A stretch of 64,000 bases of DNA. Source: Desulfobacterales bacterium (GTDB lineage Bacteria; Desulfobacterota; Desulfobacteria; Desulfobacterales; SpSt-501). The stretch is from assembly GCA_030834695.1 (NCBI GenBank), contig JAUQXK010000088.1, positions 1 to 64,000 of the forward strand. The letters are read 5' to 3'. Below are positions 1-64,000 of this stretch, in pieces (the stretch's first letter is position 1; each line of letters opens with the position of its first letter). The notes under the pieces were generated by a model. It was not told the DNA's origin. It ran no database searches and saw only the letters and a list, made by a program, of their open reading frames with translations. Position numbers and translations under genes: made by a program.

Positions 1-1454
1 ACGGTAGCCGGCCCGTTGGCGGCGTCTCCGCCGGCGAAAACGCCGCGCATTTCCGTTTGCTGGGTTGCGGGATCGATGGCGATCAGGCCTTTCTGAACCG
101 TCAGTTCCCGCCGGTCTTCAAGGAAGCAGAAATCTCGGCAGAACTCGGTTTCGCTGGCCTGGCCGACGGCCAGGATGACCTGATCGGCTTCGATCGTCGT
201 CCGGGTCTCGTCAAAATAGGGACAGAAGTTGCCCTGTGAATCGAATACCGATGCGCAGCGCACCAGCTCGACGGCGTCCACCCTGCCGTCCTTCCCGAGA
301 ATCCGTCCCGGCCCCCAGGCGTAAAGCATCTCGACGCCCTCGCCCTGGGCCTGCTCGATCTCCCAGGGATTTGCCGGCATCTCCGCGCGCTTTTCCAGGC
401 AGGCCAGGGACACTTTCGCCGCGCCGAGCCTGAGCGTGCTGAGGGCCACGTCCACGGCCACGTTGCCGCCGCCGATGACGACCACCTTCTGCCCAACGGC
501 CGGAGGCCGCCCCTCGGCCACCCGGCAGAGGAATTCAACCCCCCAAAGGACACCGTCGAGCGTGCTTCCCTCCAACTCGATCCGGCGGCTGAGCTGGGCT
601 CCCACGGCCAGAAAAACCGCCTCGAACCCCTGCTCGCGCAACTCCTCGACGCTGAAATCAACCCCCAGCTTATGGTCGGTTCTGAGATCGATTCCGGTCG
701 CCATCAGCCGGTCGATCTCCTGGTCCAGGATGGCTTCCGGCAGGCGGTAACGGGGAATCCCATAGCGCAGCATGCCGCCGGGTTTGCGCCTGGCTTCGAA
801 TACCGTGACCGCATGGCCTTTCTTGCGCAGAAAAAAGGCAGCCGTAAGCCCTGCCGGGCCGGCGCCGACGACGGCTATCCGCCGGCCCGTGTCCGGCGGC
901 ACTGCCGCGACCCAGCTGCCAAGGTCTCCCGCGTGGTCCGCGGCAAAACGCTTGGCGGCGCAGACCGCGATGGGAGAATTGATTTCGCCGCGCTTGCAGG
1001 CCGTCTCGCAGGGATGCGGGCAGACCCGGCCGAGCACGCCGGGAAGGGGTGCTTTCTCCATGATCAGCTGATAGGCTTCGCCGTGCCTGCCTTGATCGAT
1101 GAGGCGCAGGTAGCCGGGGACGTCGATCCCGGCCGGGCAGGCCTGAACGCAGGGAGCCTGCCGCGGGAAACGATCATCGGGGCCGATGGCCCGCAGCACG
1201 CGGGTGATGTCGAGGATTTTGATGCCGTTCGGGCAGGCGTCTTCGCAGCGGCCGCAAGTCGCACAGAACCAGGGCATGGGCGAGGCGGCGATCTCCTCGA
1301 TCAGGTCCAACTCCACGTGCCGGACCAGCCGCCGGATGTTGAATCCGTTGACGCCCGTAATCGGGCAGGCCGAACTGCAGCGCCCGCACTGCTCGCAGAA
1401 TCGGAACATCTCAACGGCGTGGAAGCGTTCGGCGAATTTTGGTTTGCCATTCAT
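1..1454 (-). CDS. HdrC-GltD type FeS/FAD NAD(P)H oxidoreductase (C-terminus cut by window edge)
   Basis: Read by direct translation from ATG at 1454; 484 codons are present and the reading frame runs off the window at base 1. The N-terminus carries two CxxCxxCxxxCP motifs (Cys20-30 and Cys64-74) spaced as in HdrC. A GltD/NfnB-like part follows, with Cys102, 106, 145, 149 and 153, an FAD motif VVGAGPAGL near residue 185 and an NAD(P) motif VVIGGGNVAVD near 315. The expected role is moving electrons between NAD(P)H and the two HdrA-like proteins encoded just upstream in the same direction. The preceding gap holds a repeat (1511-1610). The fusion is seen directly; the electron-transfer role is inferred. 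An ordinary glutamate synthase small subunit is less likely because of the HdrC domain and the neighbours. Confidence 0.85.
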   Translation of the reverse strand, partial: MNGKPKFAERFHAVEMFRFCEQCGRCSSACPITGVNGFNIRRLVRHVELDLIEEIAASPMPWFCATCGRCEDACPNGIKILDITRVLRAIGPDDRFPRQAPCVQACPAGIDVPGYLRLIDQGRHGEAYQLIMEKAPLPGVLGRVCPHPCETACKRGEINSPIAVCAAKRFAADHAGDLGSWVAAVPPDTGRRIAVVGAGPAGLTAAFFLRKKGHAVTVFEARRKPGGMLRYGIPRYRLPEAILDQEIDRLMATGIDLRTDHKLGVDFSVEELREQGFEAVFLAVGAQLSRRIELEGSTLDGVLWGVEFLCRVAEGRPPAVGQKVVVIGGGNVAVDVALSTLRLGAAKVSLACLEKRAEMPANPWEIEQAQGEGVEMLYAWGPGRILGKDGRVDAVELVRCASVFDSQGNFCPYFDETRTTIEADQVILAVGQASETEFCRDFCFLEDRRELTVQKGLIAIDPATQQTEMRGVFAGGDAANGPAT

Positions 1455-1510
1455 CGCTGGCTGCCTCGAAGCAATCCCACTTTCAAGCGCACTGGTGGAT
1501 GTCCAGCGCT

Positions 1511-1610
1511 AGGATACTGGATACGGGATGCGGGATACTGGATAAAAGACAAAGGCCATCTCAGTCGCGCGAAGCGCGCATCCAGCATCTCGTATCCCTC
1601 ATCCAGCATC
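1511..1610. repeat. Intergenic palindromic repeat, family B (copy 1)
   Basis: The stretch consists of GGATACTGGATACGGGATG-like units on the left and their complements (GCATCTCGTATCCCTCATCC) on the right, around a CGCGCGAAGCGCGC hairpin. The left half shares the string GGATAAAAGACAAA-like with the copy at 32110-32224. It fills the gap between the HdrA-MvhD stop and the downstream gene start. Confidence 0.7.
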
Positions 1611-1635
1611 ATTCCGCAAAAACCGATTTGCTCCA

Positions 1636-3705
1636 TCATGACTCCAATTTGAGTTCTCTAGCCATAGTCCGCATCGTACTCGCAAACTTGGGGCCGTCGG
1701 CGGCCGAACACCAGACGTTCCAGAGCTTTTCGGGATCGAATCCGGCCCTGGCCAGCTGCTTTTTGGCGCGCTTGACCCGCGTTTCGGCCGCGTAGTTGCC
1801 CTGGATGTAGTGGCAGGTCGGGAACTCGCAGCCGGCCACCAGCACGCCGGCCGCGCCGCTCTCAAAGGCGCGCCGCATCATCTTGATCGATACCCGCGCC
1901 GAACACATCACCCGAATCAGACGCGCATTCGGCGGGTATTGCAGCCGGCTGACCCCGGCCATGTCCACTCCGCCCAATGCGCACCAGTGGCAGACGAAGG
2001 CGATGATCTTCCGTCCCGGGTCCTCCTCCAGGGCCGCGTCCACCTGGGCCAGCACCTGCGCGTCGGTGTAGTGCACGATGCCGATGCACTCGTTCGGGCA
2101 GTCGGCGGCGCACAGTCCGCAGCCCTTGCACAGGGCCTTGATCACCGCCGGGTTCTGTTCGGCGTCCACCCGAATGGCGTTGTAGGGGCAGCGCTTGGCG
2201 CAGAGCCCGCACTGGCTGCACGCCGTCAGGTCGATGTCGGCCACGATCCCCTCGGTTTCGATGTAGCCCCTTTTCATGGGAATCGAGGCCTTCATGGCGG
2301 CGCCGATGCCGGCTTCGCAGCTTTCCTTGAAGAACATGGGGGCCTTGGCGCAGCCCGCGAGCGAAACGCCATGGCTGGCAAACTCCAGCGGGCCGAGCTT
2401 GACGTGGGCCTCCTGGAAAAAGCCGTCGGCGTTGGCGGAGACCTTTAGCAGTCCCTTCACCTGCTCCACGCTCTCGTCGCCCCGCAGGGCCGTGGTCAGG
2501 ACCAGACGGTCCGCCGGTATTTCGAATTCCCGTCCCGCCAGCAGGTCATAGACCTTGACCCGCAGCCAGCCGTCCTCCGTGCGAACCTCCGGATAGCGCT
2601 GTTCCGGAAAGCGCAGGAACTTGACCCCCATCTGCTTGGCCCTTTTTTGGGCTTCGCCCTCCTCCCGCACCAGGCTCATGTCCCGGTAGAGGATGAAGAC
2701 ATCCGCCTCGGGGTGCAGGGTCTTTATCGCAACGGCGTTCTTGACCGCGACGTGGCAGCCGATGTTGCAGCAGCCGCGGGTGTCGTTCTTGGAATTGACG
2801 CAGCCGATCATCACCACCGACGAAACGGCTCCCAGCGCCCGGTTTCTCAACGCCGCTTCCAGCTGGAGCTGGGTCATCACGCGCGGATCGCAGCCGTATT
2901 CGAACTGCCCGACCGGCTCGATTTCGCGCATGCCGGTGGCGACGATGATGGTGGAAATGCCGACGGTCGCGGCAGCGCCGGCGCCGTTCGCCTTGAGCGC
3001 CACTTTGTAGTTTCCGATGTAGCCCTGCACCGACTCGACCTGCGTGCCGGTGTAGACCCGGATATTCGGATGGACCGCCACCCGGGCTGCCAGGGTCTCC
3101 ACGATCCTGGCGGCGGGCATGCGGCGCCGGTCGTGGGAGAGGAAACAGAGCCGGTTCAACATGCCGCCCAGCCGAGCTTCTTTTTCGACCAGGTGGGCCC
3201 TGAAACCCTGGGCGGCTACGCTCAGCGCGGCGTTCATGCCGGCCACGCCGCCGCCGATAATCAGGCAGTCCGTCTGCACGGGCAGCCGGATTTCCTCGCC
3301 TTCTTCGAGCAGGGCCGCCTTGGCCACTCCCATTTTGATGAGATCCTTGGCCTTCTCGGTCGCCGCTCGGGGCTCGCGCATGTGCACCCAGGAGACCTGC
3401 TCGCGGATGCTCACGAATTCCAGGAGATACGGATTGAGGCCGGCCTCGCGCGTGGCGCGCTTGAACAGGGGCTCGTGGGTACGCGGGGTGCAGGAGGCGA
3501 CCACCACACGGTTGATGCGCTGCTCCCGAATGAGATCCTGCATGCGGCCGAGGTAGTCGACGGAGCAGGACCACTTGCCTTCGTCGGCCAGCACCACGTG
3601 CTTCAGGGTCCGGGCGTACGCCACCAGCTCCGGAACGTTCAGTACCCCGGCAATGTTGGTGCCGCAGTCGCAGACGAACACCCCGATGCGGATATCGTCA
3701 GGCAT
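1636..3705 (-). CDS. QmoB-like HdrA-MvhD fusion FeS flavoprotein
   Basis: The 689-aa protein has four parts in order: an HdrA N-terminal domain (IGVFVCDCGTNIAG start), an FAD-binding motif IIGGGVAGMNAAL near residue 148, two [4Fe-4S] motifs (CSQCGLCAKRCP and CKGCGLCAADCP) near 495-540, and a C-terminal MvhD-like domain with VCHWCALGG and GCEFPTCHY. This architecture matches QmoB and related HdrA-MvhD fusions, which pass electrons between a soluble flavin/FeS complex and partner dehydrogenases. It lies 112 bp downstream of the QmoA-like gene and upstream of the HdrC-GltD gene, so the three probably form one complex in the cytoplasm. No HdrB-type subunit is visible in the window. Family assignment is strong; partner and direction of electron flow are inferred. 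Confidence 0.88.
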   Translation of the reverse strand: MPDDIRIGVFVCDCGTNIAGVLNVPELVAYARTLKHVVLADEGKWSCSVDYLGRMQDLIREQRINRVVVASCTPRTHEPLFKRATREAGLNPYLLEFVSIREQVSWVHMREPRAATEKAKDLIKMGVAKAALLEEGEEIRLPVQTDCLIIGGGVAGMNAALSVAAQGFRAHLVEKEARLGGMLNRLCFLSHDRRRMPAARIVETLAARVAVHPNIRVYTGTQVESVQGYIGNYKVALKANGAGAAATVGISTIIVATGMREIEPVGQFEYGCDPRVMTQLQLEAALRNRALGAVSSVVMIGCVNSKNDTRGCCNIGCHVAVKNAVAIKTLHPEADVFILYRDMSLVREEGEAQKRAKQMGVKFLRFPEQRYPEVRTEDGWLRVKVYDLLAGREFEIPADRLVLTTALRGDESVEQVKGLLKVSANADGFFQEAHVKLGPLEFASHGVSLAGCAKAPMFFKESCEAGIGAAMKASIPMKRGYIETEGIVADIDLTACSQCGLCAKRCPYNAIRVDAEQNPAVIKALCKGCGLCAADCPNECIGIVHYTDAQVLAQVDAALEEDPGRKIIAFVCHWCALGGVDMAGVSRLQYPPNARLIRVMCSARVSIKMMRRAFESGAAGVLVAGCEFPTCHYIQGNYAAETRVKRAKKQLARAGFDPEKLWNVWCSAADGPKFASTMRTMARELKLES

Positions 3706-3735
3706 TCCTCAATTCCTATTTCAGCATTCGAAACC

Positions 3736-3818
3736 AAATCCCCCCGGCCCCCGCCAAAGGGGGAGACGAGTCGGCATTGTGTTACTCCCCCTTTATCAAA
3801 GGGGGATGGGGGGATTTT
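3736..3818. repeat. REP-like palindromes, family A (two inverted copies)
   Basis: Two inverted copies of the element AAATCCCCC...CCCCCTTTGNNAAAGGGGG lie head to head (3736-3764 and 3784-3818). The second ends exactly at the stop codon of the preceding minus-strand gene (3818). Other copies are at 5229-5263 and 13148-13182. Confidence 0.75.
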
Positions 3819-5170
3819 CAGTTTTTCAAAACCGCCTTCATAGCCGCCGCAGTGGCCTGTGTCACCGACTCGGCAATATCGATCGGGCCGGTGGCCCCGC
3901 CGCACAGATAGATCCCCTCGACGGCGGTTTCCAGCGGCGCCAGGATGGGGTCCCTCTCCTTGAAAAAGCCCAGATGGTCCAGCTCGATCTTCAGCACCTT
4001 GGCCAGGCGTTCGTTGCGGTCGCCGGGGATAAGCCCGGTGGACAACACCAACAGGTCGGCTGCTTGCTGCCGCAGCTCGCCGGTATCCAGGTGCTCGTAG
4101 CGCACCGTCAGGTTGTGGGTAACCGGGTCCTCGGAAACCACGTAAGGCCGGGCGCGCACAAAGCGCACGCCGTTTTCCAGAGCCTTGCGGTGGAAATCCC
4201 AGAAGCCTTTGCCGTACGCCTTGAGGTCGTTGTAGAAAATGGCGGCCTCGATGGACGAGTCGTGCTCCTTGGCGATGATGGCCTGTTTGGTGGCGATCAT
4301 GCAGCACACCTTTGAACAGTAAGGCGTACCGCGGCCCGGTCCCAGCCCGCGGCCCGCGCACTGCACCCATACGATCCGATGAGCCGGTTGCTGGTCCGAG
4401 GGTCGGACGATATGCCCGGCCGTGGGCCCGCCGGCGTTCATCAGGCGTTCGAACTCGGTGTTCGTGATGACGTTCGGATAGCGGTCGTAGCCCAGCAGAT
4501 CGCCGGCCGGCGGCGCGTTGCGGATGCCGGTGGCGACCACGATGCTCTTGACCTCGATGTCGATGTTCCTGTTGGCCTGCCAGAGCGTGACGGCCTTCTT
4601 GCCTTCTTTTTCACAGGCCTTGACGCAAAGCGCGATGGGGCATTCGCGGCACTGGCTGCAGTCGACCGCACAGCCGCCGACGCAGGCGCCGGCCGCGCGC
4701 ATCGCGCCGCTGCGGCAGCGCGGGTCGATGGCCACCTTGTTGGGAACGGCCTGGGGAAAGGCCATCGAGATCAATTTGCGCCGGCCGCCGATCTTGCCGT
4801 CCAGCGGGTCGGGCAGGCTCACCGGGCAGGCTTCGACGCAGGCGCCGCAGCCGGTGCACTTCGACTCGTCGACGAACTTGGGTTTCTGGAGTAGCCTGAT
4901 CTTGAAAATCCCGCCGCCGGCCTGGACCCGGCGGACTTCGGCGTTCGTCAGGATCTCGATCCGCTCGTGGTTGTCGACCTCGTACATCTGGGGGGCTTCG
5001 ATGCAGATCGAACAGTCGTTGGTCGGAAAGGTCTTGTCGAGCCGCGCCATCATGCCCCCGATAGAGGGCGTATCGTCCACGAGATAGACTTTCGCGCCGT
5101 ACTTCGCGGCGTTCATCGCACAGTTAATGCCGGCGATGCCGCCGCCGATGACGAGGATGGCGTCGGTCAT
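3818..5170 (-). CDS. QmoA/HdrA-like FeS flavoprotein
   Basis: The 450-aa protein starts with an FAD motif (VIGGGIAGINCAMNAA, residues 5-20). It then has the QmoA/HdrA signature region DKTFPTNDCSICIEAP, a ferredoxin-like CTGCGACVEACP motif near 110 and further cysteine clusters (CVGGCAVDCSQCRECP) near 165-185. The size is that of QmoA rather than full-length methanogen HdrA. ATG 5170 is chosen because the conserved FAD motif begins four residues later. With the downstream HdrA-MvhD fusion it resembles a QmoAB pair. QmoC, the membrane subunit, is missing here and its place is taken by the HdrC-GltD fusion. Cytoplasmic electron transfer is expected; bifurcation is possible but cannot be read from sequence alone. 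Confidence 0.88.
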   Translation of the reverse strand: MTDAILVIGGGIAGINCAMNAAKYGAKVYLVDDTPSIGGMMARLDKTFPTNDCSICIEAPQMYEVDNHERIEILTNAEVRRVQAGGGIFKIRLLQKPKFVDESKCTGCGACVEACPVSLPDPLDGKIGGRRKLISMAFPQAVPNKVAIDPRCRSGAMRAAGACVGGCAVDCSQCRECPIALCVKACEKEGKKAVTLWQANRNIDIEVKSIVVATGIRNAPPAGDLLGYDRYPNVITNTEFERLMNAGGPTAGHIVRPSDQQPAHRIVWVQCAGRGLGPGRGTPYCSKVCCMIATKQAIIAKEHDSSIEAAIFYNDLKAYGKGFWDFHRKALENGVRFVRARPYVVSEDPVTHNLTVRYEHLDTGELRQQAADLLVLSTGLIPGDRNERLAKVLKIELDHLGFFKERDPILAPLETAVEGIYLCGGATGPIDIAESVTQATAAAMKAVLKN

Positions 5171-5228
5171 GGAATCACCCAATCGTTACCGCCTTTACAA
5201 ACGTGAGGCTTCTAAAAACGTCGATTCT

Positions 5229-5263
5229 AAAATCCCCCTGGCCCCCTTTGTCAAAGGGGGAAA
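5229..5263. repeat. REP-like palindrome, family A (single copy)
   Basis: AAAATCCCCCTGG followed by CCCCCTTTG-t-CAAAGGGGG. The flank TCGATTCTAAAATCC closely matches the inverted copy at 13148-13182, so homology extends beyond the stem. Confidence 0.75.
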
Positions 5264-5283
5264 TGGAAGGAATGGCCGAAGCG

Positions 5284-5493
5284 CTAAATTTCGGTGATGA
5301 CGATCGCCTTGGATTTGCAGAGCGCCACGCAGGTCTGGCAGCCCATGCAGTTCACCGGCCGCACCGGTATGGCCTTGTGGGGCATCTCGAACACGTCCAC
5401 CGGACACATCTTGACGCACTCCCCGCAGGAGTCGCAGCGCTCGGATTCGACGTAGACGAGATAAACCTCATAGTCGCGGCGGACTTTGGCCAC
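5284..5493 (-). CDS. 2[4Fe-4S] ferredoxin
   Basis: A 69-aa protein with two motifs, CDSCGECVKMCP (residues 20-31) and CMGCQTCVALCK (residues 49-60), typical of a bacterial ferredoxin with two low-potential clusters. The third position after the last cysteine is K rather than P. It sits between the PLP aminotransferase and the QmoA-like gene in the same direction, so it probably serves the HdrA-type complex as electron donor or acceptor. It could equally be a small subunit of that complex. Confidence 0.88.
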   Translation of the reverse strand: MAKVRRDYEVYLVYVESERCDSCGECVKMCPVDVFEMPHKAIPVRPVNCMGCQTCVALCKSKAIVITEI

Positions 5494-5519
5494 CTTTCGG
5501 TTCCTCGCTCGTTACCGTT

Positions 5520-5573
5520 CGGGTTCAGTGGTTCAACGGTTAAAAGACGGTCATGCTTTTCGAACCGTGAACC
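5520..5573. repeat. GGTTCA-type repeat, family C (copy 1)
   Basis: On the minus strand this reads GGTTCACGGTTCGAAAAGCA, then AACCGTTGAACCACTGAACC. A near-identical copy on the plus strand is at 39513-39590. It abuts the stop codon of the aminotransferase at 5574. Confidence 0.7.
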
Positions 5574-6758
5574 TCATTTCCTGTATTTCCGTATCGCGCG
5601 CTCGAACCCGGGCATCGCATTCTTGATCACGGCGTCATCCACGCAGAACGCGATGCGGAAGTGACCCGGCCCCTTGAATCCGCTGCCCGGCACCACGAGG
5701 ACCCGCTCGGCCTTGAGCGTCTGCACGAACCCGACGTCATCCGGGATCGGGGAGCGAGGGAACAAATAGAAGGTGCCCGCCGGTTTGACGAAATCATAGC
5801 CCATGGCGCCCAGGCCGTCGCACAGCAGGTCGCGCTTGCGCCGGTAGGCGCCGATGTCCGTCTTCTCGCCTTGCAGGCGCGCCACCGCGCGCTGCATCAG
5901 AGCCGGCGCATTGACGAACCCCAGAATACGGTTGGCCAGCGCCATGCCTCCCAGCAGAGCCTTGCGATGGGTCGCCGCAGGATTGACGGCGACAAATCCG
6001 ATCCGTTCGCCAGGAATGGAAATGTCCTTTGAGTAGGATGTCGCGATCAGGCTCTCCCGGTAGGCCGTAAAGATGCTCGGGACCGAAATGCCGTCATAGA
6101 CCACCTTGCGGTAGGGTTCGTCGGATATCAGGTAGATGGTGCGGCCGATCTCGCGGCTCTTGGCTTCCAGCAGTTCGCCAAGCGCCTTGAGGCTTGCGGC
6201 GCCGTAAACGGCGCCCGTCGGGTTGTTGGGCGAGTTGGTCAGCACCACCTTGGTCTTGGGCGTGACGGCCGCCGCCAGCGCCGCCAGGTCGAGCTGAAAA
6301 TCGGCGCGGCTGGCAACGGTCTTGAGCACGCCGCCGTGGTTGTCGGCATAGAACCCGTATTCCACGAAACAGGGCGCCGGCGTCAGCACTTCATCGCCCG
6401 GATCGAGCAGCGCCTTCAGGGCGATGTTCAGCGCGCCGGCCGCGCCGCAGGTCATGATGACGTCCGCACCCTCCACGGGAGCCCCCTGCTCCTGGGCCAG
6501 GAACGCGGCCACCGCCCCGCACACGCTCGGGTAGCCGGTGTTCGGCATGTAGGCGTGCGCATCCGGAGGTTCGCTGCGCACGAGTTCCTGCAGCACCTCC
6601 TTGAATTTGTCCGGCGGCGGCAGATTGGGGTTGCCCAGGCTGAAGTCATAGACGTTCTCGGGTCCGTACGTCTTCTTGAGCTCGGCACCCTCCTCGAACA
6701 TCCGCCGGATCCAGGACGCGTTGGCGATGATGGTTTCGATTTTTTTGGCGATGGACAT
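5574..6758 (-). CDS. PLP-dependent class I/II aminotransferase
   Basis: A 394-aa fold-type I aminotransferase of usual length. It shows NSPNNPTGAVYG (cofactor and substrate contacts), the D-EPY motif (SDEPYRK) and the PLP lysine region SYSKDISIPGERIGF. GGAGG precedes ATG 6758 at normal spacing. It would interconvert an amino acid and its 2-oxo acid in the cytosol. Aspartate and aromatic amino acids are possible substrates, and an aromatic one would feed the IOR/PaaK genes at 35-39 kb; that link is inference. It sits between two ferredoxin genes in a redox operon, an unusual setting for an aminotransferase. Confidence 0.85.
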   Translation of the reverse strand: MSIAKKIETIIANASWIRRMFEEGAELKKTYGPENVYDFSLGNPNLPPPDKFKEVLQELVRSEPPDAHAYMPNTGYPSVCGAVAAFLAQEQGAPVEGADVIMTCGAAGALNIALKALLDPGDEVLTPAPCFVEYGFYADNHGGVLKTVASRADFQLDLAALAAAVTPKTKVVLTNSPNNPTGAVYGAASLKALGELLEAKSREIGRTIYLISDEPYRKVVYDGISVPSIFTAYRESLIATSYSKDISIPGERIGFVAVNPAATHRKALLGGMALANRILGFVNAPALMQRAVARLQGEKTDIGAYRRKRDLLCDGLGAMGYDFVKPAGTFYLFPRSPIPDDVGFVQTLKAERVLVVPGSGFKGPGHFRIAFCVDDAVIKNAMPGFERAIRKYRK

Positions 6759-6932
6759 GCTTGCATACCTCCAGGTTCCAAGGGTTCTATGTTCAGGGTT
6801 TAGAATACCGATGCGCGCAGGCGTCGCAATCCTCGACCCCCATATGCGGCGTATCAGGCCTGCAGGGGCAAAGCAACGGCAACGACTTCCTTCCTGAGCC
6901 CCGAACCCCGTATCAATGGTCCTTAAATCTGC

Positions 6933-7355
6933 CTATTTTTTCTCCAACTCTCTCCATTTGTAATCGATCAGCTCCAGCAGCACCCCGTTCATCTTCCTGG
7001 GGTGCACGAAGGCGAATTCGCAGTCGCGGAAGGGCCGGGCACCGCCGATGAACGGATACCCCCTGCCCTTGAGTTCGTCCATGGACCGGCGGGTGTTGTC
7101 GACGTTGAAGCTGATCAGCATGACGCCCTCGCCACGCTTCTCGATGAACTTGGCCACGTCGCCGTCGGGGGTGGTCGACTCCATGAGCTCGAACCCGATC
7201 TCGCCCACCCAATAGCGGGCGACCTTGATCTTTTCGGGTTCGTCGATGTAGGCATCGTCCGGCCCCGACTTTCCGAGGACCGGCTCCCAGATCTTGCGAG
7301 CCTCCTCCAGGTTCTTGACGGCGATACAGATATGATCGACTTTATTGATCTTCAT
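6933..7355 (-). CDS. VOC/glyoxalase family protein, methylmalonyl-CoA epimerase-like
   Basis: A 140-aa protein from ATG 7355, preceded by GGAGGG on the minus strand. It has the VOC start KVDHICIAVKNLEEA, the region ELMESTTPDGDVAKFIEKRG and a C-terminal VLLEL strand, all resembling methylmalonyl-CoA epimerase. Where epimerases usually have a metal-binding His (GLHHIAF-like), this protein has GVMLISF, so one expected metal ligand seems absent. It could act on a different acyl-CoA or be a non-classical VOC enzyme. Operon context is redox and aromatic acyl-CoA metabolism rather than a methylmalonyl-CoA mutase locus. Confidence 0.75.
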   Translation of the reverse strand: MKINKVDHICIAVKNLEEARKIWEPVLGKSGPDDAYIDEPEKIKVARYWVGEIGFELMESTTPDGDVAKFIEKRGEGVMLISFNVDNTRRSMDELKGRGYPFIGGARPFRDCEFAFVHPRKMNGVLLELIDYKWRELEKK

Positions 7356-7384
7356 CCTGCCCTCCTTTGAAGGCTGCGGGAAAC

Positions 7385-7530
7385 AGTGATGCCAATCATG
7401 AACCCCCTCCCCCTGCCTCTCCCGCAAGGGGAGGGGCATCAGCCGTTGCGCTGGCTGCATCGGGATGAGGTCCAGCACGCCCTGCTCATCCCCCTTGACG
7501 GGGGAGGCCGGGGGCTGATGATAAGCGGAG
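7385..7530. repeat. GC-rich palindrome-rich intergenic stretch
   Basis: Part of the 313-bp gap between the VOC gene and the ferredoxin. It contains CCCCTCCCCC with CTCTCCC-GCAA-GGGGAGG (loop GCAA), then CATCCCCCTTGACGGGGGAGG, and an outer CATCAGCC/GGCTGATG pair (7438 and 7512). No coding signal is visible. Confidence 0.5.
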
Positions 7531-7562
7531 CCCCTGTTTGCGGGTTTCCGAGCCAGTCAGAT

Positions 7563-7668
7563 CTTTTCCTGTGGGAGCGGCTTTCCAGCCGCGATCATCG
7601 AGGCTGAAAGCCTCTCCCACGAAAAAAACAATCCTGCCGATAAAGTGGCGCTGCGGGCCATGCTTTGC
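7563..7668. repeat. REP/BIME-like element, family D (copy 1)
   Basis: CTGTGGGAGCGGCTTTCCAG and AGGCTGAAAGCCTCTCCCAC form paired stems. The tail reads GCCGATAAAGTGGCGCTGCG and on to the ferredoxin stop codon at 7669. The whole ~105 bp matches the reverse complement of 31981-32085. Confidence 0.8.
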
Positions 7669-7875
7669 TTAAAACGTCACTTTGGCCAGCGGCACCGTAA
7701 TCGCGCGGTCCGGGCAGACGCAGCCGCATTCGTTGCAGTCTTCGCAGAGAAATTCGGTGACCACCGGCCGGCCGTCCTGAACCCGCACGGCACTGTCCGG
7801 ACAGATTTCCACGCAAAGCGGCTGGACGGATCCGCCGCACATGGTGCATTTCTGATAGTCAATCTGAGCAGCCAT
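7669..7875 (-). CDS. Ferredoxin-like protein with atypical first cluster motif
   Basis: A 68-aa protein. The second motif CEDCNECGCVCP is a classical CxxCxxCxxxCP. The first reads CTMCGGSVQPLCVEICP, with seven residues instead of two between the second and third cysteine. All eight cysteines are present, so two [4Fe-4S] clusters remain possible. It is encoded 52 bp downstream of the unknown 175-aa protein and in the operon of the Old Yellow Enzyme homologue, a likely redox partner. The insertion is seen directly; its functional effect is not known. Confidence 0.85.
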   Translation of the reverse strand: MAAQIDYQKCTMCGGSVQPLCVEICPDSAVRVQDGRPVVTEFLCEDCNECGCVCPDRAITVPLAKVTF

Positions 7876-7927
7876 ATAAACACTCCTGAGAGAAGCTTAG
7901 AGTTCTAATCATGCCATGCGCGATGGC

Positions 7928-8455
7928 TCACGCGGTCTTGTAAAGACGCAGGACGGTTTCGCCCTGGCCGCGCGGGATGGCCTTGACCAGCTCTATTTTA
8001 AGCGGGATCCGGAAGAAGACGCTCACGTCTTCGAGGACGGCTTGAAACATCCGCTCCCGGCACAAGGCCACCTCCTCCATGGGCACCCCGTATTCCTTGG
8101 CCCAGCTGGGCCACGGGTCCCGCGTGCAGCGGATCAGCACTTCGCCGGGATGGGCTCCTTTTTCGGCAACGGCGATCCCGCCTTCGGTGCCCCAGATGTC
8201 CGCAAGCGACCGGCCCAGGTTCATCAGAAAGGCGTCCTCCCCCTTGAGCCAGTTCAGGCGCGGCAGGAAGCCTTTGCCGATCTCCTTTCCGAACACCTCC
8301 GCCGCGCGCAAGCCGACCTCCAGCGGTTTGGCGCCCGGGCCGGCCAGCTCCAGCGCCACCTGCCGCCAACGGTAATAGGTCTTGCCGATTTCGTCCTGCG
8401 CGCCGTGCAGCGCACGCCACAACCGGGTGATTTCTTTTTCAGCGTCTACGGGCAT
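7928..8455 (-). CDS. Conserved-looking protein of unknown function (175 aa)
   Basis: ATG 8455 follows a strong GGAGGAGG ribosome binding site. The protein is soluble, without signal peptide or membrane segment. The N-terminal half is helical with several W/Y residues (RLWRALHG, YYRWRQVALEL). The C-terminal half contains DPWPSWAKEYGVPMEE and a final strand-like KIELVKAIPRG. The C-terminal pattern of a DPWP segment and a CRERMF helix somewhat recalls small ligand-binding domains, but I do not recognise the family. It is encoded between the Old Yellow Enzyme homologue and the atypical ferredoxin, so a role with one of them is plausible. Confidence 0.7.
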   Translation of the reverse strand: MPVDAEKEITRLWRALHGAQDEIGKTYYRWRQVALELAGPGAKPLEVGLRAAEVFGKEIGKGFLPRLNWLKGEDAFLMNLGRSLADIWGTEGGIAVAEKGAHPGEVLIRCTRDPWPSWAKEYGVPMEEVALCRERMFQAVLEDVSVFFRIPLKIELVKAIPRGQGETVLRLYKTA

Positions 8456-8620
8456 GATGAACCTCCTCCTCAGGCGGCCGATAAACGGCCGTCCGCTGCG
8501 TTATGCTCACCCCGCGTCATTGCGGCGCACGCATCGGTACGCTTCATTCCGCGGGATTTCGCAAGCCTTGCATCCGACCATTTCTGAGCCGCCTGTATTC
8601 AACGGTAGAGTCAGATTCGG

Positions 8621-10609
8621 TTAAATGCGCATACCGATGCGGTAGCCGTCGTGGACGGCGCTGGACAGGTTGCGCGGAACCAGGGCATCGCCGATGACGA
8701 ACAGTTCGATTCCTTCCGAAAGGGCGGCCTGCTTCAGGCTCGCGTTCGCCTCGCGCTCGGAGACGATCACGGTGTCGCATGCCACCGGCCAGCGGTAGCC
8801 GTCGTAGCTGCGCACGATGACGCCCTCGTCAGTCACTTCCTCGATGTCGCAGCCGTTGTAGGCATTGATTCCGGCCTGGCGCATGTAGATCAAATAACGC
8901 CATTTAAAGGACGGGTTGACGTCAAAGCCGGCCGACTTCTCCCGGCCCACCAGAGTCACTTTTTTGCCCTGTTTGGCCAGATGCAGCGCGCAGCCGATGC
9001 CGGGCTTGCGGTTGCCGTAGACCACGACGTTCCCGCCGACCGGCGTTTTGCCGTTCATCACGTCCAGCAGGTACACCACTTTTTTATGGTCGCCCCCCTT
9101 CGCCGTCAGCTGGGGGTAGACGGGCCCGGTGGCCAGCACCACCGTGTCGGGCAGCTCGTCCTGGAGGAGCTGCTCGGTCACCGCGGTTCCCAAATGGAAC
9201 TGCACGCCGGTCTTGGCGCACATGGCCTGCTGGTATTCGATGCAGGTCCACAGCTCGTCGTCGCCGTAGGGGGCGTTGCGCGCCTCGTTCAGCGTGCCGC
9301 CGATGCCGCTGCGCTGGTCGTAGACGTGGACCTCGTGCCCGCGCCGGGCCGCCATGTAGGCGCACTCGAGGCCGGCCGGGCCGGCGCCGACGATCATGAT
9401 GCGCTTTTTGTCCTGCGCCGGAGGGGGGTCCGTGAATTCCGGATTGGACTCGTGCGCGCACACGGGGTTGATGTAGCAGGTCATCGGCGCATCGCGGAAT
9501 AGACGCGCCAGACAGAGATTGCAGGCCACGCAGTGCCGGATTTCGTTTTCACGCCCTTCGAGCACCTTCTTGGGCATGAGCGGATCGGCGATCATCGACC
9601 GGCACATTTCCCAGATATCGAGCTCGCCCGCGCCGATCGTCTCGTTGGGAAGGCCCGGCTTGAAAAGCCGGTAGGCCATCTGAATCGGTATCTTGACATG
9701 CTGCTTGGCGCGTTTGGCCAGATGGATCCAGTTGCCCATGGGGATGTCGCGGCTGATCACGGGGTAGATGGACTCCTGCCACCCCAGCGTGCAGCTGATG
9801 TAGTCCGCGCCGGCCTCCTCCGCGATCTGGTAGGTTTGCATGGACTCTTCGGGAGTGTTGCCGCGCACGTCGTCCAGCAATTCCTCGGAGCACAGACGGA
9901 TCCCCACGGGGATGTCGGGTCCGCAGGCCTGCTTCACCCCCTGGATGATCTCCACCACCATGCGCATGCGGCCGCGGATGTCGCCGCCGTATTCGTCCGT
10001 GCGGCGGTTGGTGTAGCTGGAGATGAAATTGGAGATCAGATAACCGACGATCCCGGAAATCTCCATCATGTCGAAACCGGCCGCAACGCCGCGGCGGGCG
10101 GCGGCGACATGCTGTTGGACCACGTCCTGGATGTCGGCTTTGCTCATTTCCTGGACGGGCTTGAAGATCCGCAGGCGCTGGGGAACCGCCGAAGGTCCGT
10201 GGCAATAGTCGACCTCGACCGCGCCCACCCGGCCGCAGTCCATCAGCTGGAAGCCGGCGACAGCGCGTTCGGCGTGGATGGCGTCGGCGATGCGCTTGAG
10301 CCCGGGGATGAATTGGTCGTCCCAGCAGGCCGCCTGACCGACGTAGCCCTGTCCCTGGCGGCCCGGGTCCATGTAAACCCCTTGCATGAAGCACAGGCCC
10401 CCCACCACTCCTTTGGCCCGCTCGCGCATGTAGGCCACGTCGGCGTCCGTGATGAACCCGTCGTGCGTGTTGAAGTTGTCCTCGGTCGCCGCATACTTGA
10501 TCCGGTTGGGTACGCTGAGGTTGCCGATTTGAATGGGTTTGAACAGGTGCGGATAGCTCTTGGCGCCCGGGTATTGCGAATAATCCCACTCATACAGTAG
10601 CCTTGCCAT
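8621..10609 (-). CDS. Old Yellow Enzyme family FMN/FeS/FAD reductase (enoate / aryl-CoA reductase-like)
   Basis: The 662-aa protein has the three-part plan of 2,4-dienoyl-CoA reductase, 2-enoate reductase and 2-naphthoyl-CoA reductase. An N-terminal FMN TIM barrel (LFKPIQIGNLSVPNRI, YTNRRTDEYGG) is followed by a [4Fe-4S] region near 359-380 (CVACNLC with a later Cys) and an FAD/NAD(P) module starting at IMIVGAGPAGLECAY near 402. The family motif QLGHAGR is QLMDCGR, and the usual HGAHGYL is SGIVGYL, so the histidines normally used in catalysis or substrate binding are replaced. That argues against a standard dienoyl-CoA reductase. It is the first structural gene after the tetR gene, 20 bp downstream. 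Substrate is unknown; an aromatic or alicyclic enoyl-CoA is an inference. Confidence 0.85.
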   Translation of the reverse strand: MARLLYEWDYSQYPGAKSYPHLFKPIQIGNLSVPNRIKYAATEDNFNTHDGFITDADVAYMRERAKGVVGGLCFMQGVYMDPGRQGQGYVGQAACWDDQFIPGLKRIADAIHAERAVAGFQLMDCGRVGAVEVDYCHGPSAVPQRLRIFKPVQEMSKADIQDVVQQHVAAARRGVAAGFDMMEISGIVGYLISNFISSYTNRRTDEYGGDIRGRMRMVVEIIQGVKQACGPDIPVGIRLCSEELLDDVRGNTPEESMQTYQIAEEAGADYISCTLGWQESIYPVISRDIPMGNWIHLAKRAKQHVKIPIQMAYRLFKPGLPNETIGAGELDIWEMCRSMIADPLMPKKVLEGRENEIRHCVACNLCLARLFRDAPMTCYINPVCAHESNPEFTDPPPAQDKKRIMIVGAGPAGLECAYMAARRGHEVHVYDQRSGIGGTLNEARNAPYGDDELWTCIEYQQAMCAKTGVQFHLGTAVTEQLLQDELPDTVVLATGPVYPQLTAKGGDHKKVVYLLDVMNGKTPVGGNVVVYGNRKPGIGCALHLAKQGKKVTLVGREKSAGFDVNPSFKWRYLIYMRQAGINAYNGCDIEEVTDEGVIVRSYDGYRWPVACDTVIVSEREANASLKQAALSEGIELFVIGDALVPRNLSSAVHDGYRIGMRI

Positions 10610-10629
10610 TTCAACACCCTCCTCTGCGG

Positions 10630-11319
10630 TTAATGTTCCTGCAAACCGTCCTCTGCCAGACCCGCGTCCGCTCTGCCCCCGGCCGTGTCGCCCGTCTGCG
10701 GTTCCGCCGGCGGCGCGGTGCGCGGCGGCTCCGCTGCAAAAGCGCCGACCATGAGATCGAACAACGAATCCAGACCCTCAAAAAGCGAAAAAGACATGTC
10801 CTTGAGCAACCAGCGCGTGACAATGTGGTCCATGGTGCCGACGAAGATGTCCCGTGCGAGCCGTGGGTTCAGATCGGGCTTGAATTCGCCGTTCCGCCGA
10901 CCTTCTTCGAAAATATCGAGCAAGCGCGAATAGAACTGCTTGACGTTGGAAAAGACCTCGGTGGCCATGAAATTGGAGTTGGTCTTAAGGAAGAGATAGA
11001 CGATTTTCGCATCCAGCGGCGCCTGTTCGATGCGCCGCAGATACCACCACAGGTATTTACGCAGCCGATTGACCGCGCCTTTGACGCCGAAGAGCTGCTC
11101 GTCGATGTCCTGGAGGAGCTCGGAGACCCAAAGGCCCGGGATGGTGAGCAGCAGATCCTCTTTGCCCTGGAAATACTCGTAAAGGGCCGCTTCGGACAAG
11201 CCTGCCTGCTTGGAAATCTCGATAATGGTGGTCTTCTGATAGCCCTGCTCGGCAAACAGCCGTTTGGCCGAATTAATGATTCGCGCCCGCGTGCTCTCCT
11301 TGCCGTTCTTGCCGGCCAT
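10630..11319 (-). CDS. TetR/AcrR family transcriptional regulator
   Basis: A 229-aa protein. Residues 10-57 form a typical TetR helix-turn-helix (ARIINSAKRLFAEQGYQKTT, then AGLSEAALYEYFQGKEDLL). A ligand-binding helical domain follows, and the last ~30 residues form a Pro/Ala/Gly-rich tail that may be disordered. It is first in the minus-strand redox operon and directly followed by the Old Yellow Enzyme gene. Two matching palindromes lie upstream (11328-11344 and 11402-11418), the nearer one 8 bp from the start codon, which suggests autoregulation. The ligand is probably an acyl-CoA or aromatic compound, by analogy with other catabolic TetR proteins. Confidence 0.9.
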   Translation of the reverse strand: MAGKNGKESTRARIINSAKRLFAEQGYQKTTIIEISKQAGLSEAALYEYFQGKEDLLLTIPGLWVSELLQDIDEQLFGVKGAVNRLRKYLWWYLRRIEQAPLDAKIVYLFLKTNSNFMATEVFSNVKQFYSRLLDIFEEGRRNGEFKPDLNPRLARDIFVGTMDHIVTRWLLKDMSFSLFEGLDSLFDLMVGAFAAEPPRTAPPAEPQTGDTAGGRADAGLAEDGLQEH

Positions 11320-11327
11320 CAGGTTTT

Positions 11328-11344
11328 TCCTATTTGCGTTAGGA
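11328..11344. promoter_or_regulatory. Candidate TetR operator, site 1
   Basis: A perfect inverted repeat TCCTA-N7-TAGGA located 8 bp upstream of the tetR start codon, overlapping the ribosome binding region. The same spacing and arms recur at 11402-11418. Assignment to the adjacent TetR is inferred from position and duplication. Confidence 0.6.
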
Positions 11345-11401
11345 CAATAACAATACGATATTTATTATAAAAATATTTTATAATTTTTTTGTCATGATTT
11401 T
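11345..11401 (-). promoter_or_regulatory. AT-rich promoter region for tetR operon
   Basis: About 57 bp of almost pure A/T lies between the two candidate operators, in a GC-rich genome. TATAAT and TAAAAT-like hexamers occur on the minus strand downstream of an ATGACA hexamer, but spacing is not ideal, so an exact promoter is not assigned. Confidence 0.5.
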
Positions 11402-11418
11402 TCCTAATAGCATTAGGG
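11402..11418. promoter_or_regulatory. Candidate TetR operator, site 2
   Basis: TCCTA-N7-TAGGG, extended by flanking T and A runs (TTTTCCTAA / TTAGGGAAAA). The centre lies 74 bp from the centre of site 1, about seven helical turns. Confidence 0.6.
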
Positions 11419-11624
11419 AAAATGGCGTGTCAACGAGATAAATGACTTCGACGAAATTCGGATGGCAGCGCTGTGAAGTGAACGAATGCGGCAGGCATAC
11501 CACTTAAAATCCCCTTTGCCGTCCGGCCGAGGAGGATTTGAGCCCGGCCGGTTTGCCAAGCCGAACCAGGAATGCTATGGCTACATTCGATGCGACGGTC
11601 GGATTGCAGCAAAGGAGGGAAGGG

Positions 11625-11903
11625 ATGACAATGACACGGATAGCGGCCATCGGATTGGCGCTGATGCTGCTAATAGGTTGCGCCAGTGCCAACAAAATGA
11701 ATGCAGTCCAGCTTGGGATGACCAGGGACCAGGTCATCAGCGTTATCGGCAGCCCCAGCAGCACGAGCGAGATGGGCAACACCCAATATTTGAAATATCA
11801 GCTGTGCAGCGATTGGATCTTTACGGACCGTTATTATGTCCGCTTGACCGACGGCTCGGTGGATGCCTTCGGTCGGGTGGGGGATTTCAATCTAGGCTAC
11901 TGA
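11625..11903 (+). CDS. Small lipoprotein, SmpA/OmlA (BamE)-like
   Basis: ATG 11625 follows AGGAGGGA, giving a 92-aa protein. Signal peptide MTMTRIAAIGLALMLLIGC ends in a lipobox (LIGC, Cys19). The mature part contains VQLGMTRDQVISVIGSPSS, the typical start of the SmpA/OmlA fold seen in the outer-membrane assembly factor BamE and in many small lipoproteins, and ends with strands carrying aromatic residues. Here BamE means the outer-membrane protein, not the benzoyl-CoA reductase subunit. It is a single gene, convergent with the lytic transglycosylase. Being a SmpA/OmlA lipoprotein is well supported; a role in the BAM machine is not certain because many paralogues exist. Confidence 0.8.
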   Translation: MTMTRIAAIGLALMLLIGCASANKMNAVQLGMTRDQVISVIGSPSSTSEMGNTQYLKYQLCSDWIFTDRYYVRLTDGSVDAFGRVGDFNLGY

Positions 11904-11955
11904 GGTCTTTGAGCCTCGGGTTTCCGCGGTCCGGCCATGCGGCTGCGCGCCAGGC

Positions 11956-12762
11956 TCAGGCTTTCAGGCCGGCATATCGCAACACGCGTTGGACATAATG
12001 CCGGGTTTCGCTGAACGGAACATCCCCGTTGAATTGCTCGACGGCGCCGGGGCCGGCGTTGTAGGCCGCCAGTGCGCGTTTCAGGTCGCCGCCGAATCGG
12101 TCCAACATCTGCCGCAGATAGCGGGCGCCACCGTCGATGTTCTGCCGGATGTCGAAGGGGTTGGTCACGCCGAGTTCCTTTGCGGTCTCCGGCATGAGCT
12201 GCATCAGGCCCTTGGCTCCCGCCGATGAAACGGCATCTGCCTGGAAATTGGACTCGGCGCGGATGACGCCGCGAATCAGCTCCGGCGAGAGGTTGTACTT
12301 GGCGGCAGCCTGCTGAACCGACTTCTCCACGGGATGGCCGGAGCCGCTCTCGGCGCGGAAATCCTGCAGGGTGCTGCGCGCCGACCGGCTTCCGTCCTTG
12401 CTCTGCCGGCCCTTGATGGATCGATCGGAGATGGATCGATCGGATTCCAGCCGCTGGGCGCGCTTCACGGCTTTGGGTTCCTCCCCGGTTTCGGTTGAAC
12501 GAGGCCCGATTGCGGCGCTGTTGGCAACCGGAGAGATGCGCGGTGCGCGTGCGGTCTGGGTATTTAGTACCGGATTCTTAAAATAACTCGAGATTTTCAT
12601 TCCCGCAGCGGTATCCGCGGACGCTTTGGGGGTTTGGTCCTTCAACACCTGCTGAAAAGAAGCCAGCCCTTTGCGCGCCGTTCCGGCCACCCGCGATCCC
12701 GCAGCTGCGGCAAAGCGCGGTTCCAAATAGTCGCGAACCGTCAAGGGTTTTTCAACCGCCAT
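11956..12762 (-). CDS. Lytic transglycosylase (SLT domain)
   Basis: A 268-aa protein. The C-terminal ~130 residues form a Slt70-type domain with catalytic Glu in RAESNFQADAVSSAGAKGLM, then the LMPETAKELGV and AYNAGPGAV motifs. The N-terminal ~135 residues are low-complexity and basic, with no recognisable signal peptide, so export may be non-classical or the N-terminus may serve as a linker or localisation region. A 15-nt tandem duplication (12415-12444) encodes a repeated SDRSI unit in the linker. It cleaves peptidoglycan glycan strands. It could be a cell-wall remodelling enzyme or one dedicated to an envelope apparatus; no flagellar or secretion genes are nearby. Confidence 0.88.
   Translation of the reverse strand: MAVEKPLTVRDYLEPRFAAAAGSRVAGTARKGLASFQQVLKDQTPKASADTAAGMKISSYFKNPVLNTQTARAPRISPVANSAAIGPRSTETGEEPKAVKRAQRLESDRSISDRSIKGRQSKDGSRSARSTLQDFRAESGSGHPVEKSVQQAAAKYNLSPELIRGVIRAESNFQADAVSSAGAKGLMQLMPETAKELGVTNPFDIRQNIDGGARYLRQMLDRFGGDLKRALAAYNAGPGAVEQFNGDVPFSETRHYVQRVLRYAGLKA
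12415..12444. repeat. 15-nt exact tandem duplication inside the transglycosylase gene
   Basis: GATGGATCGATCGGA occurs twice in direct tandem. It is in frame and duplicates SDRSI in the low-complexity linker. Confidence 0.9.
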
Positions 12763-13147
12763 TGTTGCTCCGACTGGTCAGTAAGGGTTATGAGACGATC
12801 GGCGGGCGTCCAGAATTTCCCGGCGCATGGCTGAATCCCGCGTCGATTTCCCACCGGAGCAACAAATTAAGCAATTCTCATTCCAGCCGGCGGCGCGCAA
12901 CCATCCAAGGTGTCCACGAACCAACTATTTTAATAAATTACATATAGTTGCCAATTTATTAAAATCTTCTTCGCGACCCGGCGCGGATTTAAGGATCAGC
13001 CTTCAGCGGCAGAAATTTCCAACCAGGATCAAATTATTGGCTGTTTGCACATTCCGCCGGCATGTAATAATCGATGAACTCGTGAAAAGCAGGCTATGGC
13101 GCGCAACGCCATCCTATCGCGAATGAAATCAGGCTCCATTCCTTCCG
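12763..13147. other. Non-coding region upstream of glycerate kinase
   Basis: The gap between the transglycosylase and glycerate kinase is about 450 bp. The first 385 bp are noticeably AT-richer than the surroundings and show no convincing gene. The main structure is the perfect inverted repeat at 12927-12965. A family A repeat occupies the last part. Confidence 0.6.
12927..12965. promoter_or_regulatory. Perfect 13-bp AT-rich inverted repeat
   Basis: ATTTTAATAAATT, 13-nt spacer, AATTTATTAAAAT. The arms match perfectly. It lies 165 bp upstream of the divergent transglycosylase start and 252 bp upstream of the glycerate kinase start. It may be an operator for a dimeric regulator or an AT-rich hairpin; nothing identifies the protein. 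Confidence 0.6.
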
Positions 13148-13182
13148 TTTCCCCCTTTGGCAAAGGGGGCCAGGGGGATTTT
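13148..13182. repeat. REP-like palindrome, family A
   Basis: CCCCCTTTGGCAAAGGGGG followed by CCAGGGGGATTTT, the inverse orientation of the copy at 5229-5263, ending 34 bp before the glycerate kinase start. Confidence 0.75.
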
Positions 13183-13216
13183 GGAATCGATTTCCTTTAA
13201 AGAGGAGAAAATATCC

Positions 13217-14563
13217 ATGGAACCCAAAAAGCCCGACCTGGCCCGGCTGCGCCAGGATGCGTTGAGCGTATTCCATTCCGCTCTGGCGGCCGTCGATCCC
13301 GAGGAAGCCATACGCCGCCATCTGCGGCTCGAAGCAGGCGCCTTGTCGGTCGGCGGCCAGCGCTATGAGCTGAACGCCTGCGAACGCATTCTGGTAGTCG
13401 GGGCCGGCAAAGCCGTCGCGCCCATGGCCAAGGCCCTGGAAGATCTGCTGGGAGACCGCATCACTGCCGGAATGCTGGTGGTCAAGGACGGCCACGGGCT
13501 GCCGCTCAAAAAAATCCGCATTCAGGAAGCTGGACATCCGGTGCCCGATGAACGCGGCGTCGCGGGCACCCTGGAAATCCTGAAGCTGCTGGAGGGCGCC
13601 GGGAAACGCGACCTGGTCATCTGCCTGATTTCCGGAGGCGGCTCGGCCCTGCTGATTGCCCCCTCGGAGGGAATCCGCCTCGAGGACAAGCAGACCGCCA
13701 CCAAGAACCTGCTGGCTTGCGGCGCGACCATCCACGAGATCAACACGATCCGCAAGCATCTTTCCCGCGCCAAGGGCGGGCAGCTGGCGCGGGCGGCCCA
13801 TCCGGCCGCGGTGCTGAGCCTCATCCTCTCGGATGTCGTGGGCGACGATCTCGACGTCATCGGATCCGGACCCACGGTCCCCGACCGCAGCGTTTTTCAG
13901 GACGCCATCGAGATTCTGCAGCGCTACGAGATTTGGGACCGAACCCCGGGCCCCGTGCGCGACCGCCTGTCGCAGGGAGCCGGAGGGATTCTATCGGAAA
14001 CCCCCAAGCCGGGCGACCCGGCCTTTCAATGCGGTGCGCAGGTTCTGGTCGGCTCCTGCCTGAGGGCGCTTGACGCCGCCGCACAAACCGCCGCACGCCT
14101 GGGTTATCCCCCCCTCATCCTTTCATCCAAGATCGAGGGCGAGGCCCGCGAAGTGGCCAAGTCATTCGCCGCCATCGGCAAAGAAATCCTGAGCTCCCAC
14201 CATCCCTTAAAGCCCCCGGCCTGCCTCCTGATGGGCGGCGAAACCACGGTGACGCTGCAGGGCGAAGGCCGCGGCGGCCGCAATCAGGAATTCGTTCTAT
14301 CAGGGGCGATCGCTCTTGACGGGACGGAGCGGATCGTTTTCCTGGCCGGCGGCACCGACGGCACCGACGGGCCCACCGATGCGGCCGGCGCCCTGGCGGA
14401 CGGGCGCACGATCGCCCGGGCCAAGGCGCTGGGCATGAACCCGTTCGCCTTTTTAAAGCGCAGCGATTCGTACCATTTCTTCCAACCGCTCGACGATCTG
14501 ATCGTCACCGGGCCCACCCGGACCAACGTGATGGATGTGTACATGATCCTGGTCGGGGCATGA
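13217..14563 (+). CDS. Glycerate 2-kinase (MOFRL family)
   Basis: A 448-aa protein of usual length for the GckA/TtuD family. ATG 13217 follows AAAGAGGAG at good spacing. Visible hallmarks are GAGKAVAPMAKALE, the ligand loop GHPVPDERG, the Gly-rich LISGGGSALL, SDVVGDDLDVIGSGPT and the C-terminal MOFRL domain (GGETTVTL, GRNQEFVLSGA, GTDGTDGPTDAAGA). It phosphorylates D-glycerate to 2-phosphoglycerate, linking glycerate/serine metabolism to glycolysis. Older annotation as hydroxypyruvate reductase for this family is not supported by the fold. It overlaps or nearly overlaps the next gene (ATGA at 14560), so the two may be co-transcribed. Confidence 0.92.
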   Translation: MEPKKPDLARLRQDALSVFHSALAAVDPEEAIRRHLRLEAGALSVGGQRYELNACERILVVGAGKAVAPMAKALEDLLGDRITAGMLVVKDGHGLPLKKIRIQEAGHPVPDERGVAGTLEILKLLEGAGKRDLVICLISGGGSALLIAPSEGIRLEDKQTATKNLLACGATIHEINTIRKHLSRAKGGQLARAAHPAAVLSLILSDVVGDDLDVIGSGPTVPDRSVFQDAIEILQRYEIWDRTPGPVRDRLSQGAGGILSETPKPGDPAFQCGAQVLVGSCLRALDAAAQTAARLGYPPLILSSKIEGEAREVAKSFAAIGKEILSSHHPLKPPACLLMGGETTVTLQGEGRGGRNQEFVLSGAIALDGTERIVFLAGGTDGTDGPTDAAGALADGRTIARAKALGMNPFAFLKRSDSYHFFQPLDDLIVTGPTRTNVMDVYMILVGA

Positions 14564-15546
14564 GCGGCCGAGGGTTCAAGGGGTCGAGGGTTCAAGTGAA
14601 AAGCAAGAATGAGTCGATCCGTCGCCAAGCGCTGGTTCTAATCTTGTCAACTATCCTTCTCAGCGGCTGCGCGATCGTTCCGCGCGGCGACTGGCCGCGG
14701 GACATAGGGGGTGTTCCGCCTCAAAGTGAGATCGCGTCGGTCCCTTTCTACCCTCAAGACGAATACCAGTGCGGGCCGGCGGCGCTGGCGATGGCGCTTG
14801 CCTGGAGCGGCCTGGATGTCCAACCGGGGGAACTGACCGACAAGGTCTACACCGCCTCGCTTCAGGGCAGCCTGCAGCCGGCCATGATCGCCGGCGCCCG
14901 GCGCTCCGGCCGCCTGGCTTACGTGATTTCCGGTACCGATGCCCTGATCCGTGAGATCGCCGCCGGCCATCCGGTGATCGTCCTGCAGAATCTCGGCCTC
15001 TCATGGGCGCCGCTCTGGCACTATGCAGTGGCGATCGGCTACGACATCCCGGCCGATGAAATCATCCTGCACACCGGCCGCAAGGCCCGGGACCGAACCT
15101 CAATGGGCCTCTTTCAAACCACATGGGCGCGCGCGGCGAGCTGGGGCCTTCTGGTCCTGTCGCCCGGTGAGCTACCGGCCACGGCCGAAGAAACCGACAC
15201 CGTGGAGGCGGCGCTCGGGTTGGAGAAGGCCCGCCAACCCGCAGCGGCCGTTCAAAGCTACCACTCGGCGCTTTCGCGCTGGCCGCAAAATCTGCCCGCC
15301 ATGATGGGCCTGGGCAACAGTTATTATGCACTGGGGGATCTGAATAACTCCGAGAGTGCCTTTCGCAGCGCGGTTGAAATTCACCCTGAAAGCGGAGTGG
15401 CCCACAACAACCTCGCCCATGTGCTTCTATCGCTCGGCCGCCGCGAAGAAGCCCTCTCCGCGGCCCGGCGCGCGGTTTCCCTGGGCGGGCCGCATCAGGA
15501 CCTGTTCAGAAAAACCCTTGAAGAGATTCAGGCCGCCGCACCTTAG
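14560..15546 (+). CDS. C39-like cysteine peptidase lipoprotein with TPR repeats
   Basis: A 328-aa protein from ATG 14560, which overlaps the kinase stop. GTG 14596 is an alternative start that gives a shorter signal peptide ending in LLSGC (lipobox). The peptidase C39-like domain follows, with catalytic Cys in YPQDEYQCGPAALAMAL, the H of LWHYAVAIGYD and a conserved IILHTG segment. Residues ~225-320 hold TPR-like repeats (MMGLGNSYYALGDLNNSE, AHNNLAHVLLSLGRREEA). It resembles the PA2778 group of envelope-associated peptidases. It is probably a periplasmic lipoprotein; the substrate is unknown. The first codons coincide with a GGGTTCAAG-type repeat, so the N-terminal extension from ATG 14560 may be non-natural. 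Confidence 0.82.
   Translation: MSGRGFKGSRVQVKSKNESIRRQALVLILSTILLSGCAIVPRGDWPRDIGGVPPQSEIASVPFYPQDEYQCGPAALAMALAWSGLDVQPGELTDKVYTASLQGSLQPAMIAGARRSGRLAYVISGTDALIREIAAGHPVIVLQNLGLSWAPLWHYAVAIGYDIPADEIILHTGRKARDRTSMGLFQTTWARAASWGLLVLSPGELPATAEETDTVEAALGLEKARQPAAAVQSYHSALSRWPQNLPAMMGLGNSYYALGDLNNSESAFRSAVEIHPESGVAHNNLAHVLLSLGRREEALSAARRAVSLGGPHQDLFRKTLEEIQAAAP
14570..14608. repeat. GGTTCA-type repeat remnant, family C
   Basis: AGGGTTCAAGGGGTCGAGGG followed by TTCAAGTGAAAAGCAAGAAT resembles the 3' part of the copies at 5520-5573 and 39513-39590. It overlaps the 5' end of the peptidase gene. Confidence 0.45.
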
Positions 15547-15610
15547 CCCGGCCGCTTTATATTGCTCCGGCAACAAAATTGGGCCCGAAGCGGTCACGCC
15601 ACCTATCGGC

Positions 15611-15672
15611 ACGGCAGGGTTTCGGCCGCCGCATGCCGCAACCATTCGTTCGGCGGACGGTTGCGGCGTGCA
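15611..15672. repeat. TTTCGGCCGC-type inverted repeat, family E (short copy)
   Basis: GGGTTTCGGCCGCCGCATGC-CGCAACC and, 17 bp later, the inverted GGTTGCGGCGTGC. The same termini bound the larger element at 51239-51469. Confidence 0.65.
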
Positions 15673-15731
15673 AAAAACGGCCATATTCTTTCCGCAACGA
15701 ATCCGGTTCGAATCCAAGGATTACCGATACC

Positions 15732-17378
15732 ATGCATGCCACCCACCCGGCTCCGACGCGGATATCCGACGAAAACTCGGCCTTAAGGACCATTTTCGAG
15801 GGCACCGCCGCGGCAACCGGCGGACGTTTTTTCGATGCCCTGGTGATCAATCTATCCAAGGTCCTGAATACCCACAGCGCCTGGGTTACGGAATACCTTG
15901 AAGACACCCGTCGACTGCGTGCGCTGGCCTATTGGTCCGATGGCCGGCTGAGCCGGGATTTTCAGATCGACATTGCCGGGACCCCCTGCGAGGCCGTCAT
16001 CAGGCAATCCGGCATGGTGCATTACCCCGATCATGTGATCCGCTTGTACCCCGAAAACGCCGACCTGAATGCCATCAACGCCGCCAGCTACCTGGGGGCG
16101 CCGCTTCTGGATCATGACGATCGGGTGATCGGCAACCTGGCCGTATTGGACACCCGGCCGATGCCGGAAGACCCGCGCGCCCGAACGATTTTTCAGATCT
16201 TCGCGGCCCGGGCGTCGGCCGAACTCCAGAGGCTCCGGGCGGAATCCCAACGCCGCGAAACCGAAGAAAAGTACCGGCGCATCATCCAAGCGACCGATGA
16301 AGGTTTTATCCTGATGAACCGCGAGTTTGTCGTAACCGATACCAATCAGGCCTTCTGCCGCATGGTCGGTTGCAGCCGGGAAGAGATCGTCGGCCGGACC
16401 CCGCTGCGTTTCGTCGATGAGGATTACCGCCAATTCCTGATGATGAACCGCGACAACCTCTTTGCGGGCGACTTGACCGTGCTCGAAGGGACGGTCACGA
16501 CGCTCAACCGTCGCAAGATACCGGTGCTCATCCACGGCAACCGTCTGCGGGACGACCTCGGAGAAGCCGTCGGCACCATGCTTTTTTTAACCGACCTCAC
16601 TCAGCAGAAGCGATCGCTTTCACTGGCCGCCGAGGTTCAACGCGGCCTTCTCCCCCAGGAAACGCCGCACATCGAGGGATTGGACGTAGCGGGTCGAACG
16701 CTGAGCTGCGATGAAATCGGCGGGGATTACTTTGATTTTCTGGTCGACCGGCAGTGCCCGCAGGACGCATTCAGCATGGTGGTCGGCGATGTGACCGGCC
16801 ATGGGGTGGACGCTGCGCTGCTGATGGCCACGGCGCGCGCCTTCCTGCGCATGCGCGCCTCCCAATGCGGCGCCGGCGCACAGATCGTCACGGAAATGAA
16901 TCGCCACCTCGCACGGGATGTGACCGACAGCGGCCGGTTCATGACCCTGTCCTTCATCCGCTTCGACCGGTCCGACCGATCCCTGCACTGGGTACGGGCC
17001 GGCCACCCGCCCGCCCTGATCTACGATCCCTCGGCCGACCGGTTCAGGGAGCTCAGAGGCCGGGGATTGCCGTTGGGGGTGGATGACCAGTACCGTTACG
17101 AGGAGTACGTTGATGCCGACATCGCCTCCGGCCAAATCATCGCCATGGGCACGGACGGCATATGGGAAGCTTCCGACCGGCAGCGGAATTATTACGGCGT
17201 CGAGCGCTTCTGTGACGTCATTCGTCGGAATGCCGGCCTCAGCGCCGAGGCCATTCTTGAAGCCGTCTTCAGCGACATCAAGACCTTCACCCTTGGCGCC
17301 CGCCAGGAGGACGACATCACTCTGGTGGTGGCCAAGGTGGAGGAAAGTCGCAGCGCAGGGCCGGACTACATGATTTGA
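15732..17378 (+). CDS. GAF-PAS-PP2C (SpoIIE/RsbU type) serine phosphatase
   Basis: Start ATG 15732 is chosen because upstream codons run through the family E repeat; the product is 548 aa. The N-terminal ~165 residues form a GAF-like domain (ASYLGAPLLDHDDRVIGNLAV). A PAS domain follows at ~170-300 (IIQATDEGFILMNREFVVT, GRTPLRFVDEDY). The C-terminus is a PPM-type phosphatase domain with EIGGDYFDF, VGDVTGHGVDAALLMA, GTDGIWEA and QEDDITLVV, which provide the metal-binding aspartates. Such proteins sense a signal and dephosphorylate anti-sigma-factor antagonists (partner-switching). No cognate anti-sigma or STAS gene is adjacent, so the target is unknown. Cytoplasmic; no membrane segments. Confidence 0.88.
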   Translation: MHATHPAPTRISDENSALRTIFEGTAAATGGRFFDALVINLSKVLNTHSAWVTEYLEDTRRLRALAYWSDGRLSRDFQIDIAGTPCEAVIRQSGMVHYPDHVIRLYPENADLNAINAASYLGAPLLDHDDRVIGNLAVLDTRPMPEDPRARTIFQIFAARASAELQRLRAESQRRETEEKYRRIIQATDEGFILMNREFVVTDTNQAFCRMVGCSREEIVGRTPLRFVDEDYRQFLMMNRDNLFAGDLTVLEGTVTTLNRRKIPVLIHGNRLRDDLGEAVGTMLFLTDLTQQKRSLSLAAEVQRGLLPQETPHIEGLDVAGRTLSCDEIGGDYFDFLVDRQCPQDAFSMVVGDVTGHGVDAALLMATARAFLRMRASQCGAGAQIVTEMNRHLARDVTDSGRFMTLSFIRFDRSDRSLHWVRAGHPPALIYDPSADRFRELRGRGLPLGVDDQYRYEEYVDADIASGQIIAMGTDGIWEASDRQRNYYGVERFCDVIRRNAGLSAEAILEAVFSDIKTFTLGARQEDDITLVVAKVEESRSAGPDYMI

Positions 17379-17989
17379 GACAGGTGACCGCACGTTCCCT
17401 TCCCTCGATACCGCCTCTGCCGTCGATTGAAGAACCCTCGAAGGAATTCAGACGACCGCAGCCTACCCCCCAAACAGTTCACGCCATCCGCGGCTGGGTG
17501 CAACGGGATCCCGAATTTAAAACTTGACATTTTATTCGATTCGCTAATAGAACCAAAAGCCATTCATTCTCTGGATGAAAGACAAAGTTTAACCGATTGT
17601 CTTCTATCCATGAGCGGTCGATTCATCTCTATTTTTGGACAGGTTGAGTAAAGCGGATTTGCTCGGAGAGTTGAATGACGGCCCAATTAAGCACCCAATG
17701 TTTCTCGCTCCTGCCCGAATGTTTTACCTCTCCGGCAGGCAGCCACTTTCCCCTTCCGAAAGCTTCCAGAAACGCAGAAACCGAGTGCGCCCGGGATACG
17801 GCCAAGGCATGGCCGAGTGAAAGACGGTTTTCGATCATCAATCTCCGGACGCGCACGACATCAGATGCTTGCGGCAACGCCGCGGTCGACGGCTCGCAAT
17901 GCTTAAAGACAGCAGCAGATAGTAAAGCGAGTCACTTTTTCTATCCAGCCGATGTGGAGCCAACTCATACAAGGAAGGAGGAAGTTGCC
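17379..17989 (+). promoter_or_regulatory. Long leader/promoter region of the TRAP transporter operon
   Basis: This ~610-bp gap has no convincing gene. A candidate -35 TTGACA at 17524-17529 precedes ATAGAA with a 17-bp spacer. About 30 bp further is a hairpin (17573-17609). If this promoter is used, the 5' leader would be ~430 nt. AAGGAAGGAGGAA just before ATG 17990 is a strong ribosome binding site. No known riboswitch was recognised. Confidence 0.45.
17573..17609. promoter_or_regulatory. Imperfect inverted repeat in TRAP leader
   Basis: GGATGAAAGACAA, 11-nt loop, TTGTCTTCTATCC: 13-bp arms with two mismatches, just downstream of the candidate promoter. It could be an operator or an RNA hairpin. 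Confidence 0.5.
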
Positions 17990-19045
17990 ATGAAGAGAAA
18001 GCTTTTTGTGGGCGTCGTGTCAGCGATGTTGGTCATGGTCGCACTGGCCAATCCGGCGCTGTCCCAAGACAAGGTCATCAAGTGGAAGGTCCAGGGATTC
18101 GTGCCGGCCGGGATGCTTTTTCACGAGACCCTTCAGCGCACGGCGGACGAGGTCAAGACCATTACCGGGGGCAGGCTGGTATGGGAAGTCTTCCCGGCCG
18201 GCGCGCTGGTGCCTCCTTTCGAAGGGCTCAAGGCCGTGAGCGACGGGGTCTATGAAGCCAATTTCGGCTATACGGGCCAATGGGTGGGCAAGATTCCCGT
18301 GGCGCCGCTCTTCACGGCCGCTCCGGGCGGCATGAACGCCCTGGACATGCAGATGTGGCTCGAACATGGCGGAGGCAAAGAGCTGTATCAGGAGATGTAT
18401 GACAAATACGGCTACAGCGTGAAGGTGTTCCCGGTGGCGCCGCTGGCCATGGAAATTTTCATGTGGTCCAAAAAACCCCTGCGCAAGCTCGAAGATTTCA
18501 AGGGGATCAAATTCCGCATGATGCCCGTCATGGGGGACGTGCTGACCAAGAACGGCCTCTCCGTCGTATTCATGCCCGCAGGCGAGATCATGCCCAACCT
18601 TCAGAGGGGCGTCATCGATGCCGCCGAATACAGCATTCCCGCTTTCGACAAGGGCCTGGGCATCTGGGAAGTCTGCAAATATCTCCATCTGCCCGGGGTC
18701 CACCAGCCCGCTTCCCAGTTGGAGATCGTCGTCAACAAGAAGGCCTGGGAAGCCCTTCCGGCCGACCTGAAGGTCCTGGTGGACGCGGCCCTTTGGAAGA
18801 GCCGCCTCCAGAACTGGCTGTGGATGGAATCGAAGAGCATCGAGGCCATGGCGTTCTACAAGGAAAAAGGCGTCGAGATCGTCGAGGTGGACCCGGAGAC
18901 CGTGAAGACCTTCATGAAGTGGGCCGGCGCTTACCTGGACGAAATGAGCGCCAAGGACGAATTTTTCGGAAAGGTGTGGAAGTCCCAGAAAGAATTCGGC
19001 GGCAAGTGGTATCCTTACGCCAAGATGTTTTCGTTGCCCCACTAA
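17990..19045 (+). CDS. TRAP transporter substrate-binding protein (DctP family)
   Basis: A 351-aa protein. The signal peptide MKRKLFVGVVSAMLVMVALA has predicted cleavage near ALSQ-DK. The mature DctP fold shows ETLQRTADEVKTITGGRL, PFEGLKAVSDGVYE, the conserved Arg in GIKFRMMPVMGDVL and a Gln-rich C-terminal lobe. It binds an organic acid in the periplasm and delivers it to the DctQ/DctM membrane pair encoded next. The sequence style is nearest to the family often annotated for mannitol or chloroaromatic compounds, but that annotation does not fix the ligand. The downstream BKACE and dehydrogenase genes suggest a hydroxy- or keto-acid. Confidence 0.92.
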   Translation: MKRKLFVGVVSAMLVMVALANPALSQDKVIKWKVQGFVPAGMLFHETLQRTADEVKTITGGRLVWEVFPAGALVPPFEGLKAVSDGVYEANFGYTGQWVGKIPVAPLFTAAPGGMNALDMQMWLEHGGGKELYQEMYDKYGYSVKVFPVAPLAMEIFMWSKKPLRKLEDFKGIKFRMMPVMGDVLTKNGLSVVFMPAGEIMPNLQRGVIDAAEYSIPAFDKGLGIWEVCKYLHLPGVHQPASQLEIVVNKKAWEALPADLKVLVDAALWKSRLQNWLWMESKSIEAMAFYKEKGVEIVEVDPETVKTFMKWAGAYLDEMSAKDEFFGKVWKSQKEFGGKWYPYAKMFSLPH

Positions 19046-19141
19046 GGGAAGAGCAGCGGCGGCGAGTTTAGGCGAGGGCTGATACCCCGGCGGCACCGAT
19101 CGGGGTATCGCCCTCGCTTAATATCCCTGGAGGAAACCTGA

Positions 19142-19654
19142 ATGGAAAAAGTCTTCCGTTTTATCGACGTCATCAGCGAGTGGACCGGCAAGCTGGCCAG
19201 CTTCCTCATGGCCGGGCTGGTGGTGGCCATATGTTATGACGTGGCCCTGCGATATGTTTTCAATCGGCCCACGGCCTGGGGTTTCGAGATCACCTACATG
19301 GTGTATGGCGCTTATGCCATGCTGGGCGTGGCCTACTGCGAGAAATTCAAGGCGCATGTGCGCATGGACATGATCTACGCCAAGCTCTCGCCGCGGGGGA
19401 AGGCGTGGGTGGACGTGGTCTGCTACCTCCTGCTGTTCTTTCCGTTTCTCATCGTCCTCACCTACAAGTGTGCCGACCACACGCTGTGGTCTCTCCAATC
19501 CGGGGAACGATCCTCCGTCAGCGTATGGCGCCCGGCGCTGGGGCCGTTCAAGCTGATCATCACGCTCAGCTTCATCCTGTTTATTTTTCAGGGGTTGGTG
19601 AACTTCCTGCGCGCCCTGCGCGTCGCGGTCAAAGGAGGCGCCCATGAGTCCTGA
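19142..19654 (+). CDS. TRAP transporter small membrane subunit (DctQ family)
   Basis: A 170-aa protein with four predicted membrane segments (SFLMAGLVVAICYDVALRYV; TYMVYGAYAMLGVAYC; YLLLFFPFLIVLTYKC; LIITLSFILFIFQGL). A DctQ-like motif of two polar/charged residues (EKFKAHVRMDMIYAKLSPRG) follows the second. GGAGG precedes the ATG. It overlaps dctM by 11 bp, so the two are translationally coupled. It forms the inner-membrane complex with DctM. Confidence 0.9.
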   Translation: MEKVFRFIDVISEWTGKLASFLMAGLVVAICYDVALRYVFNRPTAWGFEITYMVYGAYAMLGVAYCEKFKAHVRMDMIYAKLSPRGKAWVDVVCYLLLFFPFLIVLTYKCADHTLWSLQSGERSSVSVWRPALGPFKLIITLSFILFIFQGLVNFLRALRVAVKGGAHES

Positions 19655-20963
19655 GCTGACCACAGTCCTGATGCTTCTGAGCCTGTTCATCCTCCTGGCA
19701 GGCTTTCCGCTCGCGTTCGGTATCGGCACCATGGGCCTGCTCTTCGGATATCTGACCGGCGGCAACGCCTTCCTCTACATGCTGCCCCAGCGCGTCATCA
19801 ACGGCACGCTTTCGGAATACATCCTGGCCGCGGTCCCGCTTTTCATCTTCATGGGAGCCATGATGGGCAGCTCGGGAGTGGCCGAGCGGGCCTTCGTAAT
19901 ACTCCAGCGCTGGATGAGCGGGTTGAAGGGGGGGCTGGCCGTCGCCACCATCACGCTGGCCATGATGTTCGCGGCCTGCGTCGGAGTGGTGGGGGCCTCG
20001 GAGACCGCCATCGGGCTTCTGGCCATCCCCTCCATGCGCAATGCGCGCTACTCGAATGCCCTGGCCAGCGGGGTGGTCTGCGCCGGCGGCACCCTGGGGA
20101 TCCTGATCCCGCCCAGCGTCATGCTCATCCTGTATGCCCCCATGGCCGGGGTCTCGGTGGTGGACATGTACGCGGGCGCCTTCATCCCGGGCATCCTCCT
20201 GGGGCTTGCCTACATCGTCTACGTCATCATCCGCACCATGATCTCCCCCGAGATGGGACCCAGCCTGCCCCCGGAGATGGGCCTGAAGTTCTTCAGCCGC
20301 GAATCTCTGGTTGAGGGTTTCAAATATTTAGGCCCGCCGCTCGGGCTGGTGTTCCTGGTTCTGGGATCGCTCTTTTGGGGAGTGGCCTCGCCCACCGAGG
20401 CCGGCGCTTTAGGATCGATCGGCGCCATCGCCCTGGGGCTGATCTATCGCACCATCACGTGGAAGTCGTTCACGGAGAACTGCTACCTGACGCTGCGCGT
20501 CACTGCCATGATCATCTTCATCGCCATCGCCTCCAATATATTCACGGGCGCTTTTCTGAACGCCGGCTGCGGCCAGGTCATCACGGACCTGCTGCTGGGC
20601 ATGGGGTTGAGCCCCTGGGGGATATTCGCGGCCCTGCTGATCATCATCCTGATCCTGGGCTGCTTCATCGACTGGATCGGAATCCTCATGATCATGGTGC
20701 CGATTTTCGCCCCGATCCTGTTCAACCTGAAGTTCGATCCCCTGTGGGTGGGGCTGGTGGTCTGCATCAGCCTGCAGATATCGTTCCTCTCACCGCCTTT
20801 CGCCTACTCCATATTCTATCTGAAGGGGATCGCGCCCGACATCCCCCTGAACGACATCTACCGGGGCGTGGTTCCATTTGTCCTGCTTCAGATGTTGATT
20901 ACGCTGCTTTGCATCATTTTCCCCGACTTGTGCCTCTGGCTGCCGAGAGCGCTGTCGCACTAG
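19644..20963 (+). CDS. TRAP transporter large permease (DctM family)
   Basis: A 439-aa protein of about 12 membrane segments. Typical DctM motifs are AFGIGTMGLLFGYL, AVPLFIFMGAMMGSSGVAER, the loop GGTLGILIPPSVMLILYA, the SPTEAGALG segment and the C-terminal ISFLSPPFAYSIFYLKG. It uses a Na+ or H+ gradient to import the ligand bound by DctP. It lies directly downstream of dctQ and upstream of the BKACE gene in a probable operon. Confidence 0.94.
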   Translation: MSPELTTVLMLLSLFILLAGFPLAFGIGTMGLLFGYLTGGNAFLYMLPQRVINGTLSEYILAAVPLFIFMGAMMGSSGVAERAFVILQRWMSGLKGGLAVATITLAMMFAACVGVVGASETAIGLLAIPSMRNARYSNALASGVVCAGGTLGILIPPSVMLILYAPMAGVSVVDMYAGAFIPGILLGLAYIVYVIIRTMISPEMGPSLPPEMGLKFFSRESLVEGFKYLGPPLGLVFLVLGSLFWGVASPTEAGALGSIGAIALGLIYRTITWKSFTENCYLTLRVTAMIIFIAIASNIFTGAFLNAGCGQVITDLLLGMGLSPWGIFAALLIIILILGCFIDWIGILMIMVPIFAPILFNLKFDPLWVGLVVCISLQISFLSPPFAYSIFYLKGIAPDIPLNDIYRGVVPFVLLQMLITLLCIIFPDLCLWLPRALSH

Positions 20964-21037
20964 CAGAGGATGCACCGCGAACAAGACGGACCGGACCGAG
21001 ATAGAGGTTCAGAACTCAGCCGAGGAGGGAGGACGGA

Positions 21038-21958
21038 ATGCCAAAGGCCATCATCACCACAGCGATCACCGGGAGTATCCACACGCCGACCATGAGCCCG
21101 CATCTGCCCATCACGCCCAAAGAGATCGCGGATGAAGCGGTCCGGGCCTGCGAGGCCGGAGCGGCCGTGGCCCACATCCACGTGCGCGATCCCCAAACCG
21201 GGGCCCCTTCCGTTTCGGTGGAGCTTTACCGGGAGGTGATCACCGACATCAAGTCCCGCTGCGACATCGTCCTCTGCCTCAGCACGGGCGCAGGACTGGG
21301 CATGACCGCGGAGCAGCGCTCCGTTTCGGTCCGGACGTTCAGACCGGAGTTGGGCTCGCTCAACTTCGGTTCGACTAACTTCGCCCTGTTTCCGCAACTC
21401 TCCCGTTATAAGGAGTGGAAGTTTCCCTGGGAGCCCCAATACATCGGCATGACCGAGGACTTCATCTTTCCCAATACGTTCAAGACGCTCAAGGAATTCT
21501 GCGGGTTCTTCCGGGGGAGCGAAACCAAGCCCGAAATCGAGATCTACGACATAGGGATGATCAACAACGTGGCCTACATGATCGAGGCCGGCCACCTGCA
21601 AAAACCGGTTTACCTTCAGTTCGTCCTGGGGATCCTCGGAGCCATCCCAGCCACACTTGAAAACGTGATGTTCCTGTACCAGACGGCACGGGCCGCCATC
21701 GGCGACTTCAGGTGGTCGGTGTGCGCCGCGGGACGCCACCAGATGAACATGTGCACCATGGCCTTGCTCATGGGCGGTAATGTGCGGGTGGGTCTCGAAG
21801 ACAATCTTTATGTTGAAAAAGGCCGTATGGCCAAAAGCAACGCCGAACAGGTGCAGAAGATCGCCCGGATCGCCAGGGAGCTTGGGATCGAGCCGGCGAC
21901 GCCGGACGAGGCCCGGCAGGTACTAGGCCTGAAGGGCTTGGATCAGGTGAACTTTTAG
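21038..21958 (+). CDS. BKACE family beta-keto acid cleavage enzyme (DUF849)
   Basis: A 306-aa protein with the BKACE fold. TAITGSIHTPTMSPHLPITP is at the N-terminus and the metal-binding motif AHIHVRD is near residue 45. Glu/His positions in the TIM barrel (LSTGAG, GSTNFALF) and MGGNVRVGLEDNLYV near the end complete the pattern. The family condenses a beta-keto acid with acetyl-CoA to give acetoacetate and a CoA ester, as in lysine fermentation (3-keto-5-aminohexanoate) and carnitine degradation. The following dehydrogenase could supply the beta-keto acid from a hydroxy acid imported by the TRAP system. The exact substrate cannot be told from sequence alone. Confidence 0.92.
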   Translation: MPKAIITTAITGSIHTPTMSPHLPITPKEIADEAVRACEAGAAVAHIHVRDPQTGAPSVSVELYREVITDIKSRCDIVLCLSTGAGLGMTAEQRSVSVRTFRPELGSLNFGSTNFALFPQLSRYKEWKFPWEPQYIGMTEDFIFPNTFKTLKEFCGFFRGSETKPEIEIYDIGMINNVAYMIEAGHLQKPVYLQFVLGILGAIPATLENVMFLYQTARAAIGDFRWSVCAAGRHQMNMCTMALLMGGNVRVGLEDNLYVEKGRMAKSNAEQVQKIARIARELGIEPATPDEARQVLGLKGLDQVNF

Positions 21959-22018
21959 AATGCCACCACCCAACTTAGCATCCCAGGCCCATATTGGTCG
22001 ATCGGGAAAGGAGGCCGA

Positions 22019-22981
22019 ATGAGATTGGAAGACATCAAAACCATCACCGTCCTGGGTGCCGGCATCATGGGACACGGGATCGCCCAAACCTTCCTCATGA
22101 GCGGTTTCCCGGTCCGCCTCTTCGATCTCAAGGAGTCGATCCTCGACACGGCCCGGGCGCACATCGCCAAAAACCTGGAGCTGTTTCACGAAATGGGGCT
22201 GGTGAAGAAGCGCGCGATCGCGCCGGCCCTCAAAGGACTCACCACCACGACGGACTTGCGGGCCGCCGTGCAGGGCAGCGACTTCATCATCGAGGCGGTG
22301 TCCGAAAATTTGGCGCTCAAACAGGATCTTTTCCAACAAGTGGAATCCTTTTGCGGTGGGGATGCCATCATCGCCAGCAACACCTCTTCGCTGATGCTGA
22401 CGGACATCGGCGCCCGTGTGAAGAAAAAGGAACGGCTGGTCATCACCCATTGGTTCAACCCCCCTCACATCGTCCCCACGGTGGAGGTGGTCAAAGGCGA
22501 GAAGACCAGCGATGAGACGGTTGATACGACGGTCGATCTGCTGGCCAGGATCAAGAAACTCCCTGTGAAGATCAACATAGAGCTGCCGGGCTTCCTGGTG
22601 AACCGGATCCAGGCCGCGATGGCCCGGGAGATCCTTGACCTCCATGAAAAAGGCGTGGCCAGCGCCGCGGACATCGATAAGGCGATCAAGGGCAGCATCG
22701 GGTTCCGCCTGGCCAGCATCGGGATGTTCCTCACCATGGATCTGGCCGGACTGGATATCTGGCTCAAGGTTTGCGAGAACCTGACCCCCAAGATTCAAAG
22801 CTCGACCGAACCGCCCAGGGCACTCCAAGAGCTGGTTTCGCAAGGTCATTTCGGGATCAAGAGCGGCAAGGGTTTCTACGACTATACCCTGGACTTCTCC
22901 AAGGCGGAACTGGATGAAGCGGTACGAAAGCGGGATACGGAGTTCTTGAAAAGACTGAAAGCGCTTTACTGGGACAACTAG
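22019..22981 (+). CDS. 3-hydroxyacyl-CoA dehydrogenase / L-carnitine dehydrogenase-like
   Basis: A 320-aa NAD-dependent dehydrogenase. The Rossmann motif VLGAGIMGHGIAQ is at ~11-23, ASNTSSLMLTDI follows, and a catalytic His is in ITHWFNPPHIVPTVEVV where true 3-hydroxyacyl-CoA enzymes have HFFNPVPVMKLVE. The C-terminal helical domain contains GFLVNRIQAAMAREILDL and ends with the GIKSGKGFYDY motif. The WFNPPHIVP form is shared with dehydrogenases acting on free hydroxy acids such as carnitine, so a non-CoA substrate is possible. AGGAGG-like sequence precedes ATG 22019. Its position next to BKACE supports the model of oxidation followed by cleavage. Confidence 0.85.
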   Translation: MRLEDIKTITVLGAGIMGHGIAQTFLMSGFPVRLFDLKESILDTARAHIAKNLELFHEMGLVKKRAIAPALKGLTTTTDLRAAVQGSDFIIEAVSENLALKQDLFQQVESFCGGDAIIASNTSSLMLTDIGARVKKKERLVITHWFNPPHIVPTVEVVKGEKTSDETVDTTVDLLARIKKLPVKINIELPGFLVNRIQAAMAREILDLHEKGVASAADIDKAIKGSIGFRLASIGMFLTMDLAGLDIWLKVCENLTPKIQSSTEPPRALQELVSQGHFGIKSGKGFYDYTLDFSKAELDEAVRKRDTEFLKRLKALYWDN

Positions 22982-22993
22982 CGGGAGGCGGTC

Positions 22994-23956
22994 ATGAACG
23001 TCTTGGTCACCGGCGGAACGGGGTTCATTGGCGCACAGGTGGTGCGCATCCTATTGGATAAGGGCGTAGCGAGACCGGTTGTCTTTGATGTCAACCCGTC
23101 CACGAAACTGCTCGCTGACGTGGCCGACCGGGTCGAGGTGGTGCGCGGGGACCTGGGCAACTTCAGCCACGTCTTGAACGTGGTCAAAACCGTCAGACCC
23201 CAGGTGGTCTACCACATCGGGGGCATGCTCTCGGTGCCCTCCGACGCCGACCCGGCGGCGTCCTTCCGGGCCAATGCCATGGGCACCTTCCACGTGCTGG
23301 AAGCGGCCCGGCTGTTTGACGTCGCCCAGGTGCTCTTTTCCAGCACCATCGCCACCTATGGAATCGATGTGCGCGAGCCTATCGTTGACGATTACACCTT
23401 GCAGCGCCCGCAACTCTTCTATGGCTGCACGAAGGTCTTCTCTGAGCTGTTGGGCCAGTTCTACAAGCGCAAGTACGGCCTGGATTTCCGAGGAGTTCGT
23501 TATCCCTCGATTGTGGGGCCGGGGGTGAAGACGCCGGGAATCGTCCAGTATAACGCCTGGGTGATCGAAGAATGCGCCAAGGGCAAGCCGTATGTCATGT
23601 ACGTGAAGCCGGAGACCCGCTGCCCGGTCATGTATTTCAAGGACTCGGCCCGGGCGATCGTGATGCTGGGAGAAGCTCCCGTTGAAAAGATCAAGATGGT
23701 GAACTACATCGTTGCCGGTCCCACCCCCGCAGCCAGCGCGCAGGAACTGGTGGACCTGGTGAAAGCCAGGGTCCCGGGAGCCCGGATCGATTTCAAGGTG
23801 GATGAAAACCGCCAAAAGCTCATCGATGGGTTCACCAAGCCCTTGGACGACGGCCTGGCGCGGAAAGAGTGGGGATGGGGGCCTGCATACGACCAGGAGC
23901 GGATCGTGGATGATTTCCTGGAAGAACTCAAAATCCATCCTGAACGGTATAACTAA
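22994..23956 (+). CDS. NAD-dependent epimerase/dehydratase-type SDR (threonine dehydrogenase-like)
   Basis: A 320-aa extended SDR. The NAD motif is TGGTGFIG (residues 7-14) and the catalytic YxxxK is in FYGCTKVFSELLGQFYKRKYG. The loop RYPSIVGPGVKTPGIVQYN and the pattern around FSSTIATYG resemble SDR-type L-threonine 3-dehydrogenases. It is encoded 12 bp after the hydroxyacyl dehydrogenase, apparently in the same operon, and ends convergent with meaB 24 bp away. Oxidation of threonine or of a related beta-hydroxy acid is possible; a sugar epimerase is less likely given the context. Confidence 0.82.
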   Translation: MNVLVTGGTGFIGAQVVRILLDKGVARPVVFDVNPSTKLLADVADRVEVVRGDLGNFSHVLNVVKTVRPQVVYHIGGMLSVPSDADPAASFRANAMGTFHVLEAARLFDVAQVLFSSTIATYGIDVREPIVDDYTLQRPQLFYGCTKVFSELLGQFYKRKYGLDFRGVRYPSIVGPGVKTPGIVQYNAWVIEECAKGKPYVMYVKPETRCPVMYFKDSARAIVMLGEAPVEKIKMVNYIVAGPTPAASAQELVDLVKARVPGARIDFKVDENRQKLIDGFTKPLDDGLARKEWGWGPAYDQERIVDDFLEELKIHPERYN

Positions 23957-23980
23957 CCCCTCGTCCCCATCTCCCTGCGC

Positions 23981-24919
23981 TCAGACCGGCAGCCGACGTT
24001 CAAGCAGCTTTTCGGCGGCCGTGTAAGGGTCGATCCCGCCGTGGCCGAGCTCTTTCTGAATGGAGGCCAGCTCCGGGGAATCCTGCAGCAGCCGTGTGGC
24101 GGCCATGTCCACAACCAGTTGGCGGAAAAAATGCAACCGGTTGCCGGCCTGTCGCTCCGCCAGCCGGCCGGTGGATTCCAGATATCGCCGGTGCTCAAAC
24201 AGACAATCGACCAGGTCGTCAACCCCCCGGTCCTGTACGGCGACCGTTTGGATCACCGGCGGGCGCCAGGCGTCCGGGGCGCGACGGCGATGGCTGGCAA
24301 TGCGTTCCATCATCTGCACCATTTCGTCGGCTCCCGGGCAGTCGGCCTTGTTCACGATGAACACATCGCCGATCTCCGACAGGCCGGCTTTCATGGCCTG
24401 CACCTCATCCCCCGTGCCGGGCATCGCGACCACTGCGGTCGTGTGAACACAGCGCGAAACCTCAATCTCCCCCTGCCCCGCTCCGACGGTTTCGATCAAC
24501 ACGACCGGATAGCCCATGGCATCCATCACCAGGGCAGCCTCCCGTGCGCTGCGGCCGATGCCCCCCGGAAGGCCGCGGGCGCCCATGGACCGTATGAAAA
24601 CCCCGCGGTCGGCTGCCCGGCGCTGCATGCGGATGCGGTCGCCCAGCAGCGCACCGCCGGAAAAAGGGCTGGACGGATCGACCGCCACCACCCCCACCCG
24701 CAAGCCGCGGGCCCTCAAATGATCAATCAGGCGGGCCACCAGAGTGGACTTTCCCGCTCCGGCCGGACCGGTGATCCCGATCAGGAAGGCCTGGCCGGTC
24801 GTGGGATAGAGGACTTTCAACAGCTCAATGCCGAGCGGGTCGCGGTCTTCGAGCAGACTGATCAGCCGGGCGCCGGCGAGCGGGTCGCCCGCCAGGATTT
24901 TTTCGATTTCGGGTGTCAT
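23981..24919 (-). CDS. meaB: MeaB/ArgK-type GTPase, chaperone of acyl-CoA mutases
   Basis: A 312-aa protein from ATG 24919 (MTPEIEKILAGDPLAGARLI). The P-loop is GITGPAGAGKSTL and the Mg site is VAVDPSSPFSGGALLGDR. Further motifs are LIETVGAGQGEIEV, INKADCPGADE and a C-terminal helical dimer region. It belongs to the G3E GTPases that protect and reload cobalamin-dependent methylmalonyl-CoA (or related) mutases. No mutase subunit or B12-binding protein is encoded in the window. The longer reading frame upstream includes repeat sequence and is not used. Confidence 0.92.
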   Translation of the reverse strand: MTPEIEKILAGDPLAGARLISLLEDRDPLGIELLKVLYPTTGQAFLIGITGPAGAGKSTLVARLIDHLRARGLRVGVVAVDPSSPFSGGALLGDRIRMQRRAADRGVFIRSMGARGLPGGIGRSAREAALVMDAMGYPVVLIETVGAGQGEIEVSRCVHTTAVVAMPGTGDEVQAMKAGLSEIGDVFIVNKADCPGADEMVQMMERIASHRRRAPDAWRPPVIQTVAVQDRGVDDLVDCLFEHRRYLESTGRLAERQAGNRLHFFRQLVVDMAATRLLQDSPELASIQKELGHGGIDPYTAAEKLLERRLPV

Positions 24920-24981
24920 GGACGCATCGCGGATGGAAGCCTGTTCCGCCGAACTCAATTCGGCTTGGAAGACCCGGGGAC

Positions 24982-25005
24982 CGCTCCCACAGGAAAAACG
25001 GCTTC
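24982..25005. repeat. Partial family D repeat end
   Basis: The minus strand reads TTTTTCCTGTGGGAGCGG, matching the left end of the 7563-7668 element. Only one end is recognisable in the 89-bp gap between meaB and the class IV aminotransferase. Confidence 0.5.
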
Positions 25006-25008
25006 GGG

Positions 25009-25923
25009 TCACACGGAATAGAGCCAATCGGCGAAGGCCGCTTCTTTGCCGGCGGCGATCCGCTGCAGGACGTCCCACAAACGTCGTTGCATGGGGCCGG
25101 GAGCGCCCGGCATTTCCCGATCCTCAACCCGGCGCACGGGAATCACCTTGAAGGGTGTGTTCGCGAAGAATATCTCGTCGGCCTCGAAGAGGAGCTCCGG
25201 CCGCAGGCGGCCCTCGATCGTTTCGATGCCGAGATGACGCGCGACCTGCAGAATGGATCGGCGCGTAATGCTGTCGAGCACCGTTCCCAACGAAGGCGTC
25301 AACAAACGGCCGTCCTTGACGAGGAAGACGGACTCGGTGGCGCCCTCGGCGATGAACCCCTGGCTGTCGAGCAGAATGGCATCCTCCAGCCCGCGCTTCT
25401 GCACATCCAGGCGGGCGATCATCCCGTTCAGGTAATTGGCGGCGGCTTTGGCTTCGATGGGTATCGTCTGGGGGTCCAGCTTGCGCCAGCGCGCGATCCC
25501 CGCGGTGGTTCCTTTTTCGAACGAAAAATCCAGTCCCGCCAGGTCCTGGGACGGATCCATCGCGAAAATGGCCAGATCCAGACGCTTCTGCGGGGGCTGA
25601 ATGTCGAGAGCGACCTGAGGATAATATCCAACCACTTTAATGACGCCCTTCTGGAGCTGGTTGCGCCGAACGGATTCCGCCACCGCCCGGCAAATCGTGT
25701 CGTGGTCCCCGGGCAGCTCCATGTCCAGATATGCGGCCGATTTCTCCAGGCGCGAGATGTGCTCATGCAGCCTGAAAACGGCCGGGCCGGCCGCCGTGGC
25801 GTAAAAACTGATGACCTCGAAGATCGTCGAGCCGCGCGCAAAACTGTGGGACATCATATGCACCGTGGCCTCCGGCCACTTCACGAAGCTGCCATTCACA
25901 TAGACCAACCGCTCATTCAACAT
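25009..25923 (-). CDS. Class IV PLP aminotransferase, IlvE/DAT-like
   Basis: A 304-aa fold-type IV enzyme. The start VNGSFVKWPEATVHMMSHSF and the FEVISFY loop are typical, with catalytic lysine expected in PIEAKAAANYLN and cofactor residues in AILLDSQGFIAEGATESVF. The C-terminal DEIFFANTPFKVIPV matches branched-chain aminotransferases, D-amino acid aminotransferases and aminodeoxychorismate lyases. Branched-chain transamination is the first guess. It lies between meaB and a GNAT gene, all on the minus strand. Confidence 0.88.
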   Translation of the reverse strand: MLNERLVYVNGSFVKWPEATVHMMSHSFARGSTIFEVISFYATAAGPAVFRLHEHISRLEKSAAYLDMELPGDHDTICRAVAESVRRNQLQKGVIKVVGYYPQVALDIQPPQKRLDLAIFAMDPSQDLAGLDFSFEKGTTAGIARWRKLDPQTIPIEAKAAANYLNGMIARLDVQKRGLEDAILLDSQGFIAEGATESVFLVKDGRLLTPSLGTVLDSITRRSILQVARHLGIETIEGRLRPELLFEADEIFFANTPFKVIPVRRVEDREMPGAPGPMQRRLWDVLQRIAAGKEAAFADWLYSV

Positions 25924-25944
25924 CCGTCAACTCTCCTCTCATAG

Positions 25945-26004
25945 GCCGTGATATCTTTTTGCTTTCCGCCTTCCCACTTCCACCTTCCGACTTCAGCCTT
26001 ACTT
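25945..26004. repeat. TTCCACCTTC-type low-complexity intergenic repeat
   Basis: CTTCCCACTTCCACCTTCCG and following units. The reverse complement shares GGAAGGTGGAAGTG with GAAGGTGGAAGTGAG at 29433-29447. It fills the 81-bp gap downstream of the GNAT gene. Confidence 0.4.
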
Positions 26005-26640
26005 CTATGGCGTCATCCCGAACCTCAGCCACTTGAACTGATTCTGGACATCCTTGGATACCCTCTCACCGATCCGCGCCATGAAGATATTTTCCGGCCG
26101 CAGGCAGATGTTCGGTTCATTGGTCTGATATTCCTGGAAACCGAACGGCTCAAAGAGATTGGCCATCATCTGACGGTACTGCTGCGCCGACATGCGGTTG
26201 CCGTCAAGGTCCCAGGTCCAGGAATATCCGACGAAATAGCCGATCTTCTCCTCGATCAACGGGTGGACCATCATCATCTGGATGATGCCCTTGGCGATTT
26301 TCCGCGAGCGCCACTGCCGGCTCACCTCGATCGCGTTCACTTCCATCATCACCTGCGGATGCAGTCCGGCCCAGCGCTCTTCCGGATCCGGGTAGGCCAG
26401 CACGCCGAACCCGACGATGTGCGTCGAGTCGGCGATGGCCAACACCACGCTCGTATCCGGTTGCTCGGCCTTGCGTTCCAGGCTTTCACGTTTGGTGTAA
26501 AGCGACCGATAATGGGCGTGCGTTCCGAACTGGCGGTCGAAACCGAGCTTGCGAATATCCTCCGGTTGGCAGAAGGAGCGGATCCGCAACTCGCCGAGAG
26601 TCGTTGAAAGAAAGATTTCGTTCTGCACGTAACGTCCCAT
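26005..26640 (-). CDS. GNAT-fold acetyltransferase, AcuA-like
   Basis: A 211-aa protein with GNAT-like order. The central acetyl-CoA binding strand-helix is EVNAIEVSRQWRSRKIAKGI (residues ~113-132), preceded by VGFGVLAYPDPEERW. Its size and the sequence around the acetyl-CoA site recall AcuA, the protein that acetylates acetyl-CoA synthetase in Bacillus. It is 10 bp downstream of a second GNAT gene, transcribed away from the bamA cluster, which carries several acyl-CoA synthetases. Lysine acetylation control of those synthetases is a reasonable but unproven role. The AcuA label is tentative. Confidence 0.72.
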   Translation of the reverse strand: MGRYVQNEIFLSTTLGELRIRSFCQPEDIRKLGFDRQFGTHAHYRSLYTKRESLERKAEQPDTSVVLAIADSTHIVGFGVLAYPDPEERWAGLHPQVMMEVNAIEVSRQWRSRKIAKGIIQMMMVHPLIEEKIGYFVGYSWTWDLDGNRMSAQQYRQMMANLFEPFGFQEYQTNEPNICLRPENIFMARIGERVSKDVQNQFKWLRFGMTP

Positions 26641-26650
26641 GGCCGCCAGC

Positions 26651-27199
26651 TCAGAAATCGCCCCAGTCCTTGTGAAGCCGCTTGGTCATAATCAACAGGT
26701 CGTGCAGCTGGCCCAGGGGATCGATGATAAAATCCTCGAGCACCGCTTTCTTAAAAAAGTCGAGCTTGTAAGCCGCCTCGATCGCCGCATCCTCGATCCC
26801 GACCACGAAATCGGCCCGCAGCTCGCGCAATCCCTTTTCCATGGAGAGATGAATAAGATCCAGCAGCATCCAACTCCCCAAGCGTTTTTGGCGAAACTCC
26901 GGCAGTACGATGATCCGCAGGCGGCCCTGGTGGTGGTAACAACCGTATGCGTGGGTGTGCAGGCGGGCATGGGCGGCGATTTGACCGCTGCATTCGGCAA
27001 CGATGGAATAAACATCGTCTTTGCCCTGGACCCAACCGCGGATCACCGCCGGGTCCATGACATTGAACCGCATAAACCAGCGATCCTCCTCCGACACCTG
27101 GCCGTAGAAATCGCGCAGCGCCTGTTCATCCTGTTCCGTCAGCGGACGGATGACCACCTCGGTGCAATTCTTGAGCACGAGCTCCTTGGGGTATCTCAC
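26651..27199 (-). CDS. GNAT family N-acetyltransferase
   Basis: A 182-aa protein. The start VVIRPLTEQDEQALRDFYGQ is typical of protein acetyltransferases related to Pat/PatZ C-terminal domains, and LRIIVLPEFRQKRLGSWMLL carries the acetyl-CoA pyrophosphate loop (QKRLG). It is divergently transcribed from bamA (322-bp shared upstream region) and lies immediately upstream of the AcuA-like gene. Two unrelated-looking GNATs at the head of an aromatic catabolic cluster suggest post-translational control of CoA ligases. Confidence 0.85.
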   Translation of the reverse strand: MRYPKELVLKNCTEVVIRPLTEQDEQALRDFYGQVSEEDRWFMRFNVMDPAVIRGWVQGKDDVYSIVAECSGQIAAHARLHTHAYGCYHHQGRLRIIVLPEFRQKRLGSWMLLDLIHLSMEKGLRELRADFVVGIEDAAIEAAYKLDFFKKAVLEDFIIDPLGQLHDLLIMTKRLHKDWGDF

Positions 27200-27400
27200 C
27201 GTAGGAATCCTCCTTCTCTGCCGTTACGCGGATTATGATAAAACGTTTTTGCTGCAAACCCCGAGAGTTGGGGCTCAACTAACCACGAGCGCCCATACCT
27301 GTCAAGCGCATTCCGGCAGCCTCGCCTTTGGCTGCGACAGCTTTCATCAGGCGACTTGGCAGTCCTCACGAAAGACGATAAATCGTCCACGTTTTTTTTC

Positions 27401-27430
27401 TTGACTAAGCGCCGATGTAGCTAATATATA
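27401..27430 (+). promoter_or_regulatory. Candidate sigma-70 promoter of bamA operon
   Basis: TTGACT-N18-TATATA; four or more consensus positions in each hexamer. The expected transcription start near 27437 gives an ~85-nt leader. Confidence 0.6.
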
Positions 27431-27479
27431 GCTATATAATTGAAATTCGGGTTTTTCAAGGAGGTTCAGAAATCATAGA

Positions 27480-27504
27480 CCTATTTAAGCATAATGATAA
27501 TAGG
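27480..27504. promoter_or_regulatory. Inverted repeat CCTATT-N13-AATAGG before bamA
   Basis: Six-bp perfect arms 18 bp upstream of the bamA start codon, between the candidate promoter and the ribosome binding site. Position would allow a repressor to block transcription. Arms partly resemble the TCCTA/TAGGA sites near tetR but the spacing differs. Confidence 0.4.
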
Positions 27505-27521
27505 GGTAAAAGGAGGTTAAC

Positions 27522-28655
27522 ATGTCGGATCTAAGTTGGCTGCCAAGAGAATCAGGTCTTAAAAACCATTTTTTATGGGGTGACGAGCATTTCTCGGACA
27601 AAAGCCCCGGAGTCATTTACGAAAAGAAACCCATCCTCGACCCGCAGGGTAATCCGGTCAAAGACCTCTATTCCGCCTGGATCGTTCTGAATAACCCGAG
27701 CCAATACAACTCGTACACCACCGAAATGGTCAAGGGCGTGATCGCCGGCTTCCAGCGCGCTTCGGCCGACCCTTCCGTGGTGGCGGCGGTTTTCACAGCG
27801 ATGGGGGACAAGGCGTTCTGCACCGGCGGCAACACCAAGGAGTATGCCGAATACTATTCCGGCCGCCCCAACGAATACGGCCAATACATGGACCTCTTCA
27901 ACGGCATGGTGGACGGCATCCTGGGCTGCAAGAAGCCGACCATCTGTCGCGTGAACGGTATGCGCATCGCCGGCGGCCAGGAAATCGGCATGGCCTGCGA
28001 CACGACGCTGTCGAGCGACCTGGCCATTTTCGGCCAGGCCGGCCCCCGGCACGGGTCCGCGCCCGACGGCGGCAGTTCGGACTTCCTGCCCTGGATGCTT
28101 CCCGCCGAACTGGCCATGTGGAACTGCGTATCCTGCGAGATGTGGAGCGCTTATAAAATGCAACGACTGGGGCTCATCTCCAAGTGCGTCCCGGTCATCC
28201 GCGAGAGCGGCCAGTGGCTCCGCAACCCGGCCATCGTCACCGACGCCTACGTGGCCGACGGCGAGATCGTCTACGGCGAATTCAAGACCGGCGACGAAGC
28301 CAAGAAGGCCAGAGAACTCGTCCAAAAGGCCAAGACGGATTTTTCCCAGCTGGACGCGGAAGTCAACAAAATCCTCTGGACCTACACCAACCTGTTCCCC
28401 GGCTGCCTGATCAAGAGCGTGGAAGGGATCCGCCTCAAGAAGAAATTCTTCTGGGACCAGGCCAAGGTCATCAACCGCCACTGGCTCGCCGCCAACATGA
28501 ACTGCGAGGCCTACCTGGGCTTCAACGCCTTCAACACGAAAAAAATCACCGGCAGGGACGTAGTGGATTTCATCGAGTACCGCCGGCGCCAGGCCCGCGG
28601 CGACGCGTTTGACGCGGAGTTCATGGCCGCGGTGCTGGCCAAACCCCAAAAATAG
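27522..28655 (+). CDS. bamA: 6-oxocyclohex-1-ene-1-carbonyl-CoA hydrolase (ring-opening)
   Basis: A 377-aa crotonase-superfamily protein with features specific to BamA/Oah. These are the long N-terminus (LPRESGLKNHFLWGDEHFSD), SAWIVLNNPSQYNSYTTEMV, FCTGGNTKEYAEYYSGRPNEY, NGMRIAGGQEIGMACDTTLS, QAGPRHGSAPDGGSSDFLPW and the C-terminal NRHWLAANMNCEAYLGF. The enzyme hydrates and hydrolytically opens the alicyclic ring to give 3-hydroxypimeloyl-CoA, the marker step of anaerobic benzoyl-CoA degradation in obligate anaerobes and facultative denitrifiers. It is the first gene of the long plus-strand cluster, preceded by a promoter and a good ribosome binding site, with SDR and thiolase genes following. 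Confidence 0.96.
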   Translation: MSDLSWLPRESGLKNHFLWGDEHFSDKSPGVIYEKKPILDPQGNPVKDLYSAWIVLNNPSQYNSYTTEMVKGVIAGFQRASADPSVVAAVFTAMGDKAFCTGGNTKEYAEYYSGRPNEYGQYMDLFNGMVDGILGCKKPTICRVNGMRIAGGQEIGMACDTTLSSDLAIFGQAGPRHGSAPDGGSSDFLPWMLPAELAMWNCVSCEMWSAYKMQRLGLISKCVPVIRESGQWLRNPAIVTDAYVADGEIVYGEFKTGDEAKKARELVQKAKTDFSQLDAEVNKILWTYTNLFPGCLIKSVEGIRLKKKFFWDQAKVINRHWLAANMNCEAYLGFNAFNTKKITGRDVVDFIEYRRRQARGDAFDAEFMAAVLAKPQK

Positions 28656-28663
28656 GAGGACGC

Positions 28664-29413
28664 ATGCTCCTGGATGGAAAAAATGCACTCGTGACCGGCG
28701 GCTCCCAGGGCATCGGCGCCGCCATTTCCCTTGATCTGGCCCGGGAGGGCGCCAACATCTGCCTGACCTACCGCAAGCATGAGGCCGAGGCCAGAGAGTA
28801 TGAGCAGCAGATCCGGGCCATGGGCCGCAAGGCCCTGGCCCTGCAGTGCGACATCGCCTCGTTCAAGGACGCGGAACGGGTGGTGCAGGCTGCCGCAAAG
28901 GAGTTCGGAAGCATCCAGGTCCTGGTCAACAACGCGGGCATGAACTGGGACGGAGTGAGTTGGAAGATGAGCGAAGAGCAATGGGACCGCGTGCTGGAAG
29001 TCAACTTGAAGGGGTACTTCAACTTCACCCGCCACACGGCGCCGCTGCTCAAGGATCAGAAGTACGGACGGATCATCAACATCACCTCCATCAACGGCCT
29101 GCGCGGCAAATTCGGCCAAACCAACTATTCGGCTTCCAAGGCCGGCATCGTCGGCTTCACCAAGGCGCTCGCCAAAGAACTGGGCGCTTTCGGCGTCACC
29201 GTCAACGCCGTGGCCCCTGGGCTGATCGAAACGGCGATGCTCAAGGAATCGGACGCGCGCGACAAGATCATCGATCTGGCCATGGGGGAAAGCGCCCTGA
29301 AGCGCGTGGGGCAGCCGGAAGACCTGGCGTACCTGGTTTCCTTCCTGGCCTCCGACCGCGCCCGGCACATCACCGGCGAAGTGATCAAGGTGGATGGCGG
29401 GCAGTACATTTAG
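28664..29413 (+). CDS. FabG-like SDR, probable 3-hydroxyacyl-CoA dehydrogenase
   Basis: A 249-aa classical SDR. It has TGGSQGIGAAIS (NAD(P) motif, residues 11-22), NNAGMNW, the Ser in NITSING and the catalytic YSASK (FGQTNYSASKAGIVG), ending in KVDGGQYI. It starts 8 bp after bamA. In this position an oxidation of 3-hydroxypimeloyl-CoA to 3-oxopimeloyl-CoA would fit, feeding the following thiolase/DUF35 pair. SDRs BbsC/BbsD play an analogous role in the benzylsuccinate pathway. A biosynthetic 3-oxoacyl-ACP reductase cannot be excluded by sequence. Confidence 0.88.
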   Translation: MLLDGKNALVTGGSQGIGAAISLDLAREGANICLTYRKHEAEAREYEQQIRAMGRKALALQCDIASFKDAERVVQAAAKEFGSIQVLVNNAGMNWDGVSWKMSEEQWDRVLEVNLKGYFNFTRHTAPLLKDQKYGRIINITSINGLRGKFGQTNYSASKAGIVGFTKALAKELGAFGVTVNAVAPGLIETAMLKESDARDKIIDLAMGESALKRVGQPEDLAYLVSFLASDRARHITGEVIKVDGGQYI

Positions 29414-29504
29414 AAGTTTGAGGTGTGAAGGCCGAAGGTGGAAGTGAGCATTGGGATCTAACCATCTGAATATTTGAACTCCTAACTGCCATCCGGAGAA
29501 CATC
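29414..29504. repeat. Short intergenic repeat with GAAGGTGGAAGTG units
   Basis: AAGTTTGAGGTGTGAAGG-like units resemble the reverse complement of 25961-26004. A weak ribosome binding site (CGGAG) precedes ATG 29505. Confidence 0.35.
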
Positions 29505-30671
29505 ATGTCACGTGTCGCCATCATCGGTGTGGGTCAAAGCGAGTTCGTGCGGGCTTATCCCGGCTCGGTCCGTGAGCTGGCATTCGAAGGCTTCAAGGAT
29601 GCCATGCGCGATGCCCGCTTGACCGCCAAAGATATTCAGGCCTCGATCATCTGCTCGGCGCCCGAATACGACAAACAGCGCTCGCCGGCGGGCGTGTTCG
29701 CCGAGTACCTCGGATTGAATCCCCAGCCGACCTTTTACGTTGAAAGCCTTTGCTCATCGAGCAGCATGGGACTGCGTCTGGCCTATTCCCTGGTAAAATC
29801 AGGGCTGCACGAGGTGGTCGCGGTGATCGGATTCCAGAAGATGTCGGAAATCTCCTCCGCCGAGTCCCAGGAACGTATGGGCCGCGGCGCCGACATCCAG
29901 TGGGAAAGCCCCTTCGGCACCATGATGCCGGCCTACTACGCCATGTATGCCCGCGCGCACATGGCGGCCTACGGGACCACGCTGGAGGACCTCGCGCTCA
30001 TCCGGGTCAAGGCATCCACGTACGGACCGCTCAACGACAAGGCGGTTTATCGCAAGCCGGTTACGCTTGAAAATCTCAGCAACCCGGAGGACCGCATGGC
30101 CGGCCCGGTGGCCAGCCCGCTGCGCGTGGGGGATTGCTGCGCCAATGCCGACGGCAGCTCCTGCGTCATCGTCGCCAGCGAAGCAAAGGCCAAGACCTTC
30201 TGCCAAAAGCCGGTGTGGATCCTGGGCCTGGGAGCGGCCACCACCAGCGTCAACCTGGCCGGCCGCGATCTTTTCACCGGCCTCACGGTTGCGCGCGAAG
30301 CCTCCCGCCAGGCGTATCAGATGGCCGGGGTCGGCCCCCGGGACATCGACGTGGCCGAAGTCCACGACTGCTTCACCATCGCCGAGATGATGGCCTATGA
30401 GGACCTCGGCTTCGCCAAACCCGGCGAGGGCCGGGATTTGATCCGCAGCCGGGCGACGTACAAGGACGGATCCATTCCGGTGAATGTGGACGGAGGGCTC
30501 CTGTCCAAGGGGCATCCGATCGGCGCCACCGGCGGCAGCCAGATCCGCACCATCGTGCTTCAGTTGCGCGCAGAGGCCGGCGCCATACAGGTCAAGGACC
30601 CGGAAATCGGCCTGGTGCACAATATCGGCGGTGTCGGTCTGTACGGCAACGTCAGCATCTTCGGACGCTGA
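29505..30671 (+). CDS. SCPx-type thiolase, probable 3-oxoacyl-CoA thiolase
   Basis: A 388-aa lipid-transfer/SCPx class thiolase. The active-site Cys is in VESLCSSSSMGLRLAYSL (near residue 83), with EVHDCFTIAEMMAYEDLG and GGLLSKGHPIGATGGSQ. This class typically needs a small DUF35 partner, and one is encoded 41 bp downstream. BbsB, the benzoylsuccinyl-CoA thiolase, is of this type. Here cleavage of 3-oxopimeloyl-CoA with CoA to glutaryl-CoA and acetyl-CoA is the likely job, following the upstream SDR. Confidence 0.9.
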   Translation: MSRVAIIGVGQSEFVRAYPGSVRELAFEGFKDAMRDARLTAKDIQASIICSAPEYDKQRSPAGVFAEYLGLNPQPTFYVESLCSSSSMGLRLAYSLVKSGLHEVVAVIGFQKMSEISSAESQERMGRGADIQWESPFGTMMPAYYAMYARAHMAAYGTTLEDLALIRVKASTYGPLNDKAVYRKPVTLENLSNPEDRMAGPVASPLRVGDCCANADGSSCVIVASEAKAKTFCQKPVWILGLGAATTSVNLAGRDLFTGLTVAREASRQAYQMAGVGPRDIDVAEVHDCFTIAEMMAYEDLGFAKPGEGRDLIRSRATYKDGSIPVNVDGGLLSKGHPIGATGGSQIRTIVLQLRAEAGAIQVKDPEIGLVHNIGGVGLYGNVSIFGR

Positions 30672-30712
30672 GGCGCCGGCCCTACTCCCCCTAGCGGATA
30701 AGGAGACTCTTC

Positions 30713-31147
30713 ATGGCGGAAAAAGCGAAAAGCGATGAGCGCTTCAAAAAATTCGGTACGGTCAGCTTCACATCCCTGACCAAAACCAACGACTTCGTCG
30801 ATTTTCTCGAAAAAGGCCAGATCGCCGGCACCCGCTGCAAAGACTGCGGCAGGATTTTTTTCCCGCCGCGCGCGGATTGCTTTCAATGCCTGGACAGCCA
30901 CATGGAGTGGTACGAGGTCACCGGCAACGGCAAACTGGTTTCCTTCAGCAAGCTGGAATACGGGCCGGCGGGCTTCCAGGCGGATGTCCCCTACTGCATC
31001 GCGCTGCTCGACTACGGACCGTTCAAGGTCTTCGGCCGCATCGGAAAGGAGGTGCCGGAAGCGGACATCGCCGTCGGCATGCCGATGAAGACGATCGCAA
31101 ACCGGCTGCCCAACGGCCAGTTGAATTACGTGTTTGTGAAAGCATGA
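30713..31147 (+). CDS. DUF35 Zn-ribbon/OB-fold protein, thiolase partner
   Basis: A 144-aa protein. The rubredoxin-like zinc ribbon is at ~41-60 (GTRCKDCGRIFFPPRADCFQC, two CxxC pairs). An OB-fold follows (GNGKLVSFSKLEYGP, FGRIGKEVPEADIAVGM). Such DUF35 proteins bind the acyl-CoA and form a heterotetramer with SCPx-type thiolases; BbsA is the counterpart in the toluene pathway. Its stop codon lies within the left arm of a perfect 19-bp hairpin (31143-31182). Confidence 0.92.
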   Translation: MAEKAKSDERFKKFGTVSFTSLTKTNDFVDFLEKGQIAGTRCKDCGRIFFPPRADCFQCLDSHMEWYEVTGNGKLVSFSKLEYGPAGFQADVPYCIALLDYGPFKVFGRIGKEVPEADIAVGMPMKTIANRLPNGQLNYVFVKA

Positions 31148-31182
31148 ATTTTGGGGTTCGGGGCCGAACCCCAAAATTCATG
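31143..31182. repeat. Perfect 19-bp inverted repeat over the DUF35 stop codon
   Basis: Arms 31143-31161 (CATGAATTTTGGGGTTCGG) and 31164-31182 pair perfectly with a 2-nt centre. No U-tract follows, so it is not a standard terminator. In RNA it would be a very stable stem between the DUF35 and bamR genes. Confidence 0.9.
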
Positions 31183-31206
31183 GGCAAACAGAAAAGGAAG
31201 GCTATC

Positions 31207-31977
31207 ATGACCGATTTCAAATTCATCAAAATCGACTCGTCCGGGGGCGTCGCGCGCATTGCCTTCGCGCGGCCCAAACACAATGTCCTGAATATCGAGA
31301 TGATGAGGGAGCTGATCGCCGGGCTCGAAAACCTGCAAGCCGACCGGGATCTCAAGTGCGTGGTTATCTCCGGCGAGGGCCCCAGCTGGTGCGCGGGCGT
31401 GGAGGTCGCCGACCACAAGCCCGACCAGGTCGACGCCATGATTGCCACCTTCAACCGCATGCTCGAGCTGATCGAAGGCCAGGAGGTGCCCACCATCGCC
31501 GCAGTGCACGGGGCCTGCCTCGGCGGCGGCATGGAAGCCGCCATCGCCTGCGACATGGTCGTAGCCGGAAAAAGCGCCGTCTTCGGACAGCCCGAAATCA
31601 AGCTGGGCTTCTTCCCGCCCTATGCCGCCATCCGCCTGCCGCCGCTCGTCGGGCCGGGCAAGGCCATCGAAATCTGCACCACCGGCAAACGTTACATGGC
31701 CGAAGACGCGAAGGACATGGGATTCATCGCCACCTGCGTCGAGGACGCCCGGCTGGCCGAAACCGTGGAAGGCCTGGTCAGGGAAATCCAGTACAGCAGT
31801 TCGCTCATCATCCGCCTGAACAAGCGTGCGGTCAAACAGCACCTGGGGCTGCCCTTCCCAGCGGCGCTCAAGGGCGTGTCCGATCTCTTTCTGAACACCC
31901 TGATGAAAACCGCAGACACGCTCGAGGGCATCGCCAGCTTCGAGGAAAAGCGCAAACCGGTCTGGAAGAACAAGTGA
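31207..31977 (+). CDS. bamR: Cyclohexa-1,5-diene-1-carbonyl-CoA hydratase
   Basis: A 256-aa crotonase-fold protein starting at ATG 31207 after GGAAGG. Motifs shared with BamR/Dch are ARPKHNVLNIEMMRELIAGL, the GPSWCAGVEVADHKPDQV loop, GACLGGGMEAAIACDMVVAG and FGQPEIKLGFFPPYAA with the two oxyanion-hole segments. It hydrates the diene made by benzoyl-CoA reductase to 6-hydroxycyclohex-1-ene-1-carbonyl-CoA, the substrate of BamQ. It is separated from the previous gene by the 40-bp hairpin and followed by two repeat elements, so expression may differ from its neighbours. Confidence 0.88.
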   Translation: MTDFKFIKIDSSGGVARIAFARPKHNVLNIEMMRELIAGLENLQADRDLKCVVISGEGPSWCAGVEVADHKPDQVDAMIATFNRMLELIEGQEVPTIAAVHGACLGGGMEAAIACDMVVAGKSAVFGQPEIKLGFFPPYAAIRLPPLVGPGKAIEICTTGKRYMAEDAKDMGFIATCVEDARLAETVEGLVREIQYSSSLIIRLNKRAVKQHLGLPFPAALKGVSDLFLNTLMKTADTLEGIASFEEKRKPVWKNK

Positions 31978-31980
31978 TCG

Positions 31981-32085
31981 GCAAGCCATGGCGCGCGGCG
32001 CCACTTTATCGGCAAGAACGTTTTTTTGGCGGGAGAGGCTTTCAGCCTCGATCGCCGCGGCTGGAAAGCCGCTCCCACAGAAAAT
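31981..32085. repeat. REP/BIME-like element, family D (copy 2)
   Basis: The reverse complement of 7563-7668 over ~105 bp. It contains CGGGAGAGGCTTTCAGCC and GGCTGGAAAGCCGCTCCCAC stems, preceded by GCGCCACTTTATCGGCAAGA. It starts three bases after the bamR stop codon. Confidence 0.8.
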
Positions 32086-32109
32086 GACCCAACTTACTTG
32101 GAAGAAATG

Positions 32110-32224
32110 CGATACCCGATACGGGATACGGGATGCTGGATAAAAAAGACAAAATAAAAAGTGAACCATCCGCTGCACCATCGAGCATCCCGCATCCCGT
32201 ATCGCGCACCCATTATCGAGTATC
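32110..32224. repeat. Intergenic palindromic repeat, family B (copy 2)
   Basis: CGATACCCGATACGGGATAC / GCATCCCGCATCCCGTATCG with a central A-rich tract. It shares GCTGGATAAAAAAGACAAAA with the copy at 1511-1610. It is placed between family D copy 2 and the ribosome binding site of the next gene. Confidence 0.7.
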
Positions 32225-32241
32225 TTTTTAAGGAGGAATAG

Positions 32242-34281
32242 ATGTCCCAAATCACGAAAATCGGCGTCGTCGGTGCCGGCAACATGGGCAGCGGCATTGC
32301 CCAGAAAATCGCCCAAGAGGGCATTCCGGTGGTGATGGTCGACTTGAAGGAGGAGTTCGTCCAGCGCGGCCTGGGCACCATCCGACGGCTGCTGCAAGAG
32401 GGGGTCGAGCGCAAGCTCTTCAAACCGGAGCAGGTCGACCAGATCCTCGCACGCGTCACGGGCACCACCGACTTCAAAGCATTGGCCGAGGTCGATATCG
32501 TCATCGAGGCCGTCTTCGAAGATAAGCAGGTCAAGGCGGACCTTTTTAAAAAATTGGACCAGATCTGCTCGCCAGCCACCATCCTGGCCACCAACACATC
32601 GAGCTTCTATGTACGGGAGTTCGCCGAAAAAACCTCGCGGCCCGATCGTTTCGTGGGTCTGCACTATTTCTATCACCCGGCTAAAAACCGGCTGCTCGAA
32701 GTGATCCCGCACGGCGGCACCAGTTCACTGACCGTTGAAAAGTCGCTGCTGGCAGCCAAGCTGCACGGCAAGACCTCGATCCTCGTCAAGGACGCCCCGG
32801 GGTTTGCCGTCAATCGCTTCTTCGTGCCGTTTCTGAACGAAGCCGCCCGCATGCTCGAAGAGGGCCTGGCCGACATCGCCACGATCGAGGAGGGCGGCAA
32901 GCGCGCCTTCAGGATCGGCATGGGGCCTTTCCAGCTCATGAACGTCACCGGAATCCCGATTGCCGTCCATGCCGCCACCACTCTGGGAAACGAGCTCGGC
33001 CCCTTCTACGCCCCGGCGCCGATTCTGAAAGCCCAGATGGAAAAGAAAGAGAACTGGAAGATCGAAGGGCCGGCTGACGAATCCAAGCTGACGGGCGTGG
33101 TCGACCGCTTTCAAGGCGTCTGTCTGGGAGTCGCCGCGGCCCTGGTGGACGAAGGCGTCGCCACCATCGAAGACACCGACCGCGGCGCCAAGATCGGCCT
33201 GCGCTGGCTCCTCGGGCCCTTCGAGATCATGAATAAGATCGGCATCGCCAAGACCTACGAGGTGGTCCGGGCGATCTGCCGCAAATACCCGGACTTCAAG
33301 ATGCCGGCCCTGCTCGAAAAGCAGCACGGTCTCGGCAAACCGTTCGAGTTCAGCTTCGTGGACCTCGAGGTCAAGAACGGGGTCGCTTTCATCACGCTGA
33401 ACCGGCCCGAGGCCATGAACGCCCTCAACGAAGCCGTCGTCGCCCAGCTCGGGCGGCGGTTCGACGAAGCCGAGGCCGATCAACGCGTCAAGGCCATCGT
33501 CTTCCAGGGCGCCGGCAAGGCCTTCGTGGCCGGCGCCGACATCCGCTACTTCGTCGAGAAGATCAAGGCCGGCCGCATTCCGGACATCGTCGCCTTCACC
33601 CGCCAGGGGCACGAGCTCTTTCTGCGCATCGAGGAATCCAGGAAGCTCACCATCGCCCTGCTCGACGGGCTTTCGCTCGGCGGCGGCAGCGAATTGGCGC
33701 TGGCCTGCCAGGCGATCGTCGCCACCCCGGCCGGGTCCATGGCCTTTCCGGAAACCGGCATCGGCATCTACCCGGGACTCGGCGGCATGCTGCGCACGGC
33801 GCGCCATGTGGGCCCGGAGCTAGCGAAGTATTTTGCCTTCACGGGGGCGGCCATGAGCGCCGCGGACGCCCAGGCGCTCGGCATCGTCACCCGGTTGGTG
33901 CCGCCCGCGGAGGTGGATGCCGCCATCCAGGCCCTCGTCGCCGCCGGCCGTCCGGACAAGTACCGCACGCGGCCGATTCCGGAAAAATTCAAGCCCTTCG
34001 CCCAGCTGTTCGAAAAGGCCCGCATCCCGGCGCTGCTCTCCGGCAAGATCCCGGACGGCGTGAACGCCGACCTGGCCGGCAAGGCCGCGAAGACGCTGGG
34101 ATACAAGGCGCCGGTGGCCCTGCGCATCGCCGACGAGATCGTCGACCGCCAGGCGGGCCTGCCGATGCGGGAAGCGGTCGAAATCGAGCTGGCGCGTTTG
34201 AAGGATATCTTTGCCACCGCCGACGCGCTCGAGGGCCTGTCCTCGGTCGGGAAACGCCGGCCCGAATTCAAGGGGCAGTAA
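32242..34281 (+). CDS. 3-hydroxyacyl-CoA dehydrogenase / enoyl-CoA hydratase fusion
   Basis: A 679-aa bifunctional protein. The dehydrogenase comes first: Rossmann VVGAGNMGSGIAQKIAQ at 10-26, ATNTSSFYVREFAEK, HYFYHPAKNRLLEVI and two C-terminal helical segments to ~365. The crotonase domain follows at ~370-679 (VAFITLNRPEAMNALNEAVV, KAFVAGADI, LSLGGGSELALACQAIV, PETGIGIYPGLGG). This order is the reverse of FadB/FadJ and is known mainly from archaeal and some bacterial proteins. AAGGAGGAA precedes ATG 32242. It probably serves beta-oxidation downstream of ring opening, e.g. glutaryl-CoA-derived crotonyl-CoA to acetoacetyl-CoA. Confidence 0.93.
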   Translation: MSQITKIGVVGAGNMGSGIAQKIAQEGIPVVMVDLKEEFVQRGLGTIRRLLQEGVERKLFKPEQVDQILARVTGTTDFKALAEVDIVIEAVFEDKQVKADLFKKLDQICSPATILATNTSSFYVREFAEKTSRPDRFVGLHYFYHPAKNRLLEVIPHGGTSSLTVEKSLLAAKLHGKTSILVKDAPGFAVNRFFVPFLNEAARMLEEGLADIATIEEGGKRAFRIGMGPFQLMNVTGIPIAVHAATTLGNELGPFYAPAPILKAQMEKKENWKIEGPADESKLTGVVDRFQGVCLGVAAALVDEGVATIEDTDRGAKIGLRWLLGPFEIMNKIGIAKTYEVVRAICRKYPDFKMPALLEKQHGLGKPFEFSFVDLEVKNGVAFITLNRPEAMNALNEAVVAQLGRRFDEAEADQRVKAIVFQGAGKAFVAGADIRYFVEKIKAGRIPDIVAFTRQGHELFLRIEESRKLTIALLDGLSLGGGSELALACQAIVATPAGSMAFPETGIGIYPGLGGMLRTARHVGPELAKYFAFTGAAMSAADAQALGIVTRLVPPAEVDAAIQALVAAGRPDKYRTRPIPEKFKPFAQLFEKARIPALLSGKIPDGVNADLAGKAAKTLGYKAPVALRIADEIVDRQAGLPMREAVEIELARLKDIFATADALEGLSSVGKRRPEFKGQ

Positions 34282-34288
34282 ACCCGGC

Positions 34289-34510
34289 ATGACCCGTGCG
34301 GAGGAGCTGGCCGCCCAGGGCTGGCGGCGCCAGGCCACCACCGATGAGCCGCGCCTCTCCGAAATGGCGGATCTGTATCGCCAAATCGGCATGGAAGTGC
34401 ACCTGGAGCCGTTTCATCCCGAGGAAGAAGAGGGCTGCATCGGCTGCCTGGCGGAATCCCCGGATCGCTACTGGACCATCTATATACGCAAAAGGGAGGG
34501 ATCGTCATGA
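34289..34510 (+). CDS. Small protein of unknown function (73 aa) before bamQ
   Basis: ATG 34289 to TGA 34510, overlapping bamQ by 4 nt (ATGA), so translation is probably coupled. The sequence is soluble and acidic with LYRQIGMEVHLEPFHPEEEE, then GCIGCLAES (a CxxC pair) and DRYWTIYIRK. The CxxC could bind metal or act in redox. It starts 7 nt after the fusion-gene stop. I do not recognise a named family; the tight packing suggests it is a real gene with a job linked to BamQ or to the FeS enzymes. Confidence 0.75.
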   Translation: MTRAEELAAQGWRRQATTDEPRLSEMADLYRQIGMEVHLEPFHPEEEEGCIGCLAESPDRYWTIYIRKREGSS

Positions 34511-35577
34511 GCATGATTTCCTGGCAGATGGTGGAACCGAAGAAACCCCTGCAACGCGTGGAAGCCCCGCTGCCGACGCCGGGCGCCGGCGAGGTCCGGC
34601 TGCGGGTGGTCGGCTGCGGCGTATGCCACACCGATCTCGGGTTTTACTACGACGGCGTGCGCACCAAGTCGCCGCTGCCCCTGACCCTGGGGCATGAGAT
34701 CAGCGGGATGGTCGATGCGGTCGGACCGGGCGCGGAGCGCTGGTCGGGCAAGGCGGTCCTGGTGCCGGCGGTCATGCCCTGCGGGGAATGCGATGTGTGC
34801 CGGCGCCGCTTCGGCAACATCTGCGCCGCCCAGAAGATGCCCGGCAACGACATCCCGGGCGGGTTTGCCACGCACATTGTGGTGCCGGCGAAGCAGCTAT
34901 GCGAGGTACCGCTGGGGAACGACGGCAAGCCGGCCGGCACTTCGGGTGTCCGTCTGGCCGAGCTGTCCGTGGTGGCCGATGCCCTGACGACCCCTTACCA
35001 GGCCATCCACGAATCGGGGCTGACCGACCAGGACACCGCCATCTTCGTGGGCGTCGGCGGGGTCGGCGGCTTCGGTGTCCAGATCGCCAAGGCGTTGGGG
35101 GCATTGGTTCTGGCCATCGATGTCGACGCGCAGAAGCTCGACGCCATCAGCGCTTACGCCGACCAGACCTTCAACGCCGCGCAGATGCCTTTCAAGGACC
35201 TGCGCAAGGCCGTTTCGGATGCGGTCAAGGCGAAGGGCCGGCGGCGCACGGAGTGGAAGATCTTCGAAACCTCGGGCACGGCCGCCGGACAGCAGACCGC
35301 CTTCGGCCTGCTCACCTTCGGATCCTCGCTGGCGGTGGTCGGGTTCACCATGGACACGGTCAACCTCCGCCTGTCGAACCTGATGGCGTTTCATGCCACC
35401 GCCCGCGGCAACTGGGGATGCGTTCCCGAGCACTACCCGGCGGCCCTGGATCTCGTACTCAGCGGCAAGGTTCAGCTCGGACCGTTTGTAAAGACCTTCC
35501 CGCTCGAACAGATCAACGATGTCTTTGAAATGGTTCACGGCCGCCGGATCCGCGAACGGCCGATCATGGTGCCGTGA
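34507..35577 (+). CDS. bamQ: 6-hydroxycyclohex-1-ene-1-carbonyl-CoA dehydrogenase
   Basis: A 356-aa zinc-dependent medium-chain dehydrogenase. The catalytic zinc region is CGVCHTDLGFYYDGVRTKSP with GHEISG. The structural zinc site is CGECDVCRRRFGNIC. The Rossmann motif is GVGGVGGFGVQIAKALGA near 185-202. The specific signatures MPGNDIPGGFATHIVVPA and the MAFHATARGNWGC region match BamQ/Had. It oxidises the hydroxy intermediate made by BamR to the 6-oxo compound hydrolysed by BamA, producing NADH. With bamA and bamR this completes the modified beta-oxidation of the dienoyl-CoA. Confidence 0.94.
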   Translation: MSMISWQMVEPKKPLQRVEAPLPTPGAGEVRLRVVGCGVCHTDLGFYYDGVRTKSPLPLTLGHEISGMVDAVGPGAERWSGKAVLVPAVMPCGECDVCRRRFGNICAAQKMPGNDIPGGFATHIVVPAKQLCEVPLGNDGKPAGTSGVRLAELSVVADALTTPYQAIHESGLTDQDTAIFVGVGGVGGFGVQIAKALGALVLAIDVDAQKLDAISAYADQTFNAAQMPFKDLRKAVSDAVKAKGRRRTEWKIFETSGTAAGQQTAFGLLTFGSSLAVVGFTMDTVNLRLSNLMAFHATARGNWGCVPEHYPAALDLVLSGKVQLGPFVKTFPLEQINDVFEMVHGRRIRERPIMVP

Positions 35578-35604
35578 TCGCTTCAAGCTTGAAAGGAATC
35601 ATAT

Positions 35605-37470
35605 ATGCACAAACTGTTGACGGACAAACCCGGCGACCAGATGATGCTGCTCGGCAATGAGGCCATCGCCCGCGGAGCCATCGAGGCCGGCGTCGGCTTT
35701 ACCAGCACTTATCCCGGCACCCCGTCCTCGGAGCTCTCGCTCAGCTTCTTCCAGATGTCCAAGGAGAGCGACCTGTACTTCGAGTACTGCACCAACGAAA
35801 AAGTCGCCGTGGAGGTTTCGGCCGGTGCCGCTGCCTGCGGCGTGCGCAGCATGGCCGTGATGAAGCACGTGGGCCTCAACGTGGCGGCCGACGCCCTGAT
35901 GACGCTGGCCTACGTGGGCGTCAAGGGCGGCATGGTCATCCTCACGGCCGACGACCCGGCCATGTTCTCCAGCCAGAACGAGCAGGACAACCGCTACTAT
36001 GCCAAAATCTCCGGCCTGCCCATGCTGGAGCCGTCCTCGGTCGAGGAGGCCCACCGCATCGTCGCGGATGCCTTCGACCTCTCCGAGCAGCTCCAGGAGC
36101 CGGTCCTGCTGCGAACCACCACGCGCATCAACCATTCCTCCGGCGTCGTCACCCTTGGCGCCATCCGGCCGCGCCGGACCCGTGGCAGCTTTGTCAAGGA
36201 CCCGCTCAATCTCGTGACGGTGCCGGCGGTTTCGCGCAAACTGCACGTCAAGCTGCTCCAGAACTACGAAAAGGCGCTCGAGCTGGCGGAAACCTCGCCC
36301 TGGAACCTGCGCGAAGGCGACGGCCCCTGGGGCATTCTGTGCAACGGCGTCAGCTACAACTACGTCAAGGACGCGGTGGGCGATCTCGGCATCGCAGCCA
36401 AGGTCCGCCTGCTCCGGATCGGGTTCTCGCATCCGCTCCCGCCCCGCAAGATCCGTGACTTCCTGCAGGGCTGCGAGAAAGTGCTCGTGGTCGAGGAAGG
36501 CGAGCCCTATCTGGAGGAGGGCGCCAAGGCCATCGCCCAGGAAGCCGGCCTCACCCTTCCGATCCGCGGCAAGGCCCCGGAGCTGCTCTCGCGGCTCTAT
36601 GAATTCGACCCGGCCATGGTCCGGCGCGTGGTCGGCGACTACTTCGGGGTGCCCTGGAAAGCTCGGCCCCCGGTCGATGTTTCGGACCTACCGCCCATCC
36701 CCCAGCGGCCGCCGACGCTCTGCGCCGGATGTTCTCACCGGGCGACCTACTATGAAGTTCGCAAGGCCGCCGAAGAGCTGGGCATCGAGACCCTCTATCC
36801 GAGCGATATCGGCTGCTACACGCTGGGGCTGCTGCCGCCGCTTTCAATGGCCGATTATCTGATCTGCATGGGATCCTCCACCGGCACGGCCGGCGGCTTC
36901 GCCCAGGCCAGCGGCCGCAAGGTCGTTTCGTTCATCGGCGACTCCACCTTCTTCCATTCCGGAATCCCCGGGCTGATCAACGCCGTTTTCAACCAGCACG
37001 ACCTCACGCTCGTCATCCTGGACAACGGCATCACCGCCATGACCGGCCATCAACCGAACCCCGGCGTGGACATGAGCCAGCTCAAGATGGAAGGCTACGG
37101 TCGGGTATCCATCGAAGCCGTCGTGCGCGCCCTGGGAGTGCCGCATGTGACGGTGATCAAGCCGTATAAAGTGAAGAAGAGCGTCGAGGCGATCAAGGAG
37201 GCGTTGCAGTTCAAGGGGGTCTCCGTGATCATCTCTCAGGAGCTGTGCGTGCTCTACGCCGCCAATCTCAAGCTGCCCCGGCGCAAGCCGTTCCAGGTGA
37301 GCGACAAGTGCCGCAACCACCGCGTGTGCATGACCCGGCTGGCCTGCCCGGCTTTTTATGTCTGGAACGAGCGCATCAAAATCGACGCAAACCTCTGCAC
37401 CGGCTGCGCGCTCTGCGCCCAGATCTGCCCGGAGAACGCGATCCTGCCGGTCAAGGAGGAGAAGAGATAA
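35605..37470 (+). CDS. iorA: Indolepyruvate:ferredoxin oxidoreductase, alpha subunit
   Basis: A 621-aa protein of usual length. The N-terminal pyrimidine-binding domain is LLGNEAIARGAIEAGVGFTS and YPGTPSSELS. A central TPP-binding domain has LCAGCSHRATYYEVRKA, SDIGCYTLGLLPP and the GDSTFFHSGIPGLINAV / LDNGITAMTGHQPNPG motif. The C-terminal ferredoxin domain has a first, less regular cluster (CRNHRVCMTRLACP) and CTGCALCAQICP. It oxidatively decarboxylates aromatic 2-oxo acids (phenylpyruvate, indolepyruvate) to arylacetyl-CoA, reducing ferredoxin. IorB overlaps its stop codon. This links aromatic amino acids to the aryl-CoA genes around it and supplies low-potential electrons. Confidence 0.95.
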   Translation: MHKLLTDKPGDQMMLLGNEAIARGAIEAGVGFTSTYPGTPSSELSLSFFQMSKESDLYFEYCTNEKVAVEVSAGAAACGVRSMAVMKHVGLNVAADALMTLAYVGVKGGMVILTADDPAMFSSQNEQDNRYYAKISGLPMLEPSSVEEAHRIVADAFDLSEQLQEPVLLRTTTRINHSSGVVTLGAIRPRRTRGSFVKDPLNLVTVPAVSRKLHVKLLQNYEKALELAETSPWNLREGDGPWGILCNGVSYNYVKDAVGDLGIAAKVRLLRIGFSHPLPPRKIRDFLQGCEKVLVVEEGEPYLEEGAKAIAQEAGLTLPIRGKAPELLSRLYEFDPAMVRRVVGDYFGVPWKARPPVDVSDLPPIPQRPPTLCAGCSHRATYYEVRKAAEELGIETLYPSDIGCYTLGLLPPLSMADYLICMGSSTGTAGGFAQASGRKVVSFIGDSTFFHSGIPGLINAVFNQHDLTLVILDNGITAMTGHQPNPGVDMSQLKMEGYGRVSIEAVVRALGVPHVTVIKPYKVKKSVEAIKEALQFKGVSVIISQELCVLYAANLKLPRRKPFQVSDKCRNHRVCMTRLACPAFYVWNERIKIDANLCTGCALCAQICPENAILPVKEEKR

Positions 37471-38066
37471 TGATGGAAACCAAACGACTTGTAATGGTAG
37501 CGGTCGGAGGACAGGGCAACCTGCTGGCATCGAGCGTCCTGGGGGAAGCGGCGCGATTGGCGGGGGTGCCCATGCGCATGAGCGAAATCCACGGCATGGC
37601 CCAACGCGGCGGGGTGGTCGAGTCCGCGCTGATTTTTGGCAACGCCCACAGCACGATCATATCCGACGGCGACGCCGACGTGCTGATGGGCTTCGAACCG
37701 GCGGAGACCCTGCGGGCGCTCGCCAAGTGCAACCGCAACTCGGTGGCCATTACCAACCTGGCGCCGCTGATGCCGTTCACGGTCAACATCGGCCAGGGGG
37801 TTTATCCGGATTTGAATAAACTTCAGGCATTGATCCGCGCCAAGACCGCGCGGTTGATCGCCTTCAACGCCACCGCGCTGGCCCGCGAGGCCGGCAATGT
37901 CTTGTCGGTGAACATGGTGCTGCTGGGTGCACTGACCCAAACCGCCGTGCTGCCGTTGACCGTCGACCACGTCAAGGCGGCCATGCAGCACAAGACCAAG
38001 CCGGCTTTTCTGGATGCGAACCTCAAAGCGTTTGATCTGGGGTTCGCCGCCGCCCAGAACGCCTGA
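37470..38066 (+). CDS. iorB: Indolepyruvate:ferredoxin oxidoreductase, beta subunit
   Basis: A 198-aa protein with two adjacent ATG codons at 37470 and 37473; the first overlaps the iorA stop (TAATG). The gamma-type 2-oxoacid oxidoreductase fold shows VAVGGQGNLLASSVLGEAAR and MSEIHGMAQRGGVVESALIF, where the HGMAQRGG motif is diagnostic. It binds CoA/2-oxo acid jointly with IorA. It is strictly paired with iorA. Confidence 0.95.
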   Translation: MMETKRLVMVAVGGQGNLLASSVLGEAARLAGVPMRMSEIHGMAQRGGVVESALIFGNAHSTIISDGDADVLMGFEPAETLRALAKCNRNSVAITNLAPLMPFTVNIGQGVYPDLNKLQALIRAKTARLIAFNATALAREAGNVLSVNMVLLGALTQTAVLPLTVDHVKAAMQHKTKPAFLDANLKAFDLGFAAAQNA

Positions 38067-38159
38067 GGCCCTAACGCTCAACTTAACCGTATTGCCGAAA
38101 ACGACAATTCGTGCCGGAACGCCGAGCACGGAGGATCCAACAGGGGGAGGACGAAGATC

Positions 38160-39506
38160 ATGGCGACCCAATCGCGCGCAGCCAAAGAGGACAGCCGAAA
38201 GTACTGGGATGAAAAGTTCGAAACGATGCCGACCGCCGAGCTTCAGAAGTTCCAGCTTCGCAAACTCAAGGAAACCGTGGCCTGGGCGTACGAGCGCATT
38301 CCCTTTTACCACCGCAAGCTGGACGAAGCCGGGATAAAACCGAGCGGCATCAAGTCCCTGGACGATCTCGCCAAATTGCCGTTCACGGTCAAGAACGACC
38401 TGCGCGACAACTATCCCTTCGGCCTGTGCGCGGTGCCGCTCGAGGAGGTCGTCCGGGTGCACGCCTCTTCGGGCACCACCGGCAAGCCGATCACCGGCCC
38501 CTACACGGCCGAGGATCTGGAGCAGTGGACCGAGTGCATGGCGCGCAACCTGTGGGCGGCCGGCGTGCGGCCCGACGACATCGCTCAGAATGCATACGGC
38601 CATGGCCTTTTCACCGGCGGGCTGGGCTTCCACCAGGGGCTGACCCGCCTCGGCTGTGCGGTGGTGCCAACGAGTTCGGGCCTCACGGAGCGCCAGATCA
38701 CCCTCATGAAAGACTTCGGCGCCACGGCGCTCTTTTCGACGCCCTCCTACGCCCTGACGATCGCCGAACGCGCGGCGGAAATGAAAGTGGACATCCGCGA
38801 GCTGCCCCTGAGGGTCGGCGTCTTCGGAGCGGAGCCCTGGTCCACGGCCATGCGCCAGGAGATCGAGGAGCGCATGGGGATCAAGGCCCACGAGGCTTAC
38901 GGGCTGACCGAACAGGGCGGCCCCGGCGTCGGCTTCGACTGCGTCGCGCAGGACGGCATCCATCTCAACGAGGATCATTTCCTGGCCGAAATCGTCGATC
39001 CGGTCACTCTCGAACCGGTTCCGCTCGGGGAAAAAGGCGAGCTGGTCTTCACGGCCCTGCAGCGCCGGGCGATGCCCCTGCTGCGCTACCGCACCAAGGA
39101 CATCACCCGTCTGCGGCGCGAGAAATGCCCCTGCGGCCGCACGTTTATCAAGATGGACAAGATCTTCGGGCGCTCGGACGACATGCTGATCATCAGCGGC
39201 GTCAACGTGTTCCCCTCCCAGATCGAATCCCTGCTGCTCGAGATCGCCGAGGTGGAGCCCCAGTACCGTCTGGTGGTGCGCAAGAAAGGCTACCTCGATC
39301 AACTCATCGTCCAGGTCGAGGCCAAGAAGGAAGTCTACGACGCCGGTCCGGCCAGACGCCTGGAGGTGGCCGCCAAGGTCATGGCACACATCAAGGGCAT
39401 GATGGGCATCGGCGTCGACGTCGAGCTGGTGGAGGCCAAATTCATCAACCGCAGCGAGGGCAAAGCGCTGCGGGTGGTCGACGAACGTCCCAAACAGCTG
39501 CGGTGA
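38160..39506 (+). CDS. Phenylacetate-CoA ligase (PaaK-like)
   Basis: A 448-aa adenylate-forming enzyme of PaaK size. Motifs are VAWAYERIPFYHRKLDEAG near the N-terminus, the P-loop VHASSGTTGKPITGPYT, YGLTEQGGPGVGFDC, YRTKDITRL with zinc-like CPCGRTF, and FGRSDDMLIISGVNVFPSQI. It forms arylacetyl-CoA from free phenylacetate-type acids with ATP. Located right after iorAB, it may recapture arylacetates released from the IOR reaction, or run in reverse to conserve energy as ATP. Start ATG 38160 follows GGGGGAGG at 38145-38152. Confidence 0.93.
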   Translation: MATQSRAAKEDSRKYWDEKFETMPTAELQKFQLRKLKETVAWAYERIPFYHRKLDEAGIKPSGIKSLDDLAKLPFTVKNDLRDNYPFGLCAVPLEEVVRVHASSGTTGKPITGPYTAEDLEQWTECMARNLWAAGVRPDDIAQNAYGHGLFTGGLGFHQGLTRLGCAVVPTSSGLTERQITLMKDFGATALFSTPSYALTIAERAAEMKVDIRELPLRVGVFGAEPWSTAMRQEIEERMGIKAHEAYGLTEQGGPGVGFDCVAQDGIHLNEDHFLAEIVDPVTLEPVPLGEKGELVFTALQRRAMPLLRYRTKDITRLRREKCPCGRTFIKMDKIFGRSDDMLIISGVNVFPSQIESLLLEIAEVEPQYRLVVRKKGYLDQLIVQVEAKKEVYDAGPARRLEVAAKVMAHIKGMMGIGVDVELVEAKFINRSEGKALRVVDERPKQLR

Positions 39507-39512
39507 CGACGC

Positions 39513-39590
39513 AGGTTCACGGTGGGGCGGTTCACGGTTCGAAAAGCAAAACCATCCTTGAACCGCTGAACCATTGAACCGCCGAACCCT
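39513..39590. repeat. GGTTCA-type repeat, family C (copy 2)
   Basis: GGTTCACGGTTCGAAAAGCA followed by AACCGCTGAACCATTGAACC, matching the inverse of 5520-5573. It lies seven bases after the paaK-like stop. Confidence 0.7.
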
Positions 39591-39636
39591 TCGCCAGAGG
39601 TGAAGGATTGAGAGAAAACCCAAGGAGGACGTCGGC

Positions 39637-40602
39637 ATGACGCAACCATCCGAATTCAAACCCACGCGGTTCGCGGTGGTCGGCGCCGGTCCGGTGGGCT
39701 GCATCGTTGCGGCTTTTCTGGCCAGGGGCGGCTACGAGGTCTCCCTGTGCGACGTGGTGCCGGCCCTGCTGGCACCAGCCCTCGACCCGGGCATCCAATT
39801 GGAGGGTGCCGAGGCCTTTCGGCAAAAAGTCACCCGCACCTGCCTGACGATCGATGATTTGGCCGTCTACCACCCTGAAGTGATCTTCATCACCGTTAAG
39901 GCCAATGCGTTGCCCCTGATCGCCTCCGCCATCGAGGGCTTTTACCGGGAAGGCATGTACGTCATCAGTTGGCAGAACGGCATCGACACGGAGTTGGAGC
40001 TTACCAAGGTCCTGGGACGCAGCGGCGTCATGCGGGCCGTGGTCAATTACGGTTGCGGGCTGGTGGCGCCGGGGCATGTGCGCCTGCCGTTCCATCACCC
40101 GCCGCATTACCTTCAGGAGCTCGACCCGAAATCCAAGGGCGCGACGGAGGCGATTGCGCGGGCGCTGTCCGCCTGCGGCCTGACCACGGAGGCGACGCAG
40201 GACATCATCTCCATGGTCTGGCGCAAGGGCGTGCTGAACGCCTGCATGAATCCCGTGTGCGCCGTGACCGGCCTCACCATGAACCGCGCCATGACCGACC
40301 CCATCGTCTTCCAGACCGTCAATGCCCTCGTGCGGGAGTGCGTCCGGGTCGCGCGCGCGAACGAGATCAACCTGGGCTGGGACTTCTACCCCCACGCGAT
40401 TGAGTACATGAGCAAAGCCGGCGATCACAAACCGTCCATGTTGATGGACATCGAGGCCGGCCGCCGCACCGAAGTGGACTTCATCAACGGCAAGTTCGTG
40501 GAGTACGGCCAGCGCGCCGGAATCGAAACCCCCTTCAATAGGACTTTGCTGTCGCTGGTAAAGGGCCTGGAGTCGAGCATCGAGTCCAGGAAGAAAGGAT
40601 AG
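39637..40602 (+). CDS. ApbA/PanE-type 2-dehydropantoate reductase family protein
   Basis: A 321-aa NADP-type Rossmann protein. It shows FAVVGAGPVGCIVAAFLARG at 11-30, IFITVKANALPLIASAI, SWQNGIDTE and the C-terminal catalytic-Lys region WRKGVLNACMNPVCAVTG with GRRTEVDFINGKFVEYG. Ketopantoate reductase is the best-known activity, reducing a 2-oxo acid with NADPH. Its place between PaaK and the BcrD-type activator argues for a catabolic 2-oxo- or hydroxy-acid dehydrogenase instead of pantothenate synthesis, but that is inference. GGAGG precedes ATG. Confidence 0.85.
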   Translation: MTQPSEFKPTRFAVVGAGPVGCIVAAFLARGGYEVSLCDVVPALLAPALDPGIQLEGAEAFRQKVTRTCLTIDDLAVYHPEVIFITVKANALPLIASAIEGFYREGMYVISWQNGIDTELELTKVLGRSGVMRAVVNYGCGLVAPGHVRLPFHHPPHYLQELDPKSKGATEAIARALSACGLTTEATQDIISMVWRKGVLNACMNPVCAVTGLTMNRAMTDPIVFQTVNALVRECVRVARANEINLGWDFYPHAIEYMSKAGDHKPSMLMDIEAGRRTEVDFINGKFVEYGQRAGIETPFNRTLLSLVKGLESSIESRKKG

Positions 40603-40625
40603 CACACGCCCGCGGTGAAGATCCG

Positions 40626-41420
40626 ATGCTGAATACGGCTCCCCTTTATGTCGGCGCGGATGTCGGGGCTTCGCGCACCAAGGTGGCGATCCTGGACGCG
40701 TCCAAAACCCTGGTCGGCTATGCCGTGCTGAAATCCGGCACCGATTTCACGGCCACGGCCCGTCAATGCCTGATGCAGTCCCTGCAGATGGCCGGAGCCC
40801 TCGAAAGCGCCGTCGCCAACGCCGTCTCGACGGGTTACGGCCGCCACAACGTCGACTTCGCCCGCGACTCCCGCACCGAAATCGGCTGCCACGGCGGCGG
40901 CTGCTACCACTACTTCCCGGTGGCCATCTCCATCATCGACATCGGCGGCCAGGACAACAAGGTCATCAAACTGGACGAAGCCGGCCGCCGCATCAGCTTC
41001 AAGATGAACCGCAAGTGCGCCGCCGGAACCGGCGCGTTTCTGGAGGAGATGTCCGCGCGGCTGGATATTCCCCTGGAAGGAATGAACGACCTGGCCGCGC
41101 AGTCGACGGACATGGTCAAGCTGGGCAGCTTCTGCACGGTTTTTTCGGCGACCGAAGTGCTCGAGAACATCCGCCACGGCAAAAAGATCGAAGACATCGT
41201 CAAGGGAGTGTTTTTCTCGGTCATCCGTCGGGTGCTGGAAATGGACTCCCTGTCTCAGAACGTGGTCATGACCGGCGGGGTGGTGGCGCACAATCCGCAC
41301 CTCGTTCAGATGATGGAAGAACTCATCGGGCGGCCGATCCGCGTCCCCGAAAAACCCCAGTTGACCGGCGCCATCGGGGCGGCGCTGTATGCGATGAACG
41401 CAGCCGACGAAAGAGACTAG
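40626..41420 (+). CDS. BcrD/HgdC-type ASKHA ATPase activator
   Basis: A 264-aa protein of the BadF/BadG/BcrA/BcrD ATPase family. The ATP-binding motif is GADVGASRTKVAILD (residues 9-23). Other motifs are VSTGYGRHN, IDIGGQDNKVIKLD, and the two cluster cysteines in NRKCAAGTGAFLEEMS and GSFCTVFSATEVLENIRHG. C-terminal VMTGGVVAHNP and GAIGAALYA complete the fold. A homodimer would share one [4Fe-4S] and drive ATP-dependent electron transfer to the next protein. Length fits HgdC/BcrD, not the longer BcrA. Only one such ATPase is present, whereas class I benzoyl-CoA reductases carry two. Confidence 0.92.
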   Translation: MLNTAPLYVGADVGASRTKVAILDASKTLVGYAVLKSGTDFTATARQCLMQSLQMAGALESAVANAVSTGYGRHNVDFARDSRTEIGCHGGGCYHYFPVAISIIDIGGQDNKVIKLDEAGRRISFKMNRKCAAGTGAFLEEMSARLDIPLEGMNDLAAQSTDMVKLGSFCTVFSATEVLENIRHGKKIEDIVKGVFFSVIRRVLEMDSLSQNVVMTGGVVAHNPHLVQMMEELIGRPIRVPEKPQLTGAIGAALYAMNAADERD

Positions 41421-41529
41421 AAAATACAACAGTTGCCCCGTGCGCCCGTTGGCCCGTGGAACCGTTCAAGAGGCGGTCTCTTCTATCCAATAACGGGCCA
41501 ACGGCTTAACGAACATAGGAGGAATTTAT
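41421..41529. other. Intergenic segment with GTTGGCCCGTGG inverted repeat
   Basis: CCGTTGGCCCGTGGAACCG and, ~40 bp later, AACGGGCCAACGG form imperfect arms between the activator and its partner gene. AGGAGGAA precedes ATG 41530. Confidence 0.45.
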
Positions 41530-42780
41530 ATGCCTGAAGAGAAAAAAGTCGTTCGCAAAAAGATAGCGGCCGCCGCAGACCTCAACAACTTCATGCGCGA
41601 TTACTACCTGGAGCTGGATGCCGCCGCTCAGAAGGGCGCGCCCAAGATCGCCTGGTGCACGAGCGTCGGCCCGGCGGAAATCCTGCGCGCCTTCGGCTTC
41701 CAGGTTTATTTTCCGGAGACGCATTCGGCCATGCTGGGGGCCACGCGCATGGCGACCGAGTTCATTCCGGAGGCGAACGCCATCGGCTATTCACCCGACA
41801 TCTGCTCGTATCTCACCGCCGACATCGGCGCGTTCTTGAAGGGCGTCACGCCGCTCGAGAAAGCCTTCAACATCAAGAGCGTTCCGAAACCGGATGTGCT
41901 GGTGTTCAACACCAACCAGTGCCGCGACGTCCAGGACTGGTTCAACTGGTACGGGGAAAAATTCGACGCCCCGGTGCTGGGCGTGCACACTTACCGCGGA
42001 GTGAGCGAGGTGACCGAGAAGCACATTTACTCGATCGCCAAGCAGCTGGAAGCCCTGGTCCCGCCCCTGGAGAAAATCACCGGCAGGAAATTCAAACTGG
42101 ACGACCTGAAGCGCGCGGTGGCCCTGTCGCGCGAGTGCTCGGAGCTATGGAAGAAAATTCTCGACACGGCTTCGGCCAAGCCCGCCCCGTTGACCTTTTT
42201 CGACGGCACGACGTTGATGGGCCCGGCCGTGGTGGGCCGCGGGACTCAAAAAGCCGTCGATGTCTACAAGATCCTTCTGGCCGAGTTGGAGGACCGCATC
42301 AAAAAAGGCGAAGGTGCGATCGAAAACGAAAAATTCCGGATCTACTGGGACGGCATGCCGGTGTGGGGCCGGCTGAGCACCCATTCCCAGCTCTTCGCGG
42401 CGCTCAACGCCAACGTGCTCGCATCCACCTACTGCAACAGCTGGATCTTCTCGGCTCTGGACCCGCAAGATCCCTTCAACAGCATGGCGCGCGCCTACAC
42501 GGAGCTTTTCATCGTGCGCGCGGACGAGGCCAAGGAGACCTACATCAAAAACATGCTGGCGTTTTTCAAGGTCGACGGCATCATCTACCACGACGCCAAG
42601 ACCTGCCCCAACAACTCCAACTGCCGCTACGGCATGCCCCAGCGCCTGGAGAAGCAGACCGGCATCCCGAGCCTGACCATCAACGGCGACCTGAACGACC
42701 TGCGGATGATCTCCGACGAACAGACCAAGACCAACGTCGAGGCCTTCATCGAGCAGCTCCAGGAGCGGCGGCACGCTTAG
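41530..42780 (+). CDS. BcrB/HgdB-type FeS subunit (2-hydroxyacyl-CoA dehydratase / benzoyl-CoA reductase family)
   Basis: A 416-aa protein of the HgdB/BcrB/BzdO family. It has AWCTSVGPAEILRAFGFQVY, the segment SPDICSYLTADIGAF, NTNQCRDVQDW, YCNSWIF near 300 and the C-terminal HDAKTCPNNSNCRYGMPQR with INGDLNDLRMISDEQ. Seven or more cysteines could hold a [4Fe-4S] or larger cluster. The C-terminal pattern is most like BcrB-type subunits of ATP-dependent class I benzoyl-CoA reductase, but the BcrC and BcrA partners are not in the window. Alternatives are a homodimeric double-cubane-cluster protein or an acyl-CoA dehydratase. Function is inferred only from family and neighbours (activator directly upstream, CoA ligases downstream). 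Confidence 0.82.
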   Translation: MPEEKKVVRKKIAAAADLNNFMRDYYLELDAAAQKGAPKIAWCTSVGPAEILRAFGFQVYFPETHSAMLGATRMATEFIPEANAIGYSPDICSYLTADIGAFLKGVTPLEKAFNIKSVPKPDVLVFNTNQCRDVQDWFNWYGEKFDAPVLGVHTYRGVSEVTEKHIYSIAKQLEALVPPLEKITGRKFKLDDLKRAVALSRECSELWKKILDTASAKPAPLTFFDGTTLMGPAVVGRGTQKAVDVYKILLAELEDRIKKGEGAIENEKFRIYWDGMPVWGRLSTHSQLFAALNANVLASTYCNSWIFSALDPQDPFNSMARAYTELFIVRADEAKETYIKNMLAFFKVDGIIYHDAKTCPNNSNCRYGMPQRLEKQTGIPSLTINGDLNDLRMISDEQTKTNVEAFIEQLQERRHA

Positions 42781-42937
42781 ATGGAGCGGGCTGGCCGCCG
42801 TACGCCGGTGCATGGAATTTGGCGGCGCCGCGCTGCGGCGAATACCCCGCTCCGCCTGACATCGGCTCAAGGTTCAGCGGGTGAAAGAAAAATAGAATCC
42901 CGGCTTTGCTGCGAAGCCGGCAAAGAAGGAGGATGAC
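42781..42937. other. Intergenic region with two hairpins
   Basis: GGAGCGGG...CCCGCTCC long-range arms and a small hairpin CCGGCTT-tgctgcg-AAGCCGG (42900-42920), then GGAGGA before ATG 42938. No gene seen. Confidence 0.45.
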
Positions 42938-45028
42938 ATGCTGGAGTCCCTATTTCGACCCAAGGCCGTGGCCGTCATCGGCGCTTCGTCCAAGGAGCTT
43001 TCCATCGGCAATCGGGTGATCAGGAACCTGATCGATTTCGGCTTCCGGGGCAGCATCTATCCGATCAACCCCAGCGCCGACGAAATCCGCGGCATCAAGG
43101 CCTACAAATCGATCCTGGACTGCCCGGACGACGTCGACGTGGTCCACATGGTCATCCCCGCCAAATTCGTGCCCCAGGCCGTGGAGGACTGCGGCAAGAA
43201 GGGGGTCAAGCACATCATCATCAACTCGGGCGGCTTCGGCGAGACCGGCGCCGAGGGTGCCGCCATCGAAAAGGACTTCCTGGAACGCGCGCGGCGCTAC
43301 GGTATCCGCATCCTGGGGCCGAACTGCCAGGGCGTCATCAACACCGACGCCGAGATCCGCGCTTACTGCAACTTCACCTTCACGAAACCGGACCCGGGCT
43401 TCATCTCCATCGTCGCCCTGAGCGGCGGCGTGGCCGAAGTCATCCACCAGGCCTTCGCCCAGATGGGGGTCGGCACCCGCATCTATGCCTCCAACGGCAA
43501 CGCCGTGGACGTGACCATCCCGGACATCATGAACTACCTGGGCGAGGACGAGGGCACCCGGGTCATCGTGACCTATGTCGAAGGCCTGCGCGATCCGGCC
43601 AATTTCATGAAAACCGCCACCGCGGTCGCCGCACGCAAGCCCATCCTGGCCATGAAGGCCGGCCGCACCAAGGAAGGCGCCAAGGCCGCGGCCTCGCACA
43701 CCGGCGGGCTTGCCAAGGAGGACATCGCCACCGATCTGATCTTTAAGAAGGCCGGCGTGCTCTCCTTCCGCGACGAGGGCCACCTGATCCAGGCCGCCGC
43801 CGCGTTCGCCACCCAGCCGATCCCCCAGGGCAACCGGATCGGCATCATCACCAACACCGGCGGCCCGGCGGTCATCGCCACGGATGTGCTGGTCGCCGCC
43901 GGCTGCACCCTGCCCCCGCTCTCGGAACCCACCCGCGCCCTGCTCAGGGGGAAGCTCTACCCCGAGGCGTCGATCGGCAACCCGGTGGATGTGCTCGCCA
44001 CCGGCACGGCCCAGCACTACCGGGCCTGCATGGACGCCATGATGGCGGACGACAGCTTCGACTGCGTCTTCGTCAACTTCGTGACCCCGTTCTTCGTGGA
44101 CAACGAGAGCATCGCCCGCGAGATCGTGGCCGTCAGCCAGCAGCGCCGCAAGCCGCTGGTCTGCAACCTCATGACCGACAAGCAACAATGGTCGGAAGTC
44201 GTCCGCATCCTGCGCGAGGGCGGCGTTCCGTGTTACCCGCTTCCCGGCGAAGCCGCCCGGGCCATGGCGGCCCTGGTCCACTACCACTTCATCCGCCGCC
44301 GCGAAACCGCCGCGGCCCGGACCTTCGCCGACGTCCAGCCGGACAAGGCCCGCAAGATCATGGCCAAGGCCCGTGCGGCCGGCCGCACGCAGCTGGCTGC
44401 TGCGGAAGTTTACGGCATCCTCGACGCTTACAAAATACCGGCAGCCAAGTGGCGCCTGGCGGCCGGCCCGGCCGAGGCCGCCGAGGCCGCCGCCAAGATC
44501 GGATTTCCGGTGGTGGTCAAGGCCGATGCCGAGTCCGTGCTGCACAAGAGCGACATGGGCGCGGTGGCGGTGAATCTCGGCAGCGCCAGCGCCGTAAAGC
44601 GCGCCGCCGCTCAGATGCAAAAGGCCCTCACCGCCCCGGACCTGCGCTTCTTGGTACAGAAATACCTTCCCGGCGGGCTGGAGATTATCATGGGCGCCAA
44701 GGCCGAAGAAGGCCTCGGCCATGCGGTCGTGTTCGGGCTGGGCGGCATCCACGTCGAAGTCCTGAAGGATGTGGTTTTCAATCTCACCCCGGTCAGCGCT
44801 CCGGAAGCACGCGAAATGCTCGGCGCCGTCAAGAGCGCCCCGCTGTTGAGCGGCGTGCGCGGGCAGGCCGGCGTCAACCGCGAAAAGCTTGCGGAGATCC
44901 TGCAGCGGCTGTCTCAATTGCTGACCGACCATCCTGACATTCAGGAAATGGATCTTAATCCGATCATGGCCTTCGCCGACAAAGCGTTCGTGGTGGATGC
45001 AAGAATCAGCATAAAAGAACCCGCCTGA
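42938..45028 (+). CDS. ADP-forming acyl-CoA synthetase (acetate-CoA ligase type)
   Basis: A 696-aa NDP-forming acyl-CoA synthetase with all subdomains in one chain. The CoA-binding domain shows VAVIGASSKELSIGNRVI and IINSGGFGETG. The succinyl-CoA ligase-like domain has the phospho-His in AASHTGGLAKEDI (~residue 257). The C-terminal ATP-grasp carries VVKADAESVLHKSDMGAVAV and the second-shell LVQKYLPGGLEIIMGAK. It converts acyl-CoA + ADP + Pi to acid + ATP + CoA, or the reverse. With IOR/PaaK it would save energy from arylacetyl-CoA or other CoA esters. Substrate specificity cannot be read. Confidence 0.94.
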   Translation: MLESLFRPKAVAVIGASSKELSIGNRVIRNLIDFGFRGSIYPINPSADEIRGIKAYKSILDCPDDVDVVHMVIPAKFVPQAVEDCGKKGVKHIIINSGGFGETGAEGAAIEKDFLERARRYGIRILGPNCQGVINTDAEIRAYCNFTFTKPDPGFISIVALSGGVAEVIHQAFAQMGVGTRIYASNGNAVDVTIPDIMNYLGEDEGTRVIVTYVEGLRDPANFMKTATAVAARKPILAMKAGRTKEGAKAAASHTGGLAKEDIATDLIFKKAGVLSFRDEGHLIQAAAAFATQPIPQGNRIGIITNTGGPAVIATDVLVAAGCTLPPLSEPTRALLRGKLYPEASIGNPVDVLATGTAQHYRACMDAMMADDSFDCVFVNFVTPFFVDNESIAREIVAVSQQRRKPLVCNLMTDKQQWSEVVRILREGGVPCYPLPGEAARAMAALVHYHFIRRRETAAARTFADVQPDKARKIMAKARAAGRTQLAAAEVYGILDAYKIPAAKWRLAAGPAEAAEAAAKIGFPVVVKADAESVLHKSDMGAVAVNLGSASAVKRAAAQMQKALTAPDLRFLVQKYLPGGLEIIMGAKAEEGLGHAVVFGLGGIHVEVLKDVVFNLTPVSAPEAREMLGAVKSAPLLSGVRGQAGVNREKLAEILQRLSQLLTDHPDIQEMDLNPIMAFADKAFVVDARISIKEPA

Positions 45029-45061
45029 AAACGGCTGATTCTTTTGGAGGGAGGCAAAACC

Positions 45062-46627
45062 ATGGCAAGCTGGCTCAACCTGGGTCAGATCTTGAAGGTC
45101 AATGCGAAGAAGTTCCCGCACACGGTCGCGCTGAAGGACCCCGAACGCGGCTTCACCTATCCGGAGGTCAACCGCCGGGTCAACCAGCTGGCCCATCGGT
45201 TGTCGGCCCTCGGCCTGAAAAAAGGCGACAAGGTCGCGGTGCTGCTGGAAAACAGCATCGAGATCGTCGAGGCCTTCCTCGCCACGGCCAAGACGGGCAT
45301 CGTCATCGTCCCGATCAACTTCCGGCTGATCAGCTCGGATGTGGAATACATCGCCGACAACGCCGACGCCAAGGCCTTCATCGTCCACGACGAGTTCGTG
45401 GGCACCCTGGAGCCGATCCGGCCGCGGCTGCAAAAAATCCCGGCGGCGAACTATATCGTGGTCGGCCGCCCCACACCCGGGTACCGCACCTACGAGGAGT
45501 TCATTGCCGGCGCTCCCGAAACGGAGCCGCCGGGCGAGGTGCTGCCGCAGGACACCTGGATCCTGATCTACACCTCCGGCACGACCGGCAAGCCCAAGGG
45601 TGTGGTGCGGACCCACGAGTCGCATATCGCTTTTTACCTGATCAACGCCATCGACTTCGGCTTCAACGAGCACGACGTCTGCATGAACGTCATGCCGCTG
45701 TGCCATATCAATTCGACGTTTTTCACCTTCACCTTCACCTATATCGGCGCATCGGTGTACATTCATCCCGCCCGCTCCTTCCGGGCGGAGGAAATCCTTG
45801 AAATCGTCGCGCGCGAAAAAATCACCTTCATCTCCCTGATCCCGACCCACTACAACCTGATCCTGAGCGCCGGCCCGGAAGGACGCCGACATGATCGCAC
45901 CTCGATCCGCAAGCTCTTGTGCTCGTCCGCGCCGGTGCGCAAGAGCATGAAGCTCGCCATCATGGAGTTTTTCCCCGGCGTCCAACTCTACGAGGCCTAT
46001 GGTTCGACCGAGGCCGGCATCGTCACCGTGCTCAAGCCCGAGTACCAGATGAAGAAGCTCGGTTCGATCGGCTTCGAGTCTCTGGGCACCGAGTTCGTGA
46101 AAATCCTGGATGCCGATAGAAACGAGGTCCCGGCCGGCCAAGTGGGCGAACTTTATTCGCGCGGACCGATGTTGTTCAGGGAATACTACAAGTTGCCGGA
46201 GAAGACGGCGAGTTCCTTCCATCAGGGCTGGTTCTCCGCCGGCGACATGGCCACGCGGGACGAGGACGGGTTCTTCCACATCGTCGACCGCAAGGACAAC
46301 ATGATCATCACCGGCGGCGAGCACGTGTATCCCAGCGAAGTCGAGGAGGCCGTCGGCAGCCATGAATGCGTGTTCGACTGCGCGGTGGTGGGCCTGCCCG
46401 ATGAAAAGTGGGGCGAAAGGGTGGCCGCCGTGGTCATCACCCGGCCCGGCGTCGATCCCCGGAGCATCACCAAGCAGGACATCATGGAATGCTGCCGGGA
46501 AAAGCTGGCCGGCTACAAGCGCCCGAAGGAAGTCATCTTCATCTCGCAGGAGGAAATGCCCCGCACGCCGACCGGAAAAATCCTGCACCGCATCCTGAAG
46601 GACCGGCTTCGAGTTCAGAAGAAGTGA
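45062..46627 (+). CDS. AMP-forming acyl-CoA synthetase
   Basis: A 521-aa ANL-superfamily enzyme. Start ATG 45062 follows GGAGGGAGG; an in-frame ATG at 45044 is less suitable. Key motifs are IYTSGTTGKPKGVVRTH (P-loop), YEAYGSTEAG, SAGDMATRDEDGFFHIVDRKD and the catalytic lysine in TPTGKILHRILKDR. It resembles CaiC/long- to medium-chain acid ligases and is candidate for activating benzoate, cyclohexene carboxylate or fatty acids. It begins 33 bp after the ADP-forming synthetase; two ligases in a row may handle uptake and release of different acids. Confidence 0.93.
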   Translation: MASWLNLGQILKVNAKKFPHTVALKDPERGFTYPEVNRRVNQLAHRLSALGLKKGDKVAVLLENSIEIVEAFLATAKTGIVIVPINFRLISSDVEYIADNADAKAFIVHDEFVGTLEPIRPRLQKIPAANYIVVGRPTPGYRTYEEFIAGAPETEPPGEVLPQDTWILIYTSGTTGKPKGVVRTHESHIAFYLINAIDFGFNEHDVCMNVMPLCHINSTFFTFTFTYIGASVYIHPARSFRAEEILEIVAREKITFISLIPTHYNLILSAGPEGRRHDRTSIRKLLCSSAPVRKSMKLAIMEFFPGVQLYEAYGSTEAGIVTVLKPEYQMKKLGSIGFESLGTEFVKILDADRNEVPAGQVGELYSRGPMLFREYYKLPEKTASSFHQGWFSAGDMATRDEDGFFHIVDRKDNMIITGGEHVYPSEVEEAVGSHECVFDCAVVGLPDEKWGERVAAVVITRPGVDPRSITKQDIMECCREKLAGYKRPKEVIFISQEEMPRTPTGKILHRILKDRLRVQKK

Positions 46628-46661
46628 AACGTTAATCCCAACCCGACTGGAGGTTCCATCC

Positions 46662-47855
46662 ATGCTCACGAAAGCGTTCATTCCCTACAAAGGCTATTTT
46701 AGCTCCCCGTTCGCCCGCTGGCAGGGCAGCATGGCGAATGAACACGCCATCATCCTAGCGGCCGAGACCGCCAAGCGCTGGCTGGCGGAGAAGCGCATCG
46801 AACCCAAGGGGTTTGACTACGTCTACCTGGGGCTCACGGTTCACCAGCACCAGGGCTTTTACGGCGGCCCCTGGGCGGCCGCGCTGATGGGAGCGGTCGG
46901 AGTTCCGGGTCTGTGGGTGAGCCAGGCCTGTTCGACGTCCACCGTCGCCATCTACTCCGCGGCGATGGGCGTGGAAACCGGGCTTTTCAGCGCGCCCTTC
47001 TGCCTGATGACCGACCGCTGTTCCAACGGCCCGCATGCGGTCTGGCCCAATCCCGCCGGCCCGGGCGGGCAGGTCATTTCCGAGAACTGGCTGATGGACA
47101 ACTTCAACAAGGATCCGTGGGCCGGCCAGGCCATGATCAAGACCGCCGAAAACGTGGCCAAGGAAGAGGGCATCACGCGCAAGGAATGCGACGAGGTCGC
47201 GCTGCAGCGCTATAAGCAATACCAGGATGCGCTCGCCAACGACCGCGAGTTCCAGAAACGCTATATGTATCCGGTGATGATCAAAGTCTCCAAGAAGCAG
47301 ACCCTCATGTTCGACGCGGACGAGGGCGTCATGAGCACCACGGCCGAAGGTCTGGCCGGGCTCAAGCCGGTATTGCCCGACGGTGTGCATACGTTCGGAG
47401 CCCAGACCCACCCGGCCGACGGCCACTGCGGGTTGATCGTCGCCAGCCGCGAGAAGGCCAAATCCCTGAGCGCGGATCCGTCTGTGGAAATCCAGATCCT
47501 CTCCTATGGCTACGCCCGGGTCAAACCCGCCTTCATGGCGGCAGCGGTCTACCCTGCCGCCCAGATGGCCCTCGACGGCGCCAACATCAAAGCCAAAGAC
47601 GCAAAAGCCATTAAGACCCACAACCCCTTTGCCGCCAATGACGTGTTCCTGGCCAAGAAGCTCGGCGTGGATGTGATGGCCGGGATGAACAACTTCGGTT
47701 CGTCGCTGATCTTCGGCCATCCCCAGGGGCCGACCGGGGGGCGGCTGATCATCGAAGGCATCGAGGAAGTGGTGATGAAGGGCGGCGGCTATCTCCTGTT
47801 TGCCGGTTGCGCCGCCGGGGACACCGCCGCTGCCATGGTGCTGAAGATCGGCTGA
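46662..47855 (+). CDS. Thiolase (acetyl-CoA acetyltransferase family)
   Basis: A 397-aa thiolase-fold protein. The nucleophilic Cys is in VSQACSTSTVAIYSA (near 89), followed by THNPFAANDVFLAKKLGVD, NNFGSSLIFGHPQGPTGGR and the C-terminal second cysteine in LLFAGCAAGDTAA. GHP and the C-terminal Cys are conserved, but NNFGSS instead of the usual NxxGG is a variant sequence. It probably performs the acetyl-CoA-releasing step of beta-oxidation for a different chain from the SCPx-type thiolase at 29.5 kb. It is 34 bp after the ligase and followed immediately by the E1-like gene. Confidence 0.88.
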   Translation: MLTKAFIPYKGYFSSPFARWQGSMANEHAIILAAETAKRWLAEKRIEPKGFDYVYLGLTVHQHQGFYGGPWAAALMGAVGVPGLWVSQACSTSTVAIYSAAMGVETGLFSAPFCLMTDRCSNGPHAVWPNPAGPGGQVISENWLMDNFNKDPWAGQAMIKTAENVAKEEGITRKECDEVALQRYKQYQDALANDREFQKRYMYPVMIKVSKKQTLMFDADEGVMSTTAEGLAGLKPVLPDGVHTFGAQTHPADGHCGLIVASREKAKSLSADPSVEIQILSYGYARVKPAFMAAAVYPAAQMALDGANIKAKDAKAIKTHNPFAANDVFLAKKLGVDVMAGMNNFGSSLIFGHPQGPTGGRLIIEGIEEVVMKGGGYLLFAGCAAGDTAAAMVLKIG

Positions 47856-47951
47856 CGCGTGAGCCTGAAATGGCTGCCGGGAGACGAGCCGGCAGCCATT
47901 TTCTTGCTGCGACAGTCCATGCCACACTCCGCCTTTTCTCGAGAACGACCC

Positions 47952-48806
47952 ATGACGATTACACGCAGCGACCTGGAGGTTCTGGCTCAAGACGCTGCCT
48001 TTCCGGACGAGACCCCCTACCGGAGTCTTTCCGTCCGGAAGATCCAGGAACTCGCGCGGAAAGCCGGGATGAGCGGCTGGGAGATTGAACGGGCCGCTCT
48101 GGGATACGGCCTCGTCCCGGAGCGCTATGCCCGCAACATGCGGACCTTTTCGCTGCCCGACCAGGCCGCCCTGCTCAAATCCCAAGCCGGCGTGGTCGGC
48201 CTGGGGGGGCTGGGCGGAACGGTGACCGAAATCCTCGCACGCATGGGCGTGGGCCGCCTGACGCTGATCGACGGTGACCGCTTCGAGGACAGCAACCTGA
48301 ATCGCCAGCTGCTGAGTTCGACCGCCAACCTGTCCCGACCCAAGGCCGACGCCGCGGCCCAGCGCGTCCGCCAGATCAATCCATCGACCGATGTGACCGT
48401 TCACGCCTGCTTTCTCACGGCGCAGAACGCCGCGGAACTGCTCGCGGGCTGCAATGTCGTTGTGGACTGTCTGGACAACCTGCGCACGCGCTTTGAGGTC
48501 GAGGACGCCTGCCGGCGCATCGGGTGTCCCATGGTTTCCGCAGCGGTGGCCGGCGCATCGGGCCACCTCACCGTTATTTTCCCGGAAGACCGCGGCCTGC
48601 GCCTGGTGTACGGCGAACCGGAGAGCCTGCCGCTGAAAGGCGCCGAGACCGCTCTCGGAACGGTTCCTTATTCCGTGGCGTTTCTGGCATCGCTCGAATG
48701 CGCCGAAGTGACCAAAGTTCTTCTGAGCCGAGGAAGCCTGCTGCGCGACAAGCTGCTCGTGGCCGACCTGACGGAAGGAATCATCGAAGTGATGAACCTC
48801 CGGTGA
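47952..48806 (+). CDS. ThiF/MoeB/HesA family E1-like adenylyltransferase
   Basis: A 284-aa protein from ATG 47952; a GTG at 47859 would add 31 residues. An N-terminal helical extension of ~60 residues precedes the adenylation domain. That domain has VVGLGGLGGTVTEILA, LIDGDRFEDSNLNRQLL (Asp and Arg for ATP), RPKADAAAQRV and VVDCLDNLRTRFEVEDAC. The pairs of CxxC zinc ligands found in MoeB and ThiF are not visible. Such proteins adenylate the C-terminal glycine of a MoaD/ThiS protein, but no such small protein is encoded nearby. Homologues beside tungsten aldehyde oxidoreductase genes suggest a role in tungsten/molybdenum cofactor supply, e.g. for a class II benzoyl-CoA reductase elsewhere. Confidence 0.85.
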   Translation: MTITRSDLEVLAQDAAFPDETPYRSLSVRKIQELARKAGMSGWEIERAALGYGLVPERYARNMRTFSLPDQAALLKSQAGVVGLGGLGGTVTEILARMGVGRLTLIDGDRFEDSNLNRQLLSSTANLSRPKADAAAQRVRQINPSTDVTVHACFLTAQNAAELLAGCNVVVDCLDNLRTRFEVEDACRRIGCPMVSAAVAGASGHLTVIFPEDRGLRLVYGEPESLPLKGAETALGTVPYSVAFLASLECAEVTKVLLSRGSLLRDKLLVADLTEGIIEVMNLR

Positions 48807-48864
48807 CCTCCGCCGATTGCTTCTTCTACGTGTCGAAGAATTACTACCAACGCCCGCCTTCGAC

Positions 48865-48893
48865 TTGACAGCCATCGCGCTTTGAGCGATACT
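48865..48893 (+). promoter_or_regulatory. Sigma-70 promoter upstream of lipoprotein gene
   Basis: TTGACA-N17-GATACT, a near-consensus match, 90 bp upstream of the lipoprotein start. Confidence 0.75.
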
Positions 48894-48982
48894 GCCAACA
48901 TCATTGACGTTTCGCGCCCCGGCCTTCATCCGGAAAAGCAATTCCCCGTCGGGGGCGTTCGTTTCGCGAGGAGATGGCAACC

Positions 48983-49597
48983 ATGCGGAAAATTCAGCTT
49001 CGAGCGGGTTTATGTCTGGGTCTGCTGGCGGTGCTGGGCGCGGCCGCCTGCGCCACTTCCAACGTTCTCGGGGTGAACTACCTGCTTCCGGCGCAGCCCG
49101 GAACCCCCATCGGCCGCAGCGTCGCCATCGCCTTCGAGGACGCCCGCAAGGACAGCGCGTTTCTCAGCCCGAGCGCCCGGGAAGAACTGGAGGGGTTCAC
49201 CAACGTCTATGCCCTTACGGTTTCCAAGCCCGGCCGCAGCGGCGAACTCAAGGGCGCCTATGCCCTCGGCCCGCTGTTCATGGAAATCCTGCGCTACCGC
49301 CTGGAAGATGCCGGAGTGAGGGTCGTGCCGGCCGGCGCCGCTGCCGACGCACAATTCAAGTTCGTGCTCAAAGACTTCAGAATGGATTTCGGCGACCGAA
49401 AGTGGAGCGCGACGGTCGCCTACGAGGGCCGCCTTCTGAAAAACGAAGCCCTCCTCAGTCAGCAGGCGGTCAACGGCAGCGCCGAAAGAATGATGTGGAT
49501 GAAAAAGGCCGACGCCGAAAAAGTGATCGGAGAACTGGTGAGCGACTCTGTCAATCAGATGGATCTGGCCTCCCTTTTCAAACAAGCCGGGTTCTAG
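48983..49597 (+). CDS. Periplasmic lipoprotein of unknown function
   Basis: A 204-aa protein from ATG 48983, preferred over ATG 48974 because GAGGAG is too close to the latter. Signal peptide RKIQLRAGLCLGLLAVLG ends with the lipobox LGAAAC. The mature part (VAIAFEDARKDS, EILRYRLEDAGVRVVPA, FKFVLKDFRMDFG) resembles YajG-type or curli-assembly-like small lipoproteins with a beta-alpha fold, but I do not assign a family. It has its own sigma-70 promoter and is followed 11 bp later by a PilZ gene. Confidence 0.85.
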   Translation: MRKIQLRAGLCLGLLAVLGAAACATSNVLGVNYLLPAQPGTPIGRSVAIAFEDARKDSAFLSPSAREELEGFTNVYALTVSKPGRSGELKGAYALGPLFMEILRYRLEDAGVRVVPAGAAADAQFKFVLKDFRMDFGDRKWSATVAYEGRLLKNEALLSQQAVNGSAERMMWMKKADAEKVIGELVSDSVNQMDLASLFKQAGF

Positions 49598-49608
49598 GAG
49601 GATCTTCC

Positions 49609-50184
49609 ATGGACGAGTTCGGCTCGCCGCAGGGCCGTTTCGGCATAATGGCACGGCTTTTCAGCCTGGTCGACCAGTTGCCGAAGGACCATCAGCTGAT
49701 TCTGCTCAAGCAGCTGCTGGGGGAGCGGATCACCCAGCACCTCTACAAGCTGGTTCTCGAAATGACCGTAGACCAGCGCCAGCGGCTGTTCGAGCAGTTG
49801 ATGGAATCCCCGCCCGAGCCGACCGAAGTCACCACGATCAACCTGGATGAAGACGATTCGCCCATGCGCCAGATCCACCGCAAGGCCTGTCGCCTGCACG
49901 CGGTCTGCGTTCTCGATGCCAATACCTTCGACGGCACCGTCACCGATATCAGCACGGTCGGAATGTTCATCAAAACCGAGCGATCCTTCCCGGTCGGAAA
50001 ACCCATCCGCGTCAGCTGCCGTCTGCCCGGTTTGGAACGCCCGCTGATCCTGGGCGGCGACATCATCCGCAGCGAACCCGCCGGCATCGGCATCCGCCTG
50101 AAAGGTCTGCGGGCCGAGCAGGAGCGGGCCATCCGCGACTTCATCAACAGCCGCGAGCCGCGCGGATCGAACCGGCAGCCATAG
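49609..50184 (+). CDS. PilZ domain protein
   Basis: A 191-aa protein from ATG 49609 after AGGAGGA. The N-terminal ~70 residues are helical (LFSLVDQLPKDHQLILLKQL). The C-terminal PilZ domain shows the c-di-GMP arginine region HRKACRLHA, then GTVTDISTVGMFI (D-S-xx-G motif) and the beta-barrel strands GKPIRVSCRLPG. Only part of the RxxxR arginine pair is present (RKACR fits). Probable c-di-GMP receptor in the cytosol. It is downstream of the lipoprotein and convergent with the nucleotidyltransferase-like gene. Confidence 0.9.
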   Translation: MDEFGSPQGRFGIMARLFSLVDQLPKDHQLILLKQLLGERITQHLYKLVLEMTVDQRQRLFEQLMESPPEPTEVTTINLDEDDSPMRQIHRKACRLHAVCVLDANTFDGTVTDISTVGMFIKTERSFPVGKPIRVSCRLPGLERPLILGGDIIRSEPAGIGIRLKGLRAEQERAIRDFINSREPRGSNRQP

Positions 50185-50235
50185 CGGCCGGCCGCCACGC
50201 CTCCGTCTTAACACCACGGCCCTTCGCGCCGGCCT

Positions 50236-51225
50236 TCACCGAAAAGCCCCCCTGCGGTATAGCCTCCAGGCCAGCACGCACAACGCCAGGATCGGATGCC
50301 GGCGCAAACGCGGCGGGACTTCCACGCTAACGCCGGTGTGGCGTTCGATCTTCCAGAGGATGTAATCCAGACCGCCGGAGAAGGTAAAGGCGCCTTTGAG
50401 CAGGCGGACGACGGAAAGGATCTTGCCCTGCAGCGACCGGATTCGCCAGCCGATCCGGCAGCCGGTCCGGCGCCAGTCGGAAATACGGGTTTCGAAACAG
50501 ACCTCGTTCGCGTCGATGGGTTCGACCCGGTACGGCAGCAGCGGCAGAACCGCCGTGGTGATTCGGTCGTAATAGTCGGCCGAGGATTGGAACAGGCCGG
50601 CCACTTTCTCGGGCCGTTCGGCCCTGAGCTCGGCGCGATAGCTCAAGGACAAACCCTTCAGCCAGAGCGCTCGGGTTGAGAATCGCTCCGGCGCACACGG
50701 GACGACCCGGGTCAGAAAAGTCAGCACGGCCTGTCCCAGCGCCTGATGCAGTTGTTCGGCAACCTCTGGGGGCTGGGCATAGAGGATGGCTGCGGGCTGG
50801 GCGAAACGGCCCCAGAGATACGAATGGAACCAGGCGCCGGAGGTTCCGGCCTTGAGATCCGCCAGCGAGAGAACGGCGTATTTGGCCCGCACCACCCGCC
50901 CCTCGGCCTGGGTCTCCAGATAGAAGACGTTCGGCGGCAGGATCTTGTTGAGGACAGCCCAGAACCGGGACGGGTAGGCGTCGCGGTAGCGCTCCACGAT
51001 GACATAGAGATCGACCATTCCGCCGCGGTCGTCACCCGACCTCAGGCAGGACCCGTAAAACAGAATCCCCCGCACCGCATCGCCGTAAGTGGTCCGAATC
51101 CGGTCGGCCAGCGCCTGAACCGCGCCGCCGGCCGGGAGGGCCGCCCTCTGACGGATCAGATCCAACAGTACTTCAGGAAGCACCGTGTTCACAGTCTTAT
51201 TGCTTCGGCGATTCAACCGGTACAC
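50236..51225 (-). CDS. Nucleotidyltransferase-like protein of unknown function
   Basis: About 329 aa. The frame begins at GTG 51225 (TTG/GTG alternatives inside), because the element 51239-51469 lies directly upstream. Near residue 60 is GILFYGSCLRSGDDRGGMVDLYV, with the GS-x8-9-D-x-D spacing of pol-beta nucleotidyltransferases (here G-M-V-D-L-Y, one acidic residue fewer). The C-terminal ~60 residues are basic and contain FSGGLDYILWKIERHTG. The next genes encode a lipid kinase and a phosphoesterase, suggesting lipid or phospholipid-derivative metabolism. No named function is assigned. Confidence 0.7.
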   Translation of the reverse strand: MYRLNRRSNKTVNTVLPEVLLDLIRQRAALPAGGAVQALADRIRTTYGDAVRGILFYGSCLRSGDDRGGMVDLYVIVERYRDAYPSRFWAVLNKILPPNVFYLETQAEGRVVRAKYAVLSLADLKAGTSGAWFHSYLWGRFAQPAAILYAQPPEVAEQLHQALGQAVLTFLTRVVPCAPERFSTRALWLKGLSLSYRAELRAERPEKVAGLFQSSADYYDRITTAVLPLLPYRVEPIDANEVCFETRISDWRRTGCRIGWRIRSLQGKILSVVRLLKGAFTFSGGLDYILWKIERHTGVSVEVPPRLRRHPILALCVLAWRLYRRGAFR

Positions 51226-51238
51226 CTTCGGCCGAACT

Positions 51239-51469
51239 CATGCGGGGCGGGGTTTCGGCCGCAGCGTGCCGCAACCAAATTTTCAATGGACCCTGCCACG
51301 CCCCCCAGCCGTATAGAGGAACCGCCGACAGGCAGTGACGACTGGCGGCTGCGTGGGCATCGGTCCTCCGGGGCTGTCCGGAACCATATGATGCGGGCTT
51401 GCTGCCGTGCGCTGGTTCGTTGAACGGATGGTTGCGGCACGCGGCGGCCGAAACCCCACCCCGCCGATG
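51239..51469. mobile_element. MITE-like element with ~40-bp imperfect terminal inverted repeats (family E)
   Basis: The left terminus 51239-51278 (TGCGGGGCGGGGTTTCGGCC then GCAGCGTGCCGCAACC) and right terminus 51427-51469 are inverse copies with a few mismatches. The ~150-bp interior has no reading frame of note. A shorter relative is at 15611-15672. It lies directly 5' of the nucleotidyltransferase-like gene. Confidence 0.65.
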
Positions 51470-51495
51470 AGTGATATGGTCGCATGGAGCCTATT

Positions 51496-52542
51496 TTATT
51501 GCCGAAGTAATAAAAAGTCCGCCGGCCCGCCGGCTTCGATCAGAACCGGGCCGCGTCGGCGATCGGCGCTGAAAAGCTCGCCGTCGACGGCAAATCCGCC
51601 ATCCATATCGAGTCGAACGGCAGGCGCATGGCAGGCGATGTAGCCGTTTCCGGGATGGGCGCAAGGGTGCGGCCGGCCCCGGAGCAAAAACGGCAGGACC
51701 CGCAGAAGATTCCGCGGCCGGGCGTCGACGGCCGTCAGTTTCAGGGGGCCTTCCCCATTCGGCTGGAACGGACGCAGGCCCATGATGAGCCGATCCAGGG
51801 TCGTCACCAGCAGCAATAAATAATCGCTCGGCGGGACGGTGAACCGACCCGCCCGGATGCCGGCGGGAAGGGGTGCGGCCAATGCGTCATCCCGACGGGC
51901 CAGCGCCCAGAGGAAGCGGGCGACGATCAACAGGTGCGCCGCGTCGCCGCGCAGCCCCATGCCGTGCACCCTGGAATGAAAAAACCGGATGCCGTTGAAG
52001 ATGCAGGCCGACCCGAAAAAAAGCCCGTAAAGCGGCCGGGCGATTGTAGCGGTCTGCACTTTCAGGATCGTTCGCCGCCGGATCTGGGCCGGCCCGACGC
52101 CGTGATGCGCCCAATCGATCACCCGCCTCAAAGCCTCACCCGGCGGCCCGCTCAACCCCAGATCCTGGTGAGTCATGTTGGTGGTGCCGCCGTTAAGAAG
52201 CGCCATCAAGGGCGGCGATTCGAACAGTCGTTGCCCCAGCAACACCGTCAGCACCGCCTGTACCGTCCCGTCCCCGGAATTAACCACAATCAAATTCAGA
52301 CGGCGGCGGCGAAAATCTTCCAGCGCCGCCTGCACATCCGCCAGGCCCCGCACCACCCGGTGCGGAACGTGGGGATACCCCTGCAAGCAACGCTGAATGG
52401 CGTCAAGCCCCCGCCGGCGGTTGGCGCCGCTCAAGGGGTTGCTGATCACCCCCATGCGCCAGGGCCCCCGGCCGGCCGAGGCATCCGCCGGCCCGCCGGG
52501 AAGATGAGATTCGGAAGTGGGTAAAAGCAAATCGGCGCTCAT
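51496..52542 (-). CDS. Diacylglycerol kinase-family lipid kinase
   Basis: A 348-aa protein from ATG 52542 (MSADLLLPTS). The core motifs are VISNPLSGANRR (usual N-x-SG) and VVNSGDGTVQAVLTVLLGQ, where GGDGT is replaced by SGDGT. NGGTTNMTHQDL matches the lid region. The C-terminal ~140 residues form a two-sheet domain ending in DGELFSADRRRG. It would phosphorylate a lipid such as diacylglycerol or sphingosine-like substrate. The N-terminal ~35 residues are not conserved-looking. It is divergent from the phosphoesterase gene (89-bp shared upstream region). Confidence 0.85.
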   Translation of the reverse strand: MSADLLLPTSESHLPGGPADASAGRGPWRMGVISNPLSGANRRRGLDAIQRCLQGYPHVPHRVVRGLADVQAALEDFRRRRLNLIVVNSGDGTVQAVLTVLLGQRLFESPPLMALLNGGTTNMTHQDLGLSGPPGEALRRVIDWAHHGVGPAQIRRRTILKVQTATIARPLYGLFFGSACIFNGIRFFHSRVHGMGLRGDAAHLLIVARFLWALARRDDALAAPLPAGIRAGRFTVPPSDYLLLLVTTLDRLIMGLRPFQPNGEGPLKLTAVDARPRNLLRVLPFLLRGRPHPCAHPGNGYIACHAPAVRLDMDGGFAVDGELFSADRRRGPVLIEAGGPADFLLLRQ

Positions 52543-52630
52543 TTCGTACGGCCGCGGTGCCGTCGGGAATGGGTGGGTCCGCACGTTTCCGGCGTTGAAA
52601 AGCAACGCATCGTGGTTTATATATGTCGCC

Positions 52631-53575
52631 ATGAGTTTTGTAAAGACTGGCCCGGACCGCGCCGACTTCACCCTGATTCACCTGTCCGATTTTCATCTGT
52701 GCCGCCCGGAAAAGGCCTCCCCGCTCGCATTCGCCAACAAGCGAATTCTCAGCTACCTCAGCTGGCGCATTCGCCGGCGGCGGCTGCACGATCCGGAAAT
52801 TCTGGATGCTCTCATTCAAGCCGTTCGGGCTCAGGCCGCCGATCTCATCGCTGTAACCGGAGACCTGACCCAGTTGGCGTTGCCTGCCGAGTGCGACGCC
52901 GCGCACCGCTGTCTGGAAGCCCTCGGCTCTCCCCAACACGTGTTCATGGTGCCCGGCAACCACGACGCCCTGGTGTCCGCAGGCTGGGAAGCGCGCTGGT
53001 CCCGCTGGTCCGATTACATGCGAGCGGACGGACCCGCGTCCCCGGGCCGGACGGTGCTGCCGGCTCTGCGGGTCCGCGGCCGGATCGCCTTGATCGGGCT
53101 TTCCAGCGCGCATCCCACCCGGCCGTTCTCCGCGGCCGGCCGAGTCGGCGCCGATCCGCTCGCCCGCTGTTCCGACTGGTTGGCCGAAGCCGCTCAGCGC
53201 TCGCTTTTCCGCATCGTGCTGATCCATCATCCGCCCGTTCCGGGCATGGTATCGGCTCACAAGCGCTTATCCGACGCCGATGCATTCGCCCGCATGGTTC
53301 AGCGGCACGGCGCCGAGCTCATTCTGCACGGCCACACGCATCAGCGTTCCCGAGTTTATCTGCCGGGCCCGCGGAAACCCATTCCGGTGATCGGCGCACC
53401 CTCCGCCTCGGCGGCCAGCCGGGATCCGCTCCACCGGGCCGGCTTCGGCATGATTCGGATCAGCTGCACGCCAGCGGGTTGGGCGGCTACGTTCCAGGAC
53501 CACTGGTATTCCCAGGAGGACCAACGCTTTGTCCCGGGCGAGGAAGAACCGATTTCCATGCCCCACCACATTTAG
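52631..53575 (+). CDS. Calcineurin-like metallophosphoesterase
   Basis: A 314-aa protein from ATG 52631. It has all blocks of the family: LIHLSDFHL (D-x-H), VTGDLTQLALP (GDxx), MVPGNHDALV (GNHD), LIHHPPVPG (H) and LHGHTHQRS (GHxH). The sequence fits a cytoplasmic dinuclear-metal phosphodiesterase such as those acting on cAMP-like nucleotides or UDP-lipid intermediates. Divergent from a lipid kinase, so a lipid-phosphate substrate is possible. Confidence 0.9.
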   Translation: MSFVKTGPDRADFTLIHLSDFHLCRPEKASPLAFANKRILSYLSWRIRRRRLHDPEILDALIQAVRAQAADLIAVTGDLTQLALPAECDAAHRCLEALGSPQHVFMVPGNHDALVSAGWEARWSRWSDYMRADGPASPGRTVLPALRVRGRIALIGLSSAHPTRPFSAAGRVGADPLARCSDWLAEAAQRSLFRIVLIHHPPVPGMVSAHKRLSDADAFARMVQRHGAELILHGHTHQRSRVYLPGPRKPIPVIGAPSASAASRDPLHRAGFGMIRISCTPAGWAATFQDHWYSQEDQRFVPGEEEPISMPHHI

Positions 53576-53812
53576 TGTCCGGAATGGAGAAAACATACCG
53601 GTAGTTGTGTTTTTTCTTTACATCGGGCGCCCCCCTTGCTATTATTGACCAACTGATCGCTCTCCGACCTGATTGCTGCGGTTCAAGACCAGGGTTCTTT
53701 TTCGGATGAAATTAAAATTTCGTTGTTAATTTGGTTAGTTATACTTCGCATGCAGGCTTTCGTTGAATCCCGCTGATGCGGATTTCGCCACCTTTGGAGG
53801 TCACGCGGCCCC
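53576..53812. other. Non-coding upstream region of smc
   Basis: 237 bp containing AT-rich stretches (53706-53750) and TATACT at 53740-53745 as a possible -10; no clear -35. No gene recognised. Confidence 0.4.
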
Positions 53813-56800
53813 ATGAAGCTTAAAAAATTGGAAATCACCGGTTTCAAATCGTTTTATGACCGAGCGGCCATCGATTTTCCCGAAGGCATCACAGCAGTCG
53901 TGGGCCCCAACGGCTGCGGCAAAAGCAACGTGATCGACGCCATCCGCTGGGTCATGGGCGAACAGAGCGTCAAGCAGCTGCGCGGAAAATCCATGGAAGA
54001 CGTGATCTTCTCCGGCACCAACGGCAAATCGCCGCTCGGCATGGCGGAGGTCTCGCTGACCCTGTCCAACGACAACGGCAGCGCCCCGGAGGAGCTCAAG
54101 GATTTCACCGAGATCAACGTGACGCGCCGCCTGTATCGATCCGGTGAGAGCACCTATCTTCTGAACAAGCAGCCCTGCCGGCTGAAGGACATCCACAACA
54201 TCTTCCTCGGCAGCGGCATGGGCTCAAAATCCTATGCCGTCATCCAGCAGGGCAACATCGGCGTCATTACCGAAGCCGGCCCCGAGGAGCGCCGCTATTT
54301 CGTCGAGGAGGCCGCCGGAGTCACGCGCTACAAACATCACAAGGCCGAAGCCCTGCGCAAGATCGAGATGACCCATCAGAACTTGCTGCGCGTGGCCGAC
54401 ATCATCGTCGAAATCAAGCGCCAAATGGACAGCCTCAAACGCCAGGCCCGCAAAGCCGAGCTGTTCAACAAATACCAGACCCGCGCCAAAGACCTGGACG
54501 TCCGGCTGGGGCTCCATCACTTCCAGGCCTTCAGCCGCCAGATCGACGAGACCGAGGCGCTGCTCCTGCAGCTGCGCGACGCGGACCTCGAACACACCTC
54601 CGAGTTGAAGAAGCTCGACGCCGCCGTCGAAGAGATCAAGCTCGAACGCTGGCAGAAAAACCAGGCGATCTCCGAGCACAAAACCCAGAAATTCGACCTC
54701 CAGCGCACCGTCGACCGCCTGGAAAATGACCTGAAGCATCTGCGCGGGGAAATCGAGCGCCTGACCCGGGAACGTGCCGAGCTGCTGGGCGCGCGGCAGG
54801 GCATGGACGAGAAGAATCAAAGCATGCTGGCCGAGATCGCACAGGGCGAGGCGGAGAGCGAGCAGCTGCGGGAGAGCGTCGCCGCCCTACGGGGAACCCT
54901 GGACCGGGAACGCTCGGCCCAGGAGCAGCTGAACACCGAGCTGGCCGGCATGAGTCAGACCCTGGAAACCGCCAAGTCGCACCTGCTGGACCTCATGGCC
55001 CGGGAAGCCCAGTACCGCAACGTGCACCAGAACGCCTCCAGCAATCGCGAAAACCTCAAACGTCGGCTGAAGCGCATCGACGAGGAAGAGGCCCAGTCCC
55101 ACCAGAAAATCGAACAGGCCCAGGAACGCGAAAGCCGCGCCCAGAGTCGAATCGAAGCTGTCAAGACCGAGATCGAATCCTTGACCGGCCGGATCGCCGG
55201 CACCCGCCAATGCCTCGACGAGAAGTCGAAAGCCCTGGGAGCCCTCGTCAAGCAGCTCCAAAGCCTGGAACTGGAACGCAGCAGCGTGCGCTCGAAGTAC
55301 GCCACCTTGAAGAAGATGGAGGACAATTTCGAATGGTTTAAGGACGGCGTCCGCGCCGTCATGAAGCACGCCAGGCCGGCCGGCGGCGCCGAGGCGTCCG
55401 GGCCGCCTTCCGGGGATCGAGGGCTGGAAGGCATCATCCGCCTAGTGGCCGACGTGATCGAGCCGGAGCCTTCCGCAGCGATGGCGGTCGAGGCGGCCCT
55501 CGGCGAAACCCTGCAGTACATCATCGTTGAAAGCCAGCAGGCCGGACTGGGCGCGATCGACTACCTCCAACGCCACAGCGCCGGCCGCAGCGGGTTTATC
55601 CCGGTGACCGCCCTGCACGACACCGCGGCCGGCGTCGCCGACCGGCCCGACCCCTCTCGCCTGCTCTTGCACCAGGTGTCGGTCCAGCCGGGCTTTGAAG
55701 CCATCGCGCAGGCCCTGCTCGGCAACGTGGTCCTGGCCGAAACACTGGAAGAGGCCCTTTCCATCTTTAATCAGAACGGCAAGATCCAAACGATAGTCAC
55801 CCGCAACGGCGACGTCATTTCGCCCAAAGGCTTCATGATCGGCGGCAGCAAAGACGCGGCCAGCGGCATCTTATTAAAAAAGCAGGAGCTCAAAGCGCTG
55901 CAGCAGCAGAGCCGGGCACTGGACCAGCGGATGGAAAGCACTCGCGCCGATCTCAAGGCCCTGGAAGCCGAAGTCCGCAATCTGGACATCGAGCTGCAGC
56001 GGTTGATCGAGCAGAAAAACCAGGCGCGCGAAAATGAGATCGAGGCGGAGAAATCCCTTTACAAGGTGGCGGAAGAGCTCAAGAGCCTGCGCCGTCAGCT
56101 GGAAATCACCCAACTCGAACAGGAGCAACTGCTCGGGGAGGCCAGCGACCTCGACGATGAGATCGGCAAGACCGACCGCGCTCTGGCCGCTATCACGACC
56201 GACATTGCAGCCGCCCAGACCGACGTGGCGACTCACTCCCAACGGATTTCCGAGCTCGCCGCTCGCCAGCAGGAGGCCAACCAGAAGGTTGTCAACCTCA
56301 AACTCGAGATGACCGCGCTCAACGCACGCCTGGAAAACAACACCGGCAGCCTGCGGCGTCTCCGCGAATTCCAGGCCGACGGACTGAGGCGCCTGGAGCA
56401 GCTGGCGCTCGAAATCGACCAGAAGGCGGAAAGGGCCGCGGCCGCCCAGGCGAAAGTGGCGCAATTCGAACAGGGACTGGCCGAGCATTACCGGCAGATC
56501 GCCGGCCTCGACCAGGAGATCGAGCGCAGCGAGACGGATTACGCCGCCATCGACGCCAAACTGAAGGAAAGCGACGGCAAGATTTCGGAAATCAAGGACC
56601 GGCGCGAAAAAGCCCTGGAACAGCTGCGGATGCTCGAACTCGAGCAGGCCCAGCGCAAGCTCAAGCGGGAGCACATCGCCAGCCAACTGGCGGATCGTTA
56701 TCAAACCCCCTTTGCCGAGCTCAGCGCCCAGGTCGCGGCCGGCGGCGATGCAGCCGCCTCCGACGCGGCACCCGACCTCGCGGCGCTGGAGGCCGAACTG

Positions 56801-57442
56801 AACCGCCTGCGCACCAAGATCGGCCGCATCGGCGACGTCAACCTCGGCGCCATCCGGGAATATCAACAACTCAACGAGCGCCACGACTTCCTTCAGACCC
56901 AGAAGGAGGACCTGGAGAAGGCGATCGACGGCCTGCATCAGGTGATCCGCAAGATCAACACGGTCTCCCAGGAACGCTTCATGCAAACGTTCCAGGCCAT
57001 CAACGCCAAGCTGGCCGAGGTCTTCCCGCGCCTGTTCAACGGCGGAACGGCCGAACTGGTTTTGACCGAACCGGACCGGCCTTTGGAAACCGGCGTCGAA
57101 TACATGATCCATCCGCCGGGCAAAAAGCTGACCCGCATGAGCCTGCTGTCCGGCGGGGAAAAGGCCATGGCGGCCATCGCCTTCATTTTCGCGATCTTCC
57201 TGATCCGGCCGACCTCCTTCTGCCTGCTGGACGAAATCGACGCGCCGCTCGACGAATCGAACGTCTTCCGCTTCAACGACCTGCTCCAGCACATCGGAGA
57301 TAAATCCCAGATCATCATGATCACCCACAACAAGCGCAGCATGGAGTTCGCGGACACGCTGTTCGGCATCACCATGGAGCAAAAAGGGGTGTCGAAGGTG
57401 GTCTCCGTCAACCTCAGACGGCCGGAAGCGGTGGCAGCCTGA
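53813..57442 (+). CDS. smc: Chromosome segregation ATPase SMC
   Basis: A 1209-aa SMC. Walker A is GPNGCGKSNVIDAIRWVMG (residues 28-46), with ARG/Q-loop GSGMGSKSYAVIQQGNIG. Long coiled coils flank a hinge around residues 520-680 (LEGIIRLVADVIEPEPSAA, GNVVLAETLEEALSIF). The C-terminal signature LLSGGEKAMAAIAFIFAIF and Walker B FCLLDEIDAPLDESNV are intact. It condenses and segregates the chromosome with ScpA/ScpB, which are not in the window. The following ftsY gene is 52 bp away. Confidence 0.97.
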   Translation: MKLKKLEITGFKSFYDRAAIDFPEGITAVVGPNGCGKSNVIDAIRWVMGEQSVKQLRGKSMEDVIFSGTNGKSPLGMAEVSLTLSNDNGSAPEELKDFTEINVTRRLYRSGESTYLLNKQPCRLKDIHNIFLGSGMGSKSYAVIQQGNIGVITEAGPEERRYFVEEAAGVTRYKHHKAEALRKIEMTHQNLLRVADIIVEIKRQMDSLKRQARKAELFNKYQTRAKDLDVRLGLHHFQAFSRQIDETEALLLQLRDADLEHTSELKKLDAAVEEIKLERWQKNQAISEHKTQKFDLQRTVDRLENDLKHLRGEIERLTRERAELLGARQGMDEKNQSMLAEIAQGEAESEQLRESVAALRGTLDRERSAQEQLNTELAGMSQTLETAKSHLLDLMAREAQYRNVHQNASSNRENLKRRLKRIDEEEAQSHQKIEQAQERESRAQSRIEAVKTEIESLTGRIAGTRQCLDEKSKALGALVKQLQSLELERSSVRSKYATLKKMEDNFEWFKDGVRAVMKHARPAGGAEASGPPSGDRGLEGIIRLVADVIEPEPSAAMAVEAALGETLQYIIVESQQAGLGAIDYLQRHSAGRSGFIPVTALHDTAAGVADRPDPSRLLLHQVSVQPGFEAIAQALLGNVVLAETLEEALSIFNQNGKIQTIVTRNGDVISPKGFMIGGSKDAASGILLKKQELKALQQQSRALDQRMESTRADLKALEAEVRNLDIELQRLIEQKNQARENEIEAEKSLYKVAEELKSLRRQLEITQLEQEQLLGEASDLDDEIGKTDRALAAITTDIAAAQTDVATHSQRISELAARQQEANQKVVNLKLEMTALNARLENNTGSLRRLREFQADGLRRLEQLALEIDQKAERAAAAQAKVAQFEQGLAEHYRQIAGLDQEIERSETDYAAIDAKLKESDGKISEIKDRREKALEQLRMLELEQAQRKLKREHIASQLADRYQTPFAELSAQVAAGGDAAASDAAPDLAALEAELNRLRTKIGRIGDVNLGAIREYQQLNERHDFLQTQKEDLEKAIDGLHQVIRKINTVSQERFMQTFQAINAKLAEVFPRLFNGGTAELVLTEPDRPLETGVEYMIHPPGKKLTRMSLLSGGEKAMAAIAFIFAIFLIRPTSFCLLDEIDAPLDESNVFRFNDLLQHIGDKSQIIMITHNKRSMEFADTLFGITMEQKGVSKVVSVNLRRPEAVAA

Positions 57443-57445
57443 AAC

Positions 57446-57466
57446 ACAGGCCGCCCCCCGGCCTGT
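57446..57466. other. Hairpin between smc and ftsY
   Basis: ACAGGCCG, 5-C loop, CGGCCTGT. Perfect 8-bp stem in the short smc-ftsY gap. No T-tract, so not a classical terminator. Confidence 0.5.
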
Positions 57467-57494
57467 TCGCCAAACGATAAGGAGCCGCAGCCCC

Positions 57495-58532
57495 GTGGGC
57501 TGGTTCAAACGCAAAAAGGACGCCCCGCCGGAGACGACCGGAGCGCCTCTTCCTGCGCCGGAGACGGCCGGCGTCATCTCCCCCCCGCCGGAGGAGGCCG
57601 CCGCGCCCCCCGAGCCCGAGCGGCGCGGCCGGTATTTCAGCCGGCTCAAAGAACGCCTGGCCAAGACGCGCCAGAGCTTCGCCGAAGGCTTCGGCCGGAT
57701 TTTGAGCGGCAAGAAGATGATCGATGCCGCCGTGCTGGAGCAAATCGAGGAGTTGCTGATCACCGCGGACGTCGGCGTCCAGACCGCCACCGAGTTGATC
57801 GAGCGCCTCACCGCCGCGAAAGCCGCCGACGTCGAAGCGCTCCAGGATGCGCTGCGTGCTGAAATTTTAGGAATCCTGTCACGCCATGCTTCGCCCGCAC
57901 CCGCAGCGGCGACCGGGCCCCACGTGATCATGGTGGTCGGCGTCAACGGCGTGGGCAAGACCACCACGATCGGCAAACTGGCGGCCCGCTTCACCGGGGA
58001 GGGCCGCAGCGTTCTGATCGCGGCGGCGGACACCTTCCGCGCGGCGGCGGTTGATCAGTTGGCGATATGGGCCGAGCGCGCCGGCGCCGGGCTCATTCGG
58101 CACAAGGACGGCAGCGATCCGGCCGCCGTCGCTTACGATGCCGTGGAGGCCGCACTCACCCGGAAGACGGATGTGGTCATCGTGGACACCGCCGGCCGGC
58201 TGCACACCAAGGTCAACCTGATGGAGGAAATCAAGAAGGTCAAACGCTCCATCGGCAAGCGTCTGCCGGAAGCCCCCCACGAGGTGCTGCTCGTTCTGGA
58301 TGCCACGACCGGGCAGAACGCCGTCGCCCAGGCGCAGATGTTTCACCAGACCCTGGGAGTGACCGGAATCGCCCTCACCAAGCTGGACGGAACCGCCAAG
58401 GGGGGTATCGTCATCGCTATCTGCCAGGCCTTCGACATTCCGCTGCAGTACATCGGTATCGGCGAGTCGATCGAAGACCTGCAGGACTTCGACCCCGCGC
58501 ACTTCGTCGAAGCCCTGTTCAGCGCGGCTTGA
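57495..58532 (+). CDS. ftsY: Signal recognition particle receptor FtsY
   Basis: A 345-aa protein with GTG start after AAGGAG. A short acidic/proline-rich N-terminal region (residues 10-45) is followed by the NG domain: four-helix N part, G1 VVGVNGVGKTTTIGKLA, ADTFRAAAVDQL, DTAGRLHTKVNLMEE, TKLDGTAKGG and GIGESIEDLQDF. It targets ribosome-nascent chain complexes to the membrane. Standard length and motifs. Confidence 0.97.
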   Translation: MGWFKRKKDAPPETTGAPLPAPETAGVISPPPEEAAAPPEPERRGRYFSRLKERLAKTRQSFAEGFGRILSGKKMIDAAVLEQIEELLITADVGVQTATELIERLTAAKAADVEALQDALRAEILGILSRHASPAPAAATGPHVIMVVGVNGVGKTTTIGKLAARFTGEGRSVLIAAADTFRAAAVDQLAIWAERAGAGLIRHKDGSDPAAVAYDAVEAALTRKTDVVIVDTAGRLHTKVNLMEEIKKVKRSIGKRLPEAPHEVLLVLDATTGQNAVAQAQMFHQTLGVTGIALTKLDGTAKGGIVIAICQAFDIPLQYIGIGESIEDLQDFDPAHFVEALFSAA

Positions 58533-58601
58533 AGGCCGGACGTCTCTGTAAACACTGGATTGGCGCGGTGTTGGTGGCAGTCGCTCGACCGCAGATTTGT
58601 A

Positions 58602-58628
58602 TTGACAGGCCTGATGTCTTTCTGTAAT
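58602..58628 (+). promoter_or_regulatory. Candidate promoter of the HU gene
   Basis: TTGACA at 58602-58607 followed by TGTAAT at 58623-58628 with a 15-bp spacer (a TAATGA alternative with 17). The -35 is perfect; the spacer is short. Confidence 0.5.
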
Positions 58629-58698
58629 GAGCTTCAATCGTCCGTGGTTTCGCATAAACCGATGAACCGCAAACATCACCTTAAGATGGGAGAAGGCC

Positions 58699-58971
58699 AT
58701 GACCAAAGCTGAATTAATCGACAAAGTGGCGAAGGATGCCGGAATTTCGAAAGTGGCCGCGGCCGCGGCCCTGCAATCTTTCATGGACAACGTGACCAAG
58801 GCTCTCAAGAAGCCGGAGGGCAAGGTGACCCTGGTCGGTTTCGGCACCTTCAGCAAGTCCAAACGCAAGGCCCGCAAAGGCCGCAATCCGCAGACCGGTG
58901 ACCCGATCAAGATCAAGGCTTCCACGGTCGTCAAATTCAAGGCCGGCAAAGCCCTTAAAGACGCGGTCTGA
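58699..58971 (+). CDS. HU-family DNA-binding protein
   Basis: A 90-aa protein of HU length. MTKAELIDKVAKDAGISKVA, VTLVGFGTFSKSKRKARKGR and NPQTGDPIKIKAS show the HU/IHF beta-arm with the conserved NPxTG. It bends and compacts DNA as a dimer. It has its own candidate promoter and a strong terminator immediately downstream, so it is monocistronic. Confidence 0.95.
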   Translation: MTKAELIDKVAKDAGISKVAAAAALQSFMDNVTKALKKPEGKVTLVGFGTFSKSKRKARKGRNPQTGDPIKIKASTVVKFKAGKALKDAV

Positions 58972-58989
58972 TTTCAGGCCAACTAAAAA

Positions 58990-59020
58990 GCGGATGCGCT
59001 CGGGCGCGTCCGCTTTTTTT
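58990..59020 (+). terminator. Intrinsic terminator after HU
   Basis: GCGGATGCGC, TCGG loop, GCGCGTCCGC (one T-G pair), followed by seven T. Ideal position 18 bp after the HU stop codon. Confidence 0.93.
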
Positions 59021-59050
59021 ATTGCATGAACCCGCCGGCGGCCGTGCTCG

Positions 59051-59332
59051 TCAACGCAGGATTCGGAATTCGGCGAGATCTCCGAGGTAGTCTTCCCACG
59101 TCACATCCACCGCCGTCACACGCGCCAGCGCCGGCCCGCGGCGGCACCAGGCGAGCATTTCCTCCACACGTTCGCGCTCGCCCTCGAACAGGGCCTGCAC
59201 GGTTCCATCCGGACGGTTGCGGACCCACCCCCGCACGCCGATGCGCTCGGCCGCCCATTGGGTTTCGAACCGAAAGGCCACTCCCTGCACACGACCGCTG
59301 ACCACGGCGCGGACCCTGACGTTTTCAGCCAT
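59051..59332 (-). CDS. acyP: Acylphosphatase
   Basis: A 93-aa protein of exact family size. VRAVVSGRVQGVAFRFETQ contains the phosphate-binding Arg in GRVQGVxFR, and GWVRNRPDGTVQALFEG carries the catalytic Asn. It hydrolyses acyl phosphates such as carbamoyl- or acetyl-phosphate. It is encoded 29 bp after ligA on the minus strand. Confidence 0.93.
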   Translation of the reverse strand: MAENVRVRAVVSGRVQGVAFRFETQWAAERIGVRGWVRNRPDGTVQALFEGERERVEEMLAWCRRGPALARVTAVDVTWEDYLGDLAEFRILR

Positions 59333-59361
59333 CGACCACCTCTCTTGGTTCGGTCATTCCG

Positions 59362-61863
<2,502 letters not shown>

Positions 61864-63033
61864 ATGAGAAGGCGATGGGCGAAGAAGATCGATGCACTGA
61901 GCGAGTCGATGACCGTGGCCGTTTCCGACCGGGCGCGCGAACTTCAGCAGAGCGGCGTGCGGGTGGTCAACCTGGGCAGCGGCGATCCCGACTTCAACAC
62001 GCCGGCCCACATTGTCGAAGCCGCCAGCGAGGCGATTCGCAAGGGCCTCACCCACTACGTCGCCAGCAAGGGGATTCCCGAGCTGCGCAAGGCTATCGCC
62101 GCTAAATTCCAGCGCGACAACCAGGTGGCCTACAACCCCGACACCGAGATCATCGTCACGGCCGGCGGAAAGTTGGCGCTCTACATCGCCCTGGCCGCCA
62201 TGCTCGAGCCCGGCGACGAAGTCCTGATTTTCGATCCGGCCTGGGTCAGCTACGAACCCATGATCCGAATGCTGGACGGAATCCCGGTGGACGTCCCCCT
62301 GCGCCCGGAAGACAACTTCGTTCTGGATCCCGATGCGCTGAAGCGCCGGATCACACCGCGAACCAAGGCGATGATCCTGAATTCACCGAACAACCCGACC
62401 GGGCGCGTGCTCACGCCGGCAGAGCTCGCCGTCGTTTCGGCGGCGGCCCTGGAGCATGGCACCTGGGTGCTGAGCGACGAGATCTACGAACCCATTGTCT
62501 ATGACCGGCATCGGCAGACCAGTTTCGCGTCCCTGCCGGGCATGCGCGACCTCACGGTCACCATCAACGGCATGTCCAAAAGTTACGCCATGACCGGCTG
62601 GCGGCTGGGATACCTTGGGGCCCCCGCGCCTCTCTGCGAGCAGATCCTCAAGGTCCAGCAGCACGTGGTCACCTGCGCGCCTTCGTTCGTTCAGGCGGCC
62701 GGGGTGGCCGCGCTGCAGGGCCCTCAACACTGCGTGGCTGAAATGGTTGCGGAATACGATCGCCGGCGGCGCTTCATGACGGATGCCCTGAACGCGATCC
62801 CCGGCGTGCACTGCCCCTCCCCGGAGGGAGCCTTCTACCTGTTTCCGCGGGTCGTCTATCGGGGCATGGACTCGAATGCGCTGGCGCGCTTCATGATCGA
62901 GGAGGCCCACGTGGCCGTAACGCCGGGAGCGGCCTTCGGGCGGGCATGCGCCCAAAACATCCGACTCACTTTCGCCACCTCCATGGCGAACCTGCGCCAG
63001 GCCGCCGAACAAATGAAAGCGGCGCTGGAATAG
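61864..63033 (+). CDS. Aspartate-type aminotransferase (class I PLP)
   Basis: A 389-aa protein. Start ATG 61864. LGSGDPDFNTPAHIVEAA, NSPNNPTGRVLTPAELA, DEIYEPIVYDRHRQTSF and the PLP lysine in NGMSKSYAMTGWRLGY match type Ib aspartate/prephenate/arogenate aminotransferases. Cytosolic conversion of an amino acid and 2-oxoglutarate to the 2-oxo acid and glutamate. It could also act on aromatic amino acids. Its role is probably general. Confidence 0.92.
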   Translation: MRRRWAKKIDALSESMTVAVSDRARELQQSGVRVVNLGSGDPDFNTPAHIVEAASEAIRKGLTHYVASKGIPELRKAIAAKFQRDNQVAYNPDTEIIVTAGGKLALYIALAAMLEPGDEVLIFDPAWVSYEPMIRMLDGIPVDVPLRPEDNFVLDPDALKRRITPRTKAMILNSPNNPTGRVLTPAELAVVSAAALEHGTWVLSDEIYEPIVYDRHRQTSFASLPGMRDLTVTINGMSKSYAMTGWRLGYLGAPAPLCEQILKVQQHVVTCAPSFVQAAGVAALQGPQHCVAEMVAEYDRRRRFMTDALNAIPGVHCPSPEGAFYLFPRVVYRGMDSNALARFMIEEAHVAVTPGAAFGRACAQNIRLTFATSMANLRQAAEQMKAALE

Positions 63034-63101
63034 GGACCCAACGACGCCATTCCGAATGTTGGATTCTTCGCCGATATCCGTACATATCGATCCAGCTTCG
63101 C

Positions 63102-63752
63102 TCACTGGTCTCGCGAATCAACAACTTCCTCAACCAAGGGTCGAATACTCTCCAGGAGTTTTTCTTTGCCGGCGCCTTGGATCTTGAAGGTTACCGCCCA
63201 CAACCCCTTGCCGCTTTCGTCAAGCTCATTCATGCCAAGCCCCACTATGTTTCCACCGCAACCGAAAATCGCATTACTGATCTTAGCCATAATCCCCTTG
63301 GCCCCGGAGGTAACAACGGTTATCCTCACCCCGGCCCTTTTTCCGCCCAGCAGCCTCAAAAAGGCTTTGAACAAGTCGGTCTCTGTTATGATCCCCACCA
63401 GTGATTTTCCACCGAGAACAGGCAGCCCGCTAATTTTATTGGCGGACATGAGAACGGCTGCATCTTCAAGGGGCGCATCTTTATCGATGGTGATGACTTT
63501 TGTGCTCATGATTTTATTTACCGTCAGCAGGTGCAACATTTCCTTGACCTCCCACACGTTCAGCGAGGTCACCGGAGAAGGGGAGGCGTAAAGGAGGTCC
63601 TTTTCGGATACAATACCGACGAGCTGGCCATCTTTGCTGAGCACCGGCAGGCGTCTGACACTCTTTTCCTTCATCAGGTTCAAAGCCTCTATCACCGTTA
63701 CACCACCGGTTATCGTGATTGGGGCACCGGTCATTAGATCTTTAACAAACAT
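63102..63752 (-). CDS. CBS-domain protein with C-terminal ACT-like domain (AcuB-like)
   Basis: A 216-aa protein from ATG 63752, preceded by GGAGGA. Two CBS motifs at ~1-60 (MFVKDLMTGAPITITGGVTV, VGIVSEKDLL) and ~80-135 (NKIMSTKVITIDKDAPLEDA, VGIITETDLF) bind adenosine nucleotides. The C-terminal ~70 residues (GVRITVVTSGAKGIMAKISN) look like an ACT domain. The layout is that of AcuB, an acetoin/acetate utilisation regulator in Bacillus. Likely a sensor of energy charge or of an amino acid. Confidence 0.85.
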   Translation of the reverse strand: MFVKDLMTGAPITITGGVTVIEALNLMKEKSVRRLPVLSKDGQLVGIVSEKDLLYASPSPVTSLNVWEVKEMLHLLTVNKIMSTKVITIDKDAPLEDAAVLMSANKISGLPVLGGKSLVGIITETDLFKAFLRLLGGKRAGVRITVVTSGAKGIMAKISNAIFGCGGNIVGLGMNELDESGKGLWAVTFKIQGAGKEKLLESIRPLVEEVVDSRDQ

Positions 63753-64000
63753 GGCGTCCTCCATCGTATTGGTTATTGACATTATTCACAGGGACTATCG
63801 CCAACCCTGGCAAAATCGTGGGTCGCCTCTCCACTTCCAGCCCCGATGCGAGGGCACTCCGAAGATACGACTGAGTCAGGCGGGAAGCGGATAGCCGCAG
63901 CAGTTGGTGGAACGTAACCGTATAGGGCGCCCCGCGCTGCAATCGCCGCGACCGGGATAGCACCGCACCACAAATTTCCTCCACCTCCAACGACCGTTGG
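63753..64000. other. Window end, no supported gene
   Basis: The last 248 bp lie upstream of the CBS gene. Short frames here lack convincing ribosome binding sites or family motifs, so nothing is annotated. Confidence 0.5.

Follow-up and report, generated by a model that had tools for sequence, protein, structure and literature searches.

Gene Organization of the Locus

The window, that is the whole stretch of 64,000 nucleotides analyzed (contig JAUQXK010000088.1, designated C20, of the Desulfobacterales assembly GCA_030834695.1), encodes an ATPase activator and, directly downstream of it, a single catalytic protein of the HGD type. The pair lies among the following genes:

27522..28655, + strand: Oah/BamA, 6-oxocyclohex-1-ene-1-carbonyl-CoA hydrolase (TIGR03200, 557.8 bits; cut-off 464.5)
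32242..34281, + strand: 3-hydroxyacyl-CoA dehydrogenase/enoyl-CoA hydratase fusion
34507..35577, + strand: Had, 6-hydroxycyclohex-1-ene-1-carbonyl-CoA dehydrogenase (TIGR03201, 473.8 bits; cut-off 338.7)
35605..37470, + strand: IorA, indolepyruvate:ferredoxin oxidoreductase alpha subunit (TIGR03336, above cut-off)
37464..38066, + strand: IorB, indolepyruvate:ferredoxin oxidoreductase beta subunit (under equivalog cut-offs)
38160..39506, + strand: phenylacetate-CoA ligase (PaaK) type protein (TIGR02155, 544.5 bits; cut-off 646.3)
39637..40602, + strand: PanE/ApbA-like dehydrogenase (TIGR00745, above cut-off)
40626..41420, + strand: ASKHA ATPase activator, 264 aa (TIGR00241, PF01869)
41530..42780, + strand: HGD-D catalytic protein of the HadB/BzdO type, 416 aa (PF06050)
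42938..45028, + strand: ADP-forming acyl-CoA synthetase type protein (under equivalog cut-offs)
45044..46627, + strand: AMP-forming acyl-CoA ligase
46662..47855, + strand: thiolase

Both reading frames of the pair were recovered at the coordinates and lengths reported by the first-pass annotation, and its placement of them in a benzoyl-CoA lower-pathway cluster is borne out by the scores of Oah and Had. A scan returned four promoter-like sites (2.6 expected) and 15 terminator-like sites (13.2 expected), counts too near expectation to be informative.

Family, Fold, and Phylogeny of the Pair

The HGD protein scored 219.6 bits against PF06050 (cut-off 28.4) and the activator 143.7 bits against PF01869 (cut-off 31.5), and on these profiles the pair is assigned to the BCR/HAD radical enzyme family. 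The activator also passes TIGR00241 (209.7 bits; cut-off 125.4). Among solved structures it comes closest to the 2-hydroxyisocaproyl-CoA dehydratase activator (1.7e-51), with MbdQ nearly level (1.5e-50), and the two cluster cysteines recognized earlier, C131 and C170, are present in all 72 aligned sequences, the window's own counted.

The catalytic protein had been described as BcrB-type; the closest solved protein is HadB (1e-54), followed by MbdO (2.7e-34), BzdO (9e-25), and a double-cubane protein (3.4e-7), and the equivalog models of BcrB (156.8 bits; cut-off 486.6) and BzdO (98.3 bits; cut-off 448.6) both failed. HadB was also the best NCBIfam model, at 233.6 bits, but its equivalog cut-off of 750 bits is far out of reach, which counts against a dehydratase reading. 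The predicted monomer (pLDDT 95) is nearest in fold to HadB (Z 50.0; 1.8 Å over 395 residues; 29% identity), then to BzdO (Z 47.4), MbdO (42.8), the double-cubane protein (33.6), and HadC (32.7); VIA-align rows outside the family (Z < 7) were left out. By sequence and modeled fold, the protein is closest to HadB of 2-hydroxyisocaproyl-CoA dehydratase. With HadBC and its activator (PDB 3o3m, 4eht) the pair shares the catalytic fold, three cluster cysteines, a Glu/Ser couple, and the two cysteines of the activator; it differs in the low identity of the structural alignment, in having no HadC-type gene adjoining, and in two extra invariant cysteines, C43 and C302.

In the tree, the HGD orthologues formed a single clade of their own (100/100) within the half of the BCR/HAD family that holds the catalytic subunits. 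The tree, in which MbdO was the sole catalytic chain of a four-subunit class I reductase, did not group the protein with it, as had been considered previously. DCCP fell in the opposite, N-type half, and against NF040772, the DCCP model, the HGD protein scored 71.6 bits (cut-off 350) where a DCCP-type relative (L141) scored 471.9. Identification as a simple DCCP was ruled out by the tree and this cut-off; the two extra cysteines leave a hybrid reading, considered below.

Conserved Cysteines and Active-Site Residues

C92, C131, and C359 of the HGD protein align with the cluster cysteines C84, C117, and C346 of HadB, and all 79 of the 79 orthologues have them; they are the predicted ligands of a catalytic [4Fe-4S] cluster. 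E63 and S45 align with E55 and S37 of HadB, and the residues at these positions in BzdO, Glu65 and Ser44, are assigned a catalytic role (PMC11971306). The acid/base residue His131 of BzdO is replaced by Val134 in the HGD protein, by Val120 in HadB, and by Phe in MbdO; a His three residues past the second cluster cysteine is, as judged from the alignment, a feature specific to BzdO.

C43 and C302 are likewise conserved in all 79 of the 79 orthologues; HadB has a cysteine at neither position. C302 falls in the same alignment column as C263 of BzdN, a double-cubane ligand, and as C309 of DCCP, and C43 is one column off the BzdN ligand C36 and C76 of DCCP, so that the two lie at or next to sites which in double-cubane proteins hold the distal cubane. 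In the cysteine alignment, a check called for by the first-pass annotation, four of the six BzdN ligands are in register (C92, C131, C302, and C359), C43 is displaced by one column, and an equivalent of the sixth, C293, is absent from the HGD protein. A plain dehydratase model does not account for C43 and C302, which counts against it. C203 is invariant as well, but as it lies in a helix of the model (residues 190–215) opposite an Asn of HadB, strict conservation by itself argues only weakly for a ligand role.

One Catalytic Subunit or Two

A profile search found no other PF06050 match on the window's contig, and the activator accompanies the HGD gene at 73 of 80 named loci, as a dedicated pair of one activator and one HGD protein. 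Among the 16 orthologue-bearing genomes searched, a second PF06050 gene was found in none of G035 (95% complete), G038 (93%), and G006 (80%), the sole other match in G034 was under the cut-off, and the remaining 12 carry at least one further PF06050 gene. Since two near-complete genomes (93–95%) lack a second gene, the HGD protein likely works as a homodimer with one kind of catalytic subunit. Three points count against this reading. The window's own genome encodes a HadBC-like pair on another contig, whose HadC-like protein is a possible partner in trans; the family overview describes 2-hydroxyacyl-CoA dehydratases, together with ring reductases, as heterodimers (PMC11971306); and Fld is given as heterotrimeric (PMC13416013). 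The same overview has DCCP as a homodimer and TudS as a one-domain relative of other function (PMC11971306). Searches of open-licence papers turned up no description of a 2-hydroxyacyl-CoA dehydratase with a single kind of catalytic subunit.

Distribution and Conserved Neighborhood

Orthologues at the named loci share 67–95% identity and occur in Desulfobacterales, Anaerolineae, Thermoplasmata, and Spirochaetes; four listed matches at 53–56% identity, including an additional copy from genome G071, may represent a subgroup. Besides the activator, the neighbors at the 80 loci were the PanE-like dehydrogenase (63), ADP-forming synthetase (59), AMP-forming ligase (58), IorB (29), thiolase (27), PaaK-type ligase (27), and IorA (26), all counts being lower bounds because the flanks extended no further than 10 kb and could be cut short where a contig ends. 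At 17 of the 80 loci a protein of the paired-ACT-domain type (typed from one member) is encoded directly upstream of PanE. A tungsten enzyme encoded near the module at 13 loci was tried as BamB and rejected; all 13 have another protein (L024) as best match and are 28–38% identical to BamB.

Within the 10-kb flanks Oah was present at only four and Had at 12 of the 80 loci, but such flanks miss an Oah gene lying 11.5–16 kb away, as it does in 17 genomes. Where HGD and Oah are on one contig (22 genomes), they are within 16 kb of each other in 17, and Oah adjoins the module at four Chloroflexi loci also. At the Thermoplasmata and Spirochaetes loci neither Oah nor Had was found in flanks that reached 10 kb at most on each side, so the substrate may be broader. 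Across 291 genomes of the order, HGD was found in 77, Oah in 86, and both in 63, a co-occurrence assessed with a Fisher test that ignores kinship; that 14 of the 77 HGD-bearing genomes have no Oah at the threshold used counts against an aryl route. With presence of HGD set at E 1e-100, the figure of 77 is an under-count, because genomes G001 and G017 were scored negative despite carrying, at the ends of contigs, fragments that are 95% and 87% identical.

Proposed Function

We hold it to be somewhat probable that the pair is a one-subunit (R)-aryllactyl-CoA dehydratase giving cinnamoyl-CoA, which beta-oxidation would convert to benzoyl-CoA. By analogy with the known family, the activator would hydrolyze ATP and, through its cluster on C131 and C170, supply a single electron of low potential to the HGD protein, whose [4Fe-4S] cluster on C92, C131, and C359, beside E63 and S45, would convert an (R)-2-hydroxyacyl-CoA to a ketyl radical; this radical would lose the hydroxyl group and the electron would be recycled. 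The likeliest substrate would be an aryllactyl-CoA, as in the conversion of phenyllactyl-CoA to cinnamoyl-CoA. The PanE-like protein is proposed to be a D-2-hydroxyacid (aryllactate) dehydrogenase interconverting arylpyruvate and aryllactate, against which stands the labeling of all 19 of its solved-structure matches as ketopantoate reductases. A neighboring ligase would form the CoA ester of aryllactate, the AMP-forming enzyme being the proposed aryllactate-CoA ligase and the ADP-forming synthetase a proposed 2-hydroxyacyl-CoA or acyl-CoA ligase. Hydratase, dehydrogenase, and thiolase would then yield benzoyl-CoA and acetyl-CoA from cinnamoyl-CoA, with the fusion protein proposed for beta-oxidation of cinnamoyl-CoA and the thiolase proposed to act on benzoylacetyl-CoA; the benzoyl-CoA would enter the class II BamB/Oah/Had pathway.

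FldABC of Clostridium sporogenes is reportedly a phenyllactyl-CoA dehydratase. It resembles the pair in the proposed conversion of phenyllactyl-CoA to cinnamoyl-CoA, and by description differs from it as a heterotrimer with a CoA-transferase subunit where the pair has ligases and one HGD subunit; in benzene degradation, a route from phenylpyruvate through cinnamoyl-CoA to benzoyl-CoA was proposed with the dehydratase unassigned (PMC13416013).

According to a study of Desulfococcus multivorans, the organism has neither PadB nor PadEFGHI and can use phenylacetate, phenylpyruvate, or phenyllactate for growth, its last conversion to benzoyl-CoA being reported as unclear (PMC5109826). In the genome taken as that of D. 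multivorans, a distance of 12 kb separates Oah from the HGD, activator, and PanE genes, the AMP-forming ligase has a 67.5% identical counterpart in the cluster, and the thiolase is 63–66% identical to two thiolases of the hotspot. This syntenic cluster matches a region whose products were reported to be formed with phenylacetate and phenylpyruvate. Its HGD, activator, and PanE genes correspond, by counting of reading frames, to Dmul_C24850-70, which the same study links to phenyllactate and phenylpyruvate (PMC5109826).

A more extended scheme is possible, though doubtful, in which IorAB would reductively carboxylate phenylacetyl-CoA to phenylpyruvate, followed by reduction to phenyllactate, activation, dehydration to cinnamoyl-CoA by the HGD protein and its activator, and beta-oxidation to benzoyl-CoA and acetyl-CoA; the route would replace the Pad pathway in sulfate reducers using phenylacetate or aromatic amino acids, and C43 and C302 would be relics of double-cubane ligands. 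IorAB run in reverse is an enzyme of such reductive carboxylation. As a precedent, one report describes acetate being reductively carboxylated, 3-methylbutyrate being carboxylated directly, and phenylalanine being formed from phenylacetate and phenylpyruvate (PMC7356843). Desulfobacula toluolica is treated as a phenylacetate/phenylalanine degrader (PMC5109826), and as the genome attributed to its strain Tol2 has Oah but no HGD orthologue, the aryllactyl-CoA route cannot be general, a point against the main reading.

Alternative Functions

The same chemistry could be directed at an aliphatic or branched 2-hydroxyacyl-CoA of the leucine-derived, lactyl, or 2-hydroxyglutaryl type, with the aromatic link confined to some lineages. 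This is fairly unlikely: HadB acts on a leucine-derived substrate, and the scarcity of Oah and Had in the 10-kb flanks, the Thermoplasmata and Spirochaetes loci where neither was found, and the 14 genomes without Oah are in its favor, whereas the co-occurrence of Oah with HGD in 63 of 77 genomes, their proximity in 17 of 22 same-contig cases, the IorAB and PaaK-type neighbors, the Chloroflexi loci, and the reported tie of the D. multivorans cluster to phenylacetate and phenylpyruvate (PMC5109826) all speak for an aromatic substrate. The minimal homodimeric, ATP-driven reductase of the first-pass annotation survives in part, in that a dedicated and probably homodimeric pair is indicated by 73 of 80 loci and by G035 and G038. 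As a reductase of aryl-CoA or cyclohexadienoyl-CoA it is improbable. In its favor, the relatives that come next after HadB, MbdO and BzdO, act in the reduction of aryl-CoA esters, the activator matches MbdQ almost as well as it matches the dehydratase activator, and Oah and Had lie in the vicinity. BamB, noted as absent, is indeed absent from the window but is encoded in the genome (contig C25; 1254 bits to 4z3w), and hence the pair need not be a ring reductase. The BzdNOPQ and MbdONPQ enzymes share with it the fold of their O-type catalytic subunit and activation by an ATPase, but have four subunits including an N-type one, whereas the window's contig encodes one HGD protein and one ATPase with no BzdN-like partner adjoining. 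Val134 in place of His131, the fold nearest to HadB, and neighbors for 2-oxo/2-hydroxyacid conversion and CoA ligation also stand against reduction, and class I reductases are described as using ATP stoichiometrically and occurring in facultative anaerobes (PMC11971306). The first-pass annotation named class I homologues encoded elsewhere in the genome as grounds for refutation, and these were borne out only in part: a BzdQ-type ATPase (contig C38; TIGR03192, 411.9 bits; cut-off 380.2) and the HadBC-like pair were found, on two different contigs. The reading as a fragment of a class I reductase was rejected because the fold, the equivalog scores, and the residue in place of His131 do not fit, subunits are missing, and the genome encodes BamB.

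In a double-cubane-like homodimer, C43 and C302 would hold, with the cluster cysteines, an extra or altered metal centre for reduction of a substrate by more than one electron. The pair resembles DCCP and DCCP-R in combining an HGD-D protein, here probably homodimeric, with an activator, and in the cysteine at the distal-cubane position (C302); the near-register of C43, the invariance of both residues, and the standing of DCCP as the known homodimer of the family (PMC11971306) also favor such a centre. Nevertheless, it is decidedly improbable when set against the N-type position of DCCP in the tree, the distant NF040772 cut-off, the six ligands of BzdN-type double cubanes with C293 unmatched and C43 one residue out of register, and the equally invariant C203 in its helix. 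The pair might also run in reverse, hydrating an enoyl-CoA to a 2-hydroxyacyl-CoA that, after release of CoA, oxidation by PanE, and decarboxylation by IorAB, would complete an anaerobic alpha-oxidation. This type of dehydratase is reversible, the module has candidate genes for every step, and an enzyme of the ADP-forming synthetase type could conserve ATP, but beta-oxidation genes of the same cluster would take cinnamoyl-CoA straight to benzoyl-CoA, and a detour of no obvious use is highly improbable.

Implications

If the one-subunit aryllactyl-CoA dehydratase is real, its lone catalytic-type subunit would show the smallest machinery for such chemistry and how the electron-relay subunit can be done without. 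Should the more doubtful extended scheme also hold, the dehydratase would fill a gap in a so far undescribed way for sulfate reducers to break down phenylacetate and aromatic amino acids anaerobically. The HGD protein and its activator are candidates for the gap published for D. multivorans (PMC5109826). With the HGD gene found in 77 of the 291 genomes of the order and in three other groups, the pair may matter for the turnover of aromatic compounds and protein in anoxic sediments.

The Gene Pair and Its Genomic Setting

The activator and HGD genes reported in the first-pass annotation were confirmed as two forward-strand open reading frames (ORFs) separated by 109 bases:

40626-41420, +, activator ORF (ASKHA ATPase, PF01869; 264 aa)
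41530-42780, +, HGD ORF (catalytic PF06050 protein; 416 aa), preceded by an AGGAGG site

They lie on contig C20 (124.5 kb) of a 5.65-Mb genome in 149 contigs, with a listed completeness of 100% and contamination of 4.96%. Genes for IorA, IorB, a PaaK-type ligase, and a PanE-like dehydrogenase, all 19 of whose 19 PDB matches are labelled ketopantoate reductases, are found 5' of the pair, and those for an ADP-forming acyl-CoA synthetase type, an AMP-forming ligase, a thiolase, and a ThiF-like protein are located 3' of it. Upstream of this module, 6-oxocyclohex-1-ene-1-carbonyl-CoA hydrolase (Oah) and 6-hydroxycyclohex-1-ene-1-carbonyl-CoA dehydrogenase (Had) of the benzoyl-CoA lower pathway, each scoring over its cut-off, share a stretch with an SDR, a thiolase-like protein, a hydratase domain (PF00378), and a hydroxyacyl-CoA dehydrogenase/hydratase fusion; the TRAP transporter parts DctP and DctM and a BKACE protein are encoded farther upstream. 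The genome has ten PF01314 proteins. L028, on contig C25, matched Geobacter BamB at 1254 bits, and thus the question of BamB beyond the window is answered: a subunit of class II benzoyl-CoA reductase is encoded in this genome.

Profile searches of the contigs identified five PF06050 stretches in this genome: the HGD gene itself, an adjacent pair on C15 with HadC-like and HadB-like best NCBIfam matches, both below cut-off, a fragment at the end of C65 near an ATPase that appears DCCP-like by eye, and one sub-threshold stretch on C30. The C15 tandem (L016:9001-11324), upstream of which are ORFs resembling, by eye, a thiolase and a hydratase/dehydrogenase fusion, is possibly a second, two-subunit dehydratase; the profile search of C15 returned no PF01869 match. 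Ten PF01869 stretches were found in the genome. On C38 (L017:9583-11384), a BzdQ-type ATPase (TIGR03192, over cut-off) is adjoined by a second ATPase, and this contig gave no PF06050 match in the profile search. Three long proteins with open frames of 1072-1464 aa (C5:11896-13380, C21:17412-19139, and C29:41390-42844) have two BcrAD-type ATPase stretches apiece, an arrangement also present in eight of nine relatives' genomes searched.

Sequence, Fold, and Phylogeny of HGD

By sequence, HGD is closest to HadB (E 1e-54), followed by MbdO and BzdO, with DCCP far behind. An AlphaFold2 model built on an 81-sequence alignment (pLDDT 95.1, pTM 0.92) gave HadB chains as the three best Foldseek rows (best E 2.7e-29; TM 0.90/0.93), and VIA-align Z scores were 50.0 for HadB (1.8 A over 395 residues), 47.4 for BzdO, 42.8 for MbdO, 33.6 for DCCP, and 32.7 for HadC. 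In a maximum-likelihood tree of 48 sequences, BzdO, BcrB, and Fld not among them, the family separated (100/100) into two halves, one of N-type proteins and DCCP, the other catalytic. The 15 orthologues sampled grouped together (100/100) within the latter, separate from MbdO; their clade shares an open fork (85/85), at which several long branches join, with HadB and a number of relatives. Relatives at 33-34% identity occur in four genomes (G008, G014, G022, and G031), and those sampled adjoin an N-type gene.

Residues were surveyed in 79 orthologues, being that of the window and 78 of the 80 best loci (L064 and L127 were dropped, their ORFs falling outside the cluster). C43, C92, C131, C203, C302, and C359 are invariant (79/79), and C365 is present in 66 of the 79. 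By alignment, C92, C131, and C359 correspond to HadB C84, C117, and C346, and E63 and S45 to HadB E55 and S37. The position of BzdO His131 is occupied by Val134 in HGD and, by this alignment, by Val120 in HadB, for which the available text of PMC11971306 gives alanine. C302 shares a column with the double-cubane ligand BzdN C263 and with DCCP C309, while C43 stands one column before the BzdN ligand C36 and DCCP C76; an equivalent of BzdN C293 was absent from HGD in the alignment (BzdN ligand numbering from the available text of PMC11971306; the DCCP cysteines are putative ligands by alignment). The two cysteines may serve as catalytic thiols, bind an additional center, or be relics. A distant homologue, L055 (G011:C134), whose genome is rich in PF06050-like genes (12 matches), also has cysteines at both positions.

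A Probable Single Catalytic Subunit

Sixteen relatives' genomes with an orthologue were searched for PF06050. The orthologue was the sole match in G035 (95% complete), G038 (93%), and G006 (80%), and G034 (97%) gave only one other, below cut-off; each of the remaining 12 had at least one further PF06050 gene. In the closed genome of G016, two further PF06050 genes flank an ATPase; one of them, L144, groups with the DCCP clade, and the other, L158, was not included in the tree. Apart from the neighboring activator, the PF01869 matches of G035 and G038 fall within one long protein of ~1,500 residues that contains two ATPase stretches. Given near-complete genomes with no other PF06050 match, we infer that HGD is likely a homodimer.

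Conserved Neighbors and Co-occurrence With Oah

Scanning 84,980 species genomes yielded 309 confirmed relatives, and the best 80 of these (67-95% identity) were taken for comparison. Neighbors were sought by tblastn within at most 10 kb on each side, and with many contig ends the counts below are lower bounds, above all for Oah.

Genes detected in the 80 loci (each count is at least the number given)
HGD, 80; activator, 73; PanE, 63
ADP-forming synthetase, 59; AMP ligase, 58
IorB, 29; IorA, 26; PaaK, 27
hydroxyacyl-CoA dehydrogenase/hydratase, 29; thiolase, 27
Had, 12; Oah, 4

The four Oah-bearing loci (L081, L097, L100, and L112) are all from Chloroflexi, and the Oah of L100, the one of the four tested, passes TIGR03200. 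Among the 69 loci with the activator called as an ORF, 55 have it no more than 400 bases from the HGD gene; in seven Chloroflexi loci the two genes share a strand, with the activator 4.6-4.8 kb downstream. In 17 loci the gene immediately 5' of PanE encodes a protein type with paired ACT domains, and a CBS-ACT type occurs in five loci, four of them Chloroflexi (one member of each type was tested); this may point to sensing of amino acids. Thirteen loci, Thermoplasmata among them, have near the module an aldehyde:ferredoxin oxidoreductase other than BamB. This tungsten-type enzyme (L024, G000:C149, and the cluster-11 proteins of the 13 loci), at 28-38% identity to BamB, recurs near the module in Desulfobacterales, Chloroflexi, and Thermoplasmata (e.g., L100:16726-18612 and L140:17624-19525). 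Loci L132 and L133 are the same 46,715-base contig, with the same assembler node number, in the archaeal MAGs CSMAG_991 and CSMAG_1135, which suggests that a single contig was assigned to two bins. A further copy, L115, is present in CSMAG_991.

Among 291 genomes of the order, HGD (E 1e-100) was detected in 77 and Oah (E 1e-80) in 86; 63 had both, 14 HGD only, and 23 Oah only at these thresholds (odds ratio 37, p 1.5e-30, uncorrected for phylogeny). Thirty family labels include genomes with HGD, and 28 of these include genomes with both genes. The two genes share a contig in 22 of the 63, at 11.5-16 kb in 17 genomes and 375 kb to 2.8 Mb in five. A possible subgroup at 53-56% identity (G071:C1:1200893-1202098, G049, G063, and G154) may have a different substrate; G071 also has a closer orthologue about 1 Mb away. 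Nine of the orthologue matches listed contain one stop codon within the aligned stretch (e.g., G142:C45:30805-32052 and G070:C103:5885-7132), likely early ends near the C-terminus, as most alignments reach residue 415-416.

A Proposed Route Through Cinnamoyl-CoA

The single contig of G016, taken as Desulfococcus multivorans DSM 2059, encodes HGD (69%), the activator (68%), PanE (59%), an ACT-domain-like ORF, and IorBA (40%) at 2.791-2.797 Mb, with two ligases alongside, the AMP ligase at 67.5% and another at 32%. Beyond these come apparent TRAP, sensor-kinase, and response-regulator ORFs, followed by a thiolase (66%) and a hydroxyacyl-CoA dehydrogenase/hydratase (68%). Oah is encoded at 2.803 Mb, and the stretch at 2.740-2.752 Mb contains two BamB genes. 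This region matches two clusters at 2.77 Mbp that, according to the available text of PMC5109826, are formed specifically with phenylacetate and phenylpyruvate as substrates. By a count of ORFs from one named anchor to the next, the HGD, activator, and PanE genes would tentatively be Dmul_C24850-70, which that text ties to the conversion of phenyllactate to phenylpyruvate. The same text reports that D. multivorans grows on phenyllactate, that it is without PadB and PadEFGHI, and that the last step to benzoyl-CoA is unclear; it gives the hydratase, dehydrogenase, and thiolase a role in phenylglyoxylate formation and reads IorAB as decarboxylating (PMC5109826).

A hydratase, a dehydrogenase, and a thiolase are what β-oxidation of cinnamoyl-CoA needs, and for this reason HGD is placed at the dehydration of phenyllactyl-CoA to cinnamoyl-CoA, which these three enzymes would then degrade. 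From phenylacetate, IorAB would have to carboxylate phenylacetyl-CoA reductively, opposite to the direction in PMC5109826. The available text of PMC13416013 outlines the same sequence for the benzene-degrading strain BzS1 with the dehydratase left unassigned, and mentions a single BzS1 gene at 30% identity to FldB.

Oah is present in G244, taken as Desulfobacula toluolica Tol2, where no HGD orthologue was detected at E 1e-100 and only three PF06050 matches were found; at least one other solution thus exists among sulfate reducers. Neither Oah nor Had was detected within at most 10 kb on each side of the archaeal and spirochaete loci, and since 14 of the 77 HGD genomes also have no Oah at the threshold used, the enzyme may act more widely. 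The reading of the pair as a minimal ATP-driven reductase of an aryl- or cyclohexadienoyl-CoA was borne out in part: its one-activator/one-HGD organization was supported, the reductase role was not. The pair belongs to the BCR/HAD superfamily, and the sequence and model indicate that HGD most likely works like a 2-hydroxyacyl-CoA dehydratase; however, those enzymes have two subunits, a feature HGD probably does not share, and it would therefore represent a variant within the superfamily.
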